Origin: Gammaproteobacteria bacterium | Lineage (GTDB): Bacteria > Pseudomonadota > Gammaproteobacteria > Steroidobacterales > Foliamicaceae | Assembly (NCBI GenBank): GCA_009838035.1 | Contig: VXSK01000028.1 | Location: 124,001-188,000 of the forward strand | DNA: 64,000 bases | Reading direction: 5' to 3' | Shown here: positions 1 through 64,000 of the stretch, in pieces | Position numbering within the stretch: the stretch's first letter is position 1 | Layout of the letters: each line of letters begins with the position of its first letter | The notes under the pieces: generated by a model | The model's database searches: none | What the model was told of the DNA's origin: nothing | Seen by the model: the letters and a program-made list of their open reading frames with translations, nothing else | Translations under genes and position numbers: made by a program

Positions 1-336
1 CTGCAGCAGATCGACCATTCGCTCTATGAGGCCGCCGAGATCGACGGCGCGGGCCCGTTCCAGAAGCTGACGAGAATCACCATCCCGTTGCTGGCCCCCA
101 CCATCGCGCTTTCCGGGTTCTTCGTGGTGATCAGTTCCATCCAGGCCTTCGACATGATCATGGCCATGACCACAGGCGGGCCCTCCCGGTCCACCTCAAC
201 CATGGTGCACTACCTGTACGCCGACGGCATCGCGAGCATGCGGATCGGATTCGGCTCCGCCATCGGCGTGGTCATCTTCTTCATCACCCTGGCGTTCTCT
301 GCGACCTACCGGAAGTTGAGCGGCCGATATGCCTGA
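1..336 (+). CDS. Carbohydrate ABC transporter permease (MalF/UgpA type), C-terminal part
   Basis: The reading frame is open from base 1, so the gene begins upstream of the window; 111 C-terminal residues are visible. It opens with the EAA loop typical of binding-protein-dependent permeases (EAAEIDGAGPFQKL, bases 28-69), which contacts the ATPase. Two hydrophobic segments follow. The protein would be one of two inner-membrane permeases of a CUT1-type sugar importer. It overlaps the next permease by 8 bases, so the two are translationally coupled. The likely ATPase (5814-6908) and binding protein (9679-10971) lie downstream. The family call is firm; the substrate is unknown. Confidence 0.9.
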   Translation: MQQIDHSLYEAAEIDGAGPFQKLTRITIPLLAPTIALSGFFVVISSIQAFDMIMAMTTGGPSRSTSTMVHYLYADGIASMRIGFGSAIGVVIFFITLAFSATYRKLSGRYA

Positions 337-1213
337 AGGGAATCCGATTACCGTCCGGGATTCCGCAGCGGCAGGGCGCGCACCGGGCCGGCGCGTCGAT
401 GTGGGCCGCGTGCTGGTCTATGCGGTGCTCTCCGTGTTCGCGCTGGTCGTGCTGGTGCCGCTGGTGGCGACCGTGCTCGGAGGCTTCAAGACGCTGGGGG
501 ACTTAAGGGTCAATCCGCTGGGCCTGCCCAGCGCCTGGGTCTGGAGCAATTACGGCGACATCCTGCTGAGCGCGGATTACTGGGTCATGCTCAGGAATTC
601 GCTGGTAGTGGCCTTCCTTGCGGTCGTGTTCACGATCCTGGTCGCGTCCATGGCCGCGTTCGCGTTTTCGCAACTGCGCTTCTTCGGCTCGAAGTTCCTG
701 CTCGGGTACGTGGTCATGGGCCTGATGTTTCCCACCGCAACGGCCATTCTTCCGCTCTTCATCCTCATTCGCGACCTGGGGCTCATGGACAGCCATATCG
801 GTCTGGTGCTGCCCAAGGTTGCCGGCGGCATTTCGGTGGCCGTGGTCCTGTTCGCCAATTACTTCAGGAACCTGCCCGGGGAGCTGTTCGACGCGGCCTT
901 CGTGGACGGTTGCGGCTACTTCCGGTTCTACTGGGAGATCGTATTGCCGCTGTCGGGGCCGATCATCGCAACCGTTGCGATCATAAACTTCGTGGCAAGC
1001 TGGAACACCTACTTTTTGCCGATGGTCCTTCTGAGCACTCCCGAACTCTTTACATGGCCGCTGGGCCTGATGGACTATACCGATGAGCGGGGATCGGACT
1101 GGCAGATGATCTGCGCCTTCGTGACGCTCACCATGCTGCCGATGATCGTTGTGTTCCTGGCCGCGCAGCGGCACGTCATCTCGGGCCTCACCTCAGGCGC
1201 CGTGAAATCGTGA
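329..1213 (+). CDS. Carbohydrate ABC transporter permease (MalG/UgpE type)
   Basis: This 294-residue protein has about six hydrophobic segments and an EAA-like cytoplasmic loop around residues 187-205 (DAAFVDGCGYFRFYWEIVLP), the ATPase docking site of CUT1 sugar permeases. Length is normal for MalG-like subunits. It overlaps the preceding permease gene by 8 bases and forms the second half of the membrane channel. Neighbouring rhamnose mutarotase and SDR genes suggest a deoxysugar or sugar-acid substrate, but this is inference. Confidence 0.93.
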   Translation: MPEGNPITVRDSAAAGRAPGRRVDVGRVLVYAVLSVFALVVLVPLVATVLGGFKTLGDLRVNPLGLPSAWVWSNYGDILLSADYWVMLRNSLVVAFLAVVFTILVASMAAFAFSQLRFFGSKFLLGYVVMGLMFPTATAILPLFILIRDLGLMDSHIGLVLPKVAGGISVAVVLFANYFRNLPGELFDAAFVDGCGYFRFYWEIVLPLSGPIIATVAIINFVASWNTYFLPMVLLSTPELFTWPLGLMDYTDERGSDWQMICAFVTLTMLPMIVVFLAAQRHVISGLTSGAVKS

Positions 1214-1259
1214 GGCGTTCGGTGCAACTGATCGTCTCAACCGTGGGCGGCCGTCCTGC

Positions 1260-1313
1260 TTGACAGGAGTCGGCCATACTCTTAAGTTGCTGCAAGTGAA
1301 CAGATATACTGTA
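1260..1313 (+). promoter_or_regulatory. Candidate promoter and operator half-site upstream of the SDR operon
   Basis: A perfect TTGACA hexamer lies at 1260-1265 in the 133-base gap before the SDR gene at 1347, but the sequence at -10 spacing is weak. A TACTGTAAA string at 1307-1315 matches one arm of the palindromes at 17207-17225 and 20149-20165 when those are read on the opposite strand. The second arm is not conserved here, so this is only a possible half-site. Confidence 0.3.
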
Positions 1314-1346
1314 AAAGTCGGCGCTGTAAGGAGCAGTTTCTGACGC

Positions 1347-2126
1347 ATGGCGGGCCAATACTCCACGGATCTATTCAGGCTCGATAACCGGGTGGCGCTG
1401 GTGACCGGCGCAGCCAGCGGCATGGGCCTGCGCGCCGCCTACGGGCTTGCCGACGCCGGCGCCCACGTCGTGGCCGCGGACGTGAATTCCGGCGGCCTGG
1501 ACGAGGCCGTGGCCGCAATGCGGGCCGAGGGTTACCGCGTGACCGGCGCAGTGGCCGACATTTCGGACCAGGAGCAGGTTGCTCAGATGGCGGAAACAGC
1601 CGAAAGCGTGTCCGGCCACGTGGATGTGCTCGTCAATTGCGCCGGTATAGGCGCACGCGGCGTGGCCAGGGACTATCCGCTGGAACTGTGGCGGAAGGTC
1701 ATACACATCAATACGCGCGGCAGCTTTCTGTGCGCCAGGGCGGTGGCGCCCGGGATGATTGCGCGGAGAAAGGGTTCGATCATCAATATCGCTTCCTGCG
1801 CCGCTGCCGTCGGATGGCCGGGCAGCGTGGGTTACCAGGTCAGCAAGGCGGGACTGGGTCAGATGTCCCGCAGCCTGGGAGTCGAGTGGGCGCCGTACAA
1901 CGTGCGGGTCAATTCGATTGCACCCGGATCCGTGGATACGCCGCAAAACCAGCAGGAAGAAGCGCGGGAGCCGGAGTATTTCGCGGAACGCCTGCGGCGA
2001 GTGCCGATGGGCCGCAGGGCGCAGCCGGAGGAGGTCGTGGGCGCGATACTCTTTCTTGCCTCGGACGCCAGCAGCATGGTGACCGGCAACCTGATAGCAA
2101 CGGATGGCGGCTACATCGCCAGTTGA
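1347..2126 (+). CDS. SDR family NAD(P)-dependent oxidoreductase
   Basis: This is a classical short-chain dehydrogenase of 259 residues. The nucleotide-binding TGAASGMG motif lies at about residues 20-27, NCAG follows, and the catalytic YxxxK is Y163/K167 (YQVSK). The C-terminus ends in the usual DGGY region. Upstream bases 1326-1332 (TAAGGAG) form a ribosome site with rather long spacing. A second SDR follows 33 bases later and shares the YQVSK stretch and much of its surroundings, so the pair may be an ancient duplication. Likely substrates are sugar acids or other secondary alcohols; the exact one cannot be read. Confidence 0.92.
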   Translation: MAGQYSTDLFRLDNRVALVTGAASGMGLRAAYGLADAGAHVVAADVNSGGLDEAVAAMRAEGYRVTGAVADISDQEQVAQMAETAESVSGHVDVLVNCAGIGARGVARDYPLELWRKVIHINTRGSFLCARAVAPGMIARRKGSIINIASCAAAVGWPGSVGYQVSKAGLGQMSRSLGVEWAPYNVRVNSIAPGSVDTPQNQQEEAREPEYFAERLRRVPMGRRAQPEEVVGAILFLASDASSMVTGNLIATDGGYIAS

Positions 2127-2159
2127 GGGAGTCGTGGCGAAGGTGCATGGGAAAGGGAC

Positions 2160-2939
2160 ATGAACGGCAGGTACAGGGCGCTTTTCGACTTTGGCGGCAA
2201 GACGGTCATCGTGACCGGCGCCGCGAGCGGACTGGGCAGGGAAATTTCCCTGGCCCTGGCGGACTTCGGCGCCGATCTGGTCATAGCGGACAGGAACGCC
2301 CCCGGCCTGCGCAAGGTTGCGGCGAAACTCGAGCCCGCGGCCGCCAGCGTTCTGCCCTGTCCCACGGACGTGTCCGTTCCCGAGCAGGTGGATGCCCTGG
2401 TGAGCGCCGCGCTGGGCGTGTCGGGGCGCATCGACGCGCTGATTCACTGCGCGGGTATAGGCGGACGGTCGCCCGCCGTGAGCTATCCGATGGAGCTTTG
2501 GGACGAGGTGATCAGCGTGAACGCCGGCGGAACCTTTCTCTGCACCCAGGCGGTTGGACGGGTGATGCTGGAGCAGGAAAACGGCGGCGCCATCGTCAAT
2601 CTTTCATCGATCGGGGGTATGGTGGGCAAGCCGGGTAGCGTCGGCTACCAGGTGAGCAAGGCCATGGAAATTCAGATCGCCAAGAGCCTGGGCGTGGAGT
2701 GGGGGCCGCACGGCGTGCGGGTCAATTCCATCGCGCCCGGGCTGTTCATGACGGAGACCATTCGGGCCGAGACCGAGAAGGAGCCGGATGTCAACGCGGA
2801 CTTCATGAAGATGCTGCCCCGGGGACGCGCGGGCGAATTGCACGAGATCGTGGGCGCGGCGCTGTTTCTCGCTTCGGATGCGGGAAGCTACGTGACTGGA
2901 GCGGTGATTCCAGTGGACGGCGGAGCGCTTGCGTGGTAG
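2160..2939 (+). CDS. SDR family NAD(P)-dependent oxidoreductase
   Basis: This second classical SDR (259 residues) has TGAASGLG at about residues 19-26, the NNAG-equivalent HCAG, catalytic Y163/K167 in YQVSK, and a C-terminal DGG turn. It is the same length as the upstream SDR and visibly similar to it. The ribosome site is the purine run just before the ATG. It is 7 bases from the following hydroxyacid dehydrogenase, so the genes are probably co-transcribed. Substrate unknown. Confidence 0.92.
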   Translation: MNGRYRALFDFGGKTVIVTGAASGLGREISLALADFGADLVIADRNAPGLRKVAAKLEPAAASVLPCPTDVSVPEQVDALVSAALGVSGRIDALIHCAGIGGRSPAVSYPMELWDEVISVNAGGTFLCTQAVGRVMLEQENGGAIVNLSSIGGMVGKPGSVGYQVSKAMEIQIAKSLGVEWGPHGVRVNSIAPGLFMTETIRAETEKEPDVNADFMKMLPRGRAGELHEIVGAALFLASDAGSYVTGAVIPVDGGALAW

Positions 2940-2946
2940 GAACAGG

Positions 2947-3978
2947 ATGACAGCGATCCTGCTGGGTTGGCAGAAGGCTGCGGAGCAGCTGGAGTGGATC
3001 CGCACGCTGGCTCCGTCCGGCTGCGAATTCCTGGTGCCCGAACATTCACCGGACCAGGGCGACTATGACGCGGACCCGGCGGAACTGGTCCGCCTGGGCC
3101 GCGAGGCTGAAATCATCGTCGGCTGGAACTTTCCCCGCCAGGTCTTCGTTGAAGCCCGCAAGCTGAAGCTGGTTTCGTCCGCCCATACCGGTTACGACCG
3201 CTACGATCTGGCGCTGTTTCTCAAACGCGGAGTGACGCTCGCCAACGCCGGCGGCGTCAATTCCGTGGCGGTGGCCGAGCACGCCATGGCGCTGCTGCTG
3301 GCGCTCGCCAAACGAATCGCGGAGCACGACCGGTCGGTGCGGCGCGTCGACTGGGTCGATCTGACGCCGGAAACGGCCAGCGTCCAGCTTGCCGGGAAGG
3401 TCGCCGCGATCGTCGGTTTGGGGCGTATCGGGACACTTATTGCCGCAAGGTGCCGCGCCTTCGGGATGAAGACCGTCGGCGTCAGGCGCGATGTTTCCCG
3501 GCAGGTGGACGCCGTGGACGAACTCGTGGGCGCCGACAGGCTCAATTCCGTACTGGAAGCGGCCGATGCCGTAATCCTGGCTCTGCCCCTCACTCCCCGG
3601 ACCCGCGGGTTGATGGGGCATGAGCAGTTTGCGGTCCTGAAGCCCGGCGCCCTGCTGGTGAACGTGGGCCGCGGCATGGTGGTCAACGAGTCGGCGGTCC
3701 ACCAGGCCCTGACCCGGGGCGACCTGGGCGGTTTTGCCGCCGACGTGTGGTGGGACTATGCCGACGCATCTCCCGCGGGCTATCACTACAACGTTCCTTC
3801 GCGGCTGGCGGTGCACCGGCTGCCGCGCGTGGTGGGCACCCCCGACATGGCCTCGAACGTGCTGGGAATGCGTGAGCGCATGATTGAATTCGCCATGGAA
3901 AACGTGCGCGAATTTCTTGCCGGAAAGACGCCCGCGCGCACGGTGGACCTGCGGAATGCCATCGGGCCGGGCGCCTGA
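2947..3978 (+). CDS. D-isomer-specific 2-hydroxyacid dehydrogenase family protein, atypical active site
   Basis: This 343-residue protein has the Rossmann motif GLGRIG (residues 157-162) and the NVGRG segment of D-2-hydroxyacid dehydrogenases (NAD-dependent reduction of 2-ketoacids). In this family a catalytic His sits in a TPHxAG-like stretch near the C-terminus; here the corresponding stretch reads GTPDMASN, with D300 where His is expected. The usual Glu before it is not evident either (DVWWDYADA). The ATG at 2947 is chosen over an upstream TTG because it restores a normal N-terminus. The fold is secure, but normal dehydrogenase activity is uncertain. Confidence 0.85.
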   Translation: MTAILLGWQKAAEQLEWIRTLAPSGCEFLVPEHSPDQGDYDADPAELVRLGREAEIIVGWNFPRQVFVEARKLKLVSSAHTGYDRYDLALFLKRGVTLANAGGVNSVAVAEHAMALLLALAKRIAEHDRSVRRVDWVDLTPETASVQLAGKVAAIVGLGRIGTLIAARCRAFGMKTVGVRRDVSRQVDAVDELVGADRLNSVLEAADAVILALPLTPRTRGLMGHEQFAVLKPGALLVNVGRGMVVNESAVHQALTRGDLGGFAADVWWDYADASPAGYHYNVPSRLAVHRLPRVVGTPDMASNVLGMRERMIEFAMENVREFLAGKTPARTVDLRNAIGPGA

Positions 3979-3981
3979 AAT

Positions 3982-4989
3982 ATGGGGGACCGGGCGTTGA
4001 CGGGGGCCACCGGTCACGCATCGGTCGATCCCGCGTTCTTCCGCAGAGTCGTCGGCAGTTTCGCCACGGGCGTCACGATTGTCACGACCCTGGATTCGCA
4101 AGGGTGTCTGCACGGCCTGACGGCCAACAGCTTCACCTCGGTATCGCTGGCGCCGCCGCTGGTGCTGGTTTGTGTTGAGCGCCGGTCGAGAAGCCTGGCC
4201 GCGCTCAGGCAAAGCGAGGTGTTTGCCGTGAATATCGCCAGCGAAGCGCAAAGGGAGCTGTCGATACGCTTCGCAACCAACGCCGCGGACAAGTTCGATA
4301 GCGTTCAGACCCAACGCGCGGCCACGGGCGCGCCCATCTTCGCCGATTCGGTCGCGTGGCTGGATTGCAGGCTCAGCGACATCGTGGCCGCCGGTGATCA
4401 TGACGTGGTGATCGGCAAGGTGGTGGATATGGCCGAGGGCTCCGCGTTGCCGCTGGGCTATTTCCGCGGCGGTTTCTTCAATGTTTCGGACGAGCAGAGC
4501 GCGTCCCAGACGCGCGGGCAGACCGTATTCAGCGTGATCGTGGACCACGGCGGCCGCGTTCTGCTGTGCCGTGCCGGGGAGGGCGGCAAGTGGTCGTTTC
4601 CCGAGGCGCCGGGCGATGCGGGCGGGCTGCCCCTCGGGGGTCTGCGCGAACGGCTGGCCGAAGCAGGCGCCCCCACGACCATCAGTTTCCTGTATTCCGT
4701 TGACGAAATACGGCACCGGGAATGCACGCTGCTGTTGTACCGCGGCGAGCTGTCGGCAAAGCCGGACCTGGCGGACCGGGAAAACTGGAGGTTTTTCGAC
4801 GCTGGCGCGACGCCGTGGGAGGACCTGCTGGACTACCAGACCCGGATGACGCTGAAACGATATTTCCAGGAGCGCTCGCAGGGCCGGTTCGGCCTTTTCG
4901 CCGAGACCGGAGAAGGAGGCCATATCGCGCCCATCGTCGACAACCTGCGTTCGTACTCGAAGGAGGACGCGGAACGTCAGTTGGGCTGA
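3982..4989 (+). CDS. Flavin reductase domain fused to a degenerate Nudix-like domain
   Basis: Residues about 15-170 match the flavin reductase (HpaC/RutF-like) fold, including the FATGVTIVTT start and TANSFTSVSLAPPLVLV stretch; such proteins supply FMNH2 or FADH2 to monooxygenases. Residues about 178-305 look like a Nudix hydrolase fold (VFSVIVDHGGRVLLCRAGEG start), but the Nudix box is damaged: LRERLAEAG stands where RExxEExG is expected, so pyrophosphatase activity is doubtful. It lies 3 bases after the hydroxyacid dehydrogenase. A possible client is the HpaB-like enzyme at 48620-50089, far away. Confidence 0.8.
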   Translation: MGDRALTGATGHASVDPAFFRRVVGSFATGVTIVTTLDSQGCLHGLTANSFTSVSLAPPLVLVCVERRSRSLAALRQSEVFAVNIASEAQRELSIRFATNAADKFDSVQTQRAATGAPIFADSVAWLDCRLSDIVAAGDHDVVIGKVVDMAEGSALPLGYFRGGFFNVSDEQSASQTRGQTVFSVIVDHGGRVLLCRAGEGGKWSFPEAPGDAGGLPLGGLRERLAEAGAPTTISFLYSVDEIRHRECTLLLYRGELSAKPDLADRENWRFFDAGATPWEDLLDYQTRMTLKRYFQERSQGRFGLFAETGEGGHIAPIVDNLRSYSKEDAERQLG

Positions 4990-5007
4990 CGGAGGAACCC
5001 CACGGCG

Positions 5008-5781
5008 ATGTATACGGACGTGATAACGCCGAACACGGGCGTTCCGATGGCGGAGCGGCCGCGACTGGGTTTCCTGTATCCACGCGGCGGAAGCGCCTTC
5101 GAGTACTACCACTTCGCGGAATATTTCAACCACAACCTGTTGTGCTACCTGATCGGCGGCATGCATGCCTACGGAGGCGACAAGACCCACTATCCCGATC
5201 CCCTCTACGCGATCGGATCGATCGAGAACCTGAGTTACCCGACGCGTTCGATGAAGCCCCTGCGCGTTCATGCAGCGGTCTGGGCCACAACCAGCGCCAG
5301 CTTTATCGGCGGGATGCAGTGGTCGAAAGACCAGGCTGCCGGGCTTGCCGAGATCCTGGGCGCTCCGGTCAGCAGTACCGCGCTGGCCTATGCCGCGGCC
5401 ATCCGGGCCCTGGGCATACGCCGTGTGGCGGTTCTCGCCAGCTATCCGGCGGAAGTCACCGAAGCCTTTCGTGGTTTTCTGGGCGAAGCCGGGATCGCGG
5501 TGGGCGACGCCATTCACCTGAACACGGAAAGAGGGGAGGACGCTTTCGACCTTGGGCCGGACCTGCTGATTGAAAAGGCGCTGTCGATGGACTGCTCCGG
5601 CGCCGAGGCCCTGCTGATACCGGATACGGCCATGGCGGCCTTCGAGGTCATGCGCCGGCTGGAGGCCGAACTCGATCTGCCCGTACTCACGGCCAATCAG
5701 GTCACAATATGGGAAGCGATCAGGCTGGCCGGGGCCCGCGTGCGGACCGCCGACTACGGTCGGCTGTTCGCGCTGACCTGA
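5008..5781 (+). CDS. Asp/Glu racemase superfamily protein (maleate isomerase/arylmalonate decarboxylase-like), both Cys absent
   Basis: This 257-residue protein has the two-lobed pattern of the Asp/Glu racemase superfamily. Where maleate isomerases carry their first catalytic Cys in an ACTSGSF-like motif, it has ATTSASF (T94); where the second Cys sits in an IPCTA-like motif it has IPDTAM (D206). Normal cysteine chemistry therefore looks impossible, and a binding or altered catalytic role is possible. It follows the flavin reductase by 18 bases in the same direction. Two other family members occur at 18222 and 50097. Confidence 0.75.
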   Translation: MYTDVITPNTGVPMAERPRLGFLYPRGGSAFEYYHFAEYFNHNLLCYLIGGMHAYGGDKTHYPDPLYAIGSIENLSYPTRSMKPLRVHAAVWATTSASFIGGMQWSKDQAAGLAEILGAPVSSTALAYAAAIRALGIRRVAVLASYPAEVTEAFRGFLGEAGIAVGDAIHLNTERGEDAFDLGPDLLIEKALSMDCSGAEALLIPDTAMAAFEVMRRLEAELDLPVLTANQVTIWEAIRLAGARVRTADYGRLFALT

Positions 5782-5813
5782 GTGCTTTCAAGACACATGA
5801 AAGAGGGACCCGA

Positions 5814-6908
5814 TTGGCCAGTCTGACGCTGAAGAACGTCTGCAAGTCCTATGATGATGTTGAAGTCATCCGGGACGTTACCGTGTCGGTGCCCAGGGGC
5901 ACGTTTCTGGTGCTTGTGGGACCATCCGGTTGCGGCAAGTCCACACTGCTGCGGATGATTGCCGGGCTGGAACCGGTAACCGGCGGCGAAATCAGCATCA
6001 ATGACCGGGTCGTCAACGATGTTCCGCCCAAGGAGCGGGACGTCGCGATGGTATTCCAGTCGTACGCGCTGTACCCGCACCTCAGCGTGGCGGAAAACAT
6101 GGCCTTTTCGCTCAGGATGCGGCGCGCCGGGCGGCAGGAGATTGACGAGAAAGTGGGGCGGGCCGCCGAACTGCTCGGCCTTTCCGATTACCTCGACCGG
6201 TTGCCGCGGCAATTGTCCGGAGGGCAGTGCCAACGGGTGGCCATGGGCCGGGCGATCGTGCGTAATCCGGCGATTTTCCTGTTCGACGAGCCGCTTTCCA
6301 ATCTGGACGCCAAGTTGCGCGGTCAGATGAGGACGGAATTGCGCGAGCTGCACCGCGAGATCGGCAACACGACGGTTTATGTAACGCATGATCAACTGGA
6401 AGCCATGACCATGGCCGACCGGATCCTGGTGCTCAACGAAGGCCGCACGGAGCAGATCGGGGAGCCGATGGAACTCTATGACCGGCCCGCCAACCTGTTC
6501 GTCGCCCAATTCATCGGCACGCAGGGAATGAATATATTCGAAGGCCGAATCGACGGTAACTGCTTCGTGTCCGGCGCCAACGGCAGGATCCCGCTTCCGG
6601 CCTGGGCCGATCGGCACAGCGGCCGGGAGGTCATGCTGGGTATCCGGCCGAAGCATTTCGAGTTCGTCGACGATGGCGGCGAAGGGATCGGCGCCACGGT
6701 GGCGGGCGCCGAAATCACCGGGGCCGAGGTCTTCCTGGATCTGCGGTTCGGCGGACAAACGTTCAACGCGAGCTATCGGGACCCGCTGCCCGGGACTGTC
6801 GGATCGTCAATGTCGCGAAGCTCCGCAAGGTTCAGGCGCGGCGATCGGATCCATGTGGCGCCCCGGCGGATCCACCTGTTCGACGCCGCCACCGGCAACA
6901 GGATCTAG
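5814..6908 (+). CDS. Sugar ABC transporter ATP-binding protein (UgpC/MsmK type)
   Basis: This is the ATPase of a CUT1 importer: Walker A GPSGCGKST at residues 36-44, signature LSGGQ from residue 134, Walker B FLFDEP, the switch histidine in YVTHDQLEAM, and a C-terminal OB-type regulatory domain. The start is TTG at 5814, preceded by AAGAGGGA at 5801-5808; no ATG fits. The resulting 364 residues are normal for the family. It probably powers the permeases at 1-1213. Downstream is a rhamnose mutarotase, hinting at a deoxysugar substrate. Confidence 0.92.
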   Translation: MASLTLKNVCKSYDDVEVIRDVTVSVPRGTFLVLVGPSGCGKSTLLRMIAGLEPVTGGEISINDRVVNDVPPKERDVAMVFQSYALYPHLSVAENMAFSLRMRRAGRQEIDEKVGRAAELLGLSDYLDRLPRQLSGGQCQRVAMGRAIVRNPAIFLFDEPLSNLDAKLRGQMRTELRELHREIGNTTVYVTHDQLEAMTMADRILVLNEGRTEQIGEPMELYDRPANLFVAQFIGTQGMNIFEGRIDGNCFVSGANGRIPLPAWADRHSGREVMLGIRPKHFEFVDDGGEGIGATVAGAEITGAEVFLDLRFGGQTFNASYRDPLPGTVGSSMSRSSARFRRGDRIHVAPRRIHLFDAATGNRI

Positions 6909-6939
6909 CCACGAGACTGGTGTTTGGAGGAAGCGCAAC

Positions 6940-7269
6940 ATGCAGCGAATGGGATGGATCATCCGCATACGGCCGGAGAAAATCGCCGAGTACAAGGCGC
7001 TTCACGCCAACGCCTGGCCCGGGGTGCTGGAGAAGATCCGGCAATGCAACATTCGCAACTACAGCATCTTCCTGCGCGAACCGGAAAACCTGCTGTTCGG
7101 GTACTTCGAGTATCACGGGAACGATTTCGAGGCGGACATGGCCAGAATGGACCGCGACGAGGAAACCCGGCGCTGGTGGAAACTCACCGATCCCTGCCAG
7201 GAAGGGCTGGAAACCCGCGCGGAAGGCGAGTGGTGGGCGGCCATGGAGGAGGTATTCCACTGTGATTGA
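6940..7269 (+). CDS. rhaM: L-rhamnose mutarotase
   Basis: This 109-residue protein interconverts the alpha and beta anomers of L-rhamnose or a related sugar in the cytoplasm. H22 in LHANAWPGV, the FGYFEY strand and the RRWWKLTDP segment are the family hallmarks, and length matches. GGAGG at 6926-6930 precedes the ATG. Its position right after the sugar ABC ATPase supports uptake of L-rhamnose, L-fucose or a similar sugar. No rhamnose isomerase is visible, so a non-phosphorylating route is more likely. Confidence 0.9.
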   Translation: MQRMGWIIRIRPEKIAEYKALHANAWPGVLEKIRQCNIRNYSIFLREPENLLFGYFEYHGNDFEADMARMDRDEETRRWWKLTDPCQEGLETRAEGEWWAAMEEVFHCD

Positions 7270-7319
7270 GGCCGCATCCCCGGCGCCGGCAGACCGACGC
7301 AACAGAGCGGCGGCGCATC

Positions 7320-8450
7320 GTGCTGACAGGCCCTGACGTGCTCGCGGACTTGCTCAAGCAGGACGTCGCCTCCGCTTCGGAGGGGTTCGATTTCTATTCC
7401 GACAATGCTGCCGGCGTCCACCCGCGGATCCTGGAGGCCCTGGTCGCCTGCAACCGGGGCTTCGTGCCGCCGTACGGAATGGAACGGTTTACGCGGCGCA
7501 TCGATTCCGCGTTTTCAGAAGTATTCGAACGCGAGTGTTTCGTGTTCCCGGTACCGACCGGTACCGCGGCGAACGGCCTCGCCCTGGGCGCGTTGGCGCC
7601 GCCGCACGGATTGATCTTCGCGCACCGCAATGCGCATATCGTCACCACGGAATGCGGCGCCCCGGAGTTTTTCACACTGGGGGCCCGGCTGGCGTTGCTT
7701 GAGGGCCCGCACAACAAGCTGGCGGCATCCACGTTCGAGTCCGCGCTGCATGGCCACGCCCGGCGCACCGTGCATCAGCTCCTGCCGGCGGCGGTCAGCC
7801 TTACGCAGGCCACGGAACGCGGCACCGTATATGCGCTTGAGGAAATCGCGGCGATCAGCGGCCTGGCGCATGCGGCCGGATTGAAGGTCCACATGGATGG
7901 CGCGCGGTTCGCCAACGCCATGGTGAGCCTGGATGCCACGCCGGCGGAAATGTCCTGGAAGGCGGGTGTGGATGCGGTGTCGTTCGGGGCGACCAAGAAC
8001 GGCACGATGAATGCGGACGCGGTCGTGCTGTTCGACGCGGAACTGGCGGAAAAGGCGCGGTTCATACACAAGCGCGCCGGCTTCCTGCACTCGAAGATGC
8101 GCTTCATGTCGGCACAGTTGCTGGCCTACCTGGAAGACGGCTTGTGGGTCGCCAATGCGCGGGCCGCGAACGCCAACGCGGAGCGGCTGGCGGCGGCCCT
8201 GGCATCGGTAAAGGGCGTCGAACTGAACGATCCGGTACAGGCGAACGAGCTTTTTCCTCGCCTGCCTGCAGATTTCCAGCGCCGATTGAAGTCCGAGGGC
8301 ATTCACTTGCGCGATTGGCCCGACGCCAAGGGCGATCTGTTCCGCATCGTGACGTCCTATTGCGACGGAGAAGCCCGAATCGGCGCGTTCGAGAAGGTTT
8401 GCCGGGAATTCGGCGGTGGCGAAGCGAACGCAACCCGTAGCGGCGGATGA
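7320..8450 (+). CDS. Low-specificity threonine aldolase / beta-eliminating lyase family
   Basis: A PLP-dependent fold-type I enzyme of about 376 residues, related to L-threonine aldolase (threonine to glycine and acetaldehyde) and other beta-eliminating lyases. The N-terminal FYSDNAAGVHPRILEAL, the HMDGARFANA stretch and the Schiff-base lysine K226 (FGATKNG) are visible. The start is uncertain: GTG at 7320 or 7338, or an upstream ATG at 7266 that would add a poorly conserved leader. The stop overlaps the next gene by 4 bases. Confidence 0.85.
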   Translation: MLTGPDVLADLLKQDVASASEGFDFYSDNAAGVHPRILEALVACNRGFVPPYGMERFTRRIDSAFSEVFERECFVFPVPTGTAANGLALGALAPPHGLIFAHRNAHIVTTECGAPEFFTLGARLALLEGPHNKLAASTFESALHGHARRTVHQLLPAAVSLTQATERGTVYALEEIAAISGLAHAAGLKVHMDGARFANAMVSLDATPAEMSWKAGVDAVSFGATKNGTMNADAVVLFDAELAEKARFIHKRAGFLHSKMRFMSAQLLAYLEDGLWVANARAANANAERLAAALASVKGVELNDPVQANELFPRLPADFQRRLKSEGIHLRDWPDAKGDLFRIVTSYCDGEARIGAFEKVCREFGGGEANATRSGG

Positions 8451-9667
8451 TGGCGCGCGCGGCTTCGGCAACGTTTCGACGCTCGGCGAGGGCAGGCTCG
8501 CTTGAGCTTTCGGAAATCGTGCGCATTTCCGAGAAGGCCAGGGCCATGAGGGCCGCGGGCGAGGACGTGCTCAGTTTCGGCACCGGAGAGCCCGATTTTT
8601 CGACGCCGCCGCATGTAATCGAGCAGACTTGCGCCGCCATGAGGCAGGGCGCGATCCGCTATCCGCCCACGCAGGGGCTGCCTGAACTGCGCCAGGCCAT
8701 CTGCGACGATGCCGGGGCGCAAACCGGATTCTCGGCGAACCCGGCGGAAGTGATCGTCTCCACCGGCGCAAAACAGGTCCTGTTCAATGCGTTTCTGGCA
8801 ACGCTGGATCCGGGCGACGAGGTCATCCTGCCGGCTCCGTACTGGACAAACTACGCGGACATTGTCGGGCTGGTGGGCGGGAAAGCTGTGCGGGTGGATT
8901 GCGGCGCGGAACTGACGCTCACGCCGGGACGCCTGCGCAGCGCCATTACGCCGAAGACGAGGTGGCTGGTGCTGAACTCGCCGGGCAATCCGTCGGGAAA
9001 GGTGTACTCGCGCGCCGAACTCGAAGCCCTCGCGGAAGTCCTGCGGGAATTTGCGCAGGTTTGGGTGATGGCCGACGAGATTTACCAGCATATTTCCTAC
9101 GAGCCTTTCTGCTCGTTCCGCGTGGCGGCGCCCGACCTTTCGGACCGCACGCTGATCGTCAACGGCGTATCGAAATCGTACGCCATGATCGGGTGGCGCA
9201 TCGGATGGGGAATCGGGCCTGTGGAGCTGATCCGCGCGATGGTGGCAGTGCAGGGCCAGTCGACTTCTCCCGCATCCGTCGTGTCCCAGATCGCGGCCCG
9301 CGCGGCGCTCTCCGGCCCGCAGGAGCTGCTCGGGGAGCGTTGTGAATCCTTTCGCCGCCGCCGGGACCTGGTGGTGAGCGCGATCAACGCCATTGAAGCG
9401 GTGTCATGCCGCGTGCCGGGCGGCGCCTTTTACATATTTCCGGATTGCCGGGCGACCTACGGGCTGAGCGCGCCGGACGGGACGACCATTGCCGACGATT
9501 CGGACTACTGCGGTTACATACTCGATTCCGCCAGGGTAGCCATCGTCCCCGGCCGCACCTTCGGGTTGGGAGGTCACTTCCGCCTGTCCTACGCCTACGC
9601 GGAGGACGACCTCGTGGAAGGCTGCCGCCGTATCGAGGCGGCGACGGCCGCGCTTGCGCCGTGTTAA
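8447..9667 (+). CDS. Class I/II PLP-dependent aminotransferase (aspartate aminotransferase type)
   Basis: This 406-residue protein has fold-type I aminotransferase hallmarks: GEPDFSTPPHV near the N-terminus, NSPGNPSGKVY, and the PLP lysine K243 in VSKSYAMIGWRIG. Its ATG overlaps the threonine aldolase stop (ATGA), so the two are co-translated. It likely transaminates aspartate, an aromatic amino acid or a related substrate. A second, more distant class I aminotransferase lies at 18971-20131. Confidence 0.9.
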   Translation: MMARAASATFRRSARAGSLELSEIVRISEKARAMRAAGEDVLSFGTGEPDFSTPPHVIEQTCAAMRQGAIRYPPTQGLPELRQAICDDAGAQTGFSANPAEVIVSTGAKQVLFNAFLATLDPGDEVILPAPYWTNYADIVGLVGGKAVRVDCGAELTLTPGRLRSAITPKTRWLVLNSPGNPSGKVYSRAELEALAEVLREFAQVWVMADEIYQHISYEPFCSFRVAAPDLSDRTLIVNGVSKSYAMIGWRIGWGIGPVELIRAMVAVQGQSTSPASVVSQIAARAALSGPQELLGERCESFRRRRDLVVSAINAIEAVSCRVPGGAFYIFPDCRATYGLSAPDGTTIADDSDYCGYILDSARVAIVPGRTFGLGGHFRLSYAYAEDDLVEGCRRIEAATAALAPC

Positions 9668-9678
9668 CAGGCCCCGGG

Positions 9679-10971
9679 CTACCCCAGCTCCGCCACCGCC
9701 TGCAGTTTTCTCATCGCCTCTTCGGGTTCAATGCGGCTGTTGAGCAGGTCAACCGTTACATCGTGCATTGTCTGACCGACCGCCGCCGGCATGGCGTTTT
9801 CGATAAACGTCTGAAACCATCCCGATTGGCTGACTTCGTTTGCGGCGGCGCGCAACATCGGATCGGTGACACTGCTTCCCGCGGCCACGTGCACCGGAAT
9901 GTTCAGTCCGAGTTCGGCAAGCCTCCGCTGGTTGGACCGGTTCGTGAGAAACCTCAGGAATTCCAGGGCTGCATCGGACGACCCCGTGGTGAGCGCCCAG
10001 CCGCCTACCGCACCGTAGATGTCCGTTCTGCTGCCTGGCCTGCCGGGCACTACAGGCATGGAAAAGAAACCGATCGTCCCGGTTGCAAGACCAATGCCGT
10101 CGGAGGCGTTCTTTTTCTGTTCGCTCGGCGTGGTGGCGCTGTAGGCCATAACCATTGCGGCCTTGCCGTCCCCGAACAGGCCGGTCGCCTTGGGATACTT
10201 GGAGGCCGCGAATCCCTGCTGAAAGGAATCCGCCTCCGCCAGCTGCCTGACCATTCCCGCGGCCTCGATCATGCAGGGCATCAGAAAACCCTGGCCCCGG
10301 CCCTGCATTGCGTGCCGAAACGCCTCTTTCCCGCATACGCGCGTGGCGGCCATTCCGAAATAGGACCCCACGGTCCAGGGGTCCGCCGGACCCGCCGCGA
10401 TCGGTGTCACGCCGAACGCCCGCAGCGCGGCAACCGCCTGGAGAAAATCGTCCCAGGTTTCCACCGAACCGGCGTCGATTCCGGCTTGCCGGAACAGGTC
10501 CTTGTTGTAATAGAAGTCCACCTTGGTGATGTGGTGCGGCACGCCGATGATGGCGCCGTCGTAGGTGAAGTTGTCCAGCGCGGCGGGCACGAAGCTGTCG
10601 GACCAACCGTCGCGCAGCATCTCGGCGCTCAAGTCGCGCACCGCCCCGATATCGTAGAGCTGCTGCAACAGGCCTGCGCCCTGAGTGAACAGGATGTCCG
10701 GCTTGGTGGGCGATGCGATCAGGGTCGGCAGCCGCTGGCTCATCCGGGCGAGATACCGGTATTTGACCTCCACGCCCGGATTGCGCGCCTCGAAATCAGC
10801 GATGACCTCATCGTAGAAAGCGATGATCCTGGGGTTTCGCTCGGCGAACACCCAGTGGACCGTGGTGGCGCCATCCGCATTCGGCGAGCGCTTGTCGAGG
10901 TTGAGGCTCGACCATCCCGCAACCGCGACCAGGGCGCAGAAAACGATGGCGAACCAGGGTTTGCGGATCAA
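9679..10971 (-). CDS. Sugar ABC transporter extracellular solute-binding protein
   Basis: A 430-residue periplasmic binding protein of the family 1 (MalE/UgpB-like) type. The N-terminus is positively charged and hydrophobic (IRKPWFAIVFCALVAVAG), consistent with a signal peptide or signal anchor. The start is TTG at 10971. Stretches such as KPDILFTQGAG and GGWALTTGSSDAALEFLRFL are typical of sugar-binding proteins. It lies on the opposite strand from the ABC permeases and ATPase, divergent from aldose 1-epimerase, so its pairing with those components is inferred. Confidence 0.88.
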   Translation of the reverse strand: MIRKPWFAIVFCALVAVAGWSSLNLDKRSPNADGATTVHWVFAERNPRIIAFYDEVIADFEARNPGVEVKYRYLARMSQRLPTLIASPTKPDILFTQGAGLLQQLYDIGAVRDLSAEMLRDGWSDSFVPAALDNFTYDGAIIGVPHHITKVDFYYNKDLFRQAGIDAGSVETWDDFLQAVAALRAFGVTPIAAGPADPWTVGSYFGMAATRVCGKEAFRHAMQGRGQGFLMPCMIEAAGMVRQLAEADSFQQGFAASKYPKATGLFGDGKAAMVMAYSATTPSEQKKNASDGIGLATGTIGFFSMPVVPGRPGSRTDIYGAVGGWALTTGSSDAALEFLRFLTNRSNQRRLAELGLNIPVHVAAGSSVTDPMLRAAANEVSQSGWFQTFIENAMPAAVGQTMHDVTVDLLNSRIEPEEAMRKLQAVAELG

Positions 10972-11066
10972 GCCGGCAGTCCTGCGGCCTGTGCCGCGTT
11001 ATCGCCGCGGAAGTTTCCGGACTTCATATCCGTCATGGTAGCAGTGTCCAGTAGAGTAGCTCGCTC

Positions 11067-12116
11067 ATGACAAGACGAGCGCACGATGGCGGGGTGGCGC
11101 TGTTCGAAATTGGAGACCGACACGGAATTCGGGCCGCGATCACCAACTTCGGGGGCCGGGTCGTGGCGTTGATGGCGCCTGATCGGCATGGCGCCATGGC
11201 GGACGTTGTCCTTGGTTATGCAAATCTGGAGGGGTACCTGTCCAATCCGGAGCACTACCTGGGCGCCCTGATCGGACGATACGCAAACCGCATAGAAAAT
11301 TCGCGGTTCGAACTCAGAGGCGTCAGCTACGAGCTGGATCCGAACGAAGGCTGCCATTGCCTGCATGGAGGCAGCCCGGGCTTTCATGGCCGGGTCTGGA
11401 ATATTGTGGATCACGGCAAACACAGTCTTATTCTGTCCCGCGTTTCGGCAAACGGGGAGGGCGGTTTCCCGGGGACCCTGGAGGTTCAGGCAAAGTATGC
11501 GATCGAAGAAGAGACCGTGCTGGTGATCGAACTGACCGCGGTCTCGGACAAGACCACCGTCGTGAACCTGAGCAGCCATATGTACTTCAATCTGGCCGGC
11601 GCGCACGCAGGACCGATCACCGATCATCGACTTCAATTGCGCGCCAGCCGTTTCACCCCGGTTGACGAGCAACTGATTCCTACCGGCGAACTCCGCAGCG
11701 TGCGGGGCACGCCCATGGACTTTCGCAGTGCGCGGCGTATCGGAGAGGCCATGTTGCAGGACGACGAGCAACTGAGGTTCGGATCGGGCTTCGACCACAA
11801 TTTCGCCGTGGATTCGCATGATGCAGGCATGCTCAATGCGGTGGCGATGGTTACCGAACCCAAGACGGGCAGGACAATGCAACTGTTTTCGAACCAGCCG
11901 GGGGTGCACTTCTACACCGGCAATCACCTGGATGACGCGGGAACAGGCAAGCAGGGCATTGCAATGGAACGGCACCACGGTTTCTGCCTGGAAGCGCAGA
12001 ACTTTCCCGCGGCGCCGAACCGCGCGGGCTTTCCGAACTGTGTCCTGGAACCCGGCGAGCCCTATCGTTCGGAAATCGTCTACCGGTTCGGCGTTGCCGG
12101 CGGGCGCCGGCCATGA
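11067..12116 (+). CDS. galM: Aldose 1-epimerase
   Basis: This 349-residue protein interconverts alpha and beta aldoses. It carries the GalM signatures: GRYANRIENSRF, NEGCHCLHGG, the catalytic His in LSSHMYFNLAG, and the catalytic Glu near the C-terminus in CLEAQNFPAAPN. Length is normal. Its stop overlaps the GH3 start by 4 bases, so sugar release and mutarotation are coupled. It is divergent from the sugar-binding protein gene across 95 bases. Confidence 0.94.
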   Translation: MTRRAHDGGVALFEIGDRHGIRAAITNFGGRVVALMAPDRHGAMADVVLGYANLEGYLSNPEHYLGALIGRYANRIENSRFELRGVSYELDPNEGCHCLHGGSPGFHGRVWNIVDHGKHSLILSRVSANGEGGFPGTLEVQAKYAIEEETVLVIELTAVSDKTTVVNLSSHMYFNLAGAHAGPITDHRLQLRASRFTPVDEQLIPTGELRSVRGTPMDFRSARRIGEAMLQDDEQLRFGSGFDHNFAVDSHDAGMLNAVAMVTEPKTGRTMQLFSNQPGVHFYTGNHLDDAGTGKQGIAMERHHGFCLEAQNFPAAPNRAGFPNCVLEPGEPYRSEIVYRFGVAGGRRP

Positions 12117-14359
12117 GCGGCCGGGACCGAACACCACCGTCGACAGCCGAATCGGCTCGGTGTGCCGAATTGCTGGCACGCATGACCCTTGCGGAGAAGA
12201 TCGCCCAGTTGTGCGCGATTTGGGTAACGGACCTTCTTGAGGACGGTAGGTTTTCGGAAGAAAAAGCCGGCCAGCACCTTGCCGAAGGCATCGGACAGGT
12301 TTCGCGCGTGGCCGGAGTCGGCGGACTGCCGGTTCGCGAGGCGGCCGCCGTCGCCGATGCGATACAGGACTATCTCCGGCACAACACGCGGCTGGGCGTG
12401 CCGGCGATTCTTCACGAAGAGTGCCTGTGCGGCTTTCAGGCGCGGGGAACCACGTCCTTCCCCCAGGCCATAGGCCTGGCAAGCGCCTGGAATCCGGACC
12501 TGGTGGAGCGGATCGGCGCGGCCATCCGCAAGGAAATGCGGGCCGTGGGAACGCACCAGGCCCTCGGACCGGTGCTCGACCTGGTACGCGACCCGCGATG
12601 GGGCCGCTGCGAAGAGACTTTCGGCGAGGACCCGTATCTGGCCGCTTGCATGGGACTGGCTGTCGTTCGCGGCTTGCAGGGCGACGACCTGCGCACCGGC
12701 ATCGGCGCCACGCTGAAGCATTTCGTGGCCCACGGCTCGTCGGAGGGCGGCCGCAACGAGGCGCCCGTGTCCGCCGGGCCCCGCGAGCTGCGGGACTGTT
12801 TCATGGTTCCCTTCGAAAGGGTCGTGAAGGAAACGGAAGTGCTTTCGGTGATGAACGCCTACCACGACATCGACGGCATACCCTGCGCGGGTTCCGCCGA
12901 GCTTCTGACGTCGATACTGCGTGAGGAGTGGGGATTCGGCGGAATCGTCGTTTCGGACTACGAGGCCGTGGACCAGCTGCGGCGCATGCATTTCACGGCC
13001 GTGGACAAGGCCGAGGCGGCGCGCCAGGCGCTGGAGGCCGGAATCGATGTGGAGCTGCCTGCGGCCGACTGTTTCGGGGAACCGCTTGCGTCCGCGGTGA
13101 AGTCGGGCCGGGTAAGCGTGGAATTGATCGATCGCGCCGCAATGCGCGTGCTTGCCGCGAAGGAACGGCTGGGCTTGCTGGATGCTGCCCCCTCCCGGCA
13201 ACCGTCAGTGGACCTGTCGGTCATCGACAGCGCAAGCCATCGCTCGCTGTCCGCGCGGGCAGCCGGCGAATCCCTGGTATTGCTGAAGAACGATGGGGTG
13301 CTGCCATTGGGCGGGAAGCTGGCCTCGCTGGCCGTTATCGGACCGAATGCCCACAGCGTGCGCAATCTGCTGGGCGACTACGCCTTCGAAGCGGCCTATG
13401 GCGTTCCGGTGGGGCTGTCCGAAGGGACCAGCATTCTCAAGGGTCTCGAGGACGTTGCCGGACCTGGCATAAGGCTGAATTTCTCCCCGGGCTGCGACAT
13501 CGGGGGCGAGGACTCAAGCGGGATAGAGCCGGCCGTTCGTGTCGCAGAGCGCTCCGATGCCGTTGTTCTGGCCGTGGGCGGGCGTTCGGGAAGCGAACCC
13601 GTATTGCGCGGTTATTCGGAGCATGGCGATACCTCCGGGGAAGGGCGGGACCGCGCGGAGCTGGGCCTTCCCGGCGTGCAGGAGCAACTCGTCCGTGAAC
13701 TTGCCGCTACCGGTAAACCCATGGTGCTGGTGGTTGTGGACGGCCGTCCGCTGGCGCTGGGAAATGTCGAAAGGCACGCGTCGGCCATACTCTGGTGCTG
13801 GCTGCCCGGGAAGCAGGGGGGAGGGCCGATTGCCCGGGCGCTGTTCGGCGCGCTCAATCCCGCGGGCCGACTGCCGGTCACCCTGCCTCGCGAAACGGGC
13901 CAGGTCCCGGTGCACTACAACCGCCACTCCGCTTCTTCCAAATGGGACTACATCTTCGGTTCCAACCGCCCGCTTTATCCCTTCGGGCATGGCCTGAGTT
14001 ACACGCAGTTCGTTTACGGCGGACTGCGGCTGAGCGCGGAGCGGATCGGCCGCGACGAAACTCTCGGCATAGCCTTCGAGGTGCGCAACGCAGGAAGGCG
14101 CGATGGCGATGAAGTGGCGCAGCTATACGTGCGTGATGAAATCGCCAGCGTCGTACGGCCGGTTAAGGAACTGAAGCGATTTGCCCGCTTGCACCTGAAG
14201 GCCGGCGAGGAAACTACGGTCAAGTTCCGGTTGCCAATCCGGGAGCTGGCCTTTCACGACCGCTCGCTTAACCGGGTGGTCGAGGCCGGTGCGTACGAGA
14301 TTCAGGTCGGCGCGTCGAGCGAAGACATTTGCCTCAAGGAAAAGTTCAGCGTCGTCTGA
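12113..14359 (+). CDS. Glycoside hydrolase family 3 (beta-glucosidase/beta-xylosidase type)
   Basis: This 748-residue GH3 enzyme has the N-terminal TIM barrel (LGPVLDLVRDPRWGRCEETF, TLKHFVAHG), the nucleophile D282 in GGIVVSDYEAV, the alpha/beta sandwich and a C-terminal fibronectin III-like domain (VAQLYVRD onward). No signal peptide is seen, so it probably acts on imported oligosaccharides in the cytoplasm. It overlaps galM by 4 bases. Nearby xylose genes make a beta-xylosidase role attractive, but GH3 specificity cannot be read reliably from motifs. Confidence 0.93.
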   Translation: MSGRDRTPPSTAESARCAELLARMTLAEKIAQLCAIWVTDLLEDGRFSEEKAGQHLAEGIGQVSRVAGVGGLPVREAAAVADAIQDYLRHNTRLGVPAILHEECLCGFQARGTTSFPQAIGLASAWNPDLVERIGAAIRKEMRAVGTHQALGPVLDLVRDPRWGRCEETFGEDPYLAACMGLAVVRGLQGDDLRTGIGATLKHFVAHGSSEGGRNEAPVSAGPRELRDCFMVPFERVVKETEVLSVMNAYHDIDGIPCAGSAELLTSILREEWGFGGIVVSDYEAVDQLRRMHFTAVDKAEAARQALEAGIDVELPAADCFGEPLASAVKSGRVSVELIDRAAMRVLAAKERLGLLDAAPSRQPSVDLSVIDSASHRSLSARAAGESLVLLKNDGVLPLGGKLASLAVIGPNAHSVRNLLGDYAFEAAYGVPVGLSEGTSILKGLEDVAGPGIRLNFSPGCDIGGEDSSGIEPAVRVAERSDAVVLAVGGRSGSEPVLRGYSEHGDTSGEGRDRAELGLPGVQEQLVRELAATGKPMVLVVVDGRPLALGNVERHASAILWCWLPGKQGGGPIARALFGALNPAGRLPVTLPRETGQVPVHYNRHSASSKWDYIFGSNRPLYPFGHGLSYTQFVYGGLRLSAERIGRDETLGIAFEVRNAGRRDGDEVAQLYVRDEIASVVRPVKELKRFARLHLKAGEETTVKFRLPIRELAFHDRSLNRVVEAGAYEIQVGASSEDICLKEKFSVV

Positions 14360-14732
14360 AAGGGTATCGGCGTGGGCTACCTGCGCCGCATAGCGTTAAC
14401 ACGCCCTGGTCTTAGTTGGATTTGTTAACTTGCGTTTTGAGATACAGGCGGCGGCATTTCGCCGCGAGCAATCAGGAGACCCTCAACTCTCGCTAAACGG
14501 GTCTCAACAGATACCAGTCTTTGGTTGGTATCTGCCCAAGTCATCCAGATTGCGATAAGAAGTGTCACAGTTACCCCGAGCCCGGTGCTGACAATTGTGA
14601 TCATTTCTTTGTTCATATTGGAAATATACTACAAGGAGACATTAAGGTATTCGTTCGGAATTGGCGAGTTTTTTGGAATTTAGAGAATTCTTCGCGAAGC
14701 GAGTTCGTTACTAAGGTAAATGAGCCCGAAAA
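14360..14732. other. AT-richer intergenic pocket
   Basis: Between the GH3 gene and the M20 gene lie 373 bases clearly richer in A and T than their surroundings. The only plausible gene is the small one at 14425-14616. The rest (14360-14424 and 14617-14732) shows no convincing gene, terminator or repeat unit. Two GTTAAC hexamers occur at 14395-14400 and 14424-14429; their meaning is unknown. Confidence 0.5.
14425..14616 (-). CDS. Small membrane protein with coiled-coil tail (hypothetical)
   Basis: This 63-residue frame encodes an N-terminal hydrophobic helix (about residues 6-26) followed by a short amphipathic stretch, RLVSVETRLARVEGLL, typical of small bacterial membrane-anchored coiled-coil proteins. 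No clear Shine-Dalgarno sequence precedes the ATG. It lies alone in an AT-rich pocket, so it may be recently acquired or spurious. Function unknown. Confidence 0.45.
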   Translation of the reverse strand: MNKEMITIVSTGLGVTVTLLIAIWMTWADTNQRLVSVETRLARVEGLLIARGEMPPPVSQNAS

Positions 14733-15995
14733 TCAGCGATTGGCCAGCGTCCATGCGGCCGCTGCCAGCACGCGGGTACCCAGGGCAAGGTCGAACGGCT
14801 TTGCGTTTTCGGCCTCGTGATGGCTTATTCCGCCCTCGCAGGCGACGAATACCATTCCGGTGGGGCAGATCCTGCCGAGGTGCAGCGAGTCGTGGCCGGC
14901 GCCGGACAGCATCAGCGGGCCGGAAGCGTTCATCATGTTTGCGCAGTTTTCCAGCAGGCCGATGATTGAAGGATCGAAGGCTATCGGATCCACTGTCGAG
15001 AGCACCCTTACCTCGGTACGGCAAGGGTGCGCCTGAGCCGGGGCCACTTCCCGGATCAGTCCCTCCACCTTGTCCATTACCGCCTTGTCGGGGTGCCGCA
15101 GGTCGATGGTCAGGCGCACCTTGTCGGTTACGGTGCCCGGCGAGTTCGGAAAGCTGTCGATCCTGCCGAAGGTCAGTCGCAGGATGTCATCGTCGTCTTT
15201 CGTCAAAGACCGCAAGCTCACCATGATCCGGGCGGCGCCATCCAGGGCGTCCTTGCGCAGCGCCTGCGGAGTCGTGCCGGCATGCGCCGTTTCCCCAAGG
15301 ATCTCGACCTGGATCCTTCTTACGCCCTGGATGCCTTTCACGATGCCGACGGGCAGGCCCGCCTGCTCGAGGATGGGGCCCTGCTCGATATGGATCTCAA
15401 GCGACGCGCACGGGCGCACCGAGTGAATCGGACGCAGCTCCGCGCGGGTCGCAGCGATGGAAGCGGCCAGCTCATCGCCCACCCGGGCGCCGTCGACAGT
15501 CCGGTTGTCAAGCACCGCGCTCAGTTCGCGGGTGCCGGCAAAGGCGCTGGAGCCGGTGGCTCCGGGTAGGAAGCGGCTGGCCTCTTCGTTGGTCCAGGCG
15601 GCGACCTCGATCGGTCTTTCCGGCGTCAGACCCTGTTGACGGATCGATTCCAGCACCTCGAGGCCCGCCAGCACTCCGAACGCCCCGTCGAACTTGCCGC
15701 CGGTGGGCTGGCTGTCCAGGTGAGAGCCGACGATAAGGGGGTCCTGCGACGCGGCGGCGCCCGGCATGCGAACGAACAGGTTGGCTGCATCGTCCTGAAA
15801 GGCGGAAAAGCCGCGAGCCCGGGCCCATTCAATGACGAAATTCTTCGCTTCGGTATCGAGTTCCGTCAGGGCCTGCCGATTGACGCCGCCGTTCTCGAGG
15901 GCCCCGATCTCGGCCAGGCGCATCAGCAGGTCCCAGAGGCGGTCCTGGTCCACGGCGTTGCCTACGGCGGCGGCTTTAGCGTCGGGCCGCAACAT
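14733..15995 (-). CDS. M20 family amidohydrolase (N-carbamoyl-L-amino acid hydrolase / allantoate amidohydrolase type)
   Basis: A 420-residue dinuclear metal enzyme that cleaves carbamoyl or amide groups from amino-acid derivatives. Visible metal-ligand motifs are VGSHLDSQPTGGKFDGAFG, TNEEASRF and LEIHIEQGPILE, in family order. The ATG at 15995 follows the stop of the upstream M24 gene by two bases, and this start gives a typical N-terminus. With the metal-less M24 protein it forms a two-gene operon that could act on a cyclic or N-substituted amide. No hydantoinase gene is visible. Confidence 0.9.
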   Translation of the reverse strand: MLRPDAKAAAVGNAVDQDRLWDLLMRLAEIGALENGGVNRQALTELDTEAKNFVIEWARARGFSAFQDDAANLFVRMPGAAASQDPLIVGSHLDSQPTGGKFDGAFGVLAGLEVLESIRQQGLTPERPIEVAAWTNEEASRFLPGATGSSAFAGTRELSAVLDNRTVDGARVGDELAASIAATRAELRPIHSVRPCASLEIHIEQGPILEQAGLPVGIVKGIQGVRRIQVEILGETAHAGTTPQALRKDALDGAARIMVSLRSLTKDDDDILRLTFGRIDSFPNSPGTVTDKVRLTIDLRHPDKAVMDKVEGLIREVAPAQAHPCRTEVRVLSTVDPIAFDPSIIGLLENCANMMNASGPLMLSGAGHDSLHLGRICPTGMVFVACEGGISHHEAENAKPFDLALGTRVLAAAAWTLANR

Positions 15996-15997
15996 CG

Positions 15998-17197
15998 TCA
16001 GACTTCGATCAGGCCGCGCGCGAATTGAGTCAACTGCCCGCACCCCGACTCCGTTACGAAAACCGTTTCGCTGCTCGCCACCAGCGGTTCGCCGGCACGG
16101 CGCACGGCCTGCGGCAAGTGAAACACCATTCCCGGCTCCAGGACAGTCTGATCGCCGTCCTGAAGCGTGAGGAAACTGCCCTCGCCCCAGTCCGGCGCAA
16201 AATTGATGCCCATCGAATACCCGGCGCGTTTGCGCAGCATGATCCCGTTCCTGTCGGCAATGCGTTTTACCGCCTGGTTGACGCAGTTGGACGTGGTTCC
16301 GGGGCGGATCGCCGCCATCGCCGCTTCGAGCATCGCTTCGGCAATCGCCATGTTCTCGATATTACGCTGCGTTGGAGGGCCTACCACCAGGGTCCGGAAC
16401 AACGCGCCCGCGTACCGGTTCACCGAGCCGGCCACCTCCAGAAAGATATTTTCGCCCGGCACGATCCTCTTCTCGCTGGACCAGACCGAATGCGGCGCGA
16501 GCTGCCGGTGTCCGGACATGACGAATATCGGCAATCCCACGTATTCGCATCCGGACGACACCATCGCGTGGTGAATGTGGCCGGCCAGCTCAGCTTCCGT
16601 CATGCCGGCCCGGAAATTGTCGATTCCCGCCCGGATACCGATCTCCGCAATTCGGCAGGCCCTGCGTATCTGCTCGATCTCGGCGGGGGACTTCTTCCGC
16701 CTCAGCGACTCCACAAGCCAGCCGCTGGGCTCCAACTTCATGTCCGGCAGCCTGTCCGCAAGCTCCCGATTCATGTCGACGGTGAAGAACCAGCCGTGTG
16801 TTTCCAGCCCGACCCTGGAACGGGTGAGCTCAAGCCGCTTCAGCGCTTCGACGAGTTCGCCGACAGGCGACTCGTTGTCCTGATAGGCCATCAACTGGTC
16901 TTGCCGGAACCAGGATCGTACCGGCAATCCCAGGGCCTCGAGCGCGCGCAGGATGATGACGGGCCTGGATCCCGGCTTTACGATCAGCATTTGCGGGTAG
17001 TAATAGCCTGGAGTGTGCCATCCGGAAATGTAATTGATGTTTTCCGGAATATGGATCACCATCGCGTCCAGGCCGCCGGAGAGGATCTTTTCGTTTAGAG
17101 CGTCCAGCCTGCCTTCGAATTCCGCCACCGGAAACGCGGGTTCGGGCAGAAATTCCATTGTCGGCTCGTGGTTCATGTTGACGGCCCCGGCGGGCAT
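15998..17197 (-). CDS. M24 'pita-bread' family protein (creatinase/ectoine hydrolase-like), metal ligands absent
   Basis: This 399-residue protein has the creatinase N-domain and the M24 catalytic fold. The metal ligands of aminopeptidase P are gone: FLEVAGSVNRYAGALFRT replaces the D-x10-D segment, GYSMGINFAPDWGEG replaces the GHGxG histidine region, and FHLPQ stands where a Glu is expected. Creatinase and ectoine hydrolase (DoeA/EutD) are metal-free relatives, so a C-N hydrolase role fits better than a peptidase. Start 17197 is uncertain; 17176 is possible. It lies just downstream of the palindrome at 17207-17225. Confidence 0.82.
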   Translation of the reverse strand: MPAGAVNMNHEPTMEFLPEPAFPVAEFEGRLDALNEKILSGGLDAMVIHIPENINYISGWHTPGYYYPQMLIVKPGSRPVIILRALEALGLPVRSWFRQDQLMAYQDNESPVGELVEALKRLELTRSRVGLETHGWFFTVDMNRELADRLPDMKLEPSGWLVESLRRKKSPAEIEQIRRACRIAEIGIRAGIDNFRAGMTEAELAGHIHHAMVSSGCEYVGLPIFVMSGHRQLAPHSVWSSEKRIVPGENIFLEVAGSVNRYAGALFRTLVVGPPTQRNIENMAIAEAMLEAAMAAIRPGTTSNCVNQAVKRIADRNGIMLRKRAGYSMGINFAPDWGEGSFLTLQDGDQTVLEPGMVFHLPQAVRRAGEPLVASSETVFVTESGCGQLTQFARGLIEV

Positions 17198-17206
17198 CGC
17201 AGGATA

Positions 17207-17225
17207 TCTACTATCGTACAGTAGA
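17207..17225. promoter_or_regulatory. Palindromic operator candidate, TCTACT-N7-AGTAGA
   Basis: A perfect inverted repeat of 6-base arms with a 7-base spacer lies 10 bases upstream of the M24 gene start and downstream of the regulator gene. The core TACT-N7-AGTA, with the spacer ending in TAC, recurs at 20149-20165 in another promoter. A binding site for the MerR-XRE-cupin regulator next door is the simplest reading. Confidence 0.5.
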
Positions 17226-17280
17226 TTTACTGGAAATCAAAAATGCCGTTCCGAGCAGTCCGGCGCTCGGCGGACAGGGT

Positions 17281-18156
17281 TTAGTCCTCGTCTTGGGGCG
17301 CGGAAATCCGGCCGGTTTCCTCCGATTCCGAGCGCACCTGCGCATACTCGGGAAGGAAGGCGTTGACCCAAAGGACAACCGTCGTTTCGTCGGAGTTGTT
17401 CTTCCACCGATGCATGAGGTGGCTGTGGAAATAGAGCGTGTCCCCGGTCTTCAGCTCGTATTCCTCGTCCGGTTCCAGCCATAGCGAAAGGTGGCCGGAC
17501 AGCACATAGACGAATTCCTGGCCCTTGTGCGACCAGATGCCGTTGCTGTGCCCGCCGGGGGCGATGTGCGAAATCTCCGCCTCCATGCCGGCCGGCTTCG
17601 AGATGATGTCTTCGATGATGATGGACTTGTCCTGGGTGACGAACCTCGGACGTTGGTCCGCAGGTACAAAGCGGCGCTTGGCGGGTGGGAGTTCCTCTCC
17701 CTTGAGCGTCGGCAGCGTGGTCCGAAGCGCTTCGCCCAGGCGGAACAGGGCCTCCATGGACACCCCGGTATTGCCGCGTTCCAGGGCGCTGATGAACGAG
17801 GGCGACAGGCCGGAGGATTCGGCGGTCTGGACCAGCGTCATCTTGCGCTGCTTGCGCAGCATCCTGAGCTTTTCTCCCAGCTTTTCGTCCACGTAGCTGT
17901 CTTCGGCCGAAGGCTCGGGAGATCTGCCGAGCTCGCGGCGGATCGCGGCGGGATTGAGGCGCTCGTTGTAATAGAGCCGGATGACCTTGCGGAGGCGTCG
18001 AACGTGCTGTTGGCGGTATACGCGGTGCCGGCCCTTCGTTCTCTCGGGTGTGATCAGGCCTTCCCGTTCCCAGATTCTCAGTATGCCCGGCGAGACGTGG
18101 AGCAGTCTTGAAACTTCGCCGATCGAAAGCGCGTATTCCGATTTTGCTACCTTCAT
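17281..18156 (-). CDS. Three-domain transcriptional regulator: MerR HTH, XRE HTH and cupin
   Basis: This 291-residue protein combines a MerR-type winged helix (about residues 9-73, SIGEVSRLLHVSPGILRIWE start), an XRE/Cro-type helix-turn-helix (about 92-148, GEKLRMLRKQRKMTLVQTAE start) and a C-terminal cupin (about 200-268, with H203, H210 and H246-like positions in GGHSNGIWSH and LYFHSHLMH). XRE-cupin regulators sense small ligands; an added MerR domain is unusual. It is flanked by the amide-utilisation genes and likely controls them, possibly through the TACT-N7-AGTA sites. Confidence 0.85.
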   Translation of the reverse strand: MKVAKSEYALSIGEVSRLLHVSPGILRIWEREGLITPERTKGRHRVYRQQHVRRLRKVIRLYYNERLNPAAIRRELGRSPEPSAEDSYVDEKLGEKLRMLRKQRKMTLVQTAESSGLSPSFISALERGNTGVSMEALFRLGEALRTTLPTLKGEELPPAKRRFVPADQRPRFVTQDKSIIIEDIISKPAGMEAEISHIAPGGHSNGIWSHKGQEFVYVLSGHLSLWLEPDEEYELKTGDTLYFHSHLMHRWKNNSDETTVVLWVNAFLPEYAQVRSESEETGRISAPQDED

Positions 18157-18221
18157 GCAGACAGTTCTCGTCTTTGGCGAATGTACCTACCCGAATGCAT
18201 GACGCGTGCCGGAGCCTTCCC

Positions 18222-18965
18222 CTAAGCGGCGTGTTCTTCCCGCGCCAATTGTACCGCGAGGTCCATGGTTGCCGCGTTGGCGGCGATGACCGGCAGCCGC
18301 AATTCCCGGGACAGCTCCGCCGACATCCGACGATCGCGAACCGCCGTGCAGGGAATGACGATCGCATCGCGGGGAGATGTTCCGGCCGATTGCGCCAGGG
18401 CCAGAAAATCTCTCAGACGCAAGGCCCCCACCTCACCGTCGCTGCCCTTGCCGGCATGAGCCTGGCCCACCGCGTCGAAACCGTTTTTCTCCAGGAAGTT
18501 GACGAATTCGATCCCGATCTCCGCGTGATACGGAGTCAGAACAAGTAACTTGCGGGCCCTGACCCGCTTCAATGCCGCCACCAGCGCAAGTGACGTAGTG
18601 GTTGCGGGAACGTTTCCGGCGGATTTGGAGAGCGCCCTGGCTTGCCGTTCCCCGTAGTTGCCGTCACCCAGGAACGAACCGGATGTGCAAGCCCAAACGA
18701 TGGCGTGCGGCGCAACATCGGCAGTCTGCGCCGCCGCCTTCGACAGCGATTCGACCGACCCCATGTCCTCGACCATCCGCGCCACCGCGTCCGAATCGCG
18801 CGGATCCGCGACGGACTCCGGGTGGACCCGGAACAAATGCGCCTCCGCGCCCCGCCGGGCAGCCATTTCGCATATTTCCCCATCCAGGAGAAAGGTTGAG
18901 GGCACCAGCACCGCAATTCGCGCGGCGCCTTCCGAATGGATTGCGGAACCATGTGCAGTGTTCAC
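18222..18965 (-). CDS. Asp/Glu racemase superfamily protein (maleate isomerase-like), both Cys present
   Basis: This 247-residue protein carries both catalytic cysteines of the maleate isomerase/racemase fold: C93 in WACTSGSF and C206 in IPCTAVRD. It probably performs proton transfer or cis-trans isomerisation on a carboxylate; hydantoin or amino-acid racemisation is an alternative given its neighbours. The GTG start at 18965 follows the aminotransferase stop by five bases, so the two are co-transcribed. It is the only one of three family members here with an intact active site. Confidence 0.85.
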   Translation of the reverse strand: MNTAHGSAIHSEGAARIAVLVPSTFLLDGEICEMAARRGAEAHLFRVHPESVADPRDSDAVARMVEDMGSVESLSKAAAQTADVAPHAIVWACTSGSFLGDGNYGERQARALSKSAGNVPATTTSLALVAALKRVRARKLLVLTPYHAEIGIEFVNFLEKNGFDAVGQAHAGKGSDGEVGALRLRDFLALAQSAGTSPRDAIVIPCTAVRDRRMSAELSRELRLPVIAANAATMDLAVQLAREEHAA

Positions 18966-18970
18966 GACGC

Positions 18971-20131
18971 TCAAGCGGCTTGCGAATCCGCCTGTATCGC
19001 ATCGATGACCCGCGCCAGGCCGGTCTCGAGTCGATCCCGGGCGGTTGCGAGAGACAGCCGCACCAGGCCGCGACCGCCCGGGCCGAAAGTCTCTCCGGGC
19101 GCCACCGAGACTTGCCGTGATCGCACAAGGCGCTTGGCGAAATCGTAGGTATCCGTGCTGGCGGACGAAATATCCACCATCATGTAAAAGGCGCCGCCCG
19201 GCGACCAGGTCCTGATGCCGGTATCCGCGAACATGTCCACGGCGAGGTCCCGGTTGCCGCGGTAGTAGTCGCGCATTACCGCTATGCTGTCCTGGGGGCC
19301 CCGAAATGCGGCCTCGGCGGCTTTTTGGGCCACGGAGCAGATCGAGCCGATTACGGGCTGCTGGAGCTTCGCCATGACTTCGATCAGGTCTTGCGGACAG
19401 GCCACGTACCCGACGCGCCAGCCGGTCATCGCGTAGGTCTTCGAGCAACTGAAAAGACTGATCACACGCCCATCGCCGTCGAACCGGGCCGCACATGCAT
19501 GTTCCTCATCGAAAACGAACTCGTCGTAGCACTCGTCGGCAATGACCCAGAGGTCATGGCGCCGGGCGAAATCCACCATTTCGCGAACCAGGCCGGGGCT
19601 CATGATCGCGCCCGTCGGGTTCGATGGAGAATTCAGGATGATGCCCCTGGTCCGGTCTCCCACGTACTCGTCGAGTTCGCCGGGGTCCGGCAGAAAGTTC
19701 CTCGATGAATCAGCGGGGTAATAACGGATCTTCCCGCCGGCCGACAGGACCATCATTTCCCAGTTGGGCCAGGCGGGATCCGGCAGAAGAATCTCGTCGC
19801 CGTGCTCCAGAATCGACAGGCAGGCCGTAAAAAGCCCCGAGGTGGCGCCGCTCACGGCCACGATCCGGTCCGCAGGAACATCCAGGCCATTGACCCGCTG
19901 GAGTTTTTCGGAGATTGCCTGGCGCAGGGAAAGCAGACCGACCGGCGGCGTGTACTTTGTAAATCCGTCCCGTGCCGCCTGGCAGGCCGCCTCGACAATA
20001 TGCGGTGGCGTTGGGAAGTGCGGTTCGCCGAGATCGAGACGCACGCAGTCGGGCGTTCGGGCGGCGAGATTGGCAATTTCCCGAATGCCGCTTTGGGGCA
20101 TTTCGGCGACGGTCCGGGCAAGCGGTTTCAT
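18971..20131 (-). CDS. Class I/II PLP-dependent aminotransferase
   Basis: A 386-residue aminotransferase with DLGEPHFPTPPH near the N-terminus, the NSPSNPTGA motif (about residues 167-175) and PLP lysine K231 in SCSKTYAMTGWRVG. The ATG at 20131 gives a standard N-terminus (MKPLARTVAEMPQSGIREI). It is divergent from an SDR gene across 70 bases containing the 20149-20165 palindrome. Likely substrate is an amino acid released or racemised by its neighbours (inference). Confidence 0.9.
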   Translation of the reverse strand: MKPLARTVAEMPQSGIREIANLAARTPDCVRLDLGEPHFPTPPHIVEAACQAARDGFTKYTPPVGLLSLRQAISEKLQRVNGLDVPADRIVAVSGATSGLFTACLSILEHGDEILLPDPAWPNWEMMVLSAGGKIRYYPADSSRNFLPDPGELDEYVGDRTRGIILNSPSNPTGAIMSPGLVREMVDFARRHDLWVIADECYDEFVFDEEHACAARFDGDGRVISLFSCSKTYAMTGWRVGYVACPQDLIEVMAKLQQPVIGSICSVAQKAAEAAFRGPQDSIAVMRDYYRGNRDLAVDMFADTGIRTWSPGGAFYMMVDISSASTDTYDFAKRLVRSRQVSVAPGETFGPGGRGLVRLSLATARDRLETGLARVIDAIQADSQAA

Positions 20132-20148
20132 CGGGGCTTCTTGCAAAA

Positions 20149-20165
20149 TTACTAGTTTACAGTAA
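20149..20165. promoter_or_regulatory. Palindromic operator candidate, TTACT-N7-AGTAA
   Basis: Perfect 5-base arms separated by 7 bases lie between the divergent aminotransferase (start 20131) and SDR (start 20202) genes. The core TACT-N7-AGTA and the TACAGTA right side match the site at 17207-17225, suggesting shared control. Confidence 0.5.
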
Positions 20166-20201
20166 GAATTCGAGACAGAACGAAACTTGGGAGAAGGAAG
20201 T

Positions 20202-21002
20202 ATGGATCTCGGAATTGCAGCCAAGGTGGCCGTTGTCACGGGTGGCAGCCAGGGGATAGGACGGGCCATTGCCGAGTCGCTGGCCCGCGAAGGCGCACGG
20301 GTGGCGGTGGTGGCGCGCACCCGGAGCACACTGGAAAAGGCGGCTGAGGAGATAAGGGCAGCGACCGGGTCGGAGGTGATCGCCTCGCCGGCGGATACCG
20401 GGGACGAAGGTTCGGTGCTTGCAATGGCCGAAGATGTCAATGACAGGCTGGGGCCCGCCGAAATACTCGTCAATTGCGCGGCCGCGCCGGCCGGACAGGG
20501 CCGCACTCCGCTGGCCTGGGAAGTCACCAGGGATCAGCTGATGGAGCAGATGAACGTCAAGGTCATGGGATACCTGCGATGCGCGCAGGCCCTGCTGCCC
20601 CAGATGCGCAGCAAGGGTTGGGGACGGATCATATCGATCAGCGGAATGGGGGCCAGAAAGTCGGGCGACACGGTGGGCAGCATCCGCAACGTGGCCGTCG
20701 TTGCAATGACCAAGAACCTGGCCGAGGAGCTTGGGGGCAGCGGAATCACCGCAACGGTGGTGCATCCCGGTTACACCAAAACCGACAAGGTGGCGGCAAT
20801 GATTGCGCGGCGCGCCGCGGAAGAGGGGAGTTCCGAACAGGAAATCGAGGCAGGACTCGCCTCGGGCAATCTCAACGGCTATCTTCCCACGCCCGAGGAT
20901 ATCGGCGGCGTGGTCGCCTTTCTCGCGTCGCCGCTGTCTCGATGCATCAACGGCGACGTCATCGCCGCGGCGGGCGGCGCCAAGACCGCGATCCATTACT
21001 GA
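20202..21002 (+). CDS. SDR-fold protein lacking the YxxxK catalytic pair
   Basis: This 266-residue protein has an intact nucleotide-binding motif TGGSQGIG (residues 13-20) and the usual SISG serine region (about 145-148). Where classical SDRs have YxxxK, it reads GSIRNVAVV, with G159 and N163 at the Tyr and Lys positions. A non-redox role or unusual chemistry is possible; SDR subfamilies with RN in place of SK exist. The ATG follows GAGAAGGAAG closely. It is followed 10 bases later by a malate/lactate dehydrogenase family gene. Confidence 0.85.
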   Translation: MDLGIAAKVAVVTGGSQGIGRAIAESLAREGARVAVVARTRSTLEKAAEEIRAATGSEVIASPADTGDEGSVLAMAEDVNDRLGPAEILVNCAAAPAGQGRTPLAWEVTRDQLMEQMNVKVMGYLRCAQALLPQMRSKGWGRIISISGMGARKSGDTVGSIRNVAVVAMTKNLAEELGGSGITATVVHPGYTKTDKVAAMIARRAAEEGSSEQEIEAGLASGNLNGYLPTPEDIGGVVAFLASPLSRCINGDVIAAAGGAKTAIHY

Positions 21003-21012
21003 CTGCGCCGCC

Positions 21013-22080
21013 ATGGGCGCAAGCGGGAGCGCGGTCCGGGTGGGCGCCGACAGTCTGTGCCAATTCGTCTCCGACCTGTTCGTGCACATGGGCTGGAAGC
21101 GTAGCGAGGGCGATACCGTCGCCGACCACCTGGTTGTGGCGGATCAGTCCGGGCACCCCTCGCACGGGACCGGCATGCTGGGCACCTACGTGGATTCGTT
21201 CCGGGCCGGAGCGATCCGGCCCGGCGCCGAGCCGGCCGACAGGCCCGCCGCTCCCCCGTTTGCCGTGATCGACGCCAATTTCGCGCTTGGACACATTGTT
21301 GCGCTCGAGGCCGTCGATCGCGCTGTGGGCATGGTCGGGCAATACGGGGTGGGCATCGTCAACGTTATCCGCGCCCACCACATGGGCCGTATCGGACACT
21401 ACGCGGAGCGCGCCGCGGACGCCGGAATGATCAGCATGTTCTGGGCCAATGTTTACGGGCGCGCCCCGCTGGTCGCTCCCTTTGGCGGCACGCAGGCGAG
21501 GATGGGCACCAATCCCCATTGCATCGGCATACCGCGGGTCGGCCAACCGCCGATACTGCTGGATTTCGCGACCAGCCGCATTCCCCTGGGCAAGGCGCGC
21601 GTGGCCCATACCCGCGGCGTCCCGGCGCCCGAAGGATCCCTTCTCGACCACCTCGGCAAAGAAACCCGGAACCCCGCGGTGATGTTCGAAGAGCCCGCCG
21701 GGGCGCTGCTGCCCTTTGGCGATCACAAGGGTTACGGGCTAGCCCTGGTGGCCGAATTGCTGTCTTCCGCGCTGGCCGGTGGCGAGACGATCGCGGAACT
21801 CGACGACGCGGGCCTGATCGCGAACAATCTCCTGGCGATCGTTCTCGACCCCACGCGCCTGGGACAGGATCCGGAATCGGTCTCGGAGCGTATCGAACGT
21901 TATCTTCGCTGGGTCACCGATGTTCCGCTTGCCGAAGGCGTGGACGCAGTTCTTGCTCCCGGAGATCCCGAATTCGACAGCCGCCGGGCGCATGCCGGCA
22001 GCGTGGAACTGAGCGCCGGGGGCCTGGCCCGACTCAACGCGGCCGCCGCGGCCGCGGGATTCAGGCCGTTTACTGCATAG
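21013..22080 (+). CDS. Ldh2/MdhC family malate/L-lactate/ureidoglycolate dehydrogenase
   Basis: This 355-residue NAD(P)-dependent 2-hydroxyacid dehydrogenase belongs to the family unrelated to classical LDH. Hallmarks are SGHPSHGTGML near the N-terminus, the HHMGRIGHYAERA stretch, GTNPHCIGIP, LDFATS and the FGDHKGYGLALVAELL segment. Members oxidise malate, lactate, ureidoglycolate or sugar-derived hydroxyacids. It is coupled to the upstream SDR-fold gene and its 3' end overlaps the convergent LLM gene by 11 bases. Confidence 0.9.
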   Translation: MGASGSAVRVGADSLCQFVSDLFVHMGWKRSEGDTVADHLVVADQSGHPSHGTGMLGTYVDSFRAGAIRPGAEPADRPAAPPFAVIDANFALGHIVALEAVDRAVGMVGQYGVGIVNVIRAHHMGRIGHYAERAADAGMISMFWANVYGRAPLVAPFGGTQARMGTNPHCIGIPRVGQPPILLDFATSRIPLGKARVAHTRGVPAPEGSLLDHLGKETRNPAVMFEEPAGALLPFGDHKGYGLALVAELLSSALAGGETIAELDDAGLIANNLLAIVLDPTRLGQDPESVSERIERYLRWVTDVPLAEGVDAVLAPGDPEFDSRRAHAGSVELSAGGLARLNAAAAAAGFRPFTA

Positions 22081-23200
22081 GGCCTGCTGAGCAGTCCTGA
22101 TCGGGCATGGCGCGTTGCAGGCGCGGCATGACGTCATTGATCATGAGATCCAGATTGTGAATCCAGGCGTCGTACTGTTCGATGAAGTCGAAACACATGC
22201 CGATCAACGTTCCGAATCCGCCCGTTTCGCGAATCAGTTTCTCGGTCTTCACAGCCACCGTTTGCGGCGATCCGACCAGCCAGATGTGCCGGGCGAGATA
22301 TTCCGGCGTGATCATGTCGTCCGTATGGCTCGGGTCCGCCTTCGAATACCTGGCCAGGCCGCGCCGAACAATGCCGGGGATCATGTACTCCTCCCAGAAA
22401 CGCGCCACCTCTCCCGTGGAGGCCAGTTCCACCGCTTCCTCGTCAGTGTCCGCGACGAAAAAAGGAGGCGATACGGCCCAGTCGTCGCGCGAAACGCTGT
22501 GGCCGGCTTTCGTAGCCTCGGCTTCATAGGCGTTCCAGTGGCCCGCGAGATAGCCCGCGCCGATGTAGAAGCTCATCGGCCGGAAGCCCAGTCTGCCGGC
22601 CAGCGCCAGGGTTCGTGAACTGTCCGATATGCCCGCCATGCCCAGCGGGGGGTGGGGTTTCTGAAACGGCTTGAGGAACGGCCCTTTCTCGAAATCGTCG
22701 TAGTCGCGGCGCTTGAATTGCCAGAATTTGCCGTTGTAATCGAAGGCCTTGTCCTCGGTCCAAAGCCGGATCATGATGTCCAACGCCTCCTGCGTCATTT
22801 GCGCATTCAGCATGGTGGGCGTGCCGTCTTCGTCGTAACGGATCGAGCCGAGGAGGTCCGCGTCCATGGGGACGGAACCGGCGCCGATGCCGACCATGTA
22901 CCTTCCCTGCGCGAGGTGGTCCAGGTAGGCAATACGGTGCGCGAGCTCGACCGGATGGTGGTAGGGCAGTACGTGTGCCCCTGGGGCCAGCTTGATCTGT
23001 TTCGTCTGCACCAGGGCCTGCGCGATCAGCAGATCCGGCGCGGGCACGGGCTCCCATCCGCAGGCAAAGTGCTCTCCGATCCAGGCCTCGGAGTAGCCGA
23101 GCTCGTCGGCGCGGACGATGGTGCTGAGGATGAACTCCTGACCCTGCTTCGGGGTGCGTTCCGGCGCCAGGTGGGGCATGAAGAACAGCCCAAGATTCAT
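22070..23200 (-). CDS. LLM class flavin-dependent oxidoreductase (bacterial luciferase-like)
   Basis: This 376-residue protein has the TIM-barrel luciferase-like monooxygenase pattern: LGYSEAWIGEHF near residue 35, the PYHHPVELAHRIAYLD stretch, and GIGAGSVPMDADLLG. Such enzymes use FMNH2 to oxidise aldehydes, sulfonates, alkanes or aromatic compounds. It is divergent from the FAA-family hydrolase, with a 25-base palindrome between them. Substrate unknown. Confidence 0.9.
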   Translation of the reverse strand: MNLGLFFMPHLAPERTPKQGQEFILSTIVRADELGYSEAWIGEHFACGWEPVPAPDLLIAQALVQTKQIKLAPGAHVLPYHHPVELAHRIAYLDHLAQGRYMVGIGAGSVPMDADLLGSIRYDEDGTPTMLNAQMTQEALDIMIRLWTEDKAFDYNGKFWQFKRRDYDDFEKGPFLKPFQKPHPPLGMAGISDSSRTLALAGRLGFRPMSFYIGAGYLAGHWNAYEAEATKAGHSVSRDDWAVSPPFFVADTDEEAVELASTGEVARFWEEYMIPGIVRRGLARYSKADPSHTDDMITPEYLARHIWLVGSPQTVAVKTEKLIRETGGFGTLIGMCFDFIEQYDAWIHNLDLMINDVMPRLQRAMPDQDCSAGPMQ

Positions 23201-23243
23201 GGGACCTTACCCGTGGTAGACAAAATGTCCGGGGGAGAGTATA

Positions 23244-23268
23244 AAACTTGCTGTATTCTGTCAAGTTT
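23244..23268. promoter_or_regulatory. 25-base interrupted palindrome in divergent promoter region
   Basis: The arms AAACTTG (23244-23250) and CAAGTTT (23262-23268) are perfect inverted repeats around an 11-base centre rich in CTGT. They lie between the LLM monooxygenase and FAA hydrolase starts, where a dimeric repressor could control both genes. The sequence differs from the TACT-N7-AGTA sites. Confidence 0.45.
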
Positions 23269-23369
23269 GTTGGAATTTACACGCGCGCCGGACGCGCTGC
23301 GCGTTACCTGCCGGGGTAACATTGTTTTTCTTCGGGAAGGCGAACGATGAGGGGAACAACACAACTGCG

Positions 23370-24230
23370 ATGAAGCTCTTGAGATTTGGAGAGTCCGGCG
23401 CGGAGCGGCCGGGCCTGTTGGATGAGACCGGTCTAATTCGGGACCTGTCGGCCGTGATTGCCGACCTGGACGGCCCCAACCTGAAACCCGAATCGTTGTC
23501 GAAGATCGCGGGCAGCGACGTGAGCGGGCTTCCCGCCGTATCCGGCGACGTGCGCATCGGGCCCAGTGTCGGCAACGTGGGAAAAATCGTCTGCGTCGGG
23601 CGGAACTACGTTGAGCACGCCGAGGAGAGCGGCAGCGCCGTGGCCGACGAGCCGGTGATTTTCTTCAAGGCCACCAGCGCGATCAGCGGGCCGTACGACC
23701 CGGTCGTCATTCCGCGCGATTCCGCGAAGACCGACTGGGAAGTGGAACTCGGCGTAGTGATCGGCACAAGGGCGTCGTATATTGCCGAAGCCGAAGCCCT
23801 GGATCACGTTGCCGGCTACTGCGTCGTCAACGACGTATCCGAGCGGGAATTCCAGCTGGAGCGGCACGGGCAGTGGGTCAAGGGCAAGAGCTGCGACACC
23901 TTCGCTCCGATCGGGCCGTGGCTGGTGACGGCGGATGAAGTGCCGGACCCGCAGCGCCTCGACCTGTGGCTGGACGTCAACGGCAGGCGCTGTCAGGACA
24001 GCAACACTTCGAAGATGGTGTTCGGAGTGCGCTACCTGGTCAGCTACATCAGCCGCTTCATGACGCTGAACCCGGGCGACGTCATTTCCACGGGCACGCC
24101 CTCCGGCGTCGGGCTCGGCCACGATCCGCCCGTCTATCTCAAACCGGGCGACGTTATGGAACTGGGCGTCGAAGACCTGGGGCGACAGCGCCAGGAGCTC
24201 GTGTCCCATGCTGGATTAGTCGACCACTGA
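23370..24230 (+). CDS. Fumarylacetoacetate hydrolase family protein (2,4-diketo-3-deoxy-L-fuconate hydrolase type)
   Basis: This 286-residue FAH-family hydrolase cleaves C-C bonds in beta-diketo acids. The metal-binding Glu residues lie in DWEVELGVVIG, with KGKSCDTFAPIGPWL and GDVISTGTPSGVG also typical. The start at 23370 gives the family N-terminus MKLLRFG. In non-phosphorylating L-fucose and L-rhamnose pathways, such an enzyme makes the last cut, to pyruvate and lactate. The fuconate dehydratase at 29005 supports that role. Confidence 0.88.
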   Translation: MKLLRFGESGAERPGLLDETGLIRDLSAVIADLDGPNLKPESLSKIAGSDVSGLPAVSGDVRIGPSVGNVGKIVCVGRNYVEHAEESGSAVADEPVIFFKATSAISGPYDPVVIPRDSAKTDWEVELGVVIGTRASYIAEAEALDHVAGYCVVNDVSEREFQLERHGQWVKGKSCDTFAPIGPWLVTADEVPDPQRLDLWLDVNGRRCQDSNTSKMVFGVRYLVSYISRFMTLNPGDVISTGTPSGVGLGHDPPVYLKPGDVMELGVEDLGRQRQELVSHAGLVDH

Positions 24231-24283
24231 TCGACTTCGGGAGCGGTGAAAACGCCAGGTTCGCGCACAGGGAGGTCTGACTG

Positions 24284-25765
24284 ATGGCCGTTGCGGTTGG
24301 GATTGATCTCGGCACCCAGAGCGTCAAGGTTGTCTGCTACGACTTCGTGAATCGGCGCGTGGCCGGCAGCGCCAGCGCGTTCCTCGATCTTCGCCAGGAC
24401 GGTGAAGGTGTGGCCGAACAGCAAGCGGAGTGGTGGCTGGACGCGCTGCGCGTGGCGTCCCTGCGAGTCGATCCCGCCGTTCGTGGGACGGCGATGGCCG
24501 TCGCGGTTTCGGGCCAGCAGCACGGCTTTGTGGCGCTGGACGCAACAGACGCAGTGCTGGCTCCCGTGAAACTGTGGTGCGACACGTCCACGGCGGTGGA
24601 ATGCGAGGAGATCATGCTTGCTTTCGGCGGCCGCGAAGCCTGCATCGAGCGGGCCGGCAATCCGATTGCGCCGGGCTATACGGCATCCAAACTGCGTTGG
24701 CTGAAGAAGGCCAGCCCGGACCTGTATGACCGACTCGACTGCATTCTGTTGCCCCACGACTACCTGAACCTGCATTTGACCGGCGAACGCTGCATGGAAA
24801 TGGGCGACGCTTCGGGGACCGGCTTTCTCGATGTCCGCCGCAGAGATTGGTCCCGAGACATGCTGCGCGCCATCGATGCGGACCGGGACTTGAGCGACTG
24901 CCTTCCGCCCCTGCGCATCGGCAACGAAGCCATCGGCACGCTCCGGACGGAGATTGCCGAAGAGCTGGGCCTGCCCGCCGGAATTCCGGTGGCGATCGGC
25001 GGCGGCGACAACATGATGGGAGCGATCGGCACCGGCAACGTGCGCCCGGGCAGTCTGACGATGAGCCTTGGCACCTCGGGCACCGTGTATGCCTATGCCG
25101 ACCGGCCCGTTGTCGATCCCGAAGGCAATATCGCCGCTTTCTGTTCTTCAACCGGGGGCTGGCTGCCGCTGTTATGCACCATGAACTGCACGGTCAGCAC
25201 CGAGCTGATGCGCTCGCTGCTCAATGCCGATATTTCGGCTTTTGAGGAACAGGTGGCTGCTGCCGAGCCGGGCGCCGGCGGCGTCATTACGCTGCCCTTC
25301 TTCAACGGCGAGCGAACGCCCAACTTGCCGGATGCCAAGGGCTGCATCGTGGGAATCGACAGCCGTAACGCCCGGCCCGAGAACCTGCTGCGGTCCTCCG
25401 TCGAAGGTGCGACCTTTGCGCTGAAATTCGGTATCGACGAACTGGCGGGCCTGGGCGTCGATATCGGAGAGATCGTGCTGACCGGCGGCGGGGCAAGAAG
25501 CGCCGAGTGGCGGCAGATTGTTGCCGATGTCTGCGAAGCGCCGGTCGTGGTGCTCAGGCAGGATGAAGGCGCGGCCTTCGGGGCGGCGCTTCAGGCGGTG
25601 CAGCTCATCGAGACGGGCGCATCGATCGAGGAACTCGTAGATGCCCACCTGGAAATGGACGACGGCCGCAGTTGCGAACCGCGCAACGCGGCCATAAATA
25701 TTTACAGGGAGTGCTACCGCGAATACAGGCGCGCGGTTGCGGCCTTGACCGCGATCTACGCCTAG
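24284..25765 (+). CDS. xylB: Xylulokinase (FGGY family)
   Basis: This 493-residue sugar kinase phosphorylates D-xylulose with ATP. The N-terminal GIDLGTQSVKVV phosphate loop, GDASGTGFLDV, IGGGDNMMGAIGTGNV and LTGGGARSAEWRQIVADV are characteristic of XylB. GGGAGG at 24270-24275 is its ribosome site. Xylose isomerase follows 24 bases later, giving a complete xylose-to-xylulose-5-phosphate pair. The order xylB-xylA is reversed from Escherichia coli. Confidence 0.93.
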   Translation: MAVAVGIDLGTQSVKVVCYDFVNRRVAGSASAFLDLRQDGEGVAEQQAEWWLDALRVASLRVDPAVRGTAMAVAVSGQQHGFVALDATDAVLAPVKLWCDTSTAVECEEIMLAFGGREACIERAGNPIAPGYTASKLRWLKKASPDLYDRLDCILLPHDYLNLHLTGERCMEMGDASGTGFLDVRRRDWSRDMLRAIDADRDLSDCLPPLRIGNEAIGTLRTEIAEELGLPAGIPVAIGGGDNMMGAIGTGNVRPGSLTMSLGTSGTVYAYADRPVVDPEGNIAAFCSSTGGWLPLLCTMNCTVSTELMRSLLNADISAFEEQVAAAEPGAGGVITLPFFNGERTPNLPDAKGCIVGIDSRNARPENLLRSSVEGATFALKFGIDELAGLGVDIGEIVLTGGGARSAEWRQIVADVCEAPVVVLRQDEGAAFGAALQAVQLIETGASIEELVDAHLEMDDGRSCEPRNAAINIYRECYREYRRAVAALTAIYA

Positions 25766-25789
25766 GAGACCAGGCAAAGGGGCAAGAAC

Positions 25790-27136
25790 ATGAACCGCAG
25801 CGTCTTTATCGGCGATCGGGAATATTTCCCGGGTATCGCCAGGATCCAATACGAAGGCCCTGAAACGGACAACCCGCTGGCGTTCAAGACCTACGATCCA
25901 TCCCGGTTAGTGGGCGGCAAGACCATGGAAGAGCACCTGCGCTTCGCGGTCTGCTATTGGCATACCTTCTGCGCCACCGGGGGAGACCCGTTCGGACCGG
26001 GTACCCGCATCCATCCCTGGGCTGAAAAGGGCGATCCGATGGATCGTTCGCGCGAAAGGGTGGACGCGGCGTTCGAGTTCTTTACCAAGCTCAACGTGCC
26101 GTTCTGGTGTTTTCACGACTTCGACCTGGCTTTCGAAGGCGCCGGCGTCGCCGACTCCGAGAAAAACCTCGAGCAGATGGTGGGTCTGGCCAGGGAGCGG
26201 CAGGACGCGACCGGCATGAAGCTGCTATGGGGCACGGCGAACGTGTTTTCGCATCCGCGCTATATGAACGGCGCATCCACAAATCCGGACTTCGCCGTCG
26301 TCGCCTATGCCGCCTCGCAGGTAAAGGCCGCGATCGACGCCACCGTGGAACTCGGAGGAGAGAATTACGTGTTCTGGGGCGGGCGCGAAGGCTATGCGTG
26401 CCTGCAGAACACCGACACCAGGCGGGAACTCGAACACATGGCGATGTTCTTGTCCAAGGCGCGCGATTACGGCCGGTCGGTGGGGTTCAGGGGCACGTTC
26501 CTGGTCGAACCCAAGCCCATGGAACCGATGAAACACCAGTACGACTTCGATGCCCTCACGGTGATCGGCTTCTTGCGCCAGCACGGACTCGCCGGCGACT
26601 TCAAGCTCAATGTCGAGGCCAACCATGCGACGCTGGCGGGGCACGCGTTCGCGCACGACCTGCGTATGGCCGCCGATGCGGGCCTGCTGGGCTCGATAGA
26701 CGCGAACCGGGGCGATCCGCAAAACGGATGGGACACGGACCAGTTCGCCATGGACCTGTACGACTGCGTGCACGCCATGATGGTGGTGCTCGAATACGGA
26801 GGGCTCGGCAACGGTGGCCTCAATTTCGACGCCAGGGTCCGTCGCGAATCCACCGACCTCGAAGACTTGTTCATCGGGCATATCGGCGCCATGGATGCGT
26901 TCGCCCGGGGACTGCTGGTTGCCGACAGGGTCCTGGCGGACCCACGGATGTCGGAGCTTCGCTACGGCCGCTACCGGAGTTTCGACTCGGGCGACGGCAA
27001 GCGCTTCGAGGACGGCGAGTTGTCGCTGGGCGATCTGCGCGATATCGCCGCAGCGAACGGAGAGCCCCGTCGGCGCAGCGGCAAGCAGGAACTTGTCGAG
27101 AACCTGATCAACGACTGCATCGTGACCGCCTGCTGA
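25790..27136 (+). CDS. xylA: Xylose isomerase
   Basis: This 448-residue enzyme converts D-xylose to D-xylulose in the cytoplasm. It shows the full XylA signature set: the catalytic His in [17 protein letters not shown], the metal-binding [22 protein letters not shown], and [16 protein letters not shown]. Length is standard for the longer class II enzymes. It is co-transcribed with xylB and faces a convergent SDR gene 26 bases away. Confidence 0.97.
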
Positions 27137-27162
27137 CCGACGTCGCGCAGCGTTAACAAGCT

Positions 27163-27939
27163 CTAGTTGTTGAGCGTGATGAAGCCGCCGTCGATGGGGA
27201 TGTTGGCGCCGGTGATGAAGGAGGCGTCGTCGGAACAGAGATAGGCGATCAGCACGGCGATTTCCTCCGGCGTGCCCATGCGCCCGATCGGCTGGCTCTT
27301 TTCCAGTTGCGCGAAGATCTCGTCGCGGTTGTCCGGATAGTTTTCGTCCAGGAAATTGTCCACGAACGGCGTGTGGACCCGCGCGGGGGCGACGCAGTTG
27401 CAGCGGATACCGTGGTCGATGTAATCCCTGGCTACGGAGTAGGTCATGGTCAGCACAGCTCCCTTGGTCATGGAGTAGGCGAAACGGTCGGCGATGCCCA
27501 CGCAGGAGGCGATCGAAGCCAGGTTCACGATGACGCCGCTGCGGCGCGCCTTCATCGCGGGAACAATCGCGGCCAGACAGTTGTAGATTCCTTTCACGTT
27601 GATGCTGTAGAGCCGGTCGAGGTCCGCCTCGCTGGTGTTTTCCAGGTTCCCGACGTGCGCGATCCCTGCGTTGTTGATCAGGATATCGATCTGTGAATCG
27701 TCGAGAATGGCCGCCAACACCTCCGCCACCTCGTTGTGGTCCGCAACATCGCACTTGTGAGCAGCGGCACTGCCGCCGGCCCGGGCGATTTCATCCACTG
27801 TCTGCCTGGCGGCGTCAAGGTCAATATCCAGCACCACTACGTGGGCGCCGTCAGCGGCGAGCCGGGCCGAGACGCACCTGCCGATTCCGCTGCCGCCGCC
27901 GGTCACGACCGCAGTCCGGTTTTCCAGTTTCCTCGTCAT
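27163..27939 (-). CDS. SDR family oxidoreductase, candidate 2-keto-3-deoxy-L-fuconate dehydrogenase
   Basis: This 258-residue classical SDR has TGGGSGIG near residue 13, NNAG, and catalytic YSMTK. It is the last of three genes reading leftwards with L-fuconate dehydratase and an aldo/keto reductase. In the non-phosphorylating L-fucose route, the SDR after fuconate dehydratase oxidises 2-keto-3-deoxy-L-fuconate. That assignment is based on context. Confidence 0.85.
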   Translation of the reverse strand: MTRKLENRTAVVTGGGSGIGRCVSARLAADGAHVVVLDIDLDAARQTVDEIARAGGSAAAHKCDVADHNEVAEVLAAILDDSQIDILINNAGIAHVGNLENTSEADLDRLYSINVKGIYNCLAAIVPAMKARRSGVIVNLASIASCVGIADRFAYSMTKGAVLTMTYSVARDYIDHGIRCNCVAPARVHTPFVDNFLDENYPDNRDEIFAQLEKSQPIGRMGTPEEIAVLIAYLCSDDASFITGANIPIDGGFITLNN

Positions 27940-27961
27940 ATCAGCGATCCTTCATGCCGTG

Positions 27962-29008
27962 TCATGGTTCCTGTCCGTCCGTATGCGCTCCGGAAACGGG
28001 CGCGTCCGCGCGTAGCAATTCCCGTTCGACCAGTGCCGACCAGAAATTGTCGGGAATCCTCGTGTTGAACAGCGCCAGCGTCTGTTCGATTCGTTCCGGT
28101 TTGCCGATGCCGGGAATCACCGAGGCCACCGCAGGATGGGCCAGCGGGAACTGCAGCGCGGCCGCGGCCATCGGGATCCCGAACTCCTCACAGGTGTCCT
28201 CGATCTTCGCGACTTTCTCCACCACCCAGCTTGGGGCCGCTTCGTAGTTGTAGTACAGGCGACCCTTGCCGCGAACGCCGGTTGCCAGGATGCCCGAGTT
28301 ATACGCGCCGCCGATGATGATCGAGCAATTGCGCTGCAGGCACTTGGGCAGAAACGTGTTCAGCGCCTCCTGCTCAAGCAGCGTGTAGCGGCCGGCCAGC
28401 AGAAAACAGTCCCAGTCGCCGTGGTCCAGTGCGGCTTCGCAAACCTCGTACTCGTTCACGCCCAGGCCGATTGCCGAAACGGCGCCGCCACTGCGCAACT
28501 CGTCCATTGCGCGGTACCCGCCGTCCATCGCGATCGGAAACAGCTCGTCGTTTCTCGCGCCGTGGGTCACTGCGCCAATGTCGTGCATGTAGAGAATGTC
28601 GATGCGGTCCAGCCCCAGACGCTGCACGCTGTCCTCGTATGACCGCATGATCCCGTCGTAGCTGTAGTCGTAGAAGATGTCGAACGGCATGGGCGACATG
28701 AAGGCATGGCGTTCCTCGGCGTAACCCGACGGTTTCAGCAGCCGCCCCACCTTGGTGGAAAGCACATACTCCCGGCCCCGGAACCTGCGCAGGGCGTCAC
28801 CCACCCTGCGCTCGCTCAGCCCCTGCCCGTAGTGCGGGGCCGTGTCGTAGTAGCGAAATCCACGCGACCAGGCGGAGTCGAGAATCTGCGTGGCGTGAGC
28901 ATCCGAAACCGTGTGATAGAGATTGCCGAGCGAGGCACAGCCGAAGCCCAGCGTATCAACGGCAAGGCTCGAGCCGCCCACGCGCCGCTTCTCGAATGCA
29001 GCCATCAT
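27962..29008 (-). CDS. Aldo/keto reductase, candidate L-fucose (D-threo-aldose) dehydrogenase
   Basis: This 348-residue AKR has the active-site tetrad pattern: D and Y in YDTAPHYGQGLSERRVG, K in STKVGRL and H in LYMHDIG. Members of this subgroup include D-threo-aldose 1-dehydrogenase and pyridoxal 4-dehydrogenase. Its ATG overlaps the fuconate dehydratase stop (ATGA), strongly suggesting that it oxidises L-fucose to the lactone in the same pathway. Confidence 0.88.
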   Translation of the reverse strand: MMAAFEKRRVGGSSLAVDTLGFGCASLGNLYHTVSDAHATQILDSAWSRGFRYYDTAPHYGQGLSERRVGDALRRFRGREYVLSTKVGRLLKPSGYAEERHAFMSPMPFDIFYDYSYDGIMRSYEDSVQRLGLDRIDILYMHDIGAVTHGARNDELFPIAMDGGYRAMDELRSGGAVSAIGLGVNEYEVCEAALDHGDWDCFLLAGRYTLLEQEALNTFLPKCLQRNCSIIIGGAYNSGILATGVRGKGRLYYNYEAAPSWVVEKVAKIEDTCEEFGIPMAAAALQFPLAHPAVASVIPGIGKPERIEQTLALFNTRIPDNFWSALVERELLRADAPVSGAHTDGQEP

Positions 29009-30321
29009 CCACCTGTGCGCCCAACGCGTGCACGCCACTGGGAGCCGCCGGGATACTCGTAGTCCGCGACGGATTGCTCGCGCATTCTTACGCTGAAGCC
29101 GGGCGCGGTGGGCGCCAGATAAGCGCCCTTTCGGACCACGCAGGGGTCCTCGAAGTGCTCGTGGAGATGATCTGCAAACTCGATGACCCGTTCGCCGATT
29201 TCTCCCGAAATCATGACGTAGTCGATCATCGATAGATGCTGTACATACTCGCACAGGCCAACACCGCCCGCGTGAGGGCACACGGGCTTGCCGAACTTTG
29301 CGGCGAGCAGAAATACGGTAAGTATTTCATTGAGCCCGGCCAGGCGGCATGCGTCGATCTGGACCACGTCGATTGCGTCGCTGGCGATGAACTGTTTGAA
29401 GAGGATGCGGTTGGCGCAATGCTCGCCCGTGGCTACCCTGATTTCTCCGATGCCCTCCTTGATCTTCCTGTGGCCCATGATGTCATCGGGACTGGTCGGT
29501 TCCTCGATGAACCATGGCTTGTAGGGAGCCAGACGCCGCATCCACTCAATCGCTTCATTCACTTCCCAGGCCTGGTTGGCGTCCACCATGAGGATGACGT
29601 CGTTACCAACGGTTTCCCGGATGTTCCTCAAGCGGCGAATATCGTCGTCAACATTCGCTCCGACTTTCAGCTTGATATGGCTGAAACCCTGCTGTACGGC
29701 TTCCCGGCATAACCTCCGGATTTTCTCGTCGTCGTAGCCCAGCCAGCCGGCCGAAATCGTGTAGGCGGGGTAGCCGTGGTCCTCGAGGTAGCGAATTCGC
29801 CGGTCTCGCGTTGCAATGTTTCTTTCGACGATCGCAAGGGCCTCGTCGCGGGTCAGCACGTCCTCGACGTAGCGCAGGTCCGCGCAGTTCACGAACTCCT
29901 CCGGGTCCATTTTCGACAGCAGGCGCCACACCGGCTTGCCCTCGGCGCGGCCCCACATGTCCCACACGGCGTTCACGATTGCGCCGGCGGCCATGTGAAC
30001 AATGCCTTTCTCCGGTCCGAGCCAGCGGATCTGGCTGTCGGAACGAAGTTCGTTGTAGTATCCGCCGATATCGGTCCGGATATCGTCGAAGTCCTTTCCG
30101 ATGACCAGGTGGCTCATCGCCTCGACGGTCTTGCAGCAAATATCGTTGCCTCGGCCGATGGTGAAGATCAGGCCGTAGCCCCGATCGCCCTTTTCTGTCT
30201 CCAGCGTGATGTACGCAGCGGAGTAGTCCGGATCCTTGTTTGTTGCGTCCGATCCGTCCAGGTGATCGGACGTGGGGAAACGCACGTCGCGAGTCGTCAA
30301 ACGGACGATCTTATTTGGCAT
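29005..30321 (-). CDS. L-fuconate dehydratase (enolase superfamily)
   Basis: This 438-residue enzyme dehydrates L-fuconate to 2-keto-3-deoxy-L-fuconate. The active-site set is in the expected order and spacing: K217/K219 in HIKLKVG, D247 in VDANQ, E273 in IEEPTSP, E300 in ATGEHC and H350 in PHAGGVG. The N-terminal SDHLDGSDATNKDPDYSAAY is characteristic. The ATG at 30321 gives the normal length. It heads a leftward operon with an AKR and an SDR. Confidence 0.95.
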   Translation of the reverse strand: MPNKIVRLTTRDVRFPTSDHLDGSDATNKDPDYSAAYITLETEKGDRGYGLIFTIGRGNDICCKTVEAMSHLVIGKDFDDIRTDIGGYYNELRSDSQIRWLGPEKGIVHMAAGAIVNAVWDMWGRAEGKPVWRLLSKMDPEEFVNCADLRYVEDVLTRDEALAIVERNIATRDRRIRYLEDHGYPAYTISAGWLGYDDEKIRRLCREAVQQGFSHIKLKVGANVDDDIRRLRNIRETVGNDVILMVDANQAWEVNEAIEWMRRLAPYKPWFIEEPTSPDDIMGHRKIKEGIGEIRVATGEHCANRILFKQFIASDAIDVVQIDACRLAGLNEILTVFLLAAKFGKPVCPHAGGVGLCEYVQHLSMIDYVMISGEIGERVIEFADHLHEHFEDPCVVRKGAYLAPTAPGFSVRMREQSVADYEYPGGSQWRARVGRTGG

Positions 30322-30459
30322 GCTCACTGTTCCTTGCAGTATCCGGCTCACAAAGCTAGTCCAGAATTGACAGCGAATCAATGATCGGATGCGGATCGGA
30401 TGCGGATTGCCCTGCAATCGCTCGCGGGCGATACTGGACGTGTGGAAAGGAATGCATGC

Positions 30460-32199
30460 ATGTCTATGCGTCGGGCGCATGTCGTAAGGACCGGCGTTCT
30501 CATGCTGCTTCTGCTGTGCCCAGCGGCTGCTGTCTACGGTTCAACGGATCTGGAGACGAGGAACACGGTTTCTTTAACCATTGTCCCTGACTTGCCGCGC
30601 AAGAGAGTGGCACTGACTTACCGGTTCGAGCATCCCTTGCGGGAAGTGCGTTTCGATTACCCGGCGCAGATGATTCGCGAGGACAGCTGGCTTGTGCGGG
30701 ATCCTGACCTTCGGCTGGAAGACGATTCGATACGTCACGCCGACGGCGGCTCGATCGAAAAGCTCACCATCGATGTCGGCCTGGATTCCAGTTCCTTTGA
30801 TCGCGTCTATCCATCTCTACGCGCGATAGGTGAATCGGGACTGGTCTTCTTCACCTACTACGCAATGCTTGAGGACATCCCCTTTCATGAAATTCACATC
30901 GGCGTGGCTCCCGGCTCGGTGGTTGCTTATTCCCGTTCCGTATACGCGGGGAGCGATGAAAGCGTAGTTCTGCCTGACGCTTCTGGCCACAGGGGCCGCT
31001 ACCTGTATCTGGGCGACGCGGAGCTTATGGGGGAAATAGAAGGGGGGCTCCTGGTGGCGGATGAACGGCTGCCGGACTGGATGGCGGCGCAACTGCGGGA
31101 CACCATCGCGTCTGCCGCGGTATGGCTGGACAGTTATTTTGACGCGCAAAACCGCGAACGGCTATTCGTGATAGCGACGCTGGATGGCGAGGCGGAAAAC
31201 ACCCGATGGCGTGGTGATGTGGCTCCGAATGGGGAAATTTTCCTCCGGTTCCAGGGCAGGGGATGGCTTGAGGAAAGTGCCGAGTTGGGCCGCATAGCGG
31301 AACGTTTCCTCGCCCACGAACTGGTGCATCTGGAGAACGGGTCCCGGTTTAAGGCCAGGGAGGGTGAGCCCGCGTGGTTGTCGGAAGGTCTTGCCGAGTA
31401 TCTGGAGCTCCTCTACATCGCTTCCAATACGCCTGATGGGGGAGGGAATTTCCTTGCCGATGAGATTGCAAGCAAGGCTGGCAGGTGCCTGTTCGTTCTC
31501 CAGAGCGATCGGATCGGGATATCGGATCCTGCCATCCAGCGGGGAGACGCTCCATACAGTTGTGGATTACTGGCCTTCTGGATCGTGGATGGCGCCAGTG
31601 CGCCTCGTTGGGCCGGCGCTCGGCTCCGCCGGGTCTGGTCTTCGCTTGTTGCAGAGATTGATGGAGCGGGCAGGGTATATGGTGTGGACGAGCTGCTTCT
31701 GGCGCTCGAAGCAAACGGCAGATGGGACGAGAGGGACCTGCTGTTGACGCTGATCGCGGGTCCGGCCGACGCTCGTTGGCAAGATCGCGATTCGATGTTC
31801 CGCAGGCTTGCGGTCAGTGTCACCTACGAATACAACGAAGCCTGGACCGGCCTGGCCAGAACGGCCGTGATCCAGCATGTCCTGGACTTGCATTGCGAAC
31901 GCGGCCGGCGAGGGTTCTGGACCTGGCGCGATCATGTTCAACTGGACACCGGGGATCGATGCGGGCCTCTTTCCGGCGATCCCAGGATCGAACGCGTGCA
32001 GGGCTTCAGCGTTCTCCACGAAGTTCGGGACGTTCTCGCAAGCGTCCGGGATGCCTGCGGTAATGGCGGCGAAATAGAGTTCGCAGTGTATGAGTCGTCC
32101 GAAAGGGTGAAGGTGAATTGTCGGCGTGCGATGCCGGCCGTTCCGCCCTTGGCAGTGCTGCGGGGCGATCCAACGCTGATCCCGACCGGGAGCCACTAG
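30460..32199 (+). CDS. Secreted HEXXH-x18-E metallopeptidase-like protein (hypothetical)
   Basis: About 579 residues. With the ATG at 30460 (GGAAAGG at 30444-30450), the protein starts with a basic, hydrophobic signal peptide ending near AAAVYGS. From about residue 286 it has HELVH, and the E of LSEGLAEY lies 18 residues after the second His: the gluzincin zinc pattern shared by M1 and M61 peptidases. The N-terminal third is beta-rich and M61-like in feel, but I do not recognise a named family. It is probably periplasmic. A lipoprotein gene follows after 62 bases. Confidence 0.75.
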   Translation: MSMRRAHVVRTGVLMLLLLCPAAAVYGSTDLETRNTVSLTIVPDLPRKRVALTYRFEHPLREVRFDYPAQMIREDSWLVRDPDLRLEDDSIRHADGGSIEKLTIDVGLDSSSFDRVYPSLRAIGESGLVFFTYYAMLEDIPFHEIHIGVAPGSVVAYSRSVYAGSDESVVLPDASGHRGRYLYLGDAELMGEIEGGLLVADERLPDWMAAQLRDTIASAAVWLDSYFDAQNRERLFVIATLDGEAENTRWRGDVAPNGEIFLRFQGRGWLEESAELGRIAERFLAHELVHLENGSRFKAREGEPAWLSEGLAEYLELLYIASNTPDGGGNFLADEIASKAGRCLFVLQSDRIGISDPAIQRGDAPYSCGLLAFWIVDGASAPRWAGARLRRVWSSLVAEIDGAGRVYGVDELLLALEANGRWDERDLLLTLIAGPADARWQDRDSMFRRLAVSVTYEYNEAWTGLARTAVIQHVLDLHCERGRRGFWTWRDHVQLDTGDRCGPLSGDPRIERVQGFSVLHEVRDVLASVRDACGNGGEIEFAVYESSERVKVNCRRAMPAVPPLAVLRGDPTLIPTGSH

Positions 32200-32261
32200 C
32201 GGCCGCGCTGGTGCGCTCTACAGAGGCATTCAAGCGAACTACCGGGGCTATACTGAGGGGC

Positions 32262-33212
32262 GTGAACGAGTTGAAACGACACACGGTCTGTGTGCTTGCT
32301 GCATTCGTGTTGGTCGCTGCGGGGTGCGGCGGTGCAAACGATGCCGAAAAGGCCGAAGCTCGCGCCGCTGCTGACGATCGGCGAGCGGCGGTGGTTTCCG
32401 AATTCGAACGCGCCCTTGACGAGGCCCGTTATCTCCGTGACGATATCGCCGCCTTGCGCGAGGACATGCGGGCCGTGCGCGACACCGCGAACGAGGAAGT
32501 CAGACGTGCTTCCCGAGACGCTTCCGTTCTGCGCGACGAAATCGCCGCCATACGGCTTGAGATGCAGCAGTTGAGCGACGCTGCCGCTTCCGAGGCGGAA
32601 CGCAGCGCCGAGGAAGCCAGGACGCTGCGCGACGAGATAGCCGCGCTTCGTGACGAACTGATTTCGGCGCGCGAGGCCGCCGAAAGGGCCGAGAGCCTAT
32701 CGGGTAACGCCTCCGTTGCGCTGAGCGAAGTGGATGAATTCCCCGCCCCGGTCGTGTACGACGACGAAATAGGGAGCAGCACTTATTCGCCACAAAGACG
32801 GCCTGCGCGCCCGGTCACGGTGGTCTATCCGCCGACCTACCGCCAGCGGCCTTTCGCGGCTGCGCCTCGCGGCGCCGCTCGGGATGCGCGGCGCAAGAAT
32901 CGTTCGCGCGATGCGCGGCGGCAGGCTTCCGCCGTCACGGGCACCAAGCCGGTTGCACGACCGACCAGGCCGACTTCACGGCCGTCTGCGCCAGCTTTGC
33001 GGCCATCTGCGCCGGCTGCACGGCCGACTACGCCGGCTGCACGGCCGACTACGCCGACTTCGCGGCCGACTGCGCCGGCTGCACGGCCGACTACGCCAAC
33101 TTCGCGGCCTGCCGCCCCTGCACCACGACCTGCCGCGCCCGCCCCGCGGCCGGCGCCGCGGCCCGCGCCGGTTCCGCAGAAGACGGTCCACGTCCCGAAA
33201 CCGGAAAGATAA
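32262..33212 (+). CDS. Lipoprotein with coiled coil and proline-rich heptapeptide tail (hypothetical)
   Basis: This 316-residue protein starts at GTG 32262 after TGAGGGG. Its signal peptide ends in a lipobox-like VAAGC. Residues about 25-150 form a long charged coiled coil with repeated RDEIAALR-type units. The C-terminal third is a basic, Pro/Ala/Arg-rich low-complexity region with seven-residue repeats (xxRPxxP). It may span the periplasm and bind peptidoglycan or another polymer, but there is no direct evidence. Function unknown. Confidence 0.75.
   Translation: MNELKRHTVCVLAAFVLVAAGCGGANDAEKAEARAAADDRRAAVVSEFERALDEARYLRDDIAALREDMRAVRDTANEEVRRASRDASVLRDEIAAIRLEMQQLSDAAASEAERSAEEARTLRDEIAALRDELISAREAAERAESLSGNASVALSEVDEFPAPVVYDDEIGSSTYSPQRRPARPVTVVYPPTYRQRPFAAAPRGAARDARRKNRSRDARRQASAVTGTKPVARPTRPTSRPSAPALRPSAPAARPTTPAARPTTPTSRPTAPAARPTTPTSRPAAPAPRPAAPAPRPAPRPAPVPQKTVHVPKPER
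32973..33140 (+). repeat. Tandem 21-base coding repeats (eight heptapeptide units)
   Basis: Eight imperfect 21-base units inside the lipoprotein gene encode xxRPxxP heptapeptides (AARPTTP, TSRPTAP, APRPAAP and variants). Two adjacent units are almost identical, so copy number probably varies by slippage. This is a coding repeat, not a CRISPR array. Confidence 0.85.
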
Positions 33213-33237
33213 GGCGGCACCTTCGCCTGTTCGACAT

Positions 33238-33253
33238 CCCGCGCGGTCGCGGG
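33238..33253. other. GC hairpin upstream of the sterol operon
   Basis: CCCGCG and CGCGGG pair around a four-base loop in the 128-base gap between the lipoprotein gene and the sterol operon. No T-run follows, so it is a weak terminator at best. A second small hairpin is at 33288-33300. I see no convincing promoter hexamers, although the sterol operon promoter should be here. Confidence 0.3.
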
Positions 33254-33340
33254 CCGAAGTGTTAGAGTACGCGCGTTCGAATTTTTGCCCGGAAACCGGG
33301 GGTTGTTTCCTATCCATCGCAAGAAATTCGCGGTTCTTCC

Positions 33341-34453
33341 ATGAATCCCGTATTCGTAACCGGCGCGGCCGGACATGTGGGCGCCAATCTTGTGCGCCGC
33401 TTGCTCGACGACGGCGTTCGCATCCGGGTGCTGCTGAGGAACGAGGACAACAACGAGGGCCTGGAAGGCCTTGATGTTGAACGCGCTTACGGCGATATCC
33501 GGGACCTGAACGACACCCGGCGCGCGATCGAGGGTTGCGAGGGCGTCTATCACGTCGCCGCGAAGGTATCCACCATTGACGGCACTCGCGCGCATCGCCG
33601 CGAGATTTACGAGTGCAACGTGGTGGGCACGCGCAACGTGCTGCAGGCGGCGCGGGAGACGGAAGCCGGACGGGTCGTGGTCACCGGCTCGTTCAGCGCC
33701 GTTGGCTACGATCTGGACGATCCGTCGGCGCCGAGCGACGAGACCATGCAGTTCTACCCCATGGAACGCACGATGCCCTATGAGCGCAGCAAGATGCTCG
33801 TCGAGCACGAGTGCTGGCGCGCGGTGGCGGCAGGGCAGGACGTCATTGTCGCAACCTGCTGCGCGGTCGTGGGCGGCGCGGACTTTTTCCCGTCGCGCCT
33901 GGGCCGGACCCTGTGCGACTTCACCGACGGCAAGCTCCATGCCTACGTGGACGGCGGGTTTGAGTTCGTGGCGGCGCGCGACATCGTCGAAGGACACCTG
34001 CTTTGCATGCGTAACGGACGCCCGGGCGAGAAGTACATCTTCAGCAGCGAATACAAGACCATCTCCGATATGCTCGATCTCTACGAGGAGGTTTCGGGTA
34101 TCCCGCGTCCGCGCCGGCGGATTCCGGCCAACCTGATGTATGTTTTCTCGGAGGCGGCGAGCTTCTACCTGAGCCGCGTGCACCCCGACTTTCCCCAGCG
34201 TTTCACGCCCGGCGCCATCCGCCTGCTGAAAAAGCGCCGTCACGCCAATCTCGACAAGGCGAAAAGCGAGCTCGGCTACCGGCCGACCAGCATCCGCGAC
34301 GCCGTGCATGAGGCGTACGCGTTTCACTATCACGAGCGCAAGGCGATCACCAATCCGCAGGCGAAACGCCCGCTCGCGAACGGCGCGGCCCACGAGGAAA
34401 GCGCCGTGCCAAACCAGGCCACGCAGGTAACCGCCGATGGGGGCGCGTCATGA
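33341..34453 (+). CDS. sdmB: SdmB-like NAD(P)-dependent sterol dehydrogenase (3-beta-HSD/epimerase family)
   Basis: This 370-residue extended SDR has TGAAGHVGANLVRRLLDDG at the N-terminus and catalytic YERSK (Y and K of YxxxK), like 3-beta-hydroxysteroid dehydrogenases. In bacterial sterol synthesis, SdmB removes the C-4 carboxyl group by oxidative decarboxylation after SdmA oxidises the methyl group. It opens a tight sterol operon and overlaps the Rieske gene by 4 bases, which is the main reason for this name over a generic epimerase. Confidence 0.85.
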   Translation: MNPVFVTGAAGHVGANLVRRLLDDGVRIRVLLRNEDNNEGLEGLDVERAYGDIRDLNDTRRAIEGCEGVYHVAAKVSTIDGTRAHRREIYECNVVGTRNVLQAARETEAGRVVVTGSFSAVGYDLDDPSAPSDETMQFYPMERTMPYERSKMLVEHECWRAVAAGQDVIVATCCAVVGGADFFPSRLGRTLCDFTDGKLHAYVDGGFEFVAARDIVEGHLLCMRNGRPGEKYIFSSEYKTISDMLDLYEEVSGIPRPRRRIPANLMYVFSEAASFYLSRVHPDFPQRFTPGAIRLLKKRRHANLDKAKSELGYRPTSIRDAVHEAYAFHYHERKAITNPQAKRPLANGAAHEESAVPNQATQVTADGGAS

Positions 34454-35580
34454 ACACGGCGACGGCTGGACCGCCGGGCTTCGAGGAGGCCGTCAACCTG
34501 CGCCAGAAGGTGCGCGCCGCGGGCATGGACCCGGACTACTGGTACGCGGTCGAGGAGGTGCGCAATATCAAGCCGGGAACCGTTGTCGAGGTGGTTTTCT
34601 GGAAGCGTTCGATCGCGCTGTTCCGGGCCGGGGACGGTTCGTTCCACGCCATGGACAACCGCTGCGCGCACCGCCAGCTCAAGCTGTCGCTCGGCCAGGT
34701 GGAAGGTTGCCGGCTCGTGTGCGCCTACCACGGCTGGAAATACGACCCGGACGGACAGCTAGCCGAGACCGCGCACGAGATGCTTGGGGGAAGCATGCCG
34801 AGTGTCGCGCTCAGGACCTATCCGGTGAAGGTCCGCTACGGCCTGGTCTGGCTGTTCCCCGGGAACCCGGAACTCGCCCAGACCCGCGGGATTCCCGACA
34901 TTCCCGAGCTGGAAGGCAAGGGCCGCTGGGCCTGCGTGCCGCTGAGTTTCACCTGGTCGGCGCACCACTCGATGGTGATCGACAACGTCAGCGATTTCAC
35001 CCACGCCTGGCTGCACCGCCGCTACCGTCCGTTCGACGGCGCCGTGCTCACGCGCTGCGAGACGGTCGGCGACGACGTGCACGTGGCCTACGACACGAGC
35101 GTCGGCCGCGGGCGAATTTTCGGAATGTTCGTCGATCGCGAGCGGATCGACACCAATTCCATGAAGCTCTGCTATCAGTATCCCTACCAGTGGTCGAACA
35201 CCGACGACGCGATCAAGCACTGGTGTTTCGTGCTGCCCGTCGACGAGCGCACCAGCCGGGCCTTCTTCCTGTTCTACTTCAAGTCCCTGAAGGTTCCGAT
35301 GCTGCCGATACGCTTTCCCCGGCTGGCAATGACCACGGTACTGAAGATATCGAACCGCGTGCTCATCGGTCCGCTGCTCTCCCAGGACGGCTTTGCGCTC
35401 GAAGCCGAACAGGAGGGTTACGAGCGGCACTGGGACGCCCGTCCGCTCGAATTCAACCCCGCTGTTCGGGCTTTTCAGAACGTGACGGTGCGCAAGTGGC
35501 AGGAGTACCTGGCCAGGGAGAACGGGGCGGAGACGCCCGCACCCGGCCTGACGACAGCGAACGGCGGCGCCGATGCCTGA
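34450..35580 (+). CDS. sdmA: SdmA-like Rieske oxygenase, sterol C-4 demethylase
   Basis: This 376-residue protein has the Rieske [2Fe-2S] ligands CxH in RCAHRQLKL and CxxH in CAYHGWKY, and the mononuclear iron set in DNVSDFTHAWLHRRY. In Methylococcus-type sterol synthesis, SdmA oxidises the C-4 methyl to a carboxylate. Overlaps with sdmB (4 bases) and the sterol reductase (8 bases) support this role. Reductase partners are not encoded nearby. Confidence 0.87.
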   Translation: MNTATAGPPGFEEAVNLRQKVRAAGMDPDYWYAVEEVRNIKPGTVVEVVFWKRSIALFRAGDGSFHAMDNRCAHRQLKLSLGQVEGCRLVCAYHGWKYDPDGQLAETAHEMLGGSMPSVALRTYPVKVRYGLVWLFPGNPELAQTRGIPDIPELEGKGRWACVPLSFTWSAHHSMVIDNVSDFTHAWLHRRYRPFDGAVLTRCETVGDDVHVAYDTSVGRGRIFGMFVDRERIDTNSMKLCYQYPYQWSNTDDAIKHWCFVLPVDERTSRAFFLFYFKSLKVPMLPIRFPRLAMTTVLKISNRVLIGPLLSQDGFALEAEQEGYERHWDARPLEFNPAVRAFQNVTVRKWQEYLARENGAETPAPGLTTANGGADA

Positions 35581-36670
35581 GTTGCCGCTGCCGGTATTCA
35601 CGCTTTCGGGCGCCCGGCTGCTCCAGGCGGCAGTAATGATCGCCGTCTTTATCGGCGCATTGTTTCTGGGATCGATACTCGTGCCGGGTCGCCGGATCAG
35701 GGGGCCGGATCTCGGCGGCAAGTCGATCACCTACAAGATCAACGGGCTGGCGCTTTTGCTGCTCACCGTGCTTGCGGCAGGCATCGCCCAGGTTTCCGGC
35801 GCGTTCTCACTGTCGATGCTTTATACGCACTTTTTCGCGCTCTTCGTGGCGGCGAACGTGTTCGCATTCGCGTTTTCCGGCTGGCTTTACTGGCGAAGCG
35901 CGCGGAAGCCTGCGGAATCGCCGGGGTTCTGGCGGGCCTACTTCTTCGGTGCGGAACTCAATCCCGCCCTGCTCGGAGTGGACCTCAAGATGTTCAGCTA
36001 CCGCCCGTCGCTCATCGGGCTGGCGCTGTTCAACACCTCGTTCGCCGTCGTTCAATACGAAACCTACGGCCACCTGACCCTGGCTATGGCCCTCTACCAG
36101 GTCCTGACATGGGTCTATGTGCTCAATTACTTCCAGTTCGAAAGGGGCATGGTCCACACCTGGGACATCATCAGCGAGCGCTTCGGATGGATGCTGGTGT
36201 GGGGCGACTACGTGTTTGTGCCCTTCTTCTACTGCATTGTCGGCTGGTGGCTGGTCGATGCGACCGGCCCGCCGCTGAACCCTTTGGCCGTCGCCGGCAT
36301 CGTGCTGCTGTACGCCTTCGGCTTCTGGATATTCCGGGGCGCCAACGCGCAGAAGCACCGTTTCAAGCGCGACCCGTCCACGACGATCTGGGGCCGGCCC
36401 GCCGAGTCCCTTGACGGGCGTCTGCTCGTGTCCGGGTTCTGGGGCATCGGGCGGCACCTCAACTACAGCGGCGAGATCTGCATCTACCTCGCGTTTGCGC
36501 TCACCATCGGTTTTGCATCCTGGGCGCCGTTCCTGTTGCCGGCCTGGCTTGCTGGGCTGCTGTGGCATCGCTCTCGCCGCGACGAGCGGCGCTGCCGCGC
36601 CAAGTACGGCGAACTGTGGGGGCGCTACCGGGAGCGGGTGCCGTATTCGATGGTCCCGTTCGTGTATTGA
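35573..36670 (+). CDS. C-14 sterol reductase (ERG24/ERG4 family)
   Basis: This 365-residue polytopic membrane protein carries the sterol reductase signatures: ANAQKHRFKRDP, GFWGIGRHLNYSGE, and a C-terminal LLWHRSRRDERRCRAKYG followed by WGRYRERVPY, closely matching eukaryotic delta-14 reductases (HRexRDexxCxxKYGxxWxxY..VPY). It would reduce the C-14 double bond left by CYP51. About eight hydrophobic segments are visible. It overlaps the Rieske gene by 8 bases and is followed by cyp51 after 10 bases. Confidence 0.92.
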   Translation: MPELPLPVFTLSGARLLQAAVMIAVFIGALFLGSILVPGRRIRGPDLGGKSITYKINGLALLLLTVLAAGIAQVSGAFSLSMLYTHFFALFVAANVFAFAFSGWLYWRSARKPAESPGFWRAYFFGAELNPALLGVDLKMFSYRPSLIGLALFNTSFAVVQYETYGHLTLAMALYQVLTWVYVLNYFQFERGMVHTWDIISERFGWMLVWGDYVFVPFFYCIVGWWLVDATGPPLNPLAVAGIVLLYAFGFWIFRGANAQKHRFKRDPSTTIWGRPAESLDGRLLVSGFWGIGRHLNYSGEICIYLAFALTIGFASWAPFLLPAWLAGLLWHRSRRDERRCRAKYGELWGRYRERVPYSMVPFVY

Positions 36671-36680
36671 GGGAATAAGG

Positions 36681-38090
36681 GTGGCGAACCATACCGACAG
36701 TGCAGCCACCCTGCGTTCGGCGCGGCCCGCGGCGCCGCCGGGCAAGCCGATTCCCGAACTCTCCGGCGGTTGGCCGCTGCTGGGGCATCTGCCGGAGTTC
36801 CAGAGGGACCCGGTGGCGATGCTAGGCCGCTGCTGGCGCGAGCATGGCGAACTGGTCCGTTTCCGGCTGGGGACGCGCGAATTCGTGCTGTTTACCGGGC
36901 CGGAAGCCCACGACTGTTACTTCCGGGCGCCCGAGGACCAGCTTGACGCTCGTGCCGTGTACCAGTTCACGGTGCCCATCTTCGGGCGCGGCGTGGCCTA
37001 CGACGTGGCTCCGGAAATCATGGCGGAGCAGTTGGGGTTCCTGTATCCGGCGCTGCGCGACGCTCCGATGCGCAGGTACGCCGAAATCATGTACGACGAA
37101 GCCGCCCGGTTTGCCGACGCGCTCGGAGAGGAAGGGACCATCGACCTGCCTGCCGCGATGAACGAACTCACCGTCAACATCGCCAGCCGCTGCCTGCTGG
37201 GCGAGGAGATCCGCGGGCAGGTGGATTCGGGTTTTGCCGAGGCGTATCACGACCTGCAGGAAGGGATCAACCTCCTCGGGTTCTTTCTTCCCAGGCTGCC
37301 GATCCCGGCGCATCGAAGGCGCGACCGGGCGCGCCGCAGGATAGCGCAGCTCCTTGCCCGGGTCATGAAGGACCGCCGAAGTTCGGGCGCCGCGCCCCGG
37401 GACTTCATGCAGGCGCTGATGCAGGCCCGCTACAGGGACGGCCGGACCCTGAGCGACGACGAGGTGACCGGGATACTGCTGACGGTACTGTTCGCCGGCC
37501 AGCACACCAGCGCGGTGCTCGCAAGCTGGATGGGCCTTGAGATGTTCCGCGATCCCGCCTGCGTGGCGCGGATTCGCGCCGAGATGCGCGAGATTTACGG
37601 TGAGACGGGGGCCATGAGCCTCGCCGGCCTCAAGCGCCAGACGGCGCTGGAATGGACGGTGCGCGAGTGTGAGCGGCTGCATCCGCCGCTGATACTGCTC
37701 ATTCGCAAGGTGCTGAAACCGCTTCAATATGCGGGGTACACCGTGCCTGCCGGGGCCCTGGCCGTCGTCTCTCCGGCGGTTTCCCACCGTTTGCCGGGCC
37801 TGTTCGCCGATCCTCAGCGGTTCGATCCCGAACGGTTCGCTCCGCCGCGCAGCGAGAACAAGCAGCACCTCTATACGCTGATCGGTTTCGGCGGAGGCAA
37901 GCACCGGTGCATGGGGGAAAAATTCGCCATGCTGCAACTGAAGGCGATCTGGACGGTGCTGCTGGACCGCTTCGATTTTGATCCCGTTGCGGATTTTCCC
38001 GCGCCGAATTACGGCAGCTGGGTGACGGGCCCCACGGTGCCGTGCCGGGTCCGCTACCGCCGCCGCTCGCAAGCGAGCGTATTCCGTTGA
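36681..38090 (+). CDS. cyp51: Sterol 14-alpha-demethylase, cytochrome P450 CYP51
   Basis: This 469-residue P450 has CYP51-specific features: the B-C region YQFTVPIFGRGVAYDV, the I-helix FAGQHTSAVLASW, ExxR in RECERLHPP, and the heme loop FGGGKHRCMGE with Cys410. It removes the 14-alpha methyl group of lanosterol-type sterols. No membrane anchor is visible, as in the Methylococcus enzyme. The GTG at 36681 follows GGAATAAGG. It overlaps the monooxygenase-cyclase gene by 4 bases. Confidence 0.94.
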   Translation: MANHTDSAATLRSARPAAPPGKPIPELSGGWPLLGHLPEFQRDPVAMLGRCWREHGELVRFRLGTREFVLFTGPEAHDCYFRAPEDQLDARAVYQFTVPIFGRGVAYDVAPEIMAEQLGFLYPALRDAPMRRYAEIMYDEAARFADALGEEGTIDLPAAMNELTVNIASRCLLGEEIRGQVDSGFAEAYHDLQEGINLLGFFLPRLPIPAHRRRDRARRRIAQLLARVMKDRRSSGAAPRDFMQALMQARYRDGRTLSDDEVTGILLTVLFAGQHTSAVLASWMGLEMFRDPACVARIRAEMREIYGETGAMSLAGLKRQTALEWTVRECERLHPPLILLIRKVLKPLQYAGYTVPAGALAVVSPAVSHRLPGLFADPQRFDPERFAPPRSENKQHLYTLIGFGGGKHRCMGEKFAMLQLKAIWTVLLDRFDFDPVADFPAPNYGSWVTGPTVPCRVRYRRRSQASVFR

Positions 38091-41000
38091 GCGCCGCCAC
38101 TCCGCGTTACGACGTAATCATCGTTGGTGCGGGGCCTGTAGGCAGCTATTGCGCCCTGGCCCACGCGCGCAGGGGCGCGCGCGTGGCCTTGCTCGAGGCG
38201 AACCCCAGGGCGGCCACGCGGCTGGCCGGCGAGTGGCTGCACCCGCTGGCCGTGCGCATGTTGCGCGATGCCGGCATCCGCCTCGATCCGCCGCTGCGCA
38301 GCACCGAGGGTCAGGGCTTCGTCGTATTTCCCGAGGACGGCTCGGAACCGATCGTGCTCCCGTACCCCGGCGGGGCGCTGGGGATAGCCTGCGACCATGA
38401 GATTCTCGTGGCGCGTCTTCATGAAGCCGTCCGCAAGGAGCCGGGCATCGACTTTCTTGTCAATGCGCGGGTGCGGCAGGTCGAAGACGACGGCGTGGTC
38501 TTCACCCGCGGCGGCTCCACCGAATGCCTCGCCGCCGACAGGATTGTCGGCGCCGACGGCCGGTCATCCGCCGTGCGGCGGTCCCTGGGGCTGCCGATGC
38601 GCCGCAAGGCCTGCTCGCGGATGGTGGGCGTGACCCTTGAAGGCGTGAGTCTGGAGCCGGCCGGCTACGGCAACGTGATACTCGGCGGCCCGGGTCCGAT
38701 TCTCGGATATCCGCTGGGCGAGCATTGCGCCAGGATCGTCGTCGACGTGCCGCTTGAGCAGTGGACCTCGCGCGACAGGACCGGCCTGCTGGCCGAGTCC
38801 TACGCCAGTGTCCTGCCGGAAGCGTTGAGGCCCGCGTTTCTCTCGGCGCTGAGGTCGGGAAAATTCCACGCGGCGGCCAATGAACTCAGGCCGCGCATCT
38901 CCTACGGCACGTCGAGGCGGGTGCTGATCGGCGATGCGGCGGGTCATTACCATCCGATGACGGCGGTGGGCATGACGCTCGGTTTCGGCGATGCGGCCGC
39001 GCTGGCGGAAGGCGGGAGCTTCAGGAGTTTCGCCACCGGGCGATTCAGGGCGACCCGCGCCCCGGAACTGCTCGCCATGGGGCTGTACGAGGTCTTTGCC
39101 GATCATCGACTCGAAGCGGCGGCGCTCCGGCGCGCGATCTACCGCAACTGGCGGGCGCATGGCGTTGTTCGCGACCGGACCATGCGGCTGCTCGCCTGTG
39201 AAGAAACCTCGATGACCCACCTTGTGCTGGCAACGCTCGCCACGGTGATCCGGGCGATTGCCGGAGTGGTTCGTTCGTCGTTCAGACAGCTGGCCTGGCG
39301 GCGGGCCAGCTACATCGTTGTACCGATCGTTACCCGCGCGCGCTGGTTCATGCGTGGCATTCGCAAGCTGAAGGAGGCCAGGAACGGAGGCGGCGGTCAG
39401 GACCGGCAGGCCCGCAGGGCGTTGTCGCGCGCGCTTCTCGCTTCCATGTCCCCGGACGATGGCGGAGCCGGCGCCGCGCGGACGGGCGAATCCGCGTCGC
39501 CCGACGCGGAGCCCGCATTGCGCCGGGCCGCGGGGCGCCTGCTGGACCTTCAGGGCGAGGACGGCGCCTGGGAAGGCGAGATGGTCTGGTGCCCCATGCT
39601 CACGGCGCAATACGTGCTGCTGCAACACGTTCTCGGTGAGCGGATCGACTCAGGCCGGCGGCGGCGCATCCTGCGCTCGTTCGAACGCACCCGCCTGGCG
39701 GACGGCGCGTGGGGATTGCACGAGCACTCGCCGCCCCACCTGTTCGTGACCGTTCTGGTTTATGTCGCGTCGCGACTGCTCGGCGTGGAGCAGGACGACC
39801 CGCTTGTCACGCCGGCCCGCCGTTTCCTCGCCGAAGAGGACGTGCTCGCGGTCCCGAGCTGGGGGAAATTCTGGCTGGCGCTGCTCAATCTGTACGACTG
39901 GCGCGGGGTGAATGCCGTTCTCCCGGAATTGTGGACGCTGCCGCGCGGGTTGCCGTTGCATCCCTCGAACTGGTACTGCCACACGCGGCTCATCTACATG
40001 GCGATGGCGTCCATCTACGCGCGACGGTTCCAGGCGCCGGTCACGCCCGTGATCGAATCCCTGCGGGAGGAACTGTTCGGAAACGGGTTTGCCCGCCTCG
40101 ATTTTTCTTCCGCCCGCAACCGCCTGCGCGATGCCGACCTGTTTGCCCGCCCGAGCGTGTGGCTGCGTGTCGGATACGCGCTGGCGCGCCTGTATGACCG
40201 CTTCCACAGCAAGCGCCTGCGCCGCCGCTGCCTTGAGAAGCTGGTCCGCCAGATCCAATGGGAGTTGCGGACCACGAGTCACAGCAGCATCTCGCCGGTC
40301 AGCGGTTATCTGAACATTCTGGCTTTGTGGCTGCACGATCGGGACGACGCCGACTGCCGTGCCGCGCTCGACCAGCTCGACGGCTGGTTCTGGGAGGACG
40401 AGGAGCGTGGCGCGCGGGTCACCGGAGCGAGAAGCAGCACCTGGGACACGGCCTTTTCCGTGCAGGCGCTGGCGGCCGCGCCCGGGTCCGGGGAAATTTC
40501 GGACGCCGTCCGCAAGGGCGCCGGCTTCCTGCGCGCACAACAGATCCGCACCAGCTTCGACGGGTATCGCGAGGCCTTTCGCGCCGACCCGAAGGGAGGC
40601 TGGTGTTTTCCCGGCGGCTGGCATGGCTGGCCGGTCAGCGACTGCACAGCCGAAGCCGTGCTCGGGATTCTCGCCGCGGGAGGTGAAGACGGGGACGAGG
40701 CGGCACTGGGCGAGGCGGTCCGGTTCATGTTGCGGAGCCAGAACCGCGACGGCGGCTTCGGCAGCTATGAGGCGCGGCGCTCGCGGATCGGTCTCGAGTG
40801 GCTGAACCCCGCCGAGATGTTCGGCGAATCGATGACCGAGAATTCCTATGTCGAGTGCACGGCGTCCTGTCTCGAGGCGCTGGCCGCCTGCGGGCGCCGG
40901 TTCCCGCAATTCCCGGATCCGCGGGCGGCCCGGGCCATTTCCAGGGGCGCCGCCTGGCTGCGCAAGACCCAGGAACGCGATGGCTCCTGGCGCGGCGTGT

Positions 41001-41494
41001 GGGGCGTTCAGTTCATCTACGGTACCTTCTTCGGCATCAGAGGACTGGTGGCCGCCGGGGCAGGACCCGGCGATCCGGCGCTGCGCCTGGCCTGCCGCTG
41101 GCTGCTCGACCGGCAGCGCGATGACGGCGGATGGGGCGAACACCACAGCGGCTGCCTGACGGGCCGCTACGTCCCGCATGAGGAAAGCCAGGTCATCCAG
41201 ACCGCCTGGGCCCTGCTCGCGCTGCTGGAGGCGGAGGATTCCAACTGGACCGCCATTGCGCGCGGCGCGCGGTTCCTGCTCGACGCCCAGGAAGCGGACG
41301 GCGGCTGGCCGAAACAGGACATGGCCGGCGTCTTCTTCCGCACTGCGCTGCTGGACTACGTCCTGTACCGGCAGTATTTCCCGCTGCGCGCGCTCGGCCT
41401 CTACGAGCAACGCCGCCGGAAGCGGCTCGAACTGACTGCCGCTTCGAAGGAGAAGGAGCCGGACGCGGTCCGGATCAGGCCGCGAGCCGCTTGA
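38087..41494 (+). CDS. Squalene monooxygenase-oxidosqualene cyclase fusion protein
   Basis: One continuous frame of about 1135 residues carries two pathway steps. Residues 1-440 are an FAD squalene monooxygenase: GAGPVG (14-19), GEWLHPLAVRMLRDAG, and GDAAGHYHPMTAVGMT with D283, then hydrophobic helices. Residues about 455-1115 are an oxidosqualene cyclase: QW motifs (RDGGFGSYE, DGGWGE), the catalytic D852 in VSDCTAE, NSYVECTASCLEAL, and GVQFIYGTFFGIRGL. DCTAE, rather than the DxDD of squalene-hopene cyclases, marks a sterol cyclase. The start is TTG 38087 overlapping the CYP51 stop (TTGA), or GTG 38042. Such fusions are not a familiar arrangement. Confidence 0.92.
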   Translation: MSAATPRYDVIIVGAGPVGSYCALAHARRGARVALLEANPRAATRLAGEWLHPLAVRMLRDAGIRLDPPLRSTEGQGFVVFPEDGSEPIVLPYPGGALGIACDHEILVARLHEAVRKEPGIDFLVNARVRQVEDDGVVFTRGGSTECLAADRIVGADGRSSAVRRSLGLPMRRKACSRMVGVTLEGVSLEPAGYGNVILGGPGPILGYPLGEHCARIVVDVPLEQWTSRDRTGLLAESYASVLPEALRPAFLSALRSGKFHAAANELRPRISYGTSRRVLIGDAAGHYHPMTAVGMTLGFGDAAALAEGGSFRSFATGRFRATRAPELLAMGLYEVFADHRLEAAALRRAIYRNWRAHGVVRDRTMRLLACEETSMTHLVLATLATVIRAIAGVVRSSFRQLAWRRASYIVVPIVTRARWFMRGIRKLKEARNGGGGQDRQARRALSRALLASMSPDDGGAGAARTGESASPDAEPALRRAAGRLLDLQGEDGAWEGEMVWCPMLTAQYVLLQHVLGERIDSGRRRRILRSFERTRLADGAWGLHEHSPPHLFVTVLVYVASRLLGVEQDDPLVTPARRFLAEEDVLAVPSWGKFWLALLNLYDWRGVNAVLPELWTLPRGLPLHPSNWYCHTRLIYMAMASIYARRFQAPVTPVIESLREELFGNGFARLDFSSARNRLRDADLFARPSVWLRVGYALARLYDRFHSKRLRRRCLEKLVRQIQWELRTTSHSSISPVSGYLNILALWLHDRDDADCRAALDQLDGWFWEDEERGARVTGARSSTWDTAFSVQALAAAPGSGEISDAVRKGAGFLRAQQIRTSFDGYREAFRADPKGGWCFPGGWHGWPVSDCTAEAVLGILAAGGEDGDEAALGEAVRFMLRSQNRDGGFGSYEARRSRIGLEWLNPAEMFGESMTENSYVECTASCLEALAACGRRFPQFPDPRAARAISRGAAWLRKTQERDGSWRGVWGVQFIYGTFFGIRGLVAAGAGPGDPALRLACRWLLDRQRDDGGWGEHHSGCLTGRYVPHEESQVIQTAWALLALLEAEDSNWTAIARGARFLLDAQEADGGWPKQDMAGVFFRTALLDYVLYRQYFPLRALGLYEQRRRKRLELTAASKEKEPDAVRIRPRAA

Positions 41495-41496
41495 CG

Positions 41497-42516
41497 TCAG
41501 TTTCCCCGGGGTAGGGGTTTGCGGGCCAGGAAGTAGAACATCGGCGTAAAGATCCCGGTCCGGCCGCCTTCTACGAGCGTATCCGCCCCCCAGTTCAGGA
41601 ACGTGCTGACCTCCCGCGCGCCTTGCGGAGCGAGCCGCAACGGCTCCGCAACCCGCAGGATCAGATTGGTCAGGACGCGCCCCAACGGCGTGCGCGGGAT
41701 GCTCGCAAGGCTGAAGTCCCGGCCCTGAAGGGCCCGGTACCAAGGCGTTTCCGGATCCGATTCGCCGGCGAGGTCGAGGGATTCGATCAGCTCGAATCCG
41801 GCCGCGCGCACGGCTTCGCAAACTTCTGTCGTGCCGGCGATATCCGGTAGCGCCGATCCGGTCATGATTCCTTCCTTGATTTGCCGGTGTTCCGCGTTCG
41901 AAGGATCGAATGCGTCGGTGAGACACCATTCGTAGCACGCGAAACCGGCCCCGGGACGTAAAACACGGAAGATCTCGGCGTACGCGGCGGTCTTGTCCGG
42001 CGCGTGGGGCATCGCTTCGATGCTGATGGCGCCATCGTAGTGGTCGTCGCTCCGGGGAATCTGCATGTAGTCGCTTTTTATGAAACGGCACAGCGCCTCG
42101 ACGTCACGTGTGTGCACTTTCGCGCGCTCGATCTGGTAGGCGTTGTTGTTGATGCCGACAAAGCTTGCGCCGCAATGGCGGGCCAGGTTGCCCATGGGGC
42201 CGCCCACGCCGCATCCCACGTCGAGAACCTGCATTCCCGGCTTCAGGGAGAGCTTGTCGGCCAGGAAATGCTGGTGCCGGATCTGCGACGCCTTGAAACT
42301 CTCGCTCCGCCGGCGGGGGGCGAAGTGGAAGCTCTTGCCCCAACCCCACTCGTAGAAATCGGTCACGAGGTCGTAGTACTGGTTGACGAGCTGCCGGTAG
42401 CGCTCCTTCTTGCGCTCGACGCCGGCATCGTGAAGCCCGACGTAGTCATCGACCACCGACTTCACTTCCTCCTGGGTCAGATTCCCAAGAGAACGTTTGG
42501 TCACTTTCGCATCCAC
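41497..42516 (-). CDS. Sterol C-24 methyltransferase (Erg6/SMT family)
   Basis: This 339-residue SAM methyltransferase shows specific Erg6/SMT motifs, not just the Rossmann fold: YEWGWGKSFHFAPR (sterol-binding region I), LDVGCGVGGP (SAM motif), IEAMPHAPDKTAAYAEIFRV, EWCLTDAFDPSNAEHRQI and PWYRALQGRDFSL. It would add a methyl group to C-24 of the sterol side chain. Start: GTG at 42516, preceded by GGAGG. It is convergent with the cyclase gene (2 bases apart) and divergent from a small membrane protein. Bacterial SMTs from uncultured, including sponge-associated, bacteria have been described. Confidence 0.92.
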   Translation of the reverse strand: MDAKVTKRSLGNLTQEEVKSVVDDYVGLHDAGVERKKERYRQLVNQYYDLVTDFYEWGWGKSFHFAPRRRSESFKASQIRHQHFLADKLSLKPGMQVLDVGCGVGGPMGNLARHCGASFVGINNNAYQIERAKVHTRDVEALCRFIKSDYMQIPRSDDHYDGAISIEAMPHAPDKTAAYAEIFRVLRPGAGFACYEWCLTDAFDPSNAEHRQIKEGIMTGSALPDIAGTTEVCEAVRAAGFELIESLDLAGESDPETPWYRALQGRDFSLASIPRTPLGRVLTNLILRVAEPLRLAPQGAREVSTFLNWGADTLVEGGRTGIFTPMFYFLARKPLPRGN

Positions 42517-42639
42517 CCCCGCGCCTCCGGATATGCCGGCAGGAATCCGGCCGGATTGTAGCCCGTCTGCCCTCGATCCATCGAATCGCGGCGCGATAGA
42601 ATGCGCCCGCCGCCACAGTGGATAGTGTGAGGGGGGCAC

Positions 42640-43374
42640 ATGTCCGAAAGCCGCGCCAGCCTGCCGCCATCCGAACAGGGCCAGGACAGCAAGGGCCTGA
42701 CGGCGCCCGTGGCCTTGCTCGTGGCGCTGAAAATCGCGTGCGGCACGCTTCTCGGCATCCTGGTGCGCCTGCGCACCCACGGGGAGCTGAATTTCCTTCA
42801 TTCCCTGTTCTGCCTGTTCTTTTCGGTCAATCTCCTGATCTGCTACTGGGAAATCTGCCTGTTCTTCCTTCGTGACAGGATCGGGGCGCGCGCCGGGTAC
42901 TGGCGCGAAATGCAGCGCAGGACGGGACGCCCGCCCGCGCACGGTTTCTTCGCCACGAGGATCAGGCTTACACAGGTCCTGTCGCCGGCGGTCTGGGCCG
43001 ACGCCTGGGCGGCCTACTGCTATTACGACGACTCGTATGCCGACCGCCGCACCTTCGGCTTCAACGTGGACATCGCCAACGGTTTCGTGACGCCCGTTCC
43101 GACACTGGTCCTCTATGCCGCATACACGCTCGGCTACCCGTCCGCCCTGGTGGCCGGGGTCATCGGGCTGGCGCTTTCCTGGCAATGGGTTTACATGACC
43201 TCGACTTACCTGGTCAGCTTTTTCGTGGCGAGACGGCACACCCTGGTGAGCCGGCGCGACATGTATATCTACATCGTGGCGATCAATTCCTTCTGGATCC
43301 TGTGCGCGCTGCTGGGCGTATATGTTTCCATTGCCCTCATCGCCAACGGCGACTACCGCGTGCTGGGTTTGTAA
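42640..43374 (+). CDS. Polytopic membrane protein, candidate EBP-like sterol delta8-delta7 isomerase
   Basis: This 244-residue protein has about five hydrophobic segments. Its layout recalls emopamil-binding protein (EBP): an acidic residue in the second helix (E71, CYWEICLFF), DRRTFGFNVDIANGFVTP before a helix, WQWVYM, and a late NSFWIL resembling NALWL of EBP. Not all EBP catalytic residues are conserved (the expected Glu aligns with G148). It is divergent from the C-24 methyltransferase across 123 bases, GAGGGGGG precedes its ATG, and it lies in a sterol locus otherwise lacking an isomerase. The annotation is a hypothesis. Confidence 0.45.
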   Translation: MSESRASLPPSEQGQDSKGLTAPVALLVALKIACGTLLGILVRLRTHGELNFLHSLFCLFFSVNLLICYWEICLFFLRDRIGARAGYWREMQRRTGRPPAHGFFATRIRLTQVLSPAVWADAWAAYCYYDDSYADRRTFGFNVDIANGFVTPVPTLVLYAAYTLGYPSALVAGVIGLALSWQWVYMTSTYLVSFFVARRHTLVSRRDMYIYIVAINSFWILCALLGVYVSIALIANGDYRVLGL

Positions 43375-43436
43375 GCGGGCTCATACATTGCAGCGTATAT
43401 TTCATCTTGAGCAAGGGCAAAATACGCGCCAGCAGG

Positions 43437-44402
43437 ATGAAGTGGACCTACGGTTATGTTTTTCTGGCCTTGTCGTGGTCGATGAACGGCTCCGCCGCGA
43501 CCGGTACCTGCGATTCGCAGGACGAATACATCCTTCTTCTCCACGGCGGTTTCGCTTCCGCGCCGGAAAGGGTTGAACGGCAGCACCTCGATGTATTGAA
43601 GCGGGCCGTAACCGTGGGCCTGAAGGCTTTGGCCAACGGCGCAACGGCGCTGGACGTGGTCGAGGACTCGATCGTCCTGCTGGAGGACGCGGGAATCTAC
43701 GACGCCGGCAAGGGTTCCTACTTCAATTCCGAGGGCTTTGTCGAGAACGACGCTTCCCTGATGGAAGGACACACCGGCCGGGCCGGCGCCGTGGCGGCCG
43801 CGCAGTCGCTCAGGAACCCGATTCGCGCCGCACGCATTGCGATGGACAGGACGCCCCACGTGTTGTTCGTGGGCGCCACCGGCGAAGCGACCCTGATCGA
43901 GTTGGGCGCGGAGGCGGTGGAGGACCCGAAGAGCTATTTCAAGGAATACCGGCCACCCCCGCCGCAAGAGCCCGCGGAGGAACACGGCACCGTGGGTGCG
44001 GTGGCGCTCGACCGCTGCGGCAACCTGGCGGCCGGCACCTCCACCGGCGGTACCCCGGGCAAGATGCCGGGGCGGGTCGGTGACAGTCCCATGATCGGCG
44101 CCAGCAGCTTCGCCAACGCGAAGTACGCGCTGTCGGCAACCGGAAAGGGCGAGCACTTCATCCGGCGGGCGGCGACCCACGACATCGCCGCGCGCGCGGA
44201 ATACCTCGGCGTGCCGCTCCAGGACGCTGCCGATTATGTCGTCAGGGAGCTGATCGGCGACATGGACCAGGCGCAGGGCGCGGTAATCGCCATCAGCGCC
44301 GCGGGCGACATCGTGCTTTCGTCGAACGGTTACGGAGTCATGTATGGCGTCGGCAGCAATATTCTGGCCGCAACCGTCGGGGCGGAAGTGAAATACCAAT
44401 GA
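43437..44402 (+). CDS. Secreted isoaspartyl peptidase/L-asparaginase (T2 family)
   Basis: This 321-residue Ntn-hydrolase has a signal peptide (MKWTYGYVFLALSWSMNGSAA). Autocleavage before the nucleophile T185 in HGTVGAVALD would produce two subunits; GTSTGGTPGKMPGRVGDSPMIGA is the family signature. It hydrolyses isoaspartyl dipeptides or asparagine in the periplasm. ATG 43437 is preceded by CAGGA. It is not clearly linked to the sterol genes upstream. Confidence 0.92.
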   Translation: MKWTYGYVFLALSWSMNGSAATGTCDSQDEYILLLHGGFASAPERVERQHLDVLKRAVTVGLKALANGATALDVVEDSIVLLEDAGIYDAGKGSYFNSEGFVENDASLMEGHTGRAGAVAAAQSLRNPIRAARIAMDRTPHVLFVGATGEATLIELGAEAVEDPKSYFKEYRPPPPQEPAEEHGTVGAVALDRCGNLAAGTSTGGTPGKMPGRVGDSPMIGASSFANAKYALSATGKGEHFIRRAATHDIAARAEYLGVPLQDAADYVVRELIGDMDQAQGAVIAISAAGDIVLSSNGYGVMYGVGSNILAATVGAEVKYQ

Positions 44403-44433
44403 CGCGCCACCAGCAGATGTTGAAGGAACCCAT

Positions 44434-45033
44434 ATGACCGAACAGCGAATCGCCCAAATCCAGCAGCAGATATTCGAGTTGACCGGAGAACTGGGGACGC
44501 TCCTGAAGCAGAGCCGCGGCACGGAGGTCCCCGACTACCGCTTTGCGAGCGGGTCGGGCGAAGTGAGCCTGCTGGAACTGTTCGCCGGCAGGGACACCCT
44601 GCTCGCGATCCACAACATGGGCCAGGGATGTCGCTACTGCACCGTCTGGGCCGACGGCTTCAACGGCTTTCTCCCGCACCTGGAAAACGCCATGTCGGTC
44701 GTGCTGCTGTCCAAGGACCCGCCGGAACTGCAGCGGCGGTTCGCCAACGAGCGCGGCTGGCGCTTCCGGCTCGCTTCGCACGGCGGCGGCGCCTATATTC
44801 GCGAGCAGACGGTCGTGGGCGGCCAGGACAACTACCCGGGCGCGGTCGTCTACAAGCGCGAAGGGGACCGGGTCCTCCGCTTCAACGCCTGCGTCTTCGG
44901 TCCCGGCGACCTCTACTGCTCGCTATGGAGCCTCCTCGCGCTGGCCGGCATGGGCGCGCAGGACTGGACCCCGCAGTATTCCTACTGGCGCCGCCCGGAA
45001 GTCCTCGACGACGGCGGAGAAAACGTTTACTAA
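44434..45033 (+). CDS. DUF899 family thioredoxin-fold protein
   Basis: This 199-residue protein matches the DUF899/AhpC-TSA-like family: an N-terminal coiled coil, the VPDYRFASGSGEVSLLELF stretch, HNMGQGCRYCTVW with two Cys spaced CRYC, and AGGQDNYPG-like repeats with Tyr/Trp-rich ends. The family is presumed to be redox-active, but biochemical roles are poorly known. GAAGGA precedes the ATG. Confidence 0.85.
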   Translation: MTEQRIAQIQQQIFELTGELGTLLKQSRGTEVPDYRFASGSGEVSLLELFAGRDTLLAIHNMGQGCRYCTVWADGFNGFLPHLENAMSVVLLSKDPPELQRRFANERGWRFRLASHGGGAYIREQTVVGGQDNYPGAVVYKREGDRVLRFNACVFGPGDLYCSLWSLLALAGMGAQDWTPQYSYWRRPEVLDDGGENVY

Positions 45034-45070
45034 ACGGGCGCGTTCGTCACATTGGCGCTCGCTTGTGCAA

Positions 45071-45103
45071 ATGTTAGCGGATTGCTAGCATATTGCTGGC
45101 ATT
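45071..45103. promoter_or_regulatory. Three 11-base direct repeats, toxin-antitoxin operator candidate
   Basis: TGTTAGCGGAT, TGCTAGCATAT and TGCTGGCATTT follow without gaps, each one helical turn long, ending 13 bases before the antitoxin start. Spacing of 11 bp suits cooperative binding by ribbon-helix-helix antitoxin dimers. The second unit contains the palindrome TGCTAGCA. Autoregulation by the antitoxin-toxin complex is likely. Confidence 0.6.
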
Positions 45104-45116
45104 TCGGAGTTCTGCA

Positions 45117-45353
45117 ATGGGCACACTAACGATTCGCAACCTGGACGATGGAGTGATTGAGAAGTTGAAGGCGCAGGCAAAGGCCAATCACCGCTCCCTC
45201 GAAGGGGAAATCCGCCATACGTTGACGCAACGCGCGGATCCGCTCGGACGCATTGCGGAATTCCGTGACCGTACGCGTCATCTCCAGTCACTGACCGCCG
45301 ACCGTAAACAGACGGACAGTGTCAAACTGCTTCGTGAGGATCGTAAGCGTTGA
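45117..45353 (+). CDS. FitA-like ribbon-helix-helix antitoxin
   Basis: This 78-residue protein begins with the RHH motif typical of FitA/VapB antitoxins: GTLTIRNLDDGVIEKLKAQAKANHRSLEGEIRHTL has the beta strand and two helices. The C-terminus is charged and likely wraps the PIN toxin. ATG 45117 is chosen because it begins the conserved strand. Its stop overlaps the toxin start (TTGA). Confidence 0.88.
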   Translation: MGTLTIRNLDDGVIEKLKAQAKANHRSLEGEIRHTLTQRADPLGRIAEFRDRTRHLQSLTADRKQTDSVKLLREDRKR

Positions 45354-45808
45354 GAATCACCGTCGATGCAAGCATCGTCATCAAGTGGTTTGTTGCGGAG
45401 CCTTTATCTCTGGAATCACGGCTCCTGCTGGCTCGACATATGGAATTTCAGGCCCCGGATCTATTGGTACCAGAATTCGCCAACACGATCTGGAAGAAAG
45501 TAAATCGCGGCGAAATTGTCGATCCGCAGCCTTTCCTCAATGAATTGCGCAACCTGTTCGAGCTGATTGCGCTCTATCCTGCCGAGGTGCTCATTGAACG
45601 GGCATCGCACCTGGCCTTTGAAATGGACCATCCCGTTTACGATTGCCTCTACCTGGCGTGCGCCGAAATCTCTGGCACAGCTTTGGTAACGGCTGACAAA
45701 CGGTTGGCGGCCAGAGCAGATGAGAGTCTATCAGGCCTTGAGGTTCGCCACATCGGCACGCCCGAGACGGTGCGCTGGATCAAAGACGCGACAGCTGCAT
45801 CCGGCTAG
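45350..45808 (+). CDS. PIN-domain toxin (VapC/FitB type)
   Basis: This 152-residue PIN ribonuclease has acidic metal ligands: D6 in VDASIVIKWF, the E of VPEFANTIW, D in YDCLYLA and D in TADKRL. It would cleave RNA when free of antitoxin. The start is TTG at 45350 overlapping the antitoxin stop by 4 bases, which ensures coupled synthesis. Confidence 0.92.
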   Translation: MRITVDASIVIKWFVAEPLSLESRLLLARHMEFQAPDLLVPEFANTIWKKVNRGEIVDPQPFLNELRNLFELIALYPAEVLIERASHLAFEMDHPVYDCLYLACAEISGTALVTADKRLAARADESLSGLEVRHIGTPETVRWIKDATAASG

Positions 45809-45825
45809 CCGGGCGGGAACCGGCT

Positions 45826-46566
45826 CTACGGGTTCAACTGCTTTCCGGTCGTGTAACCGCCATCCACGTATATGTCCTGACCGGTGATGTAACTCGCCGC
45901 GTCCGAACACAGGAAGGCGACCGTGTCGGCAATTTCATTCGGGGTCCCGGCGCGCTTCATGGGATGCGCCTTCAGCGACGCATCCAGTTGCTTTTCCTTG
46001 CCTGGCGCGTTCAGATGCGAGGACATCGGGGTGGTCACCAGCCCCGGGCAGACGCAATTCGCCCGAATGTTGTCGATTGCGTAATCGATGGCGATGCACC
46101 GGGTCAATTGCGCCACTCCCGCCTTGCTCGCCGCATAGGCGCTCATTCTTTCCGGCGCCAGGCGTCCATACACGCTGCCGATAGTGACTATGGACCCGCC
46201 CCCGTGTTTCTGCATGTGAGGAATGACGGCGCGAGCCACAAGGAAGGCCGACGTCAGGTTGACCTGCAGGACGTTGGACCAGCTCTGCGAATCCAGTTCC
46301 GTCACGGTGCCGTATTGACCGATGCCGGCGCAGTGAACGAGCGCATCCAGCCCTCCTGAGGGGATGCCAAAGCCCTGCACAGCCTTTTGTGTCACTTCCT
46401 CGTTGCCTGCGTCCGCCTGCTCGAAGCAGTCGAAGATCGATGGATCGGGACTTGCATTGAGGTCCATGCCCAGCACAGCGTATCCGTCCCGATGAAATCT
46501 CCGCGCGCAGGCAAGGCCTATTCCTGACGCAGCTCCGGTAATCAGTACGCGCTTTCGCTTACTCAT
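45826..46566 (-). CDS. SDR family oxidoreductase
   Basis: This 246-residue classical SDR has TGAASGIG near the N-terminus, HCAGIG, catalytic YAASK and a [12 protein letters not shown] end. It is the last gene of a leftward operon with an L-fuconolactonase-type enzyme and a Rieske oxygenase, so it may be a dehydrogenase of a sugar or an aromatic cis-diol pathway. The substrate is not readable. Confidence 0.88.
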
Positions 46567-46588
46567 GAGCTGCGCAGGTAAGGCCGCT

Positions 46589-47419
46589 TCAGATGCCGTA
46601 GAAGCGGGTGGCGGTGGCGCCCAGGACCTGGGCCCGGTCCGCTTCGTCTAGACTGCTCAGGAAGCGGTCGGCGATCGCGTGCCAGCCGGGGTAGGTGCCG
46701 GCAAGCAGGAGTACCGGCCAGTCGCTGCCCCACATGAGGCGCTCCGGCCCGAATGTGGCGAGCAGGTGCTCCATGTAGGGGAGCAGGTCGTCGTAGCCCT
46801 GGTCCGGGCTCGCTTCGGTCAATAGACCGGACAGCTTGCAGTACGCGCCGGTGCGTTCGGCCAGCTCGGACATCCGGTCCGCCCAAGGCTGCCACAGGCC
46901 CTCGGTAATGACCGGCTTCGCGCCGTGGTCGATCACGGTCTTGAGATTCGGATGGCGCTCAAGGAATTTGAGCAGGTAGGGCAGGTGCTGGGGGCGGACC
47001 AGCGCGTCGAAGCACAGGCCGGCCTCGATCACGGCTTCGGTCGCCGCGGCGAGGTCCGGGCGCGTGATCCATGCTTCGTCCTCGATGTTGTGGATCATCG
47101 GCCGGATGCCGACCAGCTTCGGGTGCTGCGCGAGACCGGCCAGCACAGCCCCCGCGTCAGCACTTTCCATGTCGATCCAGCCGACCACGCCGGCTACCAG
47201 GTCGGTCCGCCCGGCCAGTTTGAGCAGGAAGCGCGTTTCCGCGACGGTCGGCGCAGCCTGGACCAGGATGGTCCTGTCGACGCCCGCTTCCAACAATAGC
47301 GGGGCGAGGTCGTCGGGACCGAAGTCACGGTACAGCGGCTTGAGCGCCGGCGTCAGCCAACCGTAGTCGTTTCGCTCGACCTTCCAGAAGTGCTGGTGGG
47401 CGTCGATTCGAGGCGGCAC
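46589..47419 (-). CDS. Amidohydrolase family 2, L-fucono-1,5-lactonase type
   Basis: This 276-residue TIM-barrel hydrolase begins DAHQHFW (metal-binding HxH) and contains [18 protein letters not shown], typical of L-fuconolactonases, plus WGSDWPVL near the C-terminus. It opens the lactone made from L-fucose, the missing step between the AKR and fuconate dehydratase found at 27962-30321. It starts with GTG, sharing one base with the upstream Rieske stop; that Rieske link leaves a lactone from aromatic breakdown as an alternative substrate. Confidence 0.85.
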
Positions 47420-48549
47420 TAGCGTGGAAACGTCGTTGGCACCACCGGGTGGACCCAGTTCTTCGGGTCTTTTCGGCGGGCGGGCGAGGGGATGGAGTAG
47501 TGCCGGAAGCGCCCTTCGTCCTGCAACCTGTCGAAATCGATTTCCCAGCCCTGCTTCACTTTCTCGATCAGCACCTTGCGGAAAGCCGTCTCCATCTGGT
47601 CGGCCTCCACCAGGAGCTGGTGCGCCATGGAGCGCGGCACGAACTTCGGCTCGACCGTGGCCACCACGTCAAGATCTTCCTTGTAAGCCCGCCGTATGCC
47701 CTCGCGACGCGCCTCGTCGTGTTCTTCCTCCAACAGGTAATTGCGCGCCTGGTGCGCGAAAACCCGCGTGTTGTAAGGATCGACGGGCGTTCGGGCGGAA
47801 ATCGTCACCTGCCGGATATTGCCTTCCCTCGTGATGTCGATCCGGTGGGAAATGCCCGCCAGGTAGGAATCGGTCGAGGCCGTGGTCTTGCCCCTTTTTT
47901 CGGACACGAGTTTGGCGATGTCGGCGCTGATCTGGCTGCGCTTGGGCGGCACGCGCTGGCGGGTGGCGTTGTGTCCCATGAACGCGTTGGGGACCAGCGG
48001 AACGATCTGCACTTCCGGCGCGCTGCGGCGGCCGAAGCTGGCATGCACGAACGCGGGATGAGCGCTGTCCAGCGAGTTCTCGTGGCCGCGGGCCCAGTTC
48101 ACATCCGCGTCAAATTCCATCGACACGACGCGCCAGTTTTCCTTGTCGTGGTATTCGGGGAACTCGGTGGCCGGAATCCGGGGACGGTCGTTCTCCTCCA
48201 GGTCGCCCAGGAACACCCATACCCAGTCAAAGTGCTCTTCGACGGGATACGAGTCCACCCGCGCGCGCCTGGGAATCTTCGCGTCCTTTCCCAGCGACGG
48301 GATCTCCACGCACCGGCCCTGCGGATTGAACTTCCAGCCGTGGTAACCGCAACCGATGCAGCCGGCGCCGTCCAGCTCGCCCCGGCCGATCGAACCGCCG
48401 CGATGGCAGCAGGTGTTTGCCAGGCAAACCGCCTCGCCTTCGGGCGTGCGGTACAGGACGAAGTTCTGGCCTAACATACGCACGATCAGGGGCTTTTCCC
48501 GGTTCACCTGTTGACTCTTGGCAGCCACATACCAGTTGTTTATCAACAT
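47419..48549 (-). CDS. Rieske non-heme iron oxygenase (VanA-like alpha subunit)
   Basis: This 376-residue protein starts MLINNWYVAAKSQQVNREKP and has Rieske ligands CxH in CCHRGGSI and CxxH in GCGYHGWKF, with a mononuclear iron site in GHENSLDSAHPAFVH. Relatives demethylate vanillate or hydroxylate aromatic rings. Reductase genes are not nearby. It is divergent from an HpaB-type monooxygenase (70 bases), suggesting an aromatic-compound block. It is distinct from the sterol-locus Rieske protein at 34450. Confidence 0.9.
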   Translation of the reverse strand: MLINNWYVAAKSQQVNREKPLIVRMLGQNFVLYRTPEGEAVCLANTCCHRGGSIGRGELDGAGCIGCGYHGWKFNPQGRCVEIPSLGKDAKIPRRARVDSYPVEEHFDWVWVFLGDLEENDRPRIPATEFPEYHDKENWRVVSMEFDADVNWARGHENSLDSAHPAFVHASFGRRSAPEVQIVPLVPNAFMGHNATRQRVPPKRSQISADIAKLVSEKRGKTTASTDSYLAGISHRIDITREGNIRQVTISARTPVDPYNTRVFAHQARNYLLEEEHDEARREGIRRAYKEDLDVVATVEPKFVPRSMAHQLLVEADQMETAFRKVLIEKVKQGWEIDFDRLQDEGRFRHYSIPSPARRKDPKNWVHPVVPTTFPR

Positions 48550-48619
48550 GCTCGTTTCCCAGTCTGACGGCCGCGGGCGTGCGCGCGCCTCATTGTACTT
48601 TCGCCCCTGAACGGGAAAT

Positions 48620-50089
48620 ATGCTGCGCACCGGCAGGGAGTTTCTGGCAGGCCTGAGTGACGGCCGGAGGGTGTATATCGGGGGCGAGAGGGTCAAGGAC
48701 GTCACCGTGCACCCGGCGTTCGGGGGCGCGGCCCGCACGATGGCCGGACTGTTCGATTACAAGGCGGACCCCGCCAACGCCGGCGTGATGTCGTTCGAAG
48801 AGAACGGCGAACGTTTCGCCAGCTACTACCTGAAGCCACGGACCCGCGACGACCTCGAAAAGCGGTCCCGGGCCCACTACGCGATCGCGGACAAGACATA
48901 CGGGCTGCTGGGCCGGAGCCCCGACCACGTGTCCAGTTTCGTGACCGGCCTGGCTATGAACCCGGAAATACTGGACCGGGACGGCGACGCCTTTGCCGGC
49001 AACATATCCGCCTATTACGACCACCTGCGCAAGGGCGACCTGTACGCCACCTATGCGGTGCACCCGGCTCCCCAATCCAAGAACGAAGCGTTGTTCGGCG
49101 ACACCGGGGGCCACCAGGCCGTCCTCCAGGTCGTCGATGAAGATCGCCGGGGAGTCACGCTGAACGGAATGAAGATGCTTGCGACGGCGGGAATCTTCTG
49201 CGACGAAGTGTGGATAGGGAACCTCACGCCCATCTCGGACGACCGCGGCAAGGAGGCGATTACCTGCGCCGTTCCGATGAACGCCTCGGGGCTCACGCTG
49301 TGGGCCCGCAAGCCCATGGAGCCGTATGCCGTCAGCGAGATCGACAATCCGCTTGCATCGCGCTTCGACGAGAGCGATGTAATGCTGATCTTCGATAACG
49401 TGCAAGTGCCGTGGGAAAGGGTCTTCGTCCATGACCGCGCGGCGCTGTCCCGCGAAATCTATATCGAAACCGCCTCGCACACGCTGGGCAATCACCAGTC
49501 CAATGTGCGCTTTCACGCCAAACTGCGGTTTATCGCGGGCATCATCCACAAGATCGCCCGATCCGCGGGCGTGGACGGGATCCCCGTGGTGGCCGAGAAA
49601 CTGGGGCGGCTGGCGTCCTGGGAGGCCGCTCTGGGCGGGATGATTCAGGGCCAGATACAGGACTGCGAGGATCTCGGCAACGGCTACCTGAACTTCAACC
49701 GGCGCTACATGTACGCCGCCCTGAACTGGTGCCAGGAGCATTATCCCGAGATCGTTGCCATGATGAGAGAACTTTCGGGCGGGGGCGTTTTCCAGATGCC
49801 CGCGGATTTTTCCGTTCTCGACAACCCGGAAACCCGTGACATTTTCAACGACTACTGGACTACCCCGTCGGAATCGGCGGTTGATCGCGTGAAGCTCTAC
49901 CGGCTCGCCTGGGACATGTACGGCAGCGAATTCGGCGCCCGGCAGCAGCAGTATGAAAATTTCTTCGCCGGCCCGTCGTTCATCGTCCGCAATCACAGCT
50001 TCCGGGAAGCGCCCTGGAGTTCCTTCGACGGGATGGTGGAGCGATTGCTGGACGCCGGTTCCGCGCCGGACCGATCACGGGAGGACTGA
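48620..50089 (+). CDS. 4-hydroxyphenylacetate 3-monooxygenase-like oxygenase (HpaB family)
   Basis: This 489-residue flavin-dependent monooxygenase matches the HpaB/PvcC family: LRTGREFLAGLSDGRRVYIGGERVKDV start, HPAPQSKNEALFG-like substrate loop, GVTLNGMKMLATAG, VPWERVFVHD and a C-terminal ACAD-like helical fold. It hydroxylates a phenolic substrate using reduced flavin from a separate reductase; the flavin reductase at 3982 could serve but is distant. A racemase-like gene follows after 7 bases. Confidence 0.9.
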   Translation: MLRTGREFLAGLSDGRRVYIGGERVKDVTVHPAFGGAARTMAGLFDYKADPANAGVMSFEENGERFASYYLKPRTRDDLEKRSRAHYAIADKTYGLLGRSPDHVSSFVTGLAMNPEILDRDGDAFAGNISAYYDHLRKGDLYATYAVHPAPQSKNEALFGDTGGHQAVLQVVDEDRRGVTLNGMKMLATAGIFCDEVWIGNLTPISDDRGKEAITCAVPMNASGLTLWARKPMEPYAVSEIDNPLASRFDESDVMLIFDNVQVPWERVFVHDRAALSREIYIETASHTLGNHQSNVRFHAKLRFIAGIIHKIARSAGVDGIPVVAEKLGRLASWEAALGGMIQGQIQDCEDLGNGYLNFNRRYMYAALNWCQEHYPEIVAMMRELSGGGVFQMPADFSVLDNPETRDIFNDYWTTPSESAVDRVKLYRLAWDMYGSEFGARQQQYENFFAGPSFIVRNHSFREAPWSSFDGMVERLLDAGSAPDRSRED

Positions 50090-50096
50090 GGCTGCC

Positions 50097-50840
50097 GTGA
50101 TTCCCGATCCCATTACGACGCACCAGGTGGGCGTGATCGTCCCTCCGGGCAACCCGACCGTCGAGCCGGAAATGGCGCGCCTGCTGCCCGAAGGAATCAC
50201 GATGTACACGGCCCGGCTGCCCGTCCTGCACGGCATACCGCTGAACGAGCGCAGCAAGCTGTACGTGTCGCACTATCGCGAAACCATGGGCGCCTTCGAC
50301 AATCTCAGGCTCGACTCCATGCTGATCGGCATCACCGGCCCTTCCTATCGGCTGTTGCCGGATGGCGATCGGCAACTGTGCGCGGATTTGACCGGGGAAA
50401 GCGGCATTCCGACGATGACCTCCAGCCGCGCCATCCACCAGGCCTTGCAGGCGATTGGCTGCGAGGAAGTCTGCCTGGTTTCTCCGTACTCGGACTGGCT
50501 GACGGAGAAGGCCGCGGCCTACTGGAAGGCGGCCGGTTATCGCCTCGCGACAGTGGCCCGGGTGTTCGGCCCGGAGGAAAACCTCCATGCCTACGACACC
50601 CGGACCCCGCGGGTTATCGAGACGCTGCGATCGCTTGCTCCGCCGAAAGGCGCGGCCATCGTCATGACCGGTACCGGAATGGTCACTCTCGAGGCGGCAA
50701 GGATCATGGCGGATGAGCTGGCCAATCCGGTCCTGTCATCGAATCTCTGCGGGGCGCGCTGGCTGTTGCGCGAAGCGGGGCTGAAGTCCGGGTCGGCGCT
50801 CTTCGATACGGTCGCAAAAGTGCTGCTGCCCACCCTCTGA
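50097..50840 (+). CDS. Asp/Glu racemase superfamily protein (maleate isomerase-like), both Cys absent
   Basis: This 247-residue protein has the maleate isomerase-like fold (VGVIVPPGNPTVEPEMARLLP start). Expected catalytic cysteines are replaced: GITGPSY (I79 at the first Cys) and MTGTGMVT (G192 at the second). A catalytic role is doubtful unless a different mechanism is used. GTG at 50097 follows the HpaB-like gene by 7 bases, so it may act on the ring-hydroxylation product. It is the third family member in the window. Confidence 0.75.
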   Translation: MIPDPITTHQVGVIVPPGNPTVEPEMARLLPEGITMYTARLPVLHGIPLNERSKLYVSHYRETMGAFDNLRLDSMLIGITGPSYRLLPDGDRQLCADLTGESGIPTMTSSRAIHQALQAIGCEEVCLVSPYSDWLTEKAAAYWKAAGYRLATVARVFGPEENLHAYDTRTPRVIETLRSLAPPKGAAIVMTGTGMVTLEAARIMADELANPVLSSNLCGARWLLREAGLKSGSALFDTVAKVLLPTL

Positions 50841-50869
50841 CGCGCGCGGCGCGGTGGTGGTCCCCGGTA

Positions 50870-52675
50870 TCAGGCGTGGTGGCAGGCCACCCTGGCGCCG
50901 TTGTCCAGCGTCCTGAATTCCGGCTCCTGCTCGCTACAGAGGTCGGTCGCGATGGGGCAACGGGTCCGGAACACGCAGCCGGAGGGCGGAGCGGTGGGAG
51001 AGGGCAGTTCGCCGCTGAGGATGATTCGCTCCGCTTGCCGCTGCGCCGCGAGGTCCGGCACCGGAATTGCGCTGATCAGGGCCTGCGTATAGGGGTGCGA
51101 TGGGGACTCGAACAGGGCGTTTCGGTCGGCGATTTCCACGAAATGGCCCAGGTACATCACCAGGACCCGGTCGCACACGATCCGCACCACCGACAGGTCG
51201 TGACTGATGAAGATGATCGAGACCCCATGCTTCTCCTGAAGGTCCTTGAGCAGTTCGATGATCTGCCTGCGGGTGGACACGTCGAGCGAACTGACCGGTT
51301 CGTCGCAGACAAGCAGCCTGGGCTTGAGGATCATCGCCCTGGCGATGCTCACCCTCTGGCACTGGCCGCCACTGAACTCATGGGGGTAGCGATTACGGTG
51401 TTTCCGGTCCAGACCCACGTCCCGCAAAGCATTCAGCACCGCGGCATCGCGGTCCTCGCGGCTCATGTCCGGGTGAAAGCGCCGCAATGGCTCGGCGATG
51501 ATGTTGCCTATCGTCATTCGGGGGTTGAGGCTGGACAGCGGGTCCTGGAACACCACGCTCAGGTCCCTGCGCCGCTCGTTCATCGCCTTGCGGCTCAAGC
51601 CGGACAAGTCTTCTGCCTGCCAGGCGATGCGCCCGCCGGTGGAACCGATGAGTTGCAGGACGGCGCGCGACAGCGTCGATTTGCCGCAGCCCGACTCGCC
51701 GACTATGCCGACGGTTTCGCCCTCGGCGACCCTGAACGAAACGCCGTCAACGGCCTTCAGCGGCACGGTTCGGGAGCGAAGCCCGTCCTGCACGCGGGTG
51801 GGGAAGTGCACCTTGAGGTCGTCAACGCGCAGCAGTGCGTCGCTCCTGGCGCCGGCTTCGGATGACAGCCCCTGAGGCCCCGCTTGCGAGCGCTTGTCCG
51901 GGCGGGGCAGGTCGGCGAGCAGCGTCCGCGTGTACGGGTGTTCCGATGCGTTGAATATCGCTTCGATCGTTCCCCTCTCCACGATGCGACCGGCCTGCAT
52001 CACCAGAACCCTGTCGCACAGTCCGGCCACCACGCCCAGATCGTGCGTGATGATCACGATGGTCGTTCGCTTTTTCAGCGACCTCAGGAAATCCAGGATC
52101 TGCGCCTGAATGGTGAGGTCCAGCGCCGTGGTCGGCTCGTCGGCAATCAGCAGGTCCGGCTCGCACAGCAACGCCTGGGCGATCATGACCCGTTGCCGCT
52201 GCCCGCCGGACAATTGGTGCGGATACATGCCGAACCGGCGGCGGGGCTCGGGAATCTGGACGATGTCGAGGACCTCGAGCGCCCGCGCCTTCGCTTCCTT
52301 CCTGGTCATTCCGGAGTGCTGGCGCAGCACTTCGCACAGTTGCGCGCCGATGCGCATGAACGGGGTCAGCGAGGCCATCGGGTCCTGGAAGACCATGGAA
52401 ACCCTGCGGCCCCGGATCCGGTTGAGCCGCTCGGCGGGTGCGTTGAGGATCTCCTCCTGCCGGAACCTGACGCTGCCGCTTGCGACGGCGTTGTCGGCCA
52501 GCAGGCCCATGAGGGCCATGGCGGTCTGCGTTTTTCCGGAGCCGGACTCGCCCACGATGCCGATGCAGTCTCCGGCGTGAACCTCGAAGCCCACGCCGTT
52601 CACCGCATCGACCTCGCCGGCGTGCGTCTGAAAGCGCACGTGCAGGTCCTCGCAGGCCAGAAGCGGCGCGCTCAT
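50870..52675 (-). CDS. Fused peptide ABC transporter ATPase (DppD-DppF type, GsiA-like)
   Basis: This 601-residue protein has two ATPase modules, each with Walker A (GESGSGKT; GESGCGKS), signature (LSGGQRQRV; FSGGQCQRV) and Walker B. Each ends with the Cys-rich oligopeptide/dipeptide ATPase C-domain (RCPIATDLCSEQEP). A tandem fusion replaces separate DppD and DppF subunits, as in GsiA. Its start overlaps the DppC-type permease gene by 4 bases. Confidence 0.93.
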   Translation of the reverse strand: MSAPLLACEDLHVRFQTHAGEVDAVNGVGFEVHAGDCIGIVGESGSGKTQTAMALMGLLADNAVASGSVRFRQEEILNAPAERLNRIRGRRVSMVFQDPMASLTPFMRIGAQLCEVLRQHSGMTRKEAKARALEVLDIVQIPEPRRRFGMYPHQLSGGQRQRVMIAQALLCEPDLLIADEPTTALDLTIQAQILDFLRSLKKRTTIVIITHDLGVVAGLCDRVLVMQAGRIVERGTIEAIFNASEHPYTRTLLADLPRPDKRSQAGPQGLSSEAGARSDALLRVDDLKVHFPTRVQDGLRSRTVPLKAVDGVSFRVAEGETVGIVGESGCGKSTLSRAVLQLIGSTGGRIAWQAEDLSGLSRKAMNERRRDLSVVFQDPLSSLNPRMTIGNIIAEPLRRFHPDMSREDRDAAVLNALRDVGLDRKHRNRYPHEFSGGQCQRVSIARAMILKPRLLVCDEPVSSLDVSTRRQIIELLKDLQEKHGVSIIFISHDLSVVRIVCDRVLVMYLGHFVEIADRNALFESPSHPYTQALISAIPVPDLAAQRQAERIILSGELPSPTAPPSGCVFRTRCPIATDLCSEQEPEFRTLDNGARVACHHA

Positions 52676-53586
52676 CGTGTCCGGTCTTTCGGGTCCAGCG
52701 CGTCGCGCAGGCCGTCGCCGATGAAATTGAAGCAGAACAGCGTCATGACGAGAAACGACGCGGGAATGATCAAGAGCCAGGGCGCCGTGCCGATCTCATC
52801 GGCACCCTGCGAGATCAGCCGTCCCCAACTGGTGTAAGGCTCCTGCACGCCCAGCCCCAGGAAACTCAGGTAGCTTTCCACGATGATGTTGATGGGGATC
52901 AGCAGCGTGACGTACACGATGACCGGCCCGATCACGTTGGGGATGATGTATTTCAGCAATATTACGGGCATCGAAAGGCCCGCCGCCCTGGCCGATTCCA
53001 CGTACTCCTTTTCCTTGATGGAAAGCGTCTGCCCACGCACGATGCGCGCCAGCGTAAGCCACTCCACGGCCCCGATGCACAGAAAGATCAGCAGGAAACT
53101 GTTGCCGAAGACGGTCACCAGGATGATCACGAAAAAAAGCGCGGGCAGGGAATACAGCACGTCAACGACGCGCATCATGAGCTCGCCCGGCGTACCGCCC
53201 CGGTAGCCCGCAATGGCGCCGTAGGCCACGCCAATGACCAGCGCGACGAGGGTCGTCAGCACTCCGATGGCCAGGGAAATCCTGGCGCCGTAGAAGGTCC
53301 GGGAAAACATGTCGCGCCCGTTCACGTCGGTGCCGAACCACAGGTGGTTGTCGGTGGTCGGCGGGGACTCCAGGTAGTCCCAGTTCACGTCATCCAGGCT
53401 GTTCGGCCAGAACTCGGGGACCAGGACCGCCAGGACCGTGATCGCGCCCACGATCCACACGCTCGCCATCGCCGCGCGGTGGCGGCGGAACCGGGCCATT
53501 GCGTCCTGCCACAGGGAGCGGCCGGGCGCGAGTTGTGCACCGCCGCGGGCCGCGGTTTCGCCGCTCGTGGTGGCCGGCCGAGTCAT
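52672..53586 (-). CDS. Peptide ABC transporter permease (DppC type)
   Basis: This 304-residue permease has a long N-terminal cytoplasmic tail, then about six helices, with the EAA-like loop VESARAAGLSMPVILLKYI. FGTDVNGRDMFSR after the first helix is typical of DppC/OppC. The ATG at 53586 overlaps the DppB-type stop (ATGA). Together with DppB it forms the channel for peptides, opines or nickel-like complexes; the substrate is unknown. Confidence 0.93.
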   Translation of the reverse strand: MTRPATTSGETAARGGAQLAPGRSLWQDAMARFRRHRAAMASVWIVGAITVLAVLVPEFWPNSLDDVNWDYLESPPTTDNHLWFGTDVNGRDMFSRTFYGARISLAIGVLTTLVALVIGVAYGAIAGYRGGTPGELMMRVVDVLYSLPALFFVIILVTVFGNSFLLIFLCIGAVEWLTLARIVRGQTLSIKEKEYVESARAAGLSMPVILLKYIIPNVIGPVIVYVTLLIPINIIVESYLSFLGLGVQEPYTSWGRLISQGADEIGTAPWLLIIPASFLVMTLFCFNFIGDGLRDALDPKDRTR

Positions 53587-54506
53587 CCGGGACGCACCCT
53601 GGGGTCCAGGTAGCCGTAGATGATGTCCGCCAGCAGATTGAGCAAAATGATCAGCGTGGCGTACACGATGACGATCCCCAGAATCAGCGAATAGTCGCGG
53701 TTCAAGGCGCCCTCGACAAAGGCGCGTCCTATCCCGGGCAGGCCGAATATCGTTTCGATCACCACCGAGCCGGTCATGGCTCCGGCAATGGCCGGCCCCA
53801 GGTAGCTGACCACCGGCATGCAGGCGGGCCGCAAGACGTGCCGGGCGATCACTTTCCATTCCGGCAGGCCCTTGGCGCGCGCGGTGCGGACGTAGTCGGC
53901 GTTGAGCGACTCCAGCATCGAGCCGCGCGTGATTCGCGCGATACCCGCCACGGTGGGCAGCGCCAGGGCCGTGACCGGCAGGATGATGTGCGCGAACTGG
54001 CCGTTGTTCCAGCCGGACAGCGGCAGCCAGCCCAGGTAGAGTCCGAAGAACAGGGTGAGCAGCGGCGCCGTGACGAAGGTCGGGATGGCCACGCCGGTCA
54101 TGGCGATCGCCATTACGGTGAAGTCCACCGCCGAGTTCTTGCGCAGGGCGGCCACAATGCCGCAGAGCATTCCGGCAAACAGTCCTGCGAATATGGCCGT
54201 GAGCCCCAGTTGCGCGCTCACCGGCAGGCCTTCGGCGATCAGTTCCGCAACGGTCCGGTCACGGTAGGCCAGCGATGGCCCCAGGTCGCCGTTGGCCAGC
54301 CGCCACAGGTAGTTGCCGTACTGCTCCAGCAGCGGCTTGTCGAGATCGTAGGCCTTGCGCAGGTTTTCCGCGGCCGCGGGGTCCAGGTCCGGGATCAGGT
54401 CGAACGGGCCGCCGGGCGCGATGCGAATCAGGAAGAAGGCTAGCGTAATGATGACGAGTAGCGTGGGTACGGCTACCAGAAGCCTTCTCAGCGCGTAGTT
54501 CAGCAT
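53583..54506 (-). CDS. Peptide ABC transporter permease (DppB type)
   Basis: This 307-residue permease begins MLNYALRRLLVAVPTLLVI, with PGGPFDLIPDLDP after the first helix, and has the EAA loop VRTARAKGLPEWKVIARHVL. Both are DppB/OppB hallmarks. The ATG at 54506 overlaps the upstream beta-propeller gene by 7 bases and is preferred over further-upstream starts because it gives the canonical N-terminus. Confidence 0.93.
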   Translation of the reverse strand: MLNYALRRLLVAVPTLLVIITLAFFLIRIAPGGPFDLIPDLDPAAAENLRKAYDLDKPLLEQYGNYLWRLANGDLGPSLAYRDRTVAELIAEGLPVSAQLGLTAIFAGLFAGMLCGIVAALRKNSAVDFTVMAIAMTGVAIPTFVTAPLLTLFFGLYLGWLPLSGWNNGQFAHIILPVTALALPTVAGIARITRGSMLESLNADYVRTARAKGLPEWKVIARHVLRPACMPVVSYLGPAIAGAMTGSVVIETIFGLPGIGRAFVEGALNRDYSLILGIVIVYATLIILLNLLADIIYGYLDPRVRPG

Positions 54507-55436
54507 GCGGCGGCCCGCGAGGTATCCCGATACTCGGAAAGGCTCAGCAGCGAGCACTTCAGCCCGGTATTCAGCTCGCTCACCACCTCTCCGGTGGCGA
54601 TGTCCCTGCGTTGCAGCAGTCCGTGCAGGAAGTTGCTCAGGTAGAAGTGCTTGCCGTCAAGGGCCGGTTTGGCGCGCGTCCAGCCATTCTCCAAACGTAC
54701 TTCGTAGTTCCGGAGTATTTCTCCGCGGGCACTGAAGAGAACAGCCCCCGAACCGCACGCCATCAGCACTTCTCCGCCGGGTAGCAGGCCCATGCCATAG
54801 GTCCGCATGGCGTCGTCTTCCCCGAACGTGATGAAATCGGAAAGCTGCCGTCGTGATTCGGTGTCGTATCGGCAAAGTCGCCGGCCGGCTTCCGAGACGT
54901 AGTAAACGGTCCTGTCGTCGGAGTCCAGGGCCAGGTTGCTGATGCAGTGCCGGCCGCCGCGGCCTCCGTCGATTTCGACCTCGTGGAAGCTGACCGCCCT
55001 GGTTTGCGGATTGAACCGGATCAGCTTTCCGTCGCCGTGCTCGTCCTGGACCGGCGCTCCATAGAAGGAGTGAACGCCGGTCAGGATGTCGCCGTTGCCC
55101 GCCAGCGCCATGTTTCCGTAACGGCGCTCGGGCAGGTAGCCGCCCAGGCGGTGCTGCGCGCCGGAGGCGTCGTAGGCGAGGATGCTGTTGCGTTGCGGGT
55201 TGGTGGCGTACAGGCGCCGGTCGCTGGGGTTGTAGAGAAGGCCCACGAGCATTCCCTCCTCGCCGGTCCACAACTCGCCCCTGGCGTTGAAGTCCCGGTC
55301 GTAGTGGACAATCCGGCACTCTCCGGAAATGCCTTTCCTGTAATCGATATGACTCTGGTCGATCTCGTTCAGCACCAGGAAGAGATCGCCCGGCTGCAGG
55401 TCATTCAGGTTGGCGGTGTCGCGGCGTCCCGTCAGG
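54500..55436 (-). CDS. SMP-30-like beta-propeller protein in peptide transporter operon
   Basis: About 290 residues read as a beta-propeller related to SMP-30/gluconolactonase: YRLGGYLPERR-like strands, GVHSFYGAPVQD, CISNLALDSDDRTVYYVSEAGRRL. The start is unclear. The first usual start is GTG at 55375, but the frame stays open and coding-like upstream (NLNDLQPGDLFLV) to near the stop of the binding-protein gene at 55437; a CTG or coupled start may apply. No signal peptide is seen. It may be a cytoplasmic hydrolase for the imported compound. Confidence 0.7.
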
Positions 55437-57026
55437 TCAGGGGCCTCCGTTCAGCCTGAGGTCCTTGGCCATCTTCGGCGCCGTGGAATTCGTCCAGCCC
55501 TCCACGCGTTGGTTCACCAGGAAGGCCCGCGACTGGAAATGCGACGGGATGACGGGAAAATCCTGCATCACCCGCTGCTCGATCTCCCGCAGGTAGGCGG
55601 TCCGCTCCTCGTCCGAGCGGATGGTGTCGGCATGGGCCAGACGCCGGTCGATGTCCGCATTGGAGTAACCGGAATAGTTTCTGAAGCTGTCGCCCCGGAT
55701 GAGTGCGAAGAACGACACCGGATCGTTGAAGATCGCATAGTAGGTCAGCCGCATCACCTGGTATTCCCGGTCCGCCGCCTTCTTCATCAGCGCCCGCATG
55801 CCAAGGGTTTCCAGTTCGGCCTCCACTCCGGCCTGTTTCCACATCGAGCGATAGGCCACCGCGAGGCGGCGGTCCCGCTCCACCGGGGAGAACACGAAAG
55901 TGAATCTGAGCGGATTGCTCCTGTTGAAGCCGGCCTCGTTCAGCAACCGCCGGGCTTCGGCCAGCCGATCGTCCGGGGACATCCGGTTGAATGCCGGAGG
56001 TTCGGAGGGGTCTTTCCAGATTGCCGTGGGGACGACCGACCAGGCCGGCTCGTCACCGGTCCTGAGCAGTTTCTCCACGATGACGTCCCGGTCGATGGCC
56101 AGGGAAAGCGCCTTGCGCACCCTGACGTCATCAAAAGGCGGAAGGGTATTGTTGATCGACAGGTAGCCCAGGCCGATGCCGCGCGCAATTTGGAATTCCC
56201 CGGGTCGGGTCTCCTTGAGGTTTTCGTATTGATTGAACGGGATGTTGAGAATCACGTCCAGTTCGCCGGCGAGGTACCGTTTCAGCGAGGTGGTGGGCGA
56301 GGGAACCGGGTAGTAGAAGACCTCTTCGATGGACACCGTGTCCGCGGAGTGGTAGTGAGGATTTTTCACCAGTTGGTAGTAGGTATTGGTGACCACCTTG
56401 CTGAGCATGTAGGCGCCGTTGGTGACCATGGTTCCGGGCTGTGTCCATTTCCTGCCGTGAGCCTCGATAACGTGCGCGGGAACGGGAGCATTGCTGTAGG
56501 AAGCCAGCAGGCTGATGAAGTACGGCGCAGGACCCTCAAGGGTGATTTCCAGCGTGGTCGGATCGACCGCCTTTACGCCCAGGGAATCTACCGGTTTTTC
56601 GCCCACCGAGATGGCCGTTGCGTTGAGAACCGGGAACAGCGCGCTGGCGCCGCGGGTGCCGGATTGGGGATCGAGCATGCGCCTGAAGGAATAAACGAAG
56701 TCCCCGGCAGTAATCGCCTTTCCGTCCGACCACTTCGCGTTGCTCTTCAGGCGAAAGGTGTAGACCCTCCCGTCCTCCGATATGCTCCAGCTTGCGGCGA
56801 TGGCAGGCGCCAACGCTCCATCCGGCGCCCGCGTCACCAGGCCCTCGAACAGGTCATACATGATCGCCCCGGCCGAGTTGCCGACCACGTACTGCGGGTC
56901 GAATGTGGGCAACTCGTCGTTGGTCCCTCGCCGCAGCACGCTTGCCTCAAGCTCCGGCGCCTGCAGCGGAGCGAGCAGCGGCAAGGCTGCGAGCATGCTT
57001 AGCGCCATGCGCCTCATGCCCGACAC
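55437..57026 (-). CDS. Peptide ABC transporter substrate-binding protein (DppA/OppA family)
   Basis: This 529-residue family 5 binding protein starts at GTG 57026 just after GGAGGG. A signal peptide (MRRMALSMLAALPLLAPLQA) is followed by GTNDELPTFDPQYV, GLVTRAPDGALAPAIAASW and DWxxxG-like elements such as KWSDGKAITAGDFVYSFRR, all family hallmarks. It delivers peptides or similar ligands to the DppBC-type channel. It opens the operon that runs to the ATPase at 50870. Confidence 0.94.
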   Translation of the reverse strand: MSGMRRMALSMLAALPLLAPLQAPELEASVLRRGTNDELPTFDPQYVVGNSAGAIMYDLFEGLVTRAPDGALAPAIAASWSISEDGRVYTFRLKSNAKWSDGKAITAGDFVYSFRRMLDPQSGTRGASALFPVLNATAISVGEKPVDSLGVKAVDPTTLEITLEGPAPYFISLLASYSNAPVPAHVIEAHGRKWTQPGTMVTNGAYMLSKVVTNTYYQLVKNPHYHSADTVSIEEVFYYPVPSPTTSLKRYLAGELDVILNIPFNQYENLKETRPGEFQIARGIGLGYLSINNTLPPFDDVRVRKALSLAIDRDVIVEKLLRTGDEPAWSVVPTAIWKDPSEPPAFNRMSPDDRLAEARRLLNEAGFNRSNPLRFTFVFSPVERDRRLAVAYRSMWKQAGVEAELETLGMRALMKKAADREYQVMRLTYYAIFNDPVSFFALIRGDSFRNYSGYSNADIDRRLAHADTIRSDEERTAYLREIEQRVMQDFPVIPSHFQSRAFLVNQRVEGWTNSTAPKMAKDLRLNGGP

Positions 57027-57053
57027 TTTACCCTCCGTGGCCGCTTGTGTCTT

Positions 57054-57071
57054 GCGGCCGGCGCCGGCCGC
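57054..57071. repeat. Perfect 18-base GC palindrome
   Basis: GCGGCCGGCGCCGGCCGC lies in the 50-base gap between the binding-protein gene and the FG-GAP lipoprotein gene. A hairpin from this sequence has no loop bases of its own and no T-run, so it is a poor terminator; it may be a dyad for a regulator or a cruciform-forming site. Confidence 0.5.
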
Positions 57072-57076
57072 GGTCG

Positions 57077-58666
57077 CTAGCGCGCCATCAGCACCACGAT
57101 CCGGCCCGGCCCGTCGGCGGATGGATGCTGGATATAGACGTCCTCCTTGCCGTCACCGTCCAGGTCGGCGATCCTTGCATTGCGTTCGTCGCCGGGCAGC
57201 GGCGCCGCTACGGTGATCGGGCGCGCCGCGACCGGCTGCTTTCCCGGCACGCCGAGAAACACGTTCAATTCGTCCCAGCGTTCGCCGATCAACAGGTCGG
57301 AACGGCCGTCGCCGTCCACATCGCCTGCGAGGATGGTCGGAAACAGGGGCCCGCGCTTGTCAAGCGGCTTGAACGGGCTGCGTACCCGGCGCGTCCAGTC
57401 CGGCTTCCCGGTGTGTTCACCGTCCCGGATCCGATAGAACGCAAGATCGATTGAAACGGAATTTCCGACCATGGCGCCGACCATGTTGCCGAGACCGATG
57501 TCCACCGCGCCAATGGCGGCGTCGTTCACGCCGTCGCCATCGAAGTCGAAGAAACGCTGCGACGCGTAGCCCCAGGGCTGCAGACCGCCCGCCTTTCCGG
57601 GCGATTTGAAGGAGGCGTCGGCGGTGGCCGGGAAACTCACACCGTCAGGCGCCGGACGGCCGAAGTGCACGTTGTAGCGGCCGCGCAGCCGAAACGGGCT
57701 GCGCCCCTCCAGCGTCAGTGTGACCAGATCGGCCACCTCGTCGCCGTTGAGATCATGGAATCCCTGCAGGATCGTGTGTTCCGTCCGGGGTCCGAACCCA
57801 AGCAGCATCGACGGCACGCTCGCGTCTCCGAACTGGAAGGCGAGTCCGTAGGAACCGTCGAAGTCGAACTCCACCTCGGTGGTGAAGGCTCCCGGCGGAC
57901 CGTCGTACCCACCGGACTCGTCCTGCCGGTAGGCCAGGAATCGGTCCCCGTCCCAGAATACGAGGTCCTGGCGCCCGTCAAGGTCGAAATCGAAGTGGTG
58001 GACGCGGCTTAAGTACCAGGACAGGTTTTCGGAGGTGATGCCGGCATGCGCGTAGGTGCGCTTGTCCCCATAGGCCTTCGCATTCGCAAAGGGATCGCCG
58101 GGTCCCAGTTTTTGCACCGGGCCGAAGGAACCGTCCTGCGACTGCAGAGCGAGCCAGAATCCGTCGGTGTCCGGCAGCAGCAGGTCGTCCAGCCCATCGC
58201 CGTTCAGGTCGCGCGCGATATCCAGATGCGGTATGCCATCCTCGTGCGAGGCACGATAGGGGATTCTCAGGTCAATGAGGGGGCGCAGCTCGCCCGATTC
58301 CGGATCCAGCCACTCGACGCTCCCTCGCCGATAGGTGATGAGGCGGTCGTACCCCGCAATCCGGGCTATGTCCACGAAAAGGACTGCACGATCAAGCGGG
58401 CCGTCAAGGGCCGTTGACCATTCCCCGCCGGCCCGTGCGATCAGCCGTAACCGGAGTGACCGGGACGGGTCCACCATGACCGCGGCAAGCTGGGCGCGCC
58501 CCGAGCCGTCGAAGTTTCCCGCCAGGACGGTCTGGTGCATCGCCTCCGGCGTTTCGATCTCATGCATCTCGAAGAGCGCGTTGTCCCCTTGCTTGGTCTG
58601 GGTGGAAGTGCACCCGGTGAGGGCCGTGGCTAGCGCCGCTACGGCAACAATCCAGTACGGAATCAT
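57077..58666 (-). CDS. FG-GAP/VCBS repeat lipoprotein (seven-bladed propeller)
   Basis: This 529-residue protein has a signal peptide with lipobox LTGC (TALTGCTS) and a series of DxDxDG-type calcium motifs spaced along it: NFDGSG, DLNGDGLDD, DFDLDGRQD, DLNGDEVAD, FDFDGDGVND, GDVDGDGRSD and ADLDGDGKED. That count suits a seven-bladed FG-GAP propeller on the cell surface or in the periplasm. ATG 58666 follows GGGAGG. It may bind a ligand or polysaccharide; function unknown. Confidence 0.85.
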   Translation of the reverse strand: MIPYWIVAVAALATALTGCTSTQTKQGDNALFEMHEIETPEAMHQTVLAGNFDGSGRAQLAAVMVDPSRSLRLRLIARAGGEWSTALDGPLDRAVLFVDIARIAGYDRLITYRRGSVEWLDPESGELRPLIDLRIPYRASHEDGIPHLDIARDLNGDGLDDLLLPDTDGFWLALQSQDGSFGPVQKLGPGDPFANAKAYGDKRTYAHAGITSENLSWYLSRVHHFDFDLDGRQDLVFWDGDRFLAYRQDESGGYDGPPGAFTTEVEFDFDGSYGLAFQFGDASVPSMLLGFGPRTEHTILQGFHDLNGDEVADLVTLTLEGRSPFRLRGRYNVHFGRPAPDGVSFPATADASFKSPGKAGGLQPWGYASQRFFDFDGDGVNDAAIGAVDIGLGNMVGAMVGNSVSIDLAFYRIRDGEHTGKPDWTRRVRSPFKPLDKRGPLFPTILAGDVDGDGRSDLLIGERWDELNVFLGVPGKQPVAARPITVAAPLPGDERNARIADLDGDGKEDVYIQHPSADGPGRIVVLMAR

Positions 58667-58783
58667 GGGTGGCCTCCCTCTATGGATCTTGCGCCGCAAA
58701 CTAACGGTAGAGTCCACAATATGCAACCGAAATCGTAAATGTGTCATACTCTTGACCCGAAAGGTTCCAAATGGTGATACCTC

Positions 58784-59536
58784 ATGGTTCAATCAAAGCG
58801 ACTCGTGAATGCACTGAAGGAGACCCTGAAGGCTCGTGACATCACGTACGCCGAGGTCGCCGGGCACCTCGGCCTGTCCCTGAGCAGTGTCAAGAGGCAG
58901 TTCTCCACCAAACGGTTCTCGCTGCACCGGCTCGAGCAGGTGTGCGACCTGGCGGGCATCGATCTCCTGGAACTGGCCCGCCTTGCGGAAGAAAGGCGTC
59001 TGCGCGTCGCTTCGTTGACAGAGGACCAGGAGCGCCAGCTCGTAAGCGACCCCGCGCTGCTGCTCACGACCGTCTGCGTGCTCAACCGCTGGACGTTCGA
59101 CAGGATTGTCGAGCGTTACGGGTTTTCGACGGTTCAGCTGACCAATCTGCTGGTGCGGCTTGATCGTATCGGCCTGATTGAACTGTTGCCCGCGAAACGC
59201 ATCCGGCTGCGCGTCGCGCGCAACTTTGCCTGGCTGCCCGGCGGGCCGATACACCGTTATTTCGTGGACAGTGTGCAGGGCGAATTCCTCTCCGGCGAGT
59301 TCGATCCCGACCGCGACCTGCACCGCTTTTCCTGGGGCATGCTGGCGGACCCGTCGGCCGCGCAGTTGCGCGCGAAGATCGCCGAAGTGATGGACGCGTT
59401 CGACGATCTGACCCGCCGCGACGAGGTGCGGGCGGACGCCGCTGCTGCGGGGACCTGCTTTCTCGTCGCGCTGCGGCGTTGGGAACCGACCGCGTTTCAG
59501 TCGTTTCGGCCCTCGAACCTCGCCGATGCCGGATAA
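58784..59536 (+). CDS. XRE-family transcriptional regulator with uncharacterised C-terminal domain
   Basis: This 250-residue protein has an N-terminal helix-turn-helix (about residues 8-58: LKARDITYAEVAGHLGLSLSSVKRQF). The rest shows a further winged-helix-like stretch (LTTVCVLNRWTFDRIVERYGFS...) but I do not recognise its family. It is divergent from the FG-GAP lipoprotein gene and its end overlaps the esterase region by 11 bases only if the esterase starts at 59526; with GTG 59568 they do not overlap. Target genes unknown. Confidence 0.78.
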   Translation: MVQSKRLVNALKETLKARDITYAEVAGHLGLSLSSVKRQFSTKRFSLHRLEQVCDLAGIDLLELARLAEERRLRVASLTEDQERQLVSDPALLLTTVCVLNRWTFDRIVERYGFSTVQLTNLLVRLDRIGLIELLPAKRIRLRVARNFAWLPGGPIHRYFVDSVQGEFLSGEFDPDRDLHRFSWGMLADPSAAQLRAKIAEVMDAFDDLTRRDEVRADAAAAGTCFLVALRRWEPTAFQSFRPSNLADAG

Positions 59537-59567
59537 TGCGCCGGTCGTTACTTCACGAGGGGACGCC

Positions 59568-61163
59568 GTGTCGAGAACCACGCTGAGTCGAACTGCCCTT
59601 GCCGCGCTGGCGTGCAGCGCATTGCTGATGGGCTGCGGGCAGCAGCCGGAATCCGGGCACAGCGAGCAGGAGCCCCGGTCTTTTGCGCAGGTTGCGACCG
59701 TCCAGGGCGAAGTACAGGGAACCGCCGACGATGGGCTGGTGGAATACAAGGGCATTCCTTACGCCGCGCCGCCCACCGGCGATCTGCGCTGGCGCGCGCC
59801 CCAGCCGCCGCTTGCGCGTGACACGGTCCTCGTCGCCGACGATTACGGCAACCGGTGCATACAGCGGCCGGCGACCGAAGGCTTTGCGATGAACGACGCG
59901 TTTACCCAGCCGCAGAGCGAGGACTGCCTGAATCTGAACATCTACCGCCCGGACAACGGCGATGCACGACTGCCGGTGATGGTCTGGATTCCGGGCGGCG
60001 GGCTGGTGGCCGGTTCCGGTTCGCGGCCGGTCAACCATGGGGGAAACCTGGCCAGGCTCGGCGTGGTGGTCGTGGCGATCAACTATCGCCTCGGCAGTTT
60101 CGGCTTCTTTGCGCATCCGGAGCTGTCGGCGCAGGACCCCGACGGCGGACGCCTGTTCAACTACGGGCTCATGGACCAGATCGCCGCGCTGGAATGGGTG
60201 CGGGACAACATCGGGGCGTTCGGGGGCGATCCGGAGAACGTAACGATCTTCGGCGAATCGGCCGGCGGCTATTCGGTCTTTGCCCTGGTCGCGTCGCCGG
60301 CGGCGCGGGGTTTGTTTGCGAAAGGCATTTCACAATCCGGTTACGGCCGCAGGGGGCAGCCGCGGGTCGCTTCCCTGACAGGCGAGGGCGAGGCGTCCAT
60401 CGAAGAGATGGGCGTGGAACTGGCGGAGCGGCTGGGAACGCCCGAGGCCGGCCTCGACGAACTCAGGTCACAGCCCGCGGAGAAGATCGTCGATGCGACC
60501 GACTTCAGCAACTTCATCGCCCTGGCCACCGATGGCGTGGTTCTTGTCGATGACCTCTGGCCCGTCTACGACCGGGGTGATGCGGCGACGGTGCCGCTGA
60601 TGATCGGCGCCACCGACTCCGAGTTCACGATGGGCCCTCCGGAGGCGCAGCGTGCGCAGCTGCTCCGCTTCATGAGCGAGAACGTGCTTGATGAAATGAC
60701 GCCTTTCTACGGCAACGAAACGCAGCGCAACACCTACATGTACAGCGAATACGTGTTTCATGCGCAAAATCGCGGCGTTGCCGTGGCGCACGAGAAAGCC
60801 GGCAATGCCGTCTACGCCTACCGGTTCGCGATGCCGGGTGTGGACGTGGAGCAACGCGAACTGAACGGCGAGACGATCTACGGCGCCTATCACGCCGGCG
60901 ACCTGCCGTACATGTTCGGCAATTTCACCGGCGATCACTACGATCCGACCGAGCCGGACGAAACGCAGCGCGCCGTTTCGCAACAGATGATGCGCTACTG
61001 GACCAATTTCGCCCGCACCGGCAACCCCAACGGCGAGGGCCTGCCGGAATGGCCGGCGTACCAGAACCAGAACACACTCTATTTCACGCCCGCCGGCGTT
61101 GAGTCGCGCAATGACTCCTGGACCGAGCGCCTCGACGCATTGAACGAAATCGCGGGCATGTAA
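59568..61163 (+). CDS. Type-B carboxylesterase lipoprotein
   Basis: About 531 residues. The GTG at 59568 (GAGGGGAC just before it) gives a signal peptide with lipobox ALLMGC, so the enzyme is a lipoprotein. Type-B esterase hallmarks are GIPYAAPPTGDLRW, EDCLNLNIY, the nucleophile S231 in GESAGGYS, E in DSEFT, and H in YHAGDLPYMFG. It hydrolyses carboxylic esters in the periplasm or at the cell surface. ATG 59526 is an alternative start with a poorer signal peptide. Confidence 0.93.
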   Translation: MSRTTLSRTALAALACSALLMGCGQQPESGHSEQEPRSFAQVATVQGEVQGTADDGLVEYKGIPYAAPPTGDLRWRAPQPPLARDTVLVADDYGNRCIQRPATEGFAMNDAFTQPQSEDCLNLNIYRPDNGDARLPVMVWIPGGGLVAGSGSRPVNHGGNLARLGVVVVAINYRLGSFGFFAHPELSAQDPDGGRLFNYGLMDQIAALEWVRDNIGAFGGDPENVTIFGESAGGYSVFALVASPAARGLFAKGISQSGYGRRGQPRVASLTGEGEASIEEMGVELAERLGTPEAGLDELRSQPAEKIVDATDFSNFIALATDGVVLVDDLWPVYDRGDAATVPLMIGATDSEFTMGPPEAQRAQLLRFMSENVLDEMTPFYGNETQRNTYMYSEYVFHAQNRGVAVAHEKAGNAVYAYRFAMPGVDVEQRELNGETIYGAYHAGDLPYMFGNFTGDHYDPTEPDETQRAVSQQMMRYWTNFARTGNPNGEGLPEWPAYQNQNTLYFTPAGVESRNDSWTERLDALNEIAGM

Positions 61164-61194
61164 CCCGCTGGAAGTGGGTCGTGGTTTCGCAACC

Positions 61195-61587
61195 TTACGG
61201 CAGGACAGACGGAATGTCCGTTTGGGCGAAATCGCCACCCTTGAAGAGTAGAGGCTCCCCCGTTACGGACGCCAGGGCGTAAGCGAAGCAATCACCGAAG
61301 TTCAAGCCGGCCGGATGATTTCCCCTTCCGAACAGGCGCCACGCCTGGCGCGCCGCCTGGGCCTGTTCCGTGGTTACGGGCGTCAACTCGATTCCGGCAG
61401 CCTCAACAAACGAATCCAGCTCCCTGGCCGCCGCGTGACCGCCACGTGTCTCCAGGACAATGGATGCCTCGAGCAGGCTCGCCACCGAAATGCGGCAAGC
61501 CGAGGATGCGGCTATGGCGGTCGCATAGGCGTCCGAGTCTTCCTCGCCGAAAAGGATCGCCAGCACTGCAGAGGTATCCGCGATCAC
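61195..61587 (-). CDS. PIN-domain toxin (VapC type)
   Basis: This 130-residue PIN ribonuclease has D4 in IADTSAVLAILFGE, the E in ASLLEASIVLE, D in NFGDCFAYALA and D in GGDFAQTD: the VapC catalytic acidic set. Its start overlaps the antitoxin stop by 4 bases. It is a second toxin-antitoxin pair in the window. Confidence 0.92.
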   Translation of the reverse strand: MIADTSAVLAILFGEEDSDAYATAIAASSACRISVASLLEASIVLETRGGHAAARELDSFVEAAGIELTPVTTEQAQAARQAWRLFGRGNHPAGLNFGDCFAYALASVTGEPLLFKGGDFAQTDIPSVLP

Positions 61588-61841
61588 TTCGGCAGGCCGC
61601 TGTCGTTATACAGCAAATCACCGTGTTCAACGGCGGATACTCCAGGCTCCAGCAATGCAGCGCAACGCCGAGACACGGCCCTGATATCGCTAAGACGCTG
61701 CTCCTGGCCGCGCTCGCGCCTTTCCCGTTTCAGGCGTTCCCGCAACGCGACGGTTATTGCCCCCGTCTTGGTTTCACCCGTAAGCTCGGCAAGTTCCGCC
61801 GCAAGCCGGCAGGTTTCGGCATTCTTGATGTTGAGACCCAC
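61584..61841 (-). CDS. VapB-type antitoxin (Rv0623/PSK family)
   Basis: This 85-residue antitoxin starts at GTG 61841 with GLNIKNAETCRLAAELAELTGE, the conserved N-terminus of the Rv0623-type VapB family. A longer ATG start at 61874 is possible but adds non-conserved residues. The C-terminal half should neutralise the neighbouring PIN toxin. No clear Shine-Dalgarno precedes either start. Confidence 0.82.
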   Translation of the reverse strand: MGLNIKNAETCRLAAELAELTGETKTGAITVALRERLKRERRERGQEQRLSDIRAVSRRCAALLEPGVSAVEHGDLLYNDSGLPK

Positions 61842-62173
61842 AGATGCGCATAAGGTAGATTGACTGATAATCATTCTACCTTTCCAATGGCCGCGGAATC
61901 TCAAGCTCCTTCTTTTCGAGGCTCACTTTGCTCATTTCCGACGTCCTGCAATCCAATTTGTAGAGCATATCTGCGCCATCTGAGAAAGCAGGTTGAAAAG
62001 TATGCGCGTTTCAATAGTTTTGCGTAGCTGAAACCTGGCTGTCGCGGGTGTGCCCACGGACGCAAAACAGCTCTGCCAAAAGGGCGGCTACTGCAGCGGG
62101 GCGGTTGTGCCGGGCAGGCGAGCATCGGGCTCCTCGACGCGTTGAACGAGCTCGTGGGCTTGTGACGGGCGCT
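61842..62173. other. Intergenic region without recognised gene
   Basis: These 332 bases between the VapB-type antitoxin and the MFS exporter gene show no convincing coding frame. A short plus-strand stretch ending at 62163 resembles the tail of the esterase gene (LDALNEL versus LDALNEI, both followed by a stop) over about 33 bases, but the match does not extend further. No terminator or promoter is evident. Confidence 0.5.
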
Positions 62174-63424
62174 CTATAGATCGGCGCCTGCCTTGATAGG
62201 CGCCCGCCTCCGGCGCGGCATCCAGCCTCCGTCGGCCCATTTCATGGCGGCGAGAGCTCCCACGCCGAACACCACGTAGGCCGCGATCAGCGCGTAGAGC
62301 GTGCCATCGAAGATGTAGGCCACGAACGCTCCCAGCGGAACCGAAACCAGCGTGGAGAGCGAGGCGATCACCGCCGCGCCCACGCCGGCGATGTGCCCGA
62401 GGGGCTGCATGGCCAGCGCCCCCAGATTGCCGAACAGCAGCCCGATGCACACGAATACGAACAGCAAATAGGCCATGAAAAGCCAGAACGGAAGCACTCC
62501 GTCGAAGACGAACGCCAGCCCCAGGCCCACGACCGAGGCGATCGTGGCCAGGGACATGGCCCCCCGCGACAGCTTGCGCATCCCGTACTGCATCACCAGG
62601 CGGCCGTTGACGAACGTCGCGACCCCCACCGCCAGCGCCAGCACCCCGAAATAGAAGGGAAACAGCGCGCCGGTGCCGTAAACGTCCTGGAAGATCTGCT
62701 GCGATGTGCTCAGGTAGGCCAGAAACGGCGCGAACACGCAGCCGCTGGCCAGCGTGTATCCCAGCGCGATCCGGATCTTGACGACTTCCACCGCCGTCCT
62801 GCCGATCGCGCGCGGGGAGAGCGGCCGCCGGCGCTCCGAGGGCAGCGTTTCGGGCTGGCGAATCGCGAACCAGAGAAAGCCGACCGCGGCGACGGCAAAG
62901 AACACGGCGAATATCGCGCGCCAGCCGCTGAGATACTGGATCCACTGGCCCAGCGCCGGGGCGATTGTGGGAACGATGATGAATACGCCCATCGTGAACG
63001 ACATCAGGCGCGCCATCTGACGGCCCGCGTACTGGTCGCGCACCAGCGCCATGACCACCACCCGCGGCGCCGAAACGCCAATGCCCTGCAGCACGCGCCC
63101 CGCGATCATCATTTCGAAGCTGCGCGCGAAAATGCTCATCAGGCACCCGGCCATGAACAGCACGAGTCCGGCATGGATGGCCGGCTTGCGCCCGATGCGG
63201 TCGGAAAGCGGGCCGAAAACGATCTGGCCCATGCTCATCCCCAGAAACACCGCCGTAATGACGAACTGCACGTCGTTGCGCTGCGCCACCCCGAGGTCCT
63301 CGCCGATCGCCGGCAGCGCCGGCAGCATCGCGTCGATCGCCAGCGCCACCAGCGAAATCAGCAACGCGATCAGCGGCACGAATTCGCCCGTACGCAGGGC
63401 AGGGGTGGCGGCAGGCTGGCTCAT
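62174..63424 (-). CDS. MFS drug exporter, Bcr/CflA family
   Basis: This 416-residue major facilitator has twelve hydrophobic segments and the Bcr/CflA motif A region, FGPLSDRIGRKPAIHAGL, after helix 2; ISLVALAIDAMLPALPAIGEDLGV is the typical N-terminal helix. It exports drugs or other small molecules using the proton gradient. It is divergent from an AlkA-type glycosylase gene (134 bases). Confidence 0.93.
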   Translation of the reverse strand: MSQPAATPALRTGEFVPLIALLISLVALAIDAMLPALPAIGEDLGVAQRNDVQFVITAVFLGMSMGQIVFGPLSDRIGRKPAIHAGLVLFMAGCLMSIFARSFEMMIAGRVLQGIGVSAPRVVVMALVRDQYAGRQMARLMSFTMGVFIIVPTIAPALGQWIQYLSGWRAIFAVFFAVAAVGFLWFAIRQPETLPSERRRPLSPRAIGRTAVEVVKIRIALGYTLASGCVFAPFLAYLSTSQQIFQDVYGTGALFPFYFGVLALAVGVATFVNGRLVMQYGMRKLSRGAMSLATIASVVGLGLAFVFDGVLPFWLFMAYLLFVFVCIGLLFGNLGALAMQPLGHIAGVGAAVIASLSTLVSVPLGAFVAYIFDGTLYALIAAYVVFGVGALAAMKWADGGWMPRRRRAPIKAGADL

Positions 63425-63518
63425 TCTTCCTCTTGGGGTTTCGGCGCCGTGCGCGTCAAGAGGACGCCGGCGCAGATCGGACGGAAAAGACCCGTCAAAT
63501 TGTACGCTCCCCCGGAAA

Positions 63519-63535
63519 GAGGGCGTCCCGCCCTC
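63519..63535. other. Small hairpin in divergent MFS/AlkA promoter region
   Basis: GAGGGC (63519-63524) and GCCCTC (63530-63535) pair around a five-base loop, upstream of the glycosylase start. A-rich bases flank it on both sides. It could be a regulatory hairpin in the leader of either gene or a chance pairing. Confidence 0.25.
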
Positions 63536-63558
63536 AAGAAAGGGCAGAATGCCGGCTC

Positions 63559-64000
63559 ATGAACGAGCCCGGCGATCAGATCGTCCCGCACTGGAACGAG
63601 GCGCGTACCGCGTTGCTTCGCGCCGACCCGGTGCTTGCAAGGCTGATCCGCGCCGCCGGCGCGTCGATCCTGCAGCCGCGCAACGACGCGTTCTATTCGC
63701 TGTCGCGCTCCATCGTCGCGCAGCAGATTTCCGTTCATGCCGCCGAAGCCGTCTGGCAGCGACTGCTCGGAGCAATTGGCGATTTGACGCCTGGCGCGGT
63801 TTGCAATCAAACGGAAGATGCAATGCGCGCGTGCGGCCTGTCGCGGCGCAAGGCGTCCTATCTCGTGAACCTGGCGGAGCATTTCAGGGATCGCGCACTG
63901 GGCGGTAATCCATGGCATCGCATGGACGACGAGCAGGTCATCGAAACGCTGGTCGAGATCAAGGGCATCGGCCGCTGGACCGCGGAAATGTTCCTGATCT
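63559..64000 (+). CDS. alkA: DNA-3-methyladenine glycosylase II (AlkA type), N-terminal part
   Basis: The first 147 residues are visible; the gene runs off the window. FYSLSRSIVAQQISVHAAEAVW and the helix-hairpin-helix at the edge (LVEIKGIGRWTAEMFL) are hallmarks of the AlkA/HhH-GPD family, which removes alkylated bases. The catalytic Asp should lie just beyond base 64000. The ATG at 63559 gives a short N-terminus without the AlkA N-domain, closer to MagIII/short AlkA forms. Confidence 0.9.
   Translation, partial: MNEPGDQIVPHWNEARTALLRADPVLARLIRAAGASILQPRNDAFYSLSRSIVAQQISVHAAEAVWQRLLGAIGDLTPGAVCNQTEDAMRACGLSRRKASYLVNLAEHFRDRALGGNPWHRMDDEQVIETLVEIKGIGRWTAEMFLI

Follow-up and report, generated by a model that had tools for sequence, protein, structure and literature searches.

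A bacterial sterol gene cluster with a fused squalene monooxygenase-oxidosqualene cyclase and a candidate EBP-fold sterol C-8 isomerase

Gene content and layout of the locus

The window (the whole stretch of DNA analysed, 64,000 nucleotides) contains a sterol gene set at positions 33341-42516. Profile and PDB searches together supported all seven sterol activities, and the encoded proteins belong to sterol enzyme families, as the initial annotation had proposed. Its seven genes were found to be six reading frames, because the squalene monooxygenase (SMO) and the oxidosqualene cyclase (OSC) form one uninterrupted frame. That annotation mentioned neither the fusion nor the methyltransferase's strand, nor the gene at 42640-43374.

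Five genes are co-directional on the forward strand. The first two encode an SdmB-like 3-beta-hydroxysteroid dehydrogenase/decarboxylase (33341-34453, 370 aa; NCBIfam NF052578 SdmB, PF01370, PF01073) and an SdmA-like Rieske oxygenase (34450-35580, 376 aa; NCBIfam NF052579 SdmA, PF00355). SdmB (297 bits) and SdmA (399 bits) were the respective best NCBIfam models; since both scores lie below NCBIfam's curated threshold of 600 bits for equivalogs, the proteins are rated as homologues and not as certified equivalogs. The SdmB-like protein is predicted to function in C-4 demethylation and the SdmA-like protein in C-4 methyl oxidation. They are followed by a sterol C-14 reductase homologue of the ERG24/TM7SF2 family (35573-36670, 365 aa), matched by PF01222 (242 bits) and by PDB entry 4quv, Delta(14)-sterol reductase (E 2.9e-67), and by a homologue of the sterol 14-alpha-demethylase CYP51 (36681-38090, 469 aa, GTG start), whose top PDB chains are named Cytochrome P450 51 (7jj1, 6mcw; E 3.7e-112). 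The fused SMO-OSC gene (38042 or 38087 to 41494) completes the run. From first to last, neighbouring genes overlap by 4 bases, overlap by 8 bases, are separated by 10 bases and, if the fusion starts at TTG 38087, overlap by 4 bases.

A sterol C-24 methyltransferase homologue (41497-42516, 339 aa from GTG 42516, later GTG starts being possible) lies on the reverse strand, convergent with the fusion and outside the co-directional run. Joining by overlaps or gaps of 4-10 bases, previously ascribed to most of the genes, holds for the four co-directional junctions. The protein was matched by PF08498 Sterol_MT_C (E 1.7e-21) and by methyltransferase models for the SAM-binding domain, and is predicted to act at C-24 of a Delta24 sterol. 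The sterol frames named in the initial annotation stop at 42516; position 43374, given there as the end of the locus, closes a separate gene for a 244-aa membrane protein (42640-43374). No tRNA genes or Rfam families were found in the window.

For comparison, 80 other loci were kept from 251 relatives found by contig scan, the other 171 lying outside the counts. With flanks of at most 10 kb, shorter at contig ends, which makes linkage counts lower bounds, the five co-directional genes occur together in 55 of the 80 loci, and their grouping is therefore not due to chance. The methyltransferase is also present in 35 of these 55 loci, on the opposite strand in 26.

The fused squalene monooxygenase-oxidosqualene cyclase

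The fusion frame, on the forward strand, is stop-free throughout and encodes 1150 aa from GTG 38042 or 1135 aa from TTG 38087. The monooxygenase occupies residues ~20-410 and the cyclase residues ~490-1125, with PF08491 (residues 169-409) and both SQHop_cyclase domains (N and C) inside the one 1150-aa frame. TIGR03463 was matched at residues 499-1120 with 758 bits, below its own cut-off of 851, and the broader TIGR01787 was passed (501 against a cut-off of 323). PDB matches were lanosterol synthase (E 1.7e-136) and squalene monooxygenase (E 1.1e-24). The AlphaFold model (pLDDT 68.5, pTM 0.48) was too poor for judging channelling between the halves.

The fusion was full-length in 9 of 58 genomes, its own included, and the ORF reached at least 1000 aa in 77 of the 79 loci with a called fusion ORF. 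The 80th locus (L062) has a longer fusion; in L071 the fusion is split, and in L101 it begins near the contig end. A protein search for fusion relatives (7994 candidates scored) gave lengths of at least 1000 aa for 114 of the best 120 proteins listed; its length filter removed stand-alone monooxygenases, which places the frequency of unfused forms outside its scope.

Two residues before the catalytic Asp, at what we take to be a product-steering position of oxidosqualene cyclases, the alignment places a Val, the same as in human lanosterol synthase. Lanosterol is only a likely product, because two other positions, also presumed to steer the product, differ from the human enzyme. The fusion was rejected as a new discovery: fused SMO/OSC homologues already appear in the Methods of PMC10070321, as far as that text was available.

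A membrane protein with a predicted EBP fold

The 244-aa membrane protein (TM244; 42640-43374, forward strand) points away from the methyltransferase gene, and 123 bases separate the two. Its predicted structure has the EBP (EXPERA) fold of five transmembrane helices and matches the human sterol isomerase EBP. On this model, TM244 likely carries out the Delta8 to Delta7 shift that is otherwise absent from the cluster.

Sequence-level proof that TM244 is an EBP was sought and not obtained: the PDB search, Pfam, hhalign and a conserved-column test were all non-significant. PDB searches with the single TM244 sequence and with its profile gave no EBP match. The hhalign probability stayed under 2%, with P values of 0.03 (local mode) and 0.62 (global mode), and in the ungapped conserved-column test 1150 of 2000 shuffles did at least as well. 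The Pfam EBP model (PF05241) did not match TM244 of the window even at E 10, and matched 8 of 82 relatives at E up to 10 (best 0.0064); in single relatives other families scored as well or nearly so (DUF1673, 0.0012; NrsF, 0.009). The EBP bit scores printed for the relatives, 16.1 and 13.8, are below the gathering cut-off of 25.7, by which TM244 is not a Pfam EBP member. In a genome-wide EBP scan of 12 genomes, TM244 was matched in G027 (E 0.03) and G004 (E 3.5), an unrelated place in G006 (E 0.2) and nothing in the other nine; at the loose limit of E up to 10, matches also occurred in 8 of 14 control genomes. PF04622 (ERG2) was absent from the Pfam results for TM244 and the 81 relatives aligned with it, again at E up to 10.

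Conservation was read from an alignment of 82 of 121 sequences (the window protein and the best 120 listed of 426), hand-picked to thin near-copies. Further alignments held 44 of the 121 sequences and 32 of the 120 EBP relatives listed; those with a named source are vertebrate. Residues E71, D144, N147, Q182, Y185 and W219 are invariant in all 82 rows and N216 is present in 81, as expected of an active site. By the end register of two structure alignments (entry numbering assumed native) and by local hhalign, N216 and W219 would fall on Asn193 and Trp196 of the EBP ligand site. E71 and D144 are proposed as counterparts of Glu80 and Glu122 in the His76-Glu80-Glu122 catalytic triad of EBP, in a region where the alignment is non-significant.

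Compared with EBP (PMC6549186, as far as available), TM244 shows 12-14% identity in the fold alignment and no significant sequence match. If E71 equals Glu80, TM244 would carry about 30 extra residues before the proposed W101 equivalent, and I67 would stand opposite His76, which donates the proton in EBP; all 82 rows have I, V or A at this place. With I67 in place of a His at this proposed position, the proton route would therefore differ from that of EBP.

Distribution of TM244 and its apparent alternation with ERG2

Genome-wide, TM244 was found in 53 of 80 fusion genomes and in 2 of 369 class genomes. It lies outside the fetched flanks in 54 of the 80 loci; given its presence in 53 genomes, 27 genomes therefore keep it away from these flanks. 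This frequent lack of linkage, together with a genome (G235) whose 19 kb of read sequence hold TM244 but no sterol genes, would suit an unrelated passenger beside what is only the known steroid cluster of sponge bacteria. We consider this improbable in view of the contrast between fusion and class genomes, the three separate arrangements in which TM244 stands beside the fusion, and its retention in G004 and G027 although unlinked to the fusion there. One genome that is 66% complete (G002) has a piece of TM244, and no fusion was found in it.

PF04622, to which the fungal C-8 isomerase ERG2 belongs, was detected in 6 of the 80 fusion genomes. In four of them (L042, L043, L060, L070) its gene neighbours the fusion, and the proteins of these loci measure 183-191 aa. 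This family, which includes the sigma-1 receptor, is predicted to perform the same step as TM244 and is a separate Pfam family. EBP-like and ERG2 folds replace each other between animals and fungi. If a 21-residue piece in L040 is set aside, no genome among the 80 holds both TM244 and PF04622, and neither isomerase was found in 21. The exclusion rests on six ERG2 genomes, all from the first 50; the second batch of 30 gave no ERG2 match, a null that does not establish absence; the same model had matched 6 of 50. A phylogeny-corrected, tree-based sign test had no power (p 0.5, with 4.2 of 6 pairs without difference).

An EBP-fold protein could also have another job, such as a different shift (e.g. 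Delta8 to Delta8(14)), a reaction on another triterpenoid intermediate, or the binding or moving of sterols, which some EXPERA proteins are thought to do. The near-invariant polar and aromatic residues and the lack, among the 80, of any genome with both TM244 and PF04622 speak against this, and we regard it as unlikely. A bolder reading is that TM244 represents an unrecognised family of EBP-fold sterol C-8 isomerases in at least six phyla (Pseudomonadota, Nitrospirota, Acidobacteriota, Gemmatimonadota, Chloroflexota and Binatota), swapped against ERG2 alongside the fused SMO-OSC; uncultured bacteria would thus make fully eukaryote-like 24-alkylated Delta7 sterols with a bacterial enzyme set invisible to sequence profiles. 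We put its probability at roughly 60%. Among the literature matches listed, no TM244-like bacterial EBP-fold isomerase was found. Two papers, in the parts that were available, mention C-8 isomerase homologues from bacteria, namely Calothrix (PMC10202945) and Methylotuvimicrobium (PMC13277303), and name no protein family for them there.

Proposed pathway and its meaning

The six adjacent frames encode the SMO-OSC fusion and homologues of CYP51, C-14 reductase, SdmA, SdmB and sterol methyltransferase (SMT), and TM244 is the likely C-8 isomerase; we rate this explanation as a whole as more probable than not. Squalene would probably be supplied by an HpnC/HpnD-type pair elsewhere in the genome, which has two SQS_PSY genes. 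The halves of the fused protein would convert squalene to its epoxide and this to a lanosterol-type sterol. Removal of the C-14 methyl and of the double bond that results would fall to CYP51 and the C-14 reductase, and at C-4 one methyl or both would be lost through SdmA and SdmB. The step proposed for TM244 follows EBP: a proton would be added to the Delta8 double bond, the carbocation would be kept within a membrane cavity of polar and aromatic character, and the Delta7 isomer would be set free. With methylation at C-24 by the methyltransferase, the expected product would be a 24-methyl(ene) Delta7 sterol. What the analysis establishes is the gene content, the fusion, the predicted fold, the conservation and the co-occurrence; each catalytic activity, the order of the steps and the product are inferred.

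Sponge association is recorded for some relatives whose clusters are similar (also in the available part of PMC9531527), and hosts contain sterols; the methyltransferase and reductases might then remodel host sterols, with no de novo synthesis. Against this, the genome encodes CYP51, two SQS_PSY proteins and a monooxygenase-cyclase fusion that is complete, no cyclase besides the fused one was seen, and we rate remodelling as very improbable. At the level of gene families, the evidence supports a capacity to make sterols that are demethylated at C-14 and C-4 and methylated at C-24. The initial annotation had gone further to ergosterol-like sterols, a term that is not retained, as no C-24(28) reductase was assigned.

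Side-chain-alkylated steranes are taken as traces of ancient eukaryotes and sponges. Bacterial C-24 alkylation has already been shown in vitro (PMC10070321, in part); the ring structure made is what gene lists leave out. If the isomerase assignment is true, a dedicated enzyme in 53 of 80 fusion genomes would point to the Delta7 sterols that eukaryotes make and not to Delta8 sterols. TM244 would then be an EBP-fold enzyme missed by sequence search, and two unrelated folds, EBP-like and ERG2, would replace each other within bacteria.

Comparison with known sterol clusters

The kind of cluster is already in print (PMC9531527 and PMC10070321, each available in part), and neither the headline of the initial annotation nor C-24 methylation in bacteria, which it had presented as a novelty, is new. 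According to the available text of PMC9531527, 115 of the 537 sponge MAGs carry ERG24-CYP51-ERG7 clusters. Usually a DFR and a hypothetical gene border them at one end, and SMT1/ERG6 or FDFT1, encoded on the opposite strand, at the other. The window shares the gene order of these clusters of steroid genes (CSGs) from Ircinia and other sponge bacteria: C-14 reductase, CYP51 and cyclase, all on the forward strand with junctions of at most 10 bases (fusion start 38087), the SdmB-like and SdmA-like genes upstream on the same strand and the SMT 3' on the reverse strand. The DFR-like gene of CSGs is probably SdmB-like and the hypothetical gene probably SdmA. In the main text as available, the fusion is not mentioned and an EBP-fold gene is not named; ERG2 is mentioned for several CSGs.

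The clusters of PMC10070321 likewise combine SMT with sdmA/sdmB and other sterol genes, and bacterial C-24 methyltransferases, several from such clusters, were expressed and assayed there, 20 of 24 being active in vitro (text available in part). Its Methods trim "fused SMO/OSC homologs"; in the portion available, the fusion is not analysed and the main text mentions no isomerase, ERG2 or EBP.

With the Methylococcus-type C-4-monomethyl sterol pathway, the window shares homologous SdmA, SdmB and CYP51. This pathway is presumably the source of the matched PDB and NCBIfam entries. Beyond it, the window has an ERG24-type C-14 reductase, a C-24 methyltransferase homologue, the fused monooxygenase-cyclase and TM244.

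Sterol gene cluster and its surroundings

The window belongs to a 2.92-Mb draft genome (95.9% complete). SdmB-like and SdmA-like proteins, a C-14 reductase, a CYP51 and a squalene monooxygenase-oxidosqualene cyclase fusion were assigned by profile and PDB matches within 33341-42516, together with a C-24 methyltransferase (sterol methyltransferase C-terminal domain, E 1.7e-21). The initial annotation had listed seven genes; seven sterol activities were recovered, but from six reading frames, as monooxygenase and cyclase are fused, and the methyltransferase lies on the minus strand. Profile and PDB matches were strong for the core enzymes: the methyltransferase as given above, CYP51 (E 4e-112), the cyclase part (lanosterol synthase, E 1.7e-136) and the C-14 reductase (Delta(14)-sterol reductase, E 2.9e-67). 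SdmA and SdmB were the best-scoring models for their proteins, yet scored under the NCBIfam cut-offs.

Two genes just past the cluster, for an asparaginase and a DUF899 protein (43332-45033), were tested against the fetched flanks of the 80 fusion loci retained; L026 and L027 keep them, and the remaining 78 showed neither. Neighbours at 45826-57026 look catabolic (SDR, lactonase-like amidohydrolase, HpaB, arylmalonate-decarboxylase-like protein, oligopeptide ABC transporter) and include a Rieske oxygenase with weak SdmA and KshA_C matches.

Monooxygenase-cyclase fusion

Monooxygenase and cyclase share a frame from 38042 or 38087 to 41494 without a stop. The fusion was found at or near full length, uninterrupted, in 9 of 58 genomes searched (own genome included), and 114 of the 120 protein relatives listed have at least 1000 aa. 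Scanning named bacterial genomes gave 251 relatives, of which 80 loci were kept, all matching both parts; the called fusion ORF reached at least 1000 aa in 77 of the 79 loci having one. The fusion is therefore no assembly accident of this genome. By record title, the loci belong to Pseudomonadota, Nitrospirota, Acidobacteriota, Actinomycetota, Binatota, Gemmatimonadota, Chloroflexota, Rhodothermota and Bacteroidota. In a quick tree, in which 11 rows fell in no group, the fusion grouped mostly by class (9 label changes; minimum 7; shuffled mean 35.7), a pattern that fits few old transfers followed by descent.

One locus (L062:9992-14566, plus strand; Candidatus Versatilivorator vitaminiformans) contains a single 1524-aa frame joining monooxygenase-cyclase (66% identical to the window protein) and C-24 methyltransferase (67%). 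This three-enzyme fusion, seen in 1 of 80 loci, may stem from a stop lost by sequencing error. At L071:10001-13456 the fusion appears divided between a frame of 664 aa and one of 445 aa, through either a real split or a frameshift.

Thirteen loci (L045, L046, L065, L074, L077, L078, L081, L082, L083, L085, L088, L091, L095), 8 of them Acidimicrobiia by title, had the fusion alone among the window's sterol genes, as far as the fetched flank extends; several of these flanks are short. Recurrent flank genes from outside the window, named by eye, encode an FAD amine-oxidase-like protein (16/80), an RND-like transporter (10/80), a GOLPH3-like protein (10/80) and a squalene-synthase-like protein (8/80). 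In L153 (G003:C37:13000-32000), HpnC-, HpnE- and HpnD-like genes (also named by eye) flank SdmB-SdmA-C-14 reductase-fusion-TM244, and CYP51 is missing at its usual place.

TM244, a candidate sterol C-8 isomerase

The span annotated initially as the sterol locus also holds TM244 (42640-43374, plus strand), a 244-aa membrane protein with a predicted EBP/EXPERA fold and candidate for a new enzyme family. Of the 80 fusion loci, 26 have TM244 within the flank that was fetched, and three arrangements occur; in G003 it follows the fusion after 12 bases. The whole genomes from which the 80 loci come carry it in 53 cases (34/50 and 19/30). Among 369 genomes drawn from the class, two carry it, own genome being one. 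Among genomes of the own genus and its near kin, TM244 is present in 7 of the 9 that hold the fusion; G001 and G008 have neither gene, and G002 (66% complete) has a TM244 piece, with no fusion found.

ERG2 (PF04622), the fungal-type C-8 isomerase family, occurs in 6 of the 80 fusion genomes (Alpha- and Gammaproteobacteria, Acidobacteriota, Acidimicrobiia, Rhodothermia) and adjoins the fusion in four. TM244 is absent from all six, on which the exclusion test rests (Fisher P 9.9e-4). On the fusion tree, ERG2 needs at least six changes and TM244 at least fourteen, and a phylogenetic pair test of the exclusion gave no significance. Neither gene was present in 21 of the 80 genomes. In a Binatota locus (L040:4289-4351, minus strand), a 21-residue ERG2-like N-terminal piece beside the fusion (76% identity, E 1e-4) opens with a start codon and is then lost; this genome has TM244 and no PF04622 match, and the piece may be what is left of an isomerase gene that was replaced.

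Most simply, TM244 and ERG2 do the same job, because unrelated proteins alternate in the same pathway setting, and because ERG2 is known for C-8 isomerisation and TM244 has the predicted fold of the animal enzyme. TM244 is thus likely a sterol C-8 isomerase. This assignment is weakened by the absence of significant sequence similarity to EBP, by the apparent lack of an equivalent of His76, the EBP proton donor, by the small base of six genomes under the exclusion test and by the 21 genomes with neither isomerase.

Pfam EBP matches were dropped as support, since individual relatives match other families with comparable E-values; a genome scan with Pfam EBP was likewise dropped, as control genomes match too.

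Squalene supply and later steps

The own genome has a back-to-back pair of SQS_PSY genes (C4:139108-140899), an arrangement like that of HpnC/HpnD pairs. A search of this genome gave no second cyclase-like match, so squalene would feed sterols alone. Two FA_hydroxylase genes and a second ERG4/ERG24-type reductase gene (L127; G000:C29:82056-83114; 34% identical to the cluster's C-14 reductase, unlinked to the cluster) could act in later steps, the latter as Delta7 or C-24(28) reductase.

Comparison with published systems

The sterane biomarker argument built on bacterial C-24 alkylation is not novel: PMC9531527 and PMC10070321 between them cover the cluster and bacterial SMT activity. The headline interpretation of the locus is already known, and the underlying observation was confirmed in part. 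According to PMC9531527, 115 of 537 sponge MAGs contain clusters of ERG24, CYP51 and ERG7; a DFR and a hypothetical gene usually precede them, and SMT1/ERG6 or FDFT1 follows on the opposite strand. In PMC10070321, 24 bacterial SMTs were expressed, 20 of which alkylated the side chain (8/10 and 12/14), some of these coming from sdmA/sdmB clusters. The SMO/OSC fusion itself is not new either, since that paper's Methods mention fused homologues.
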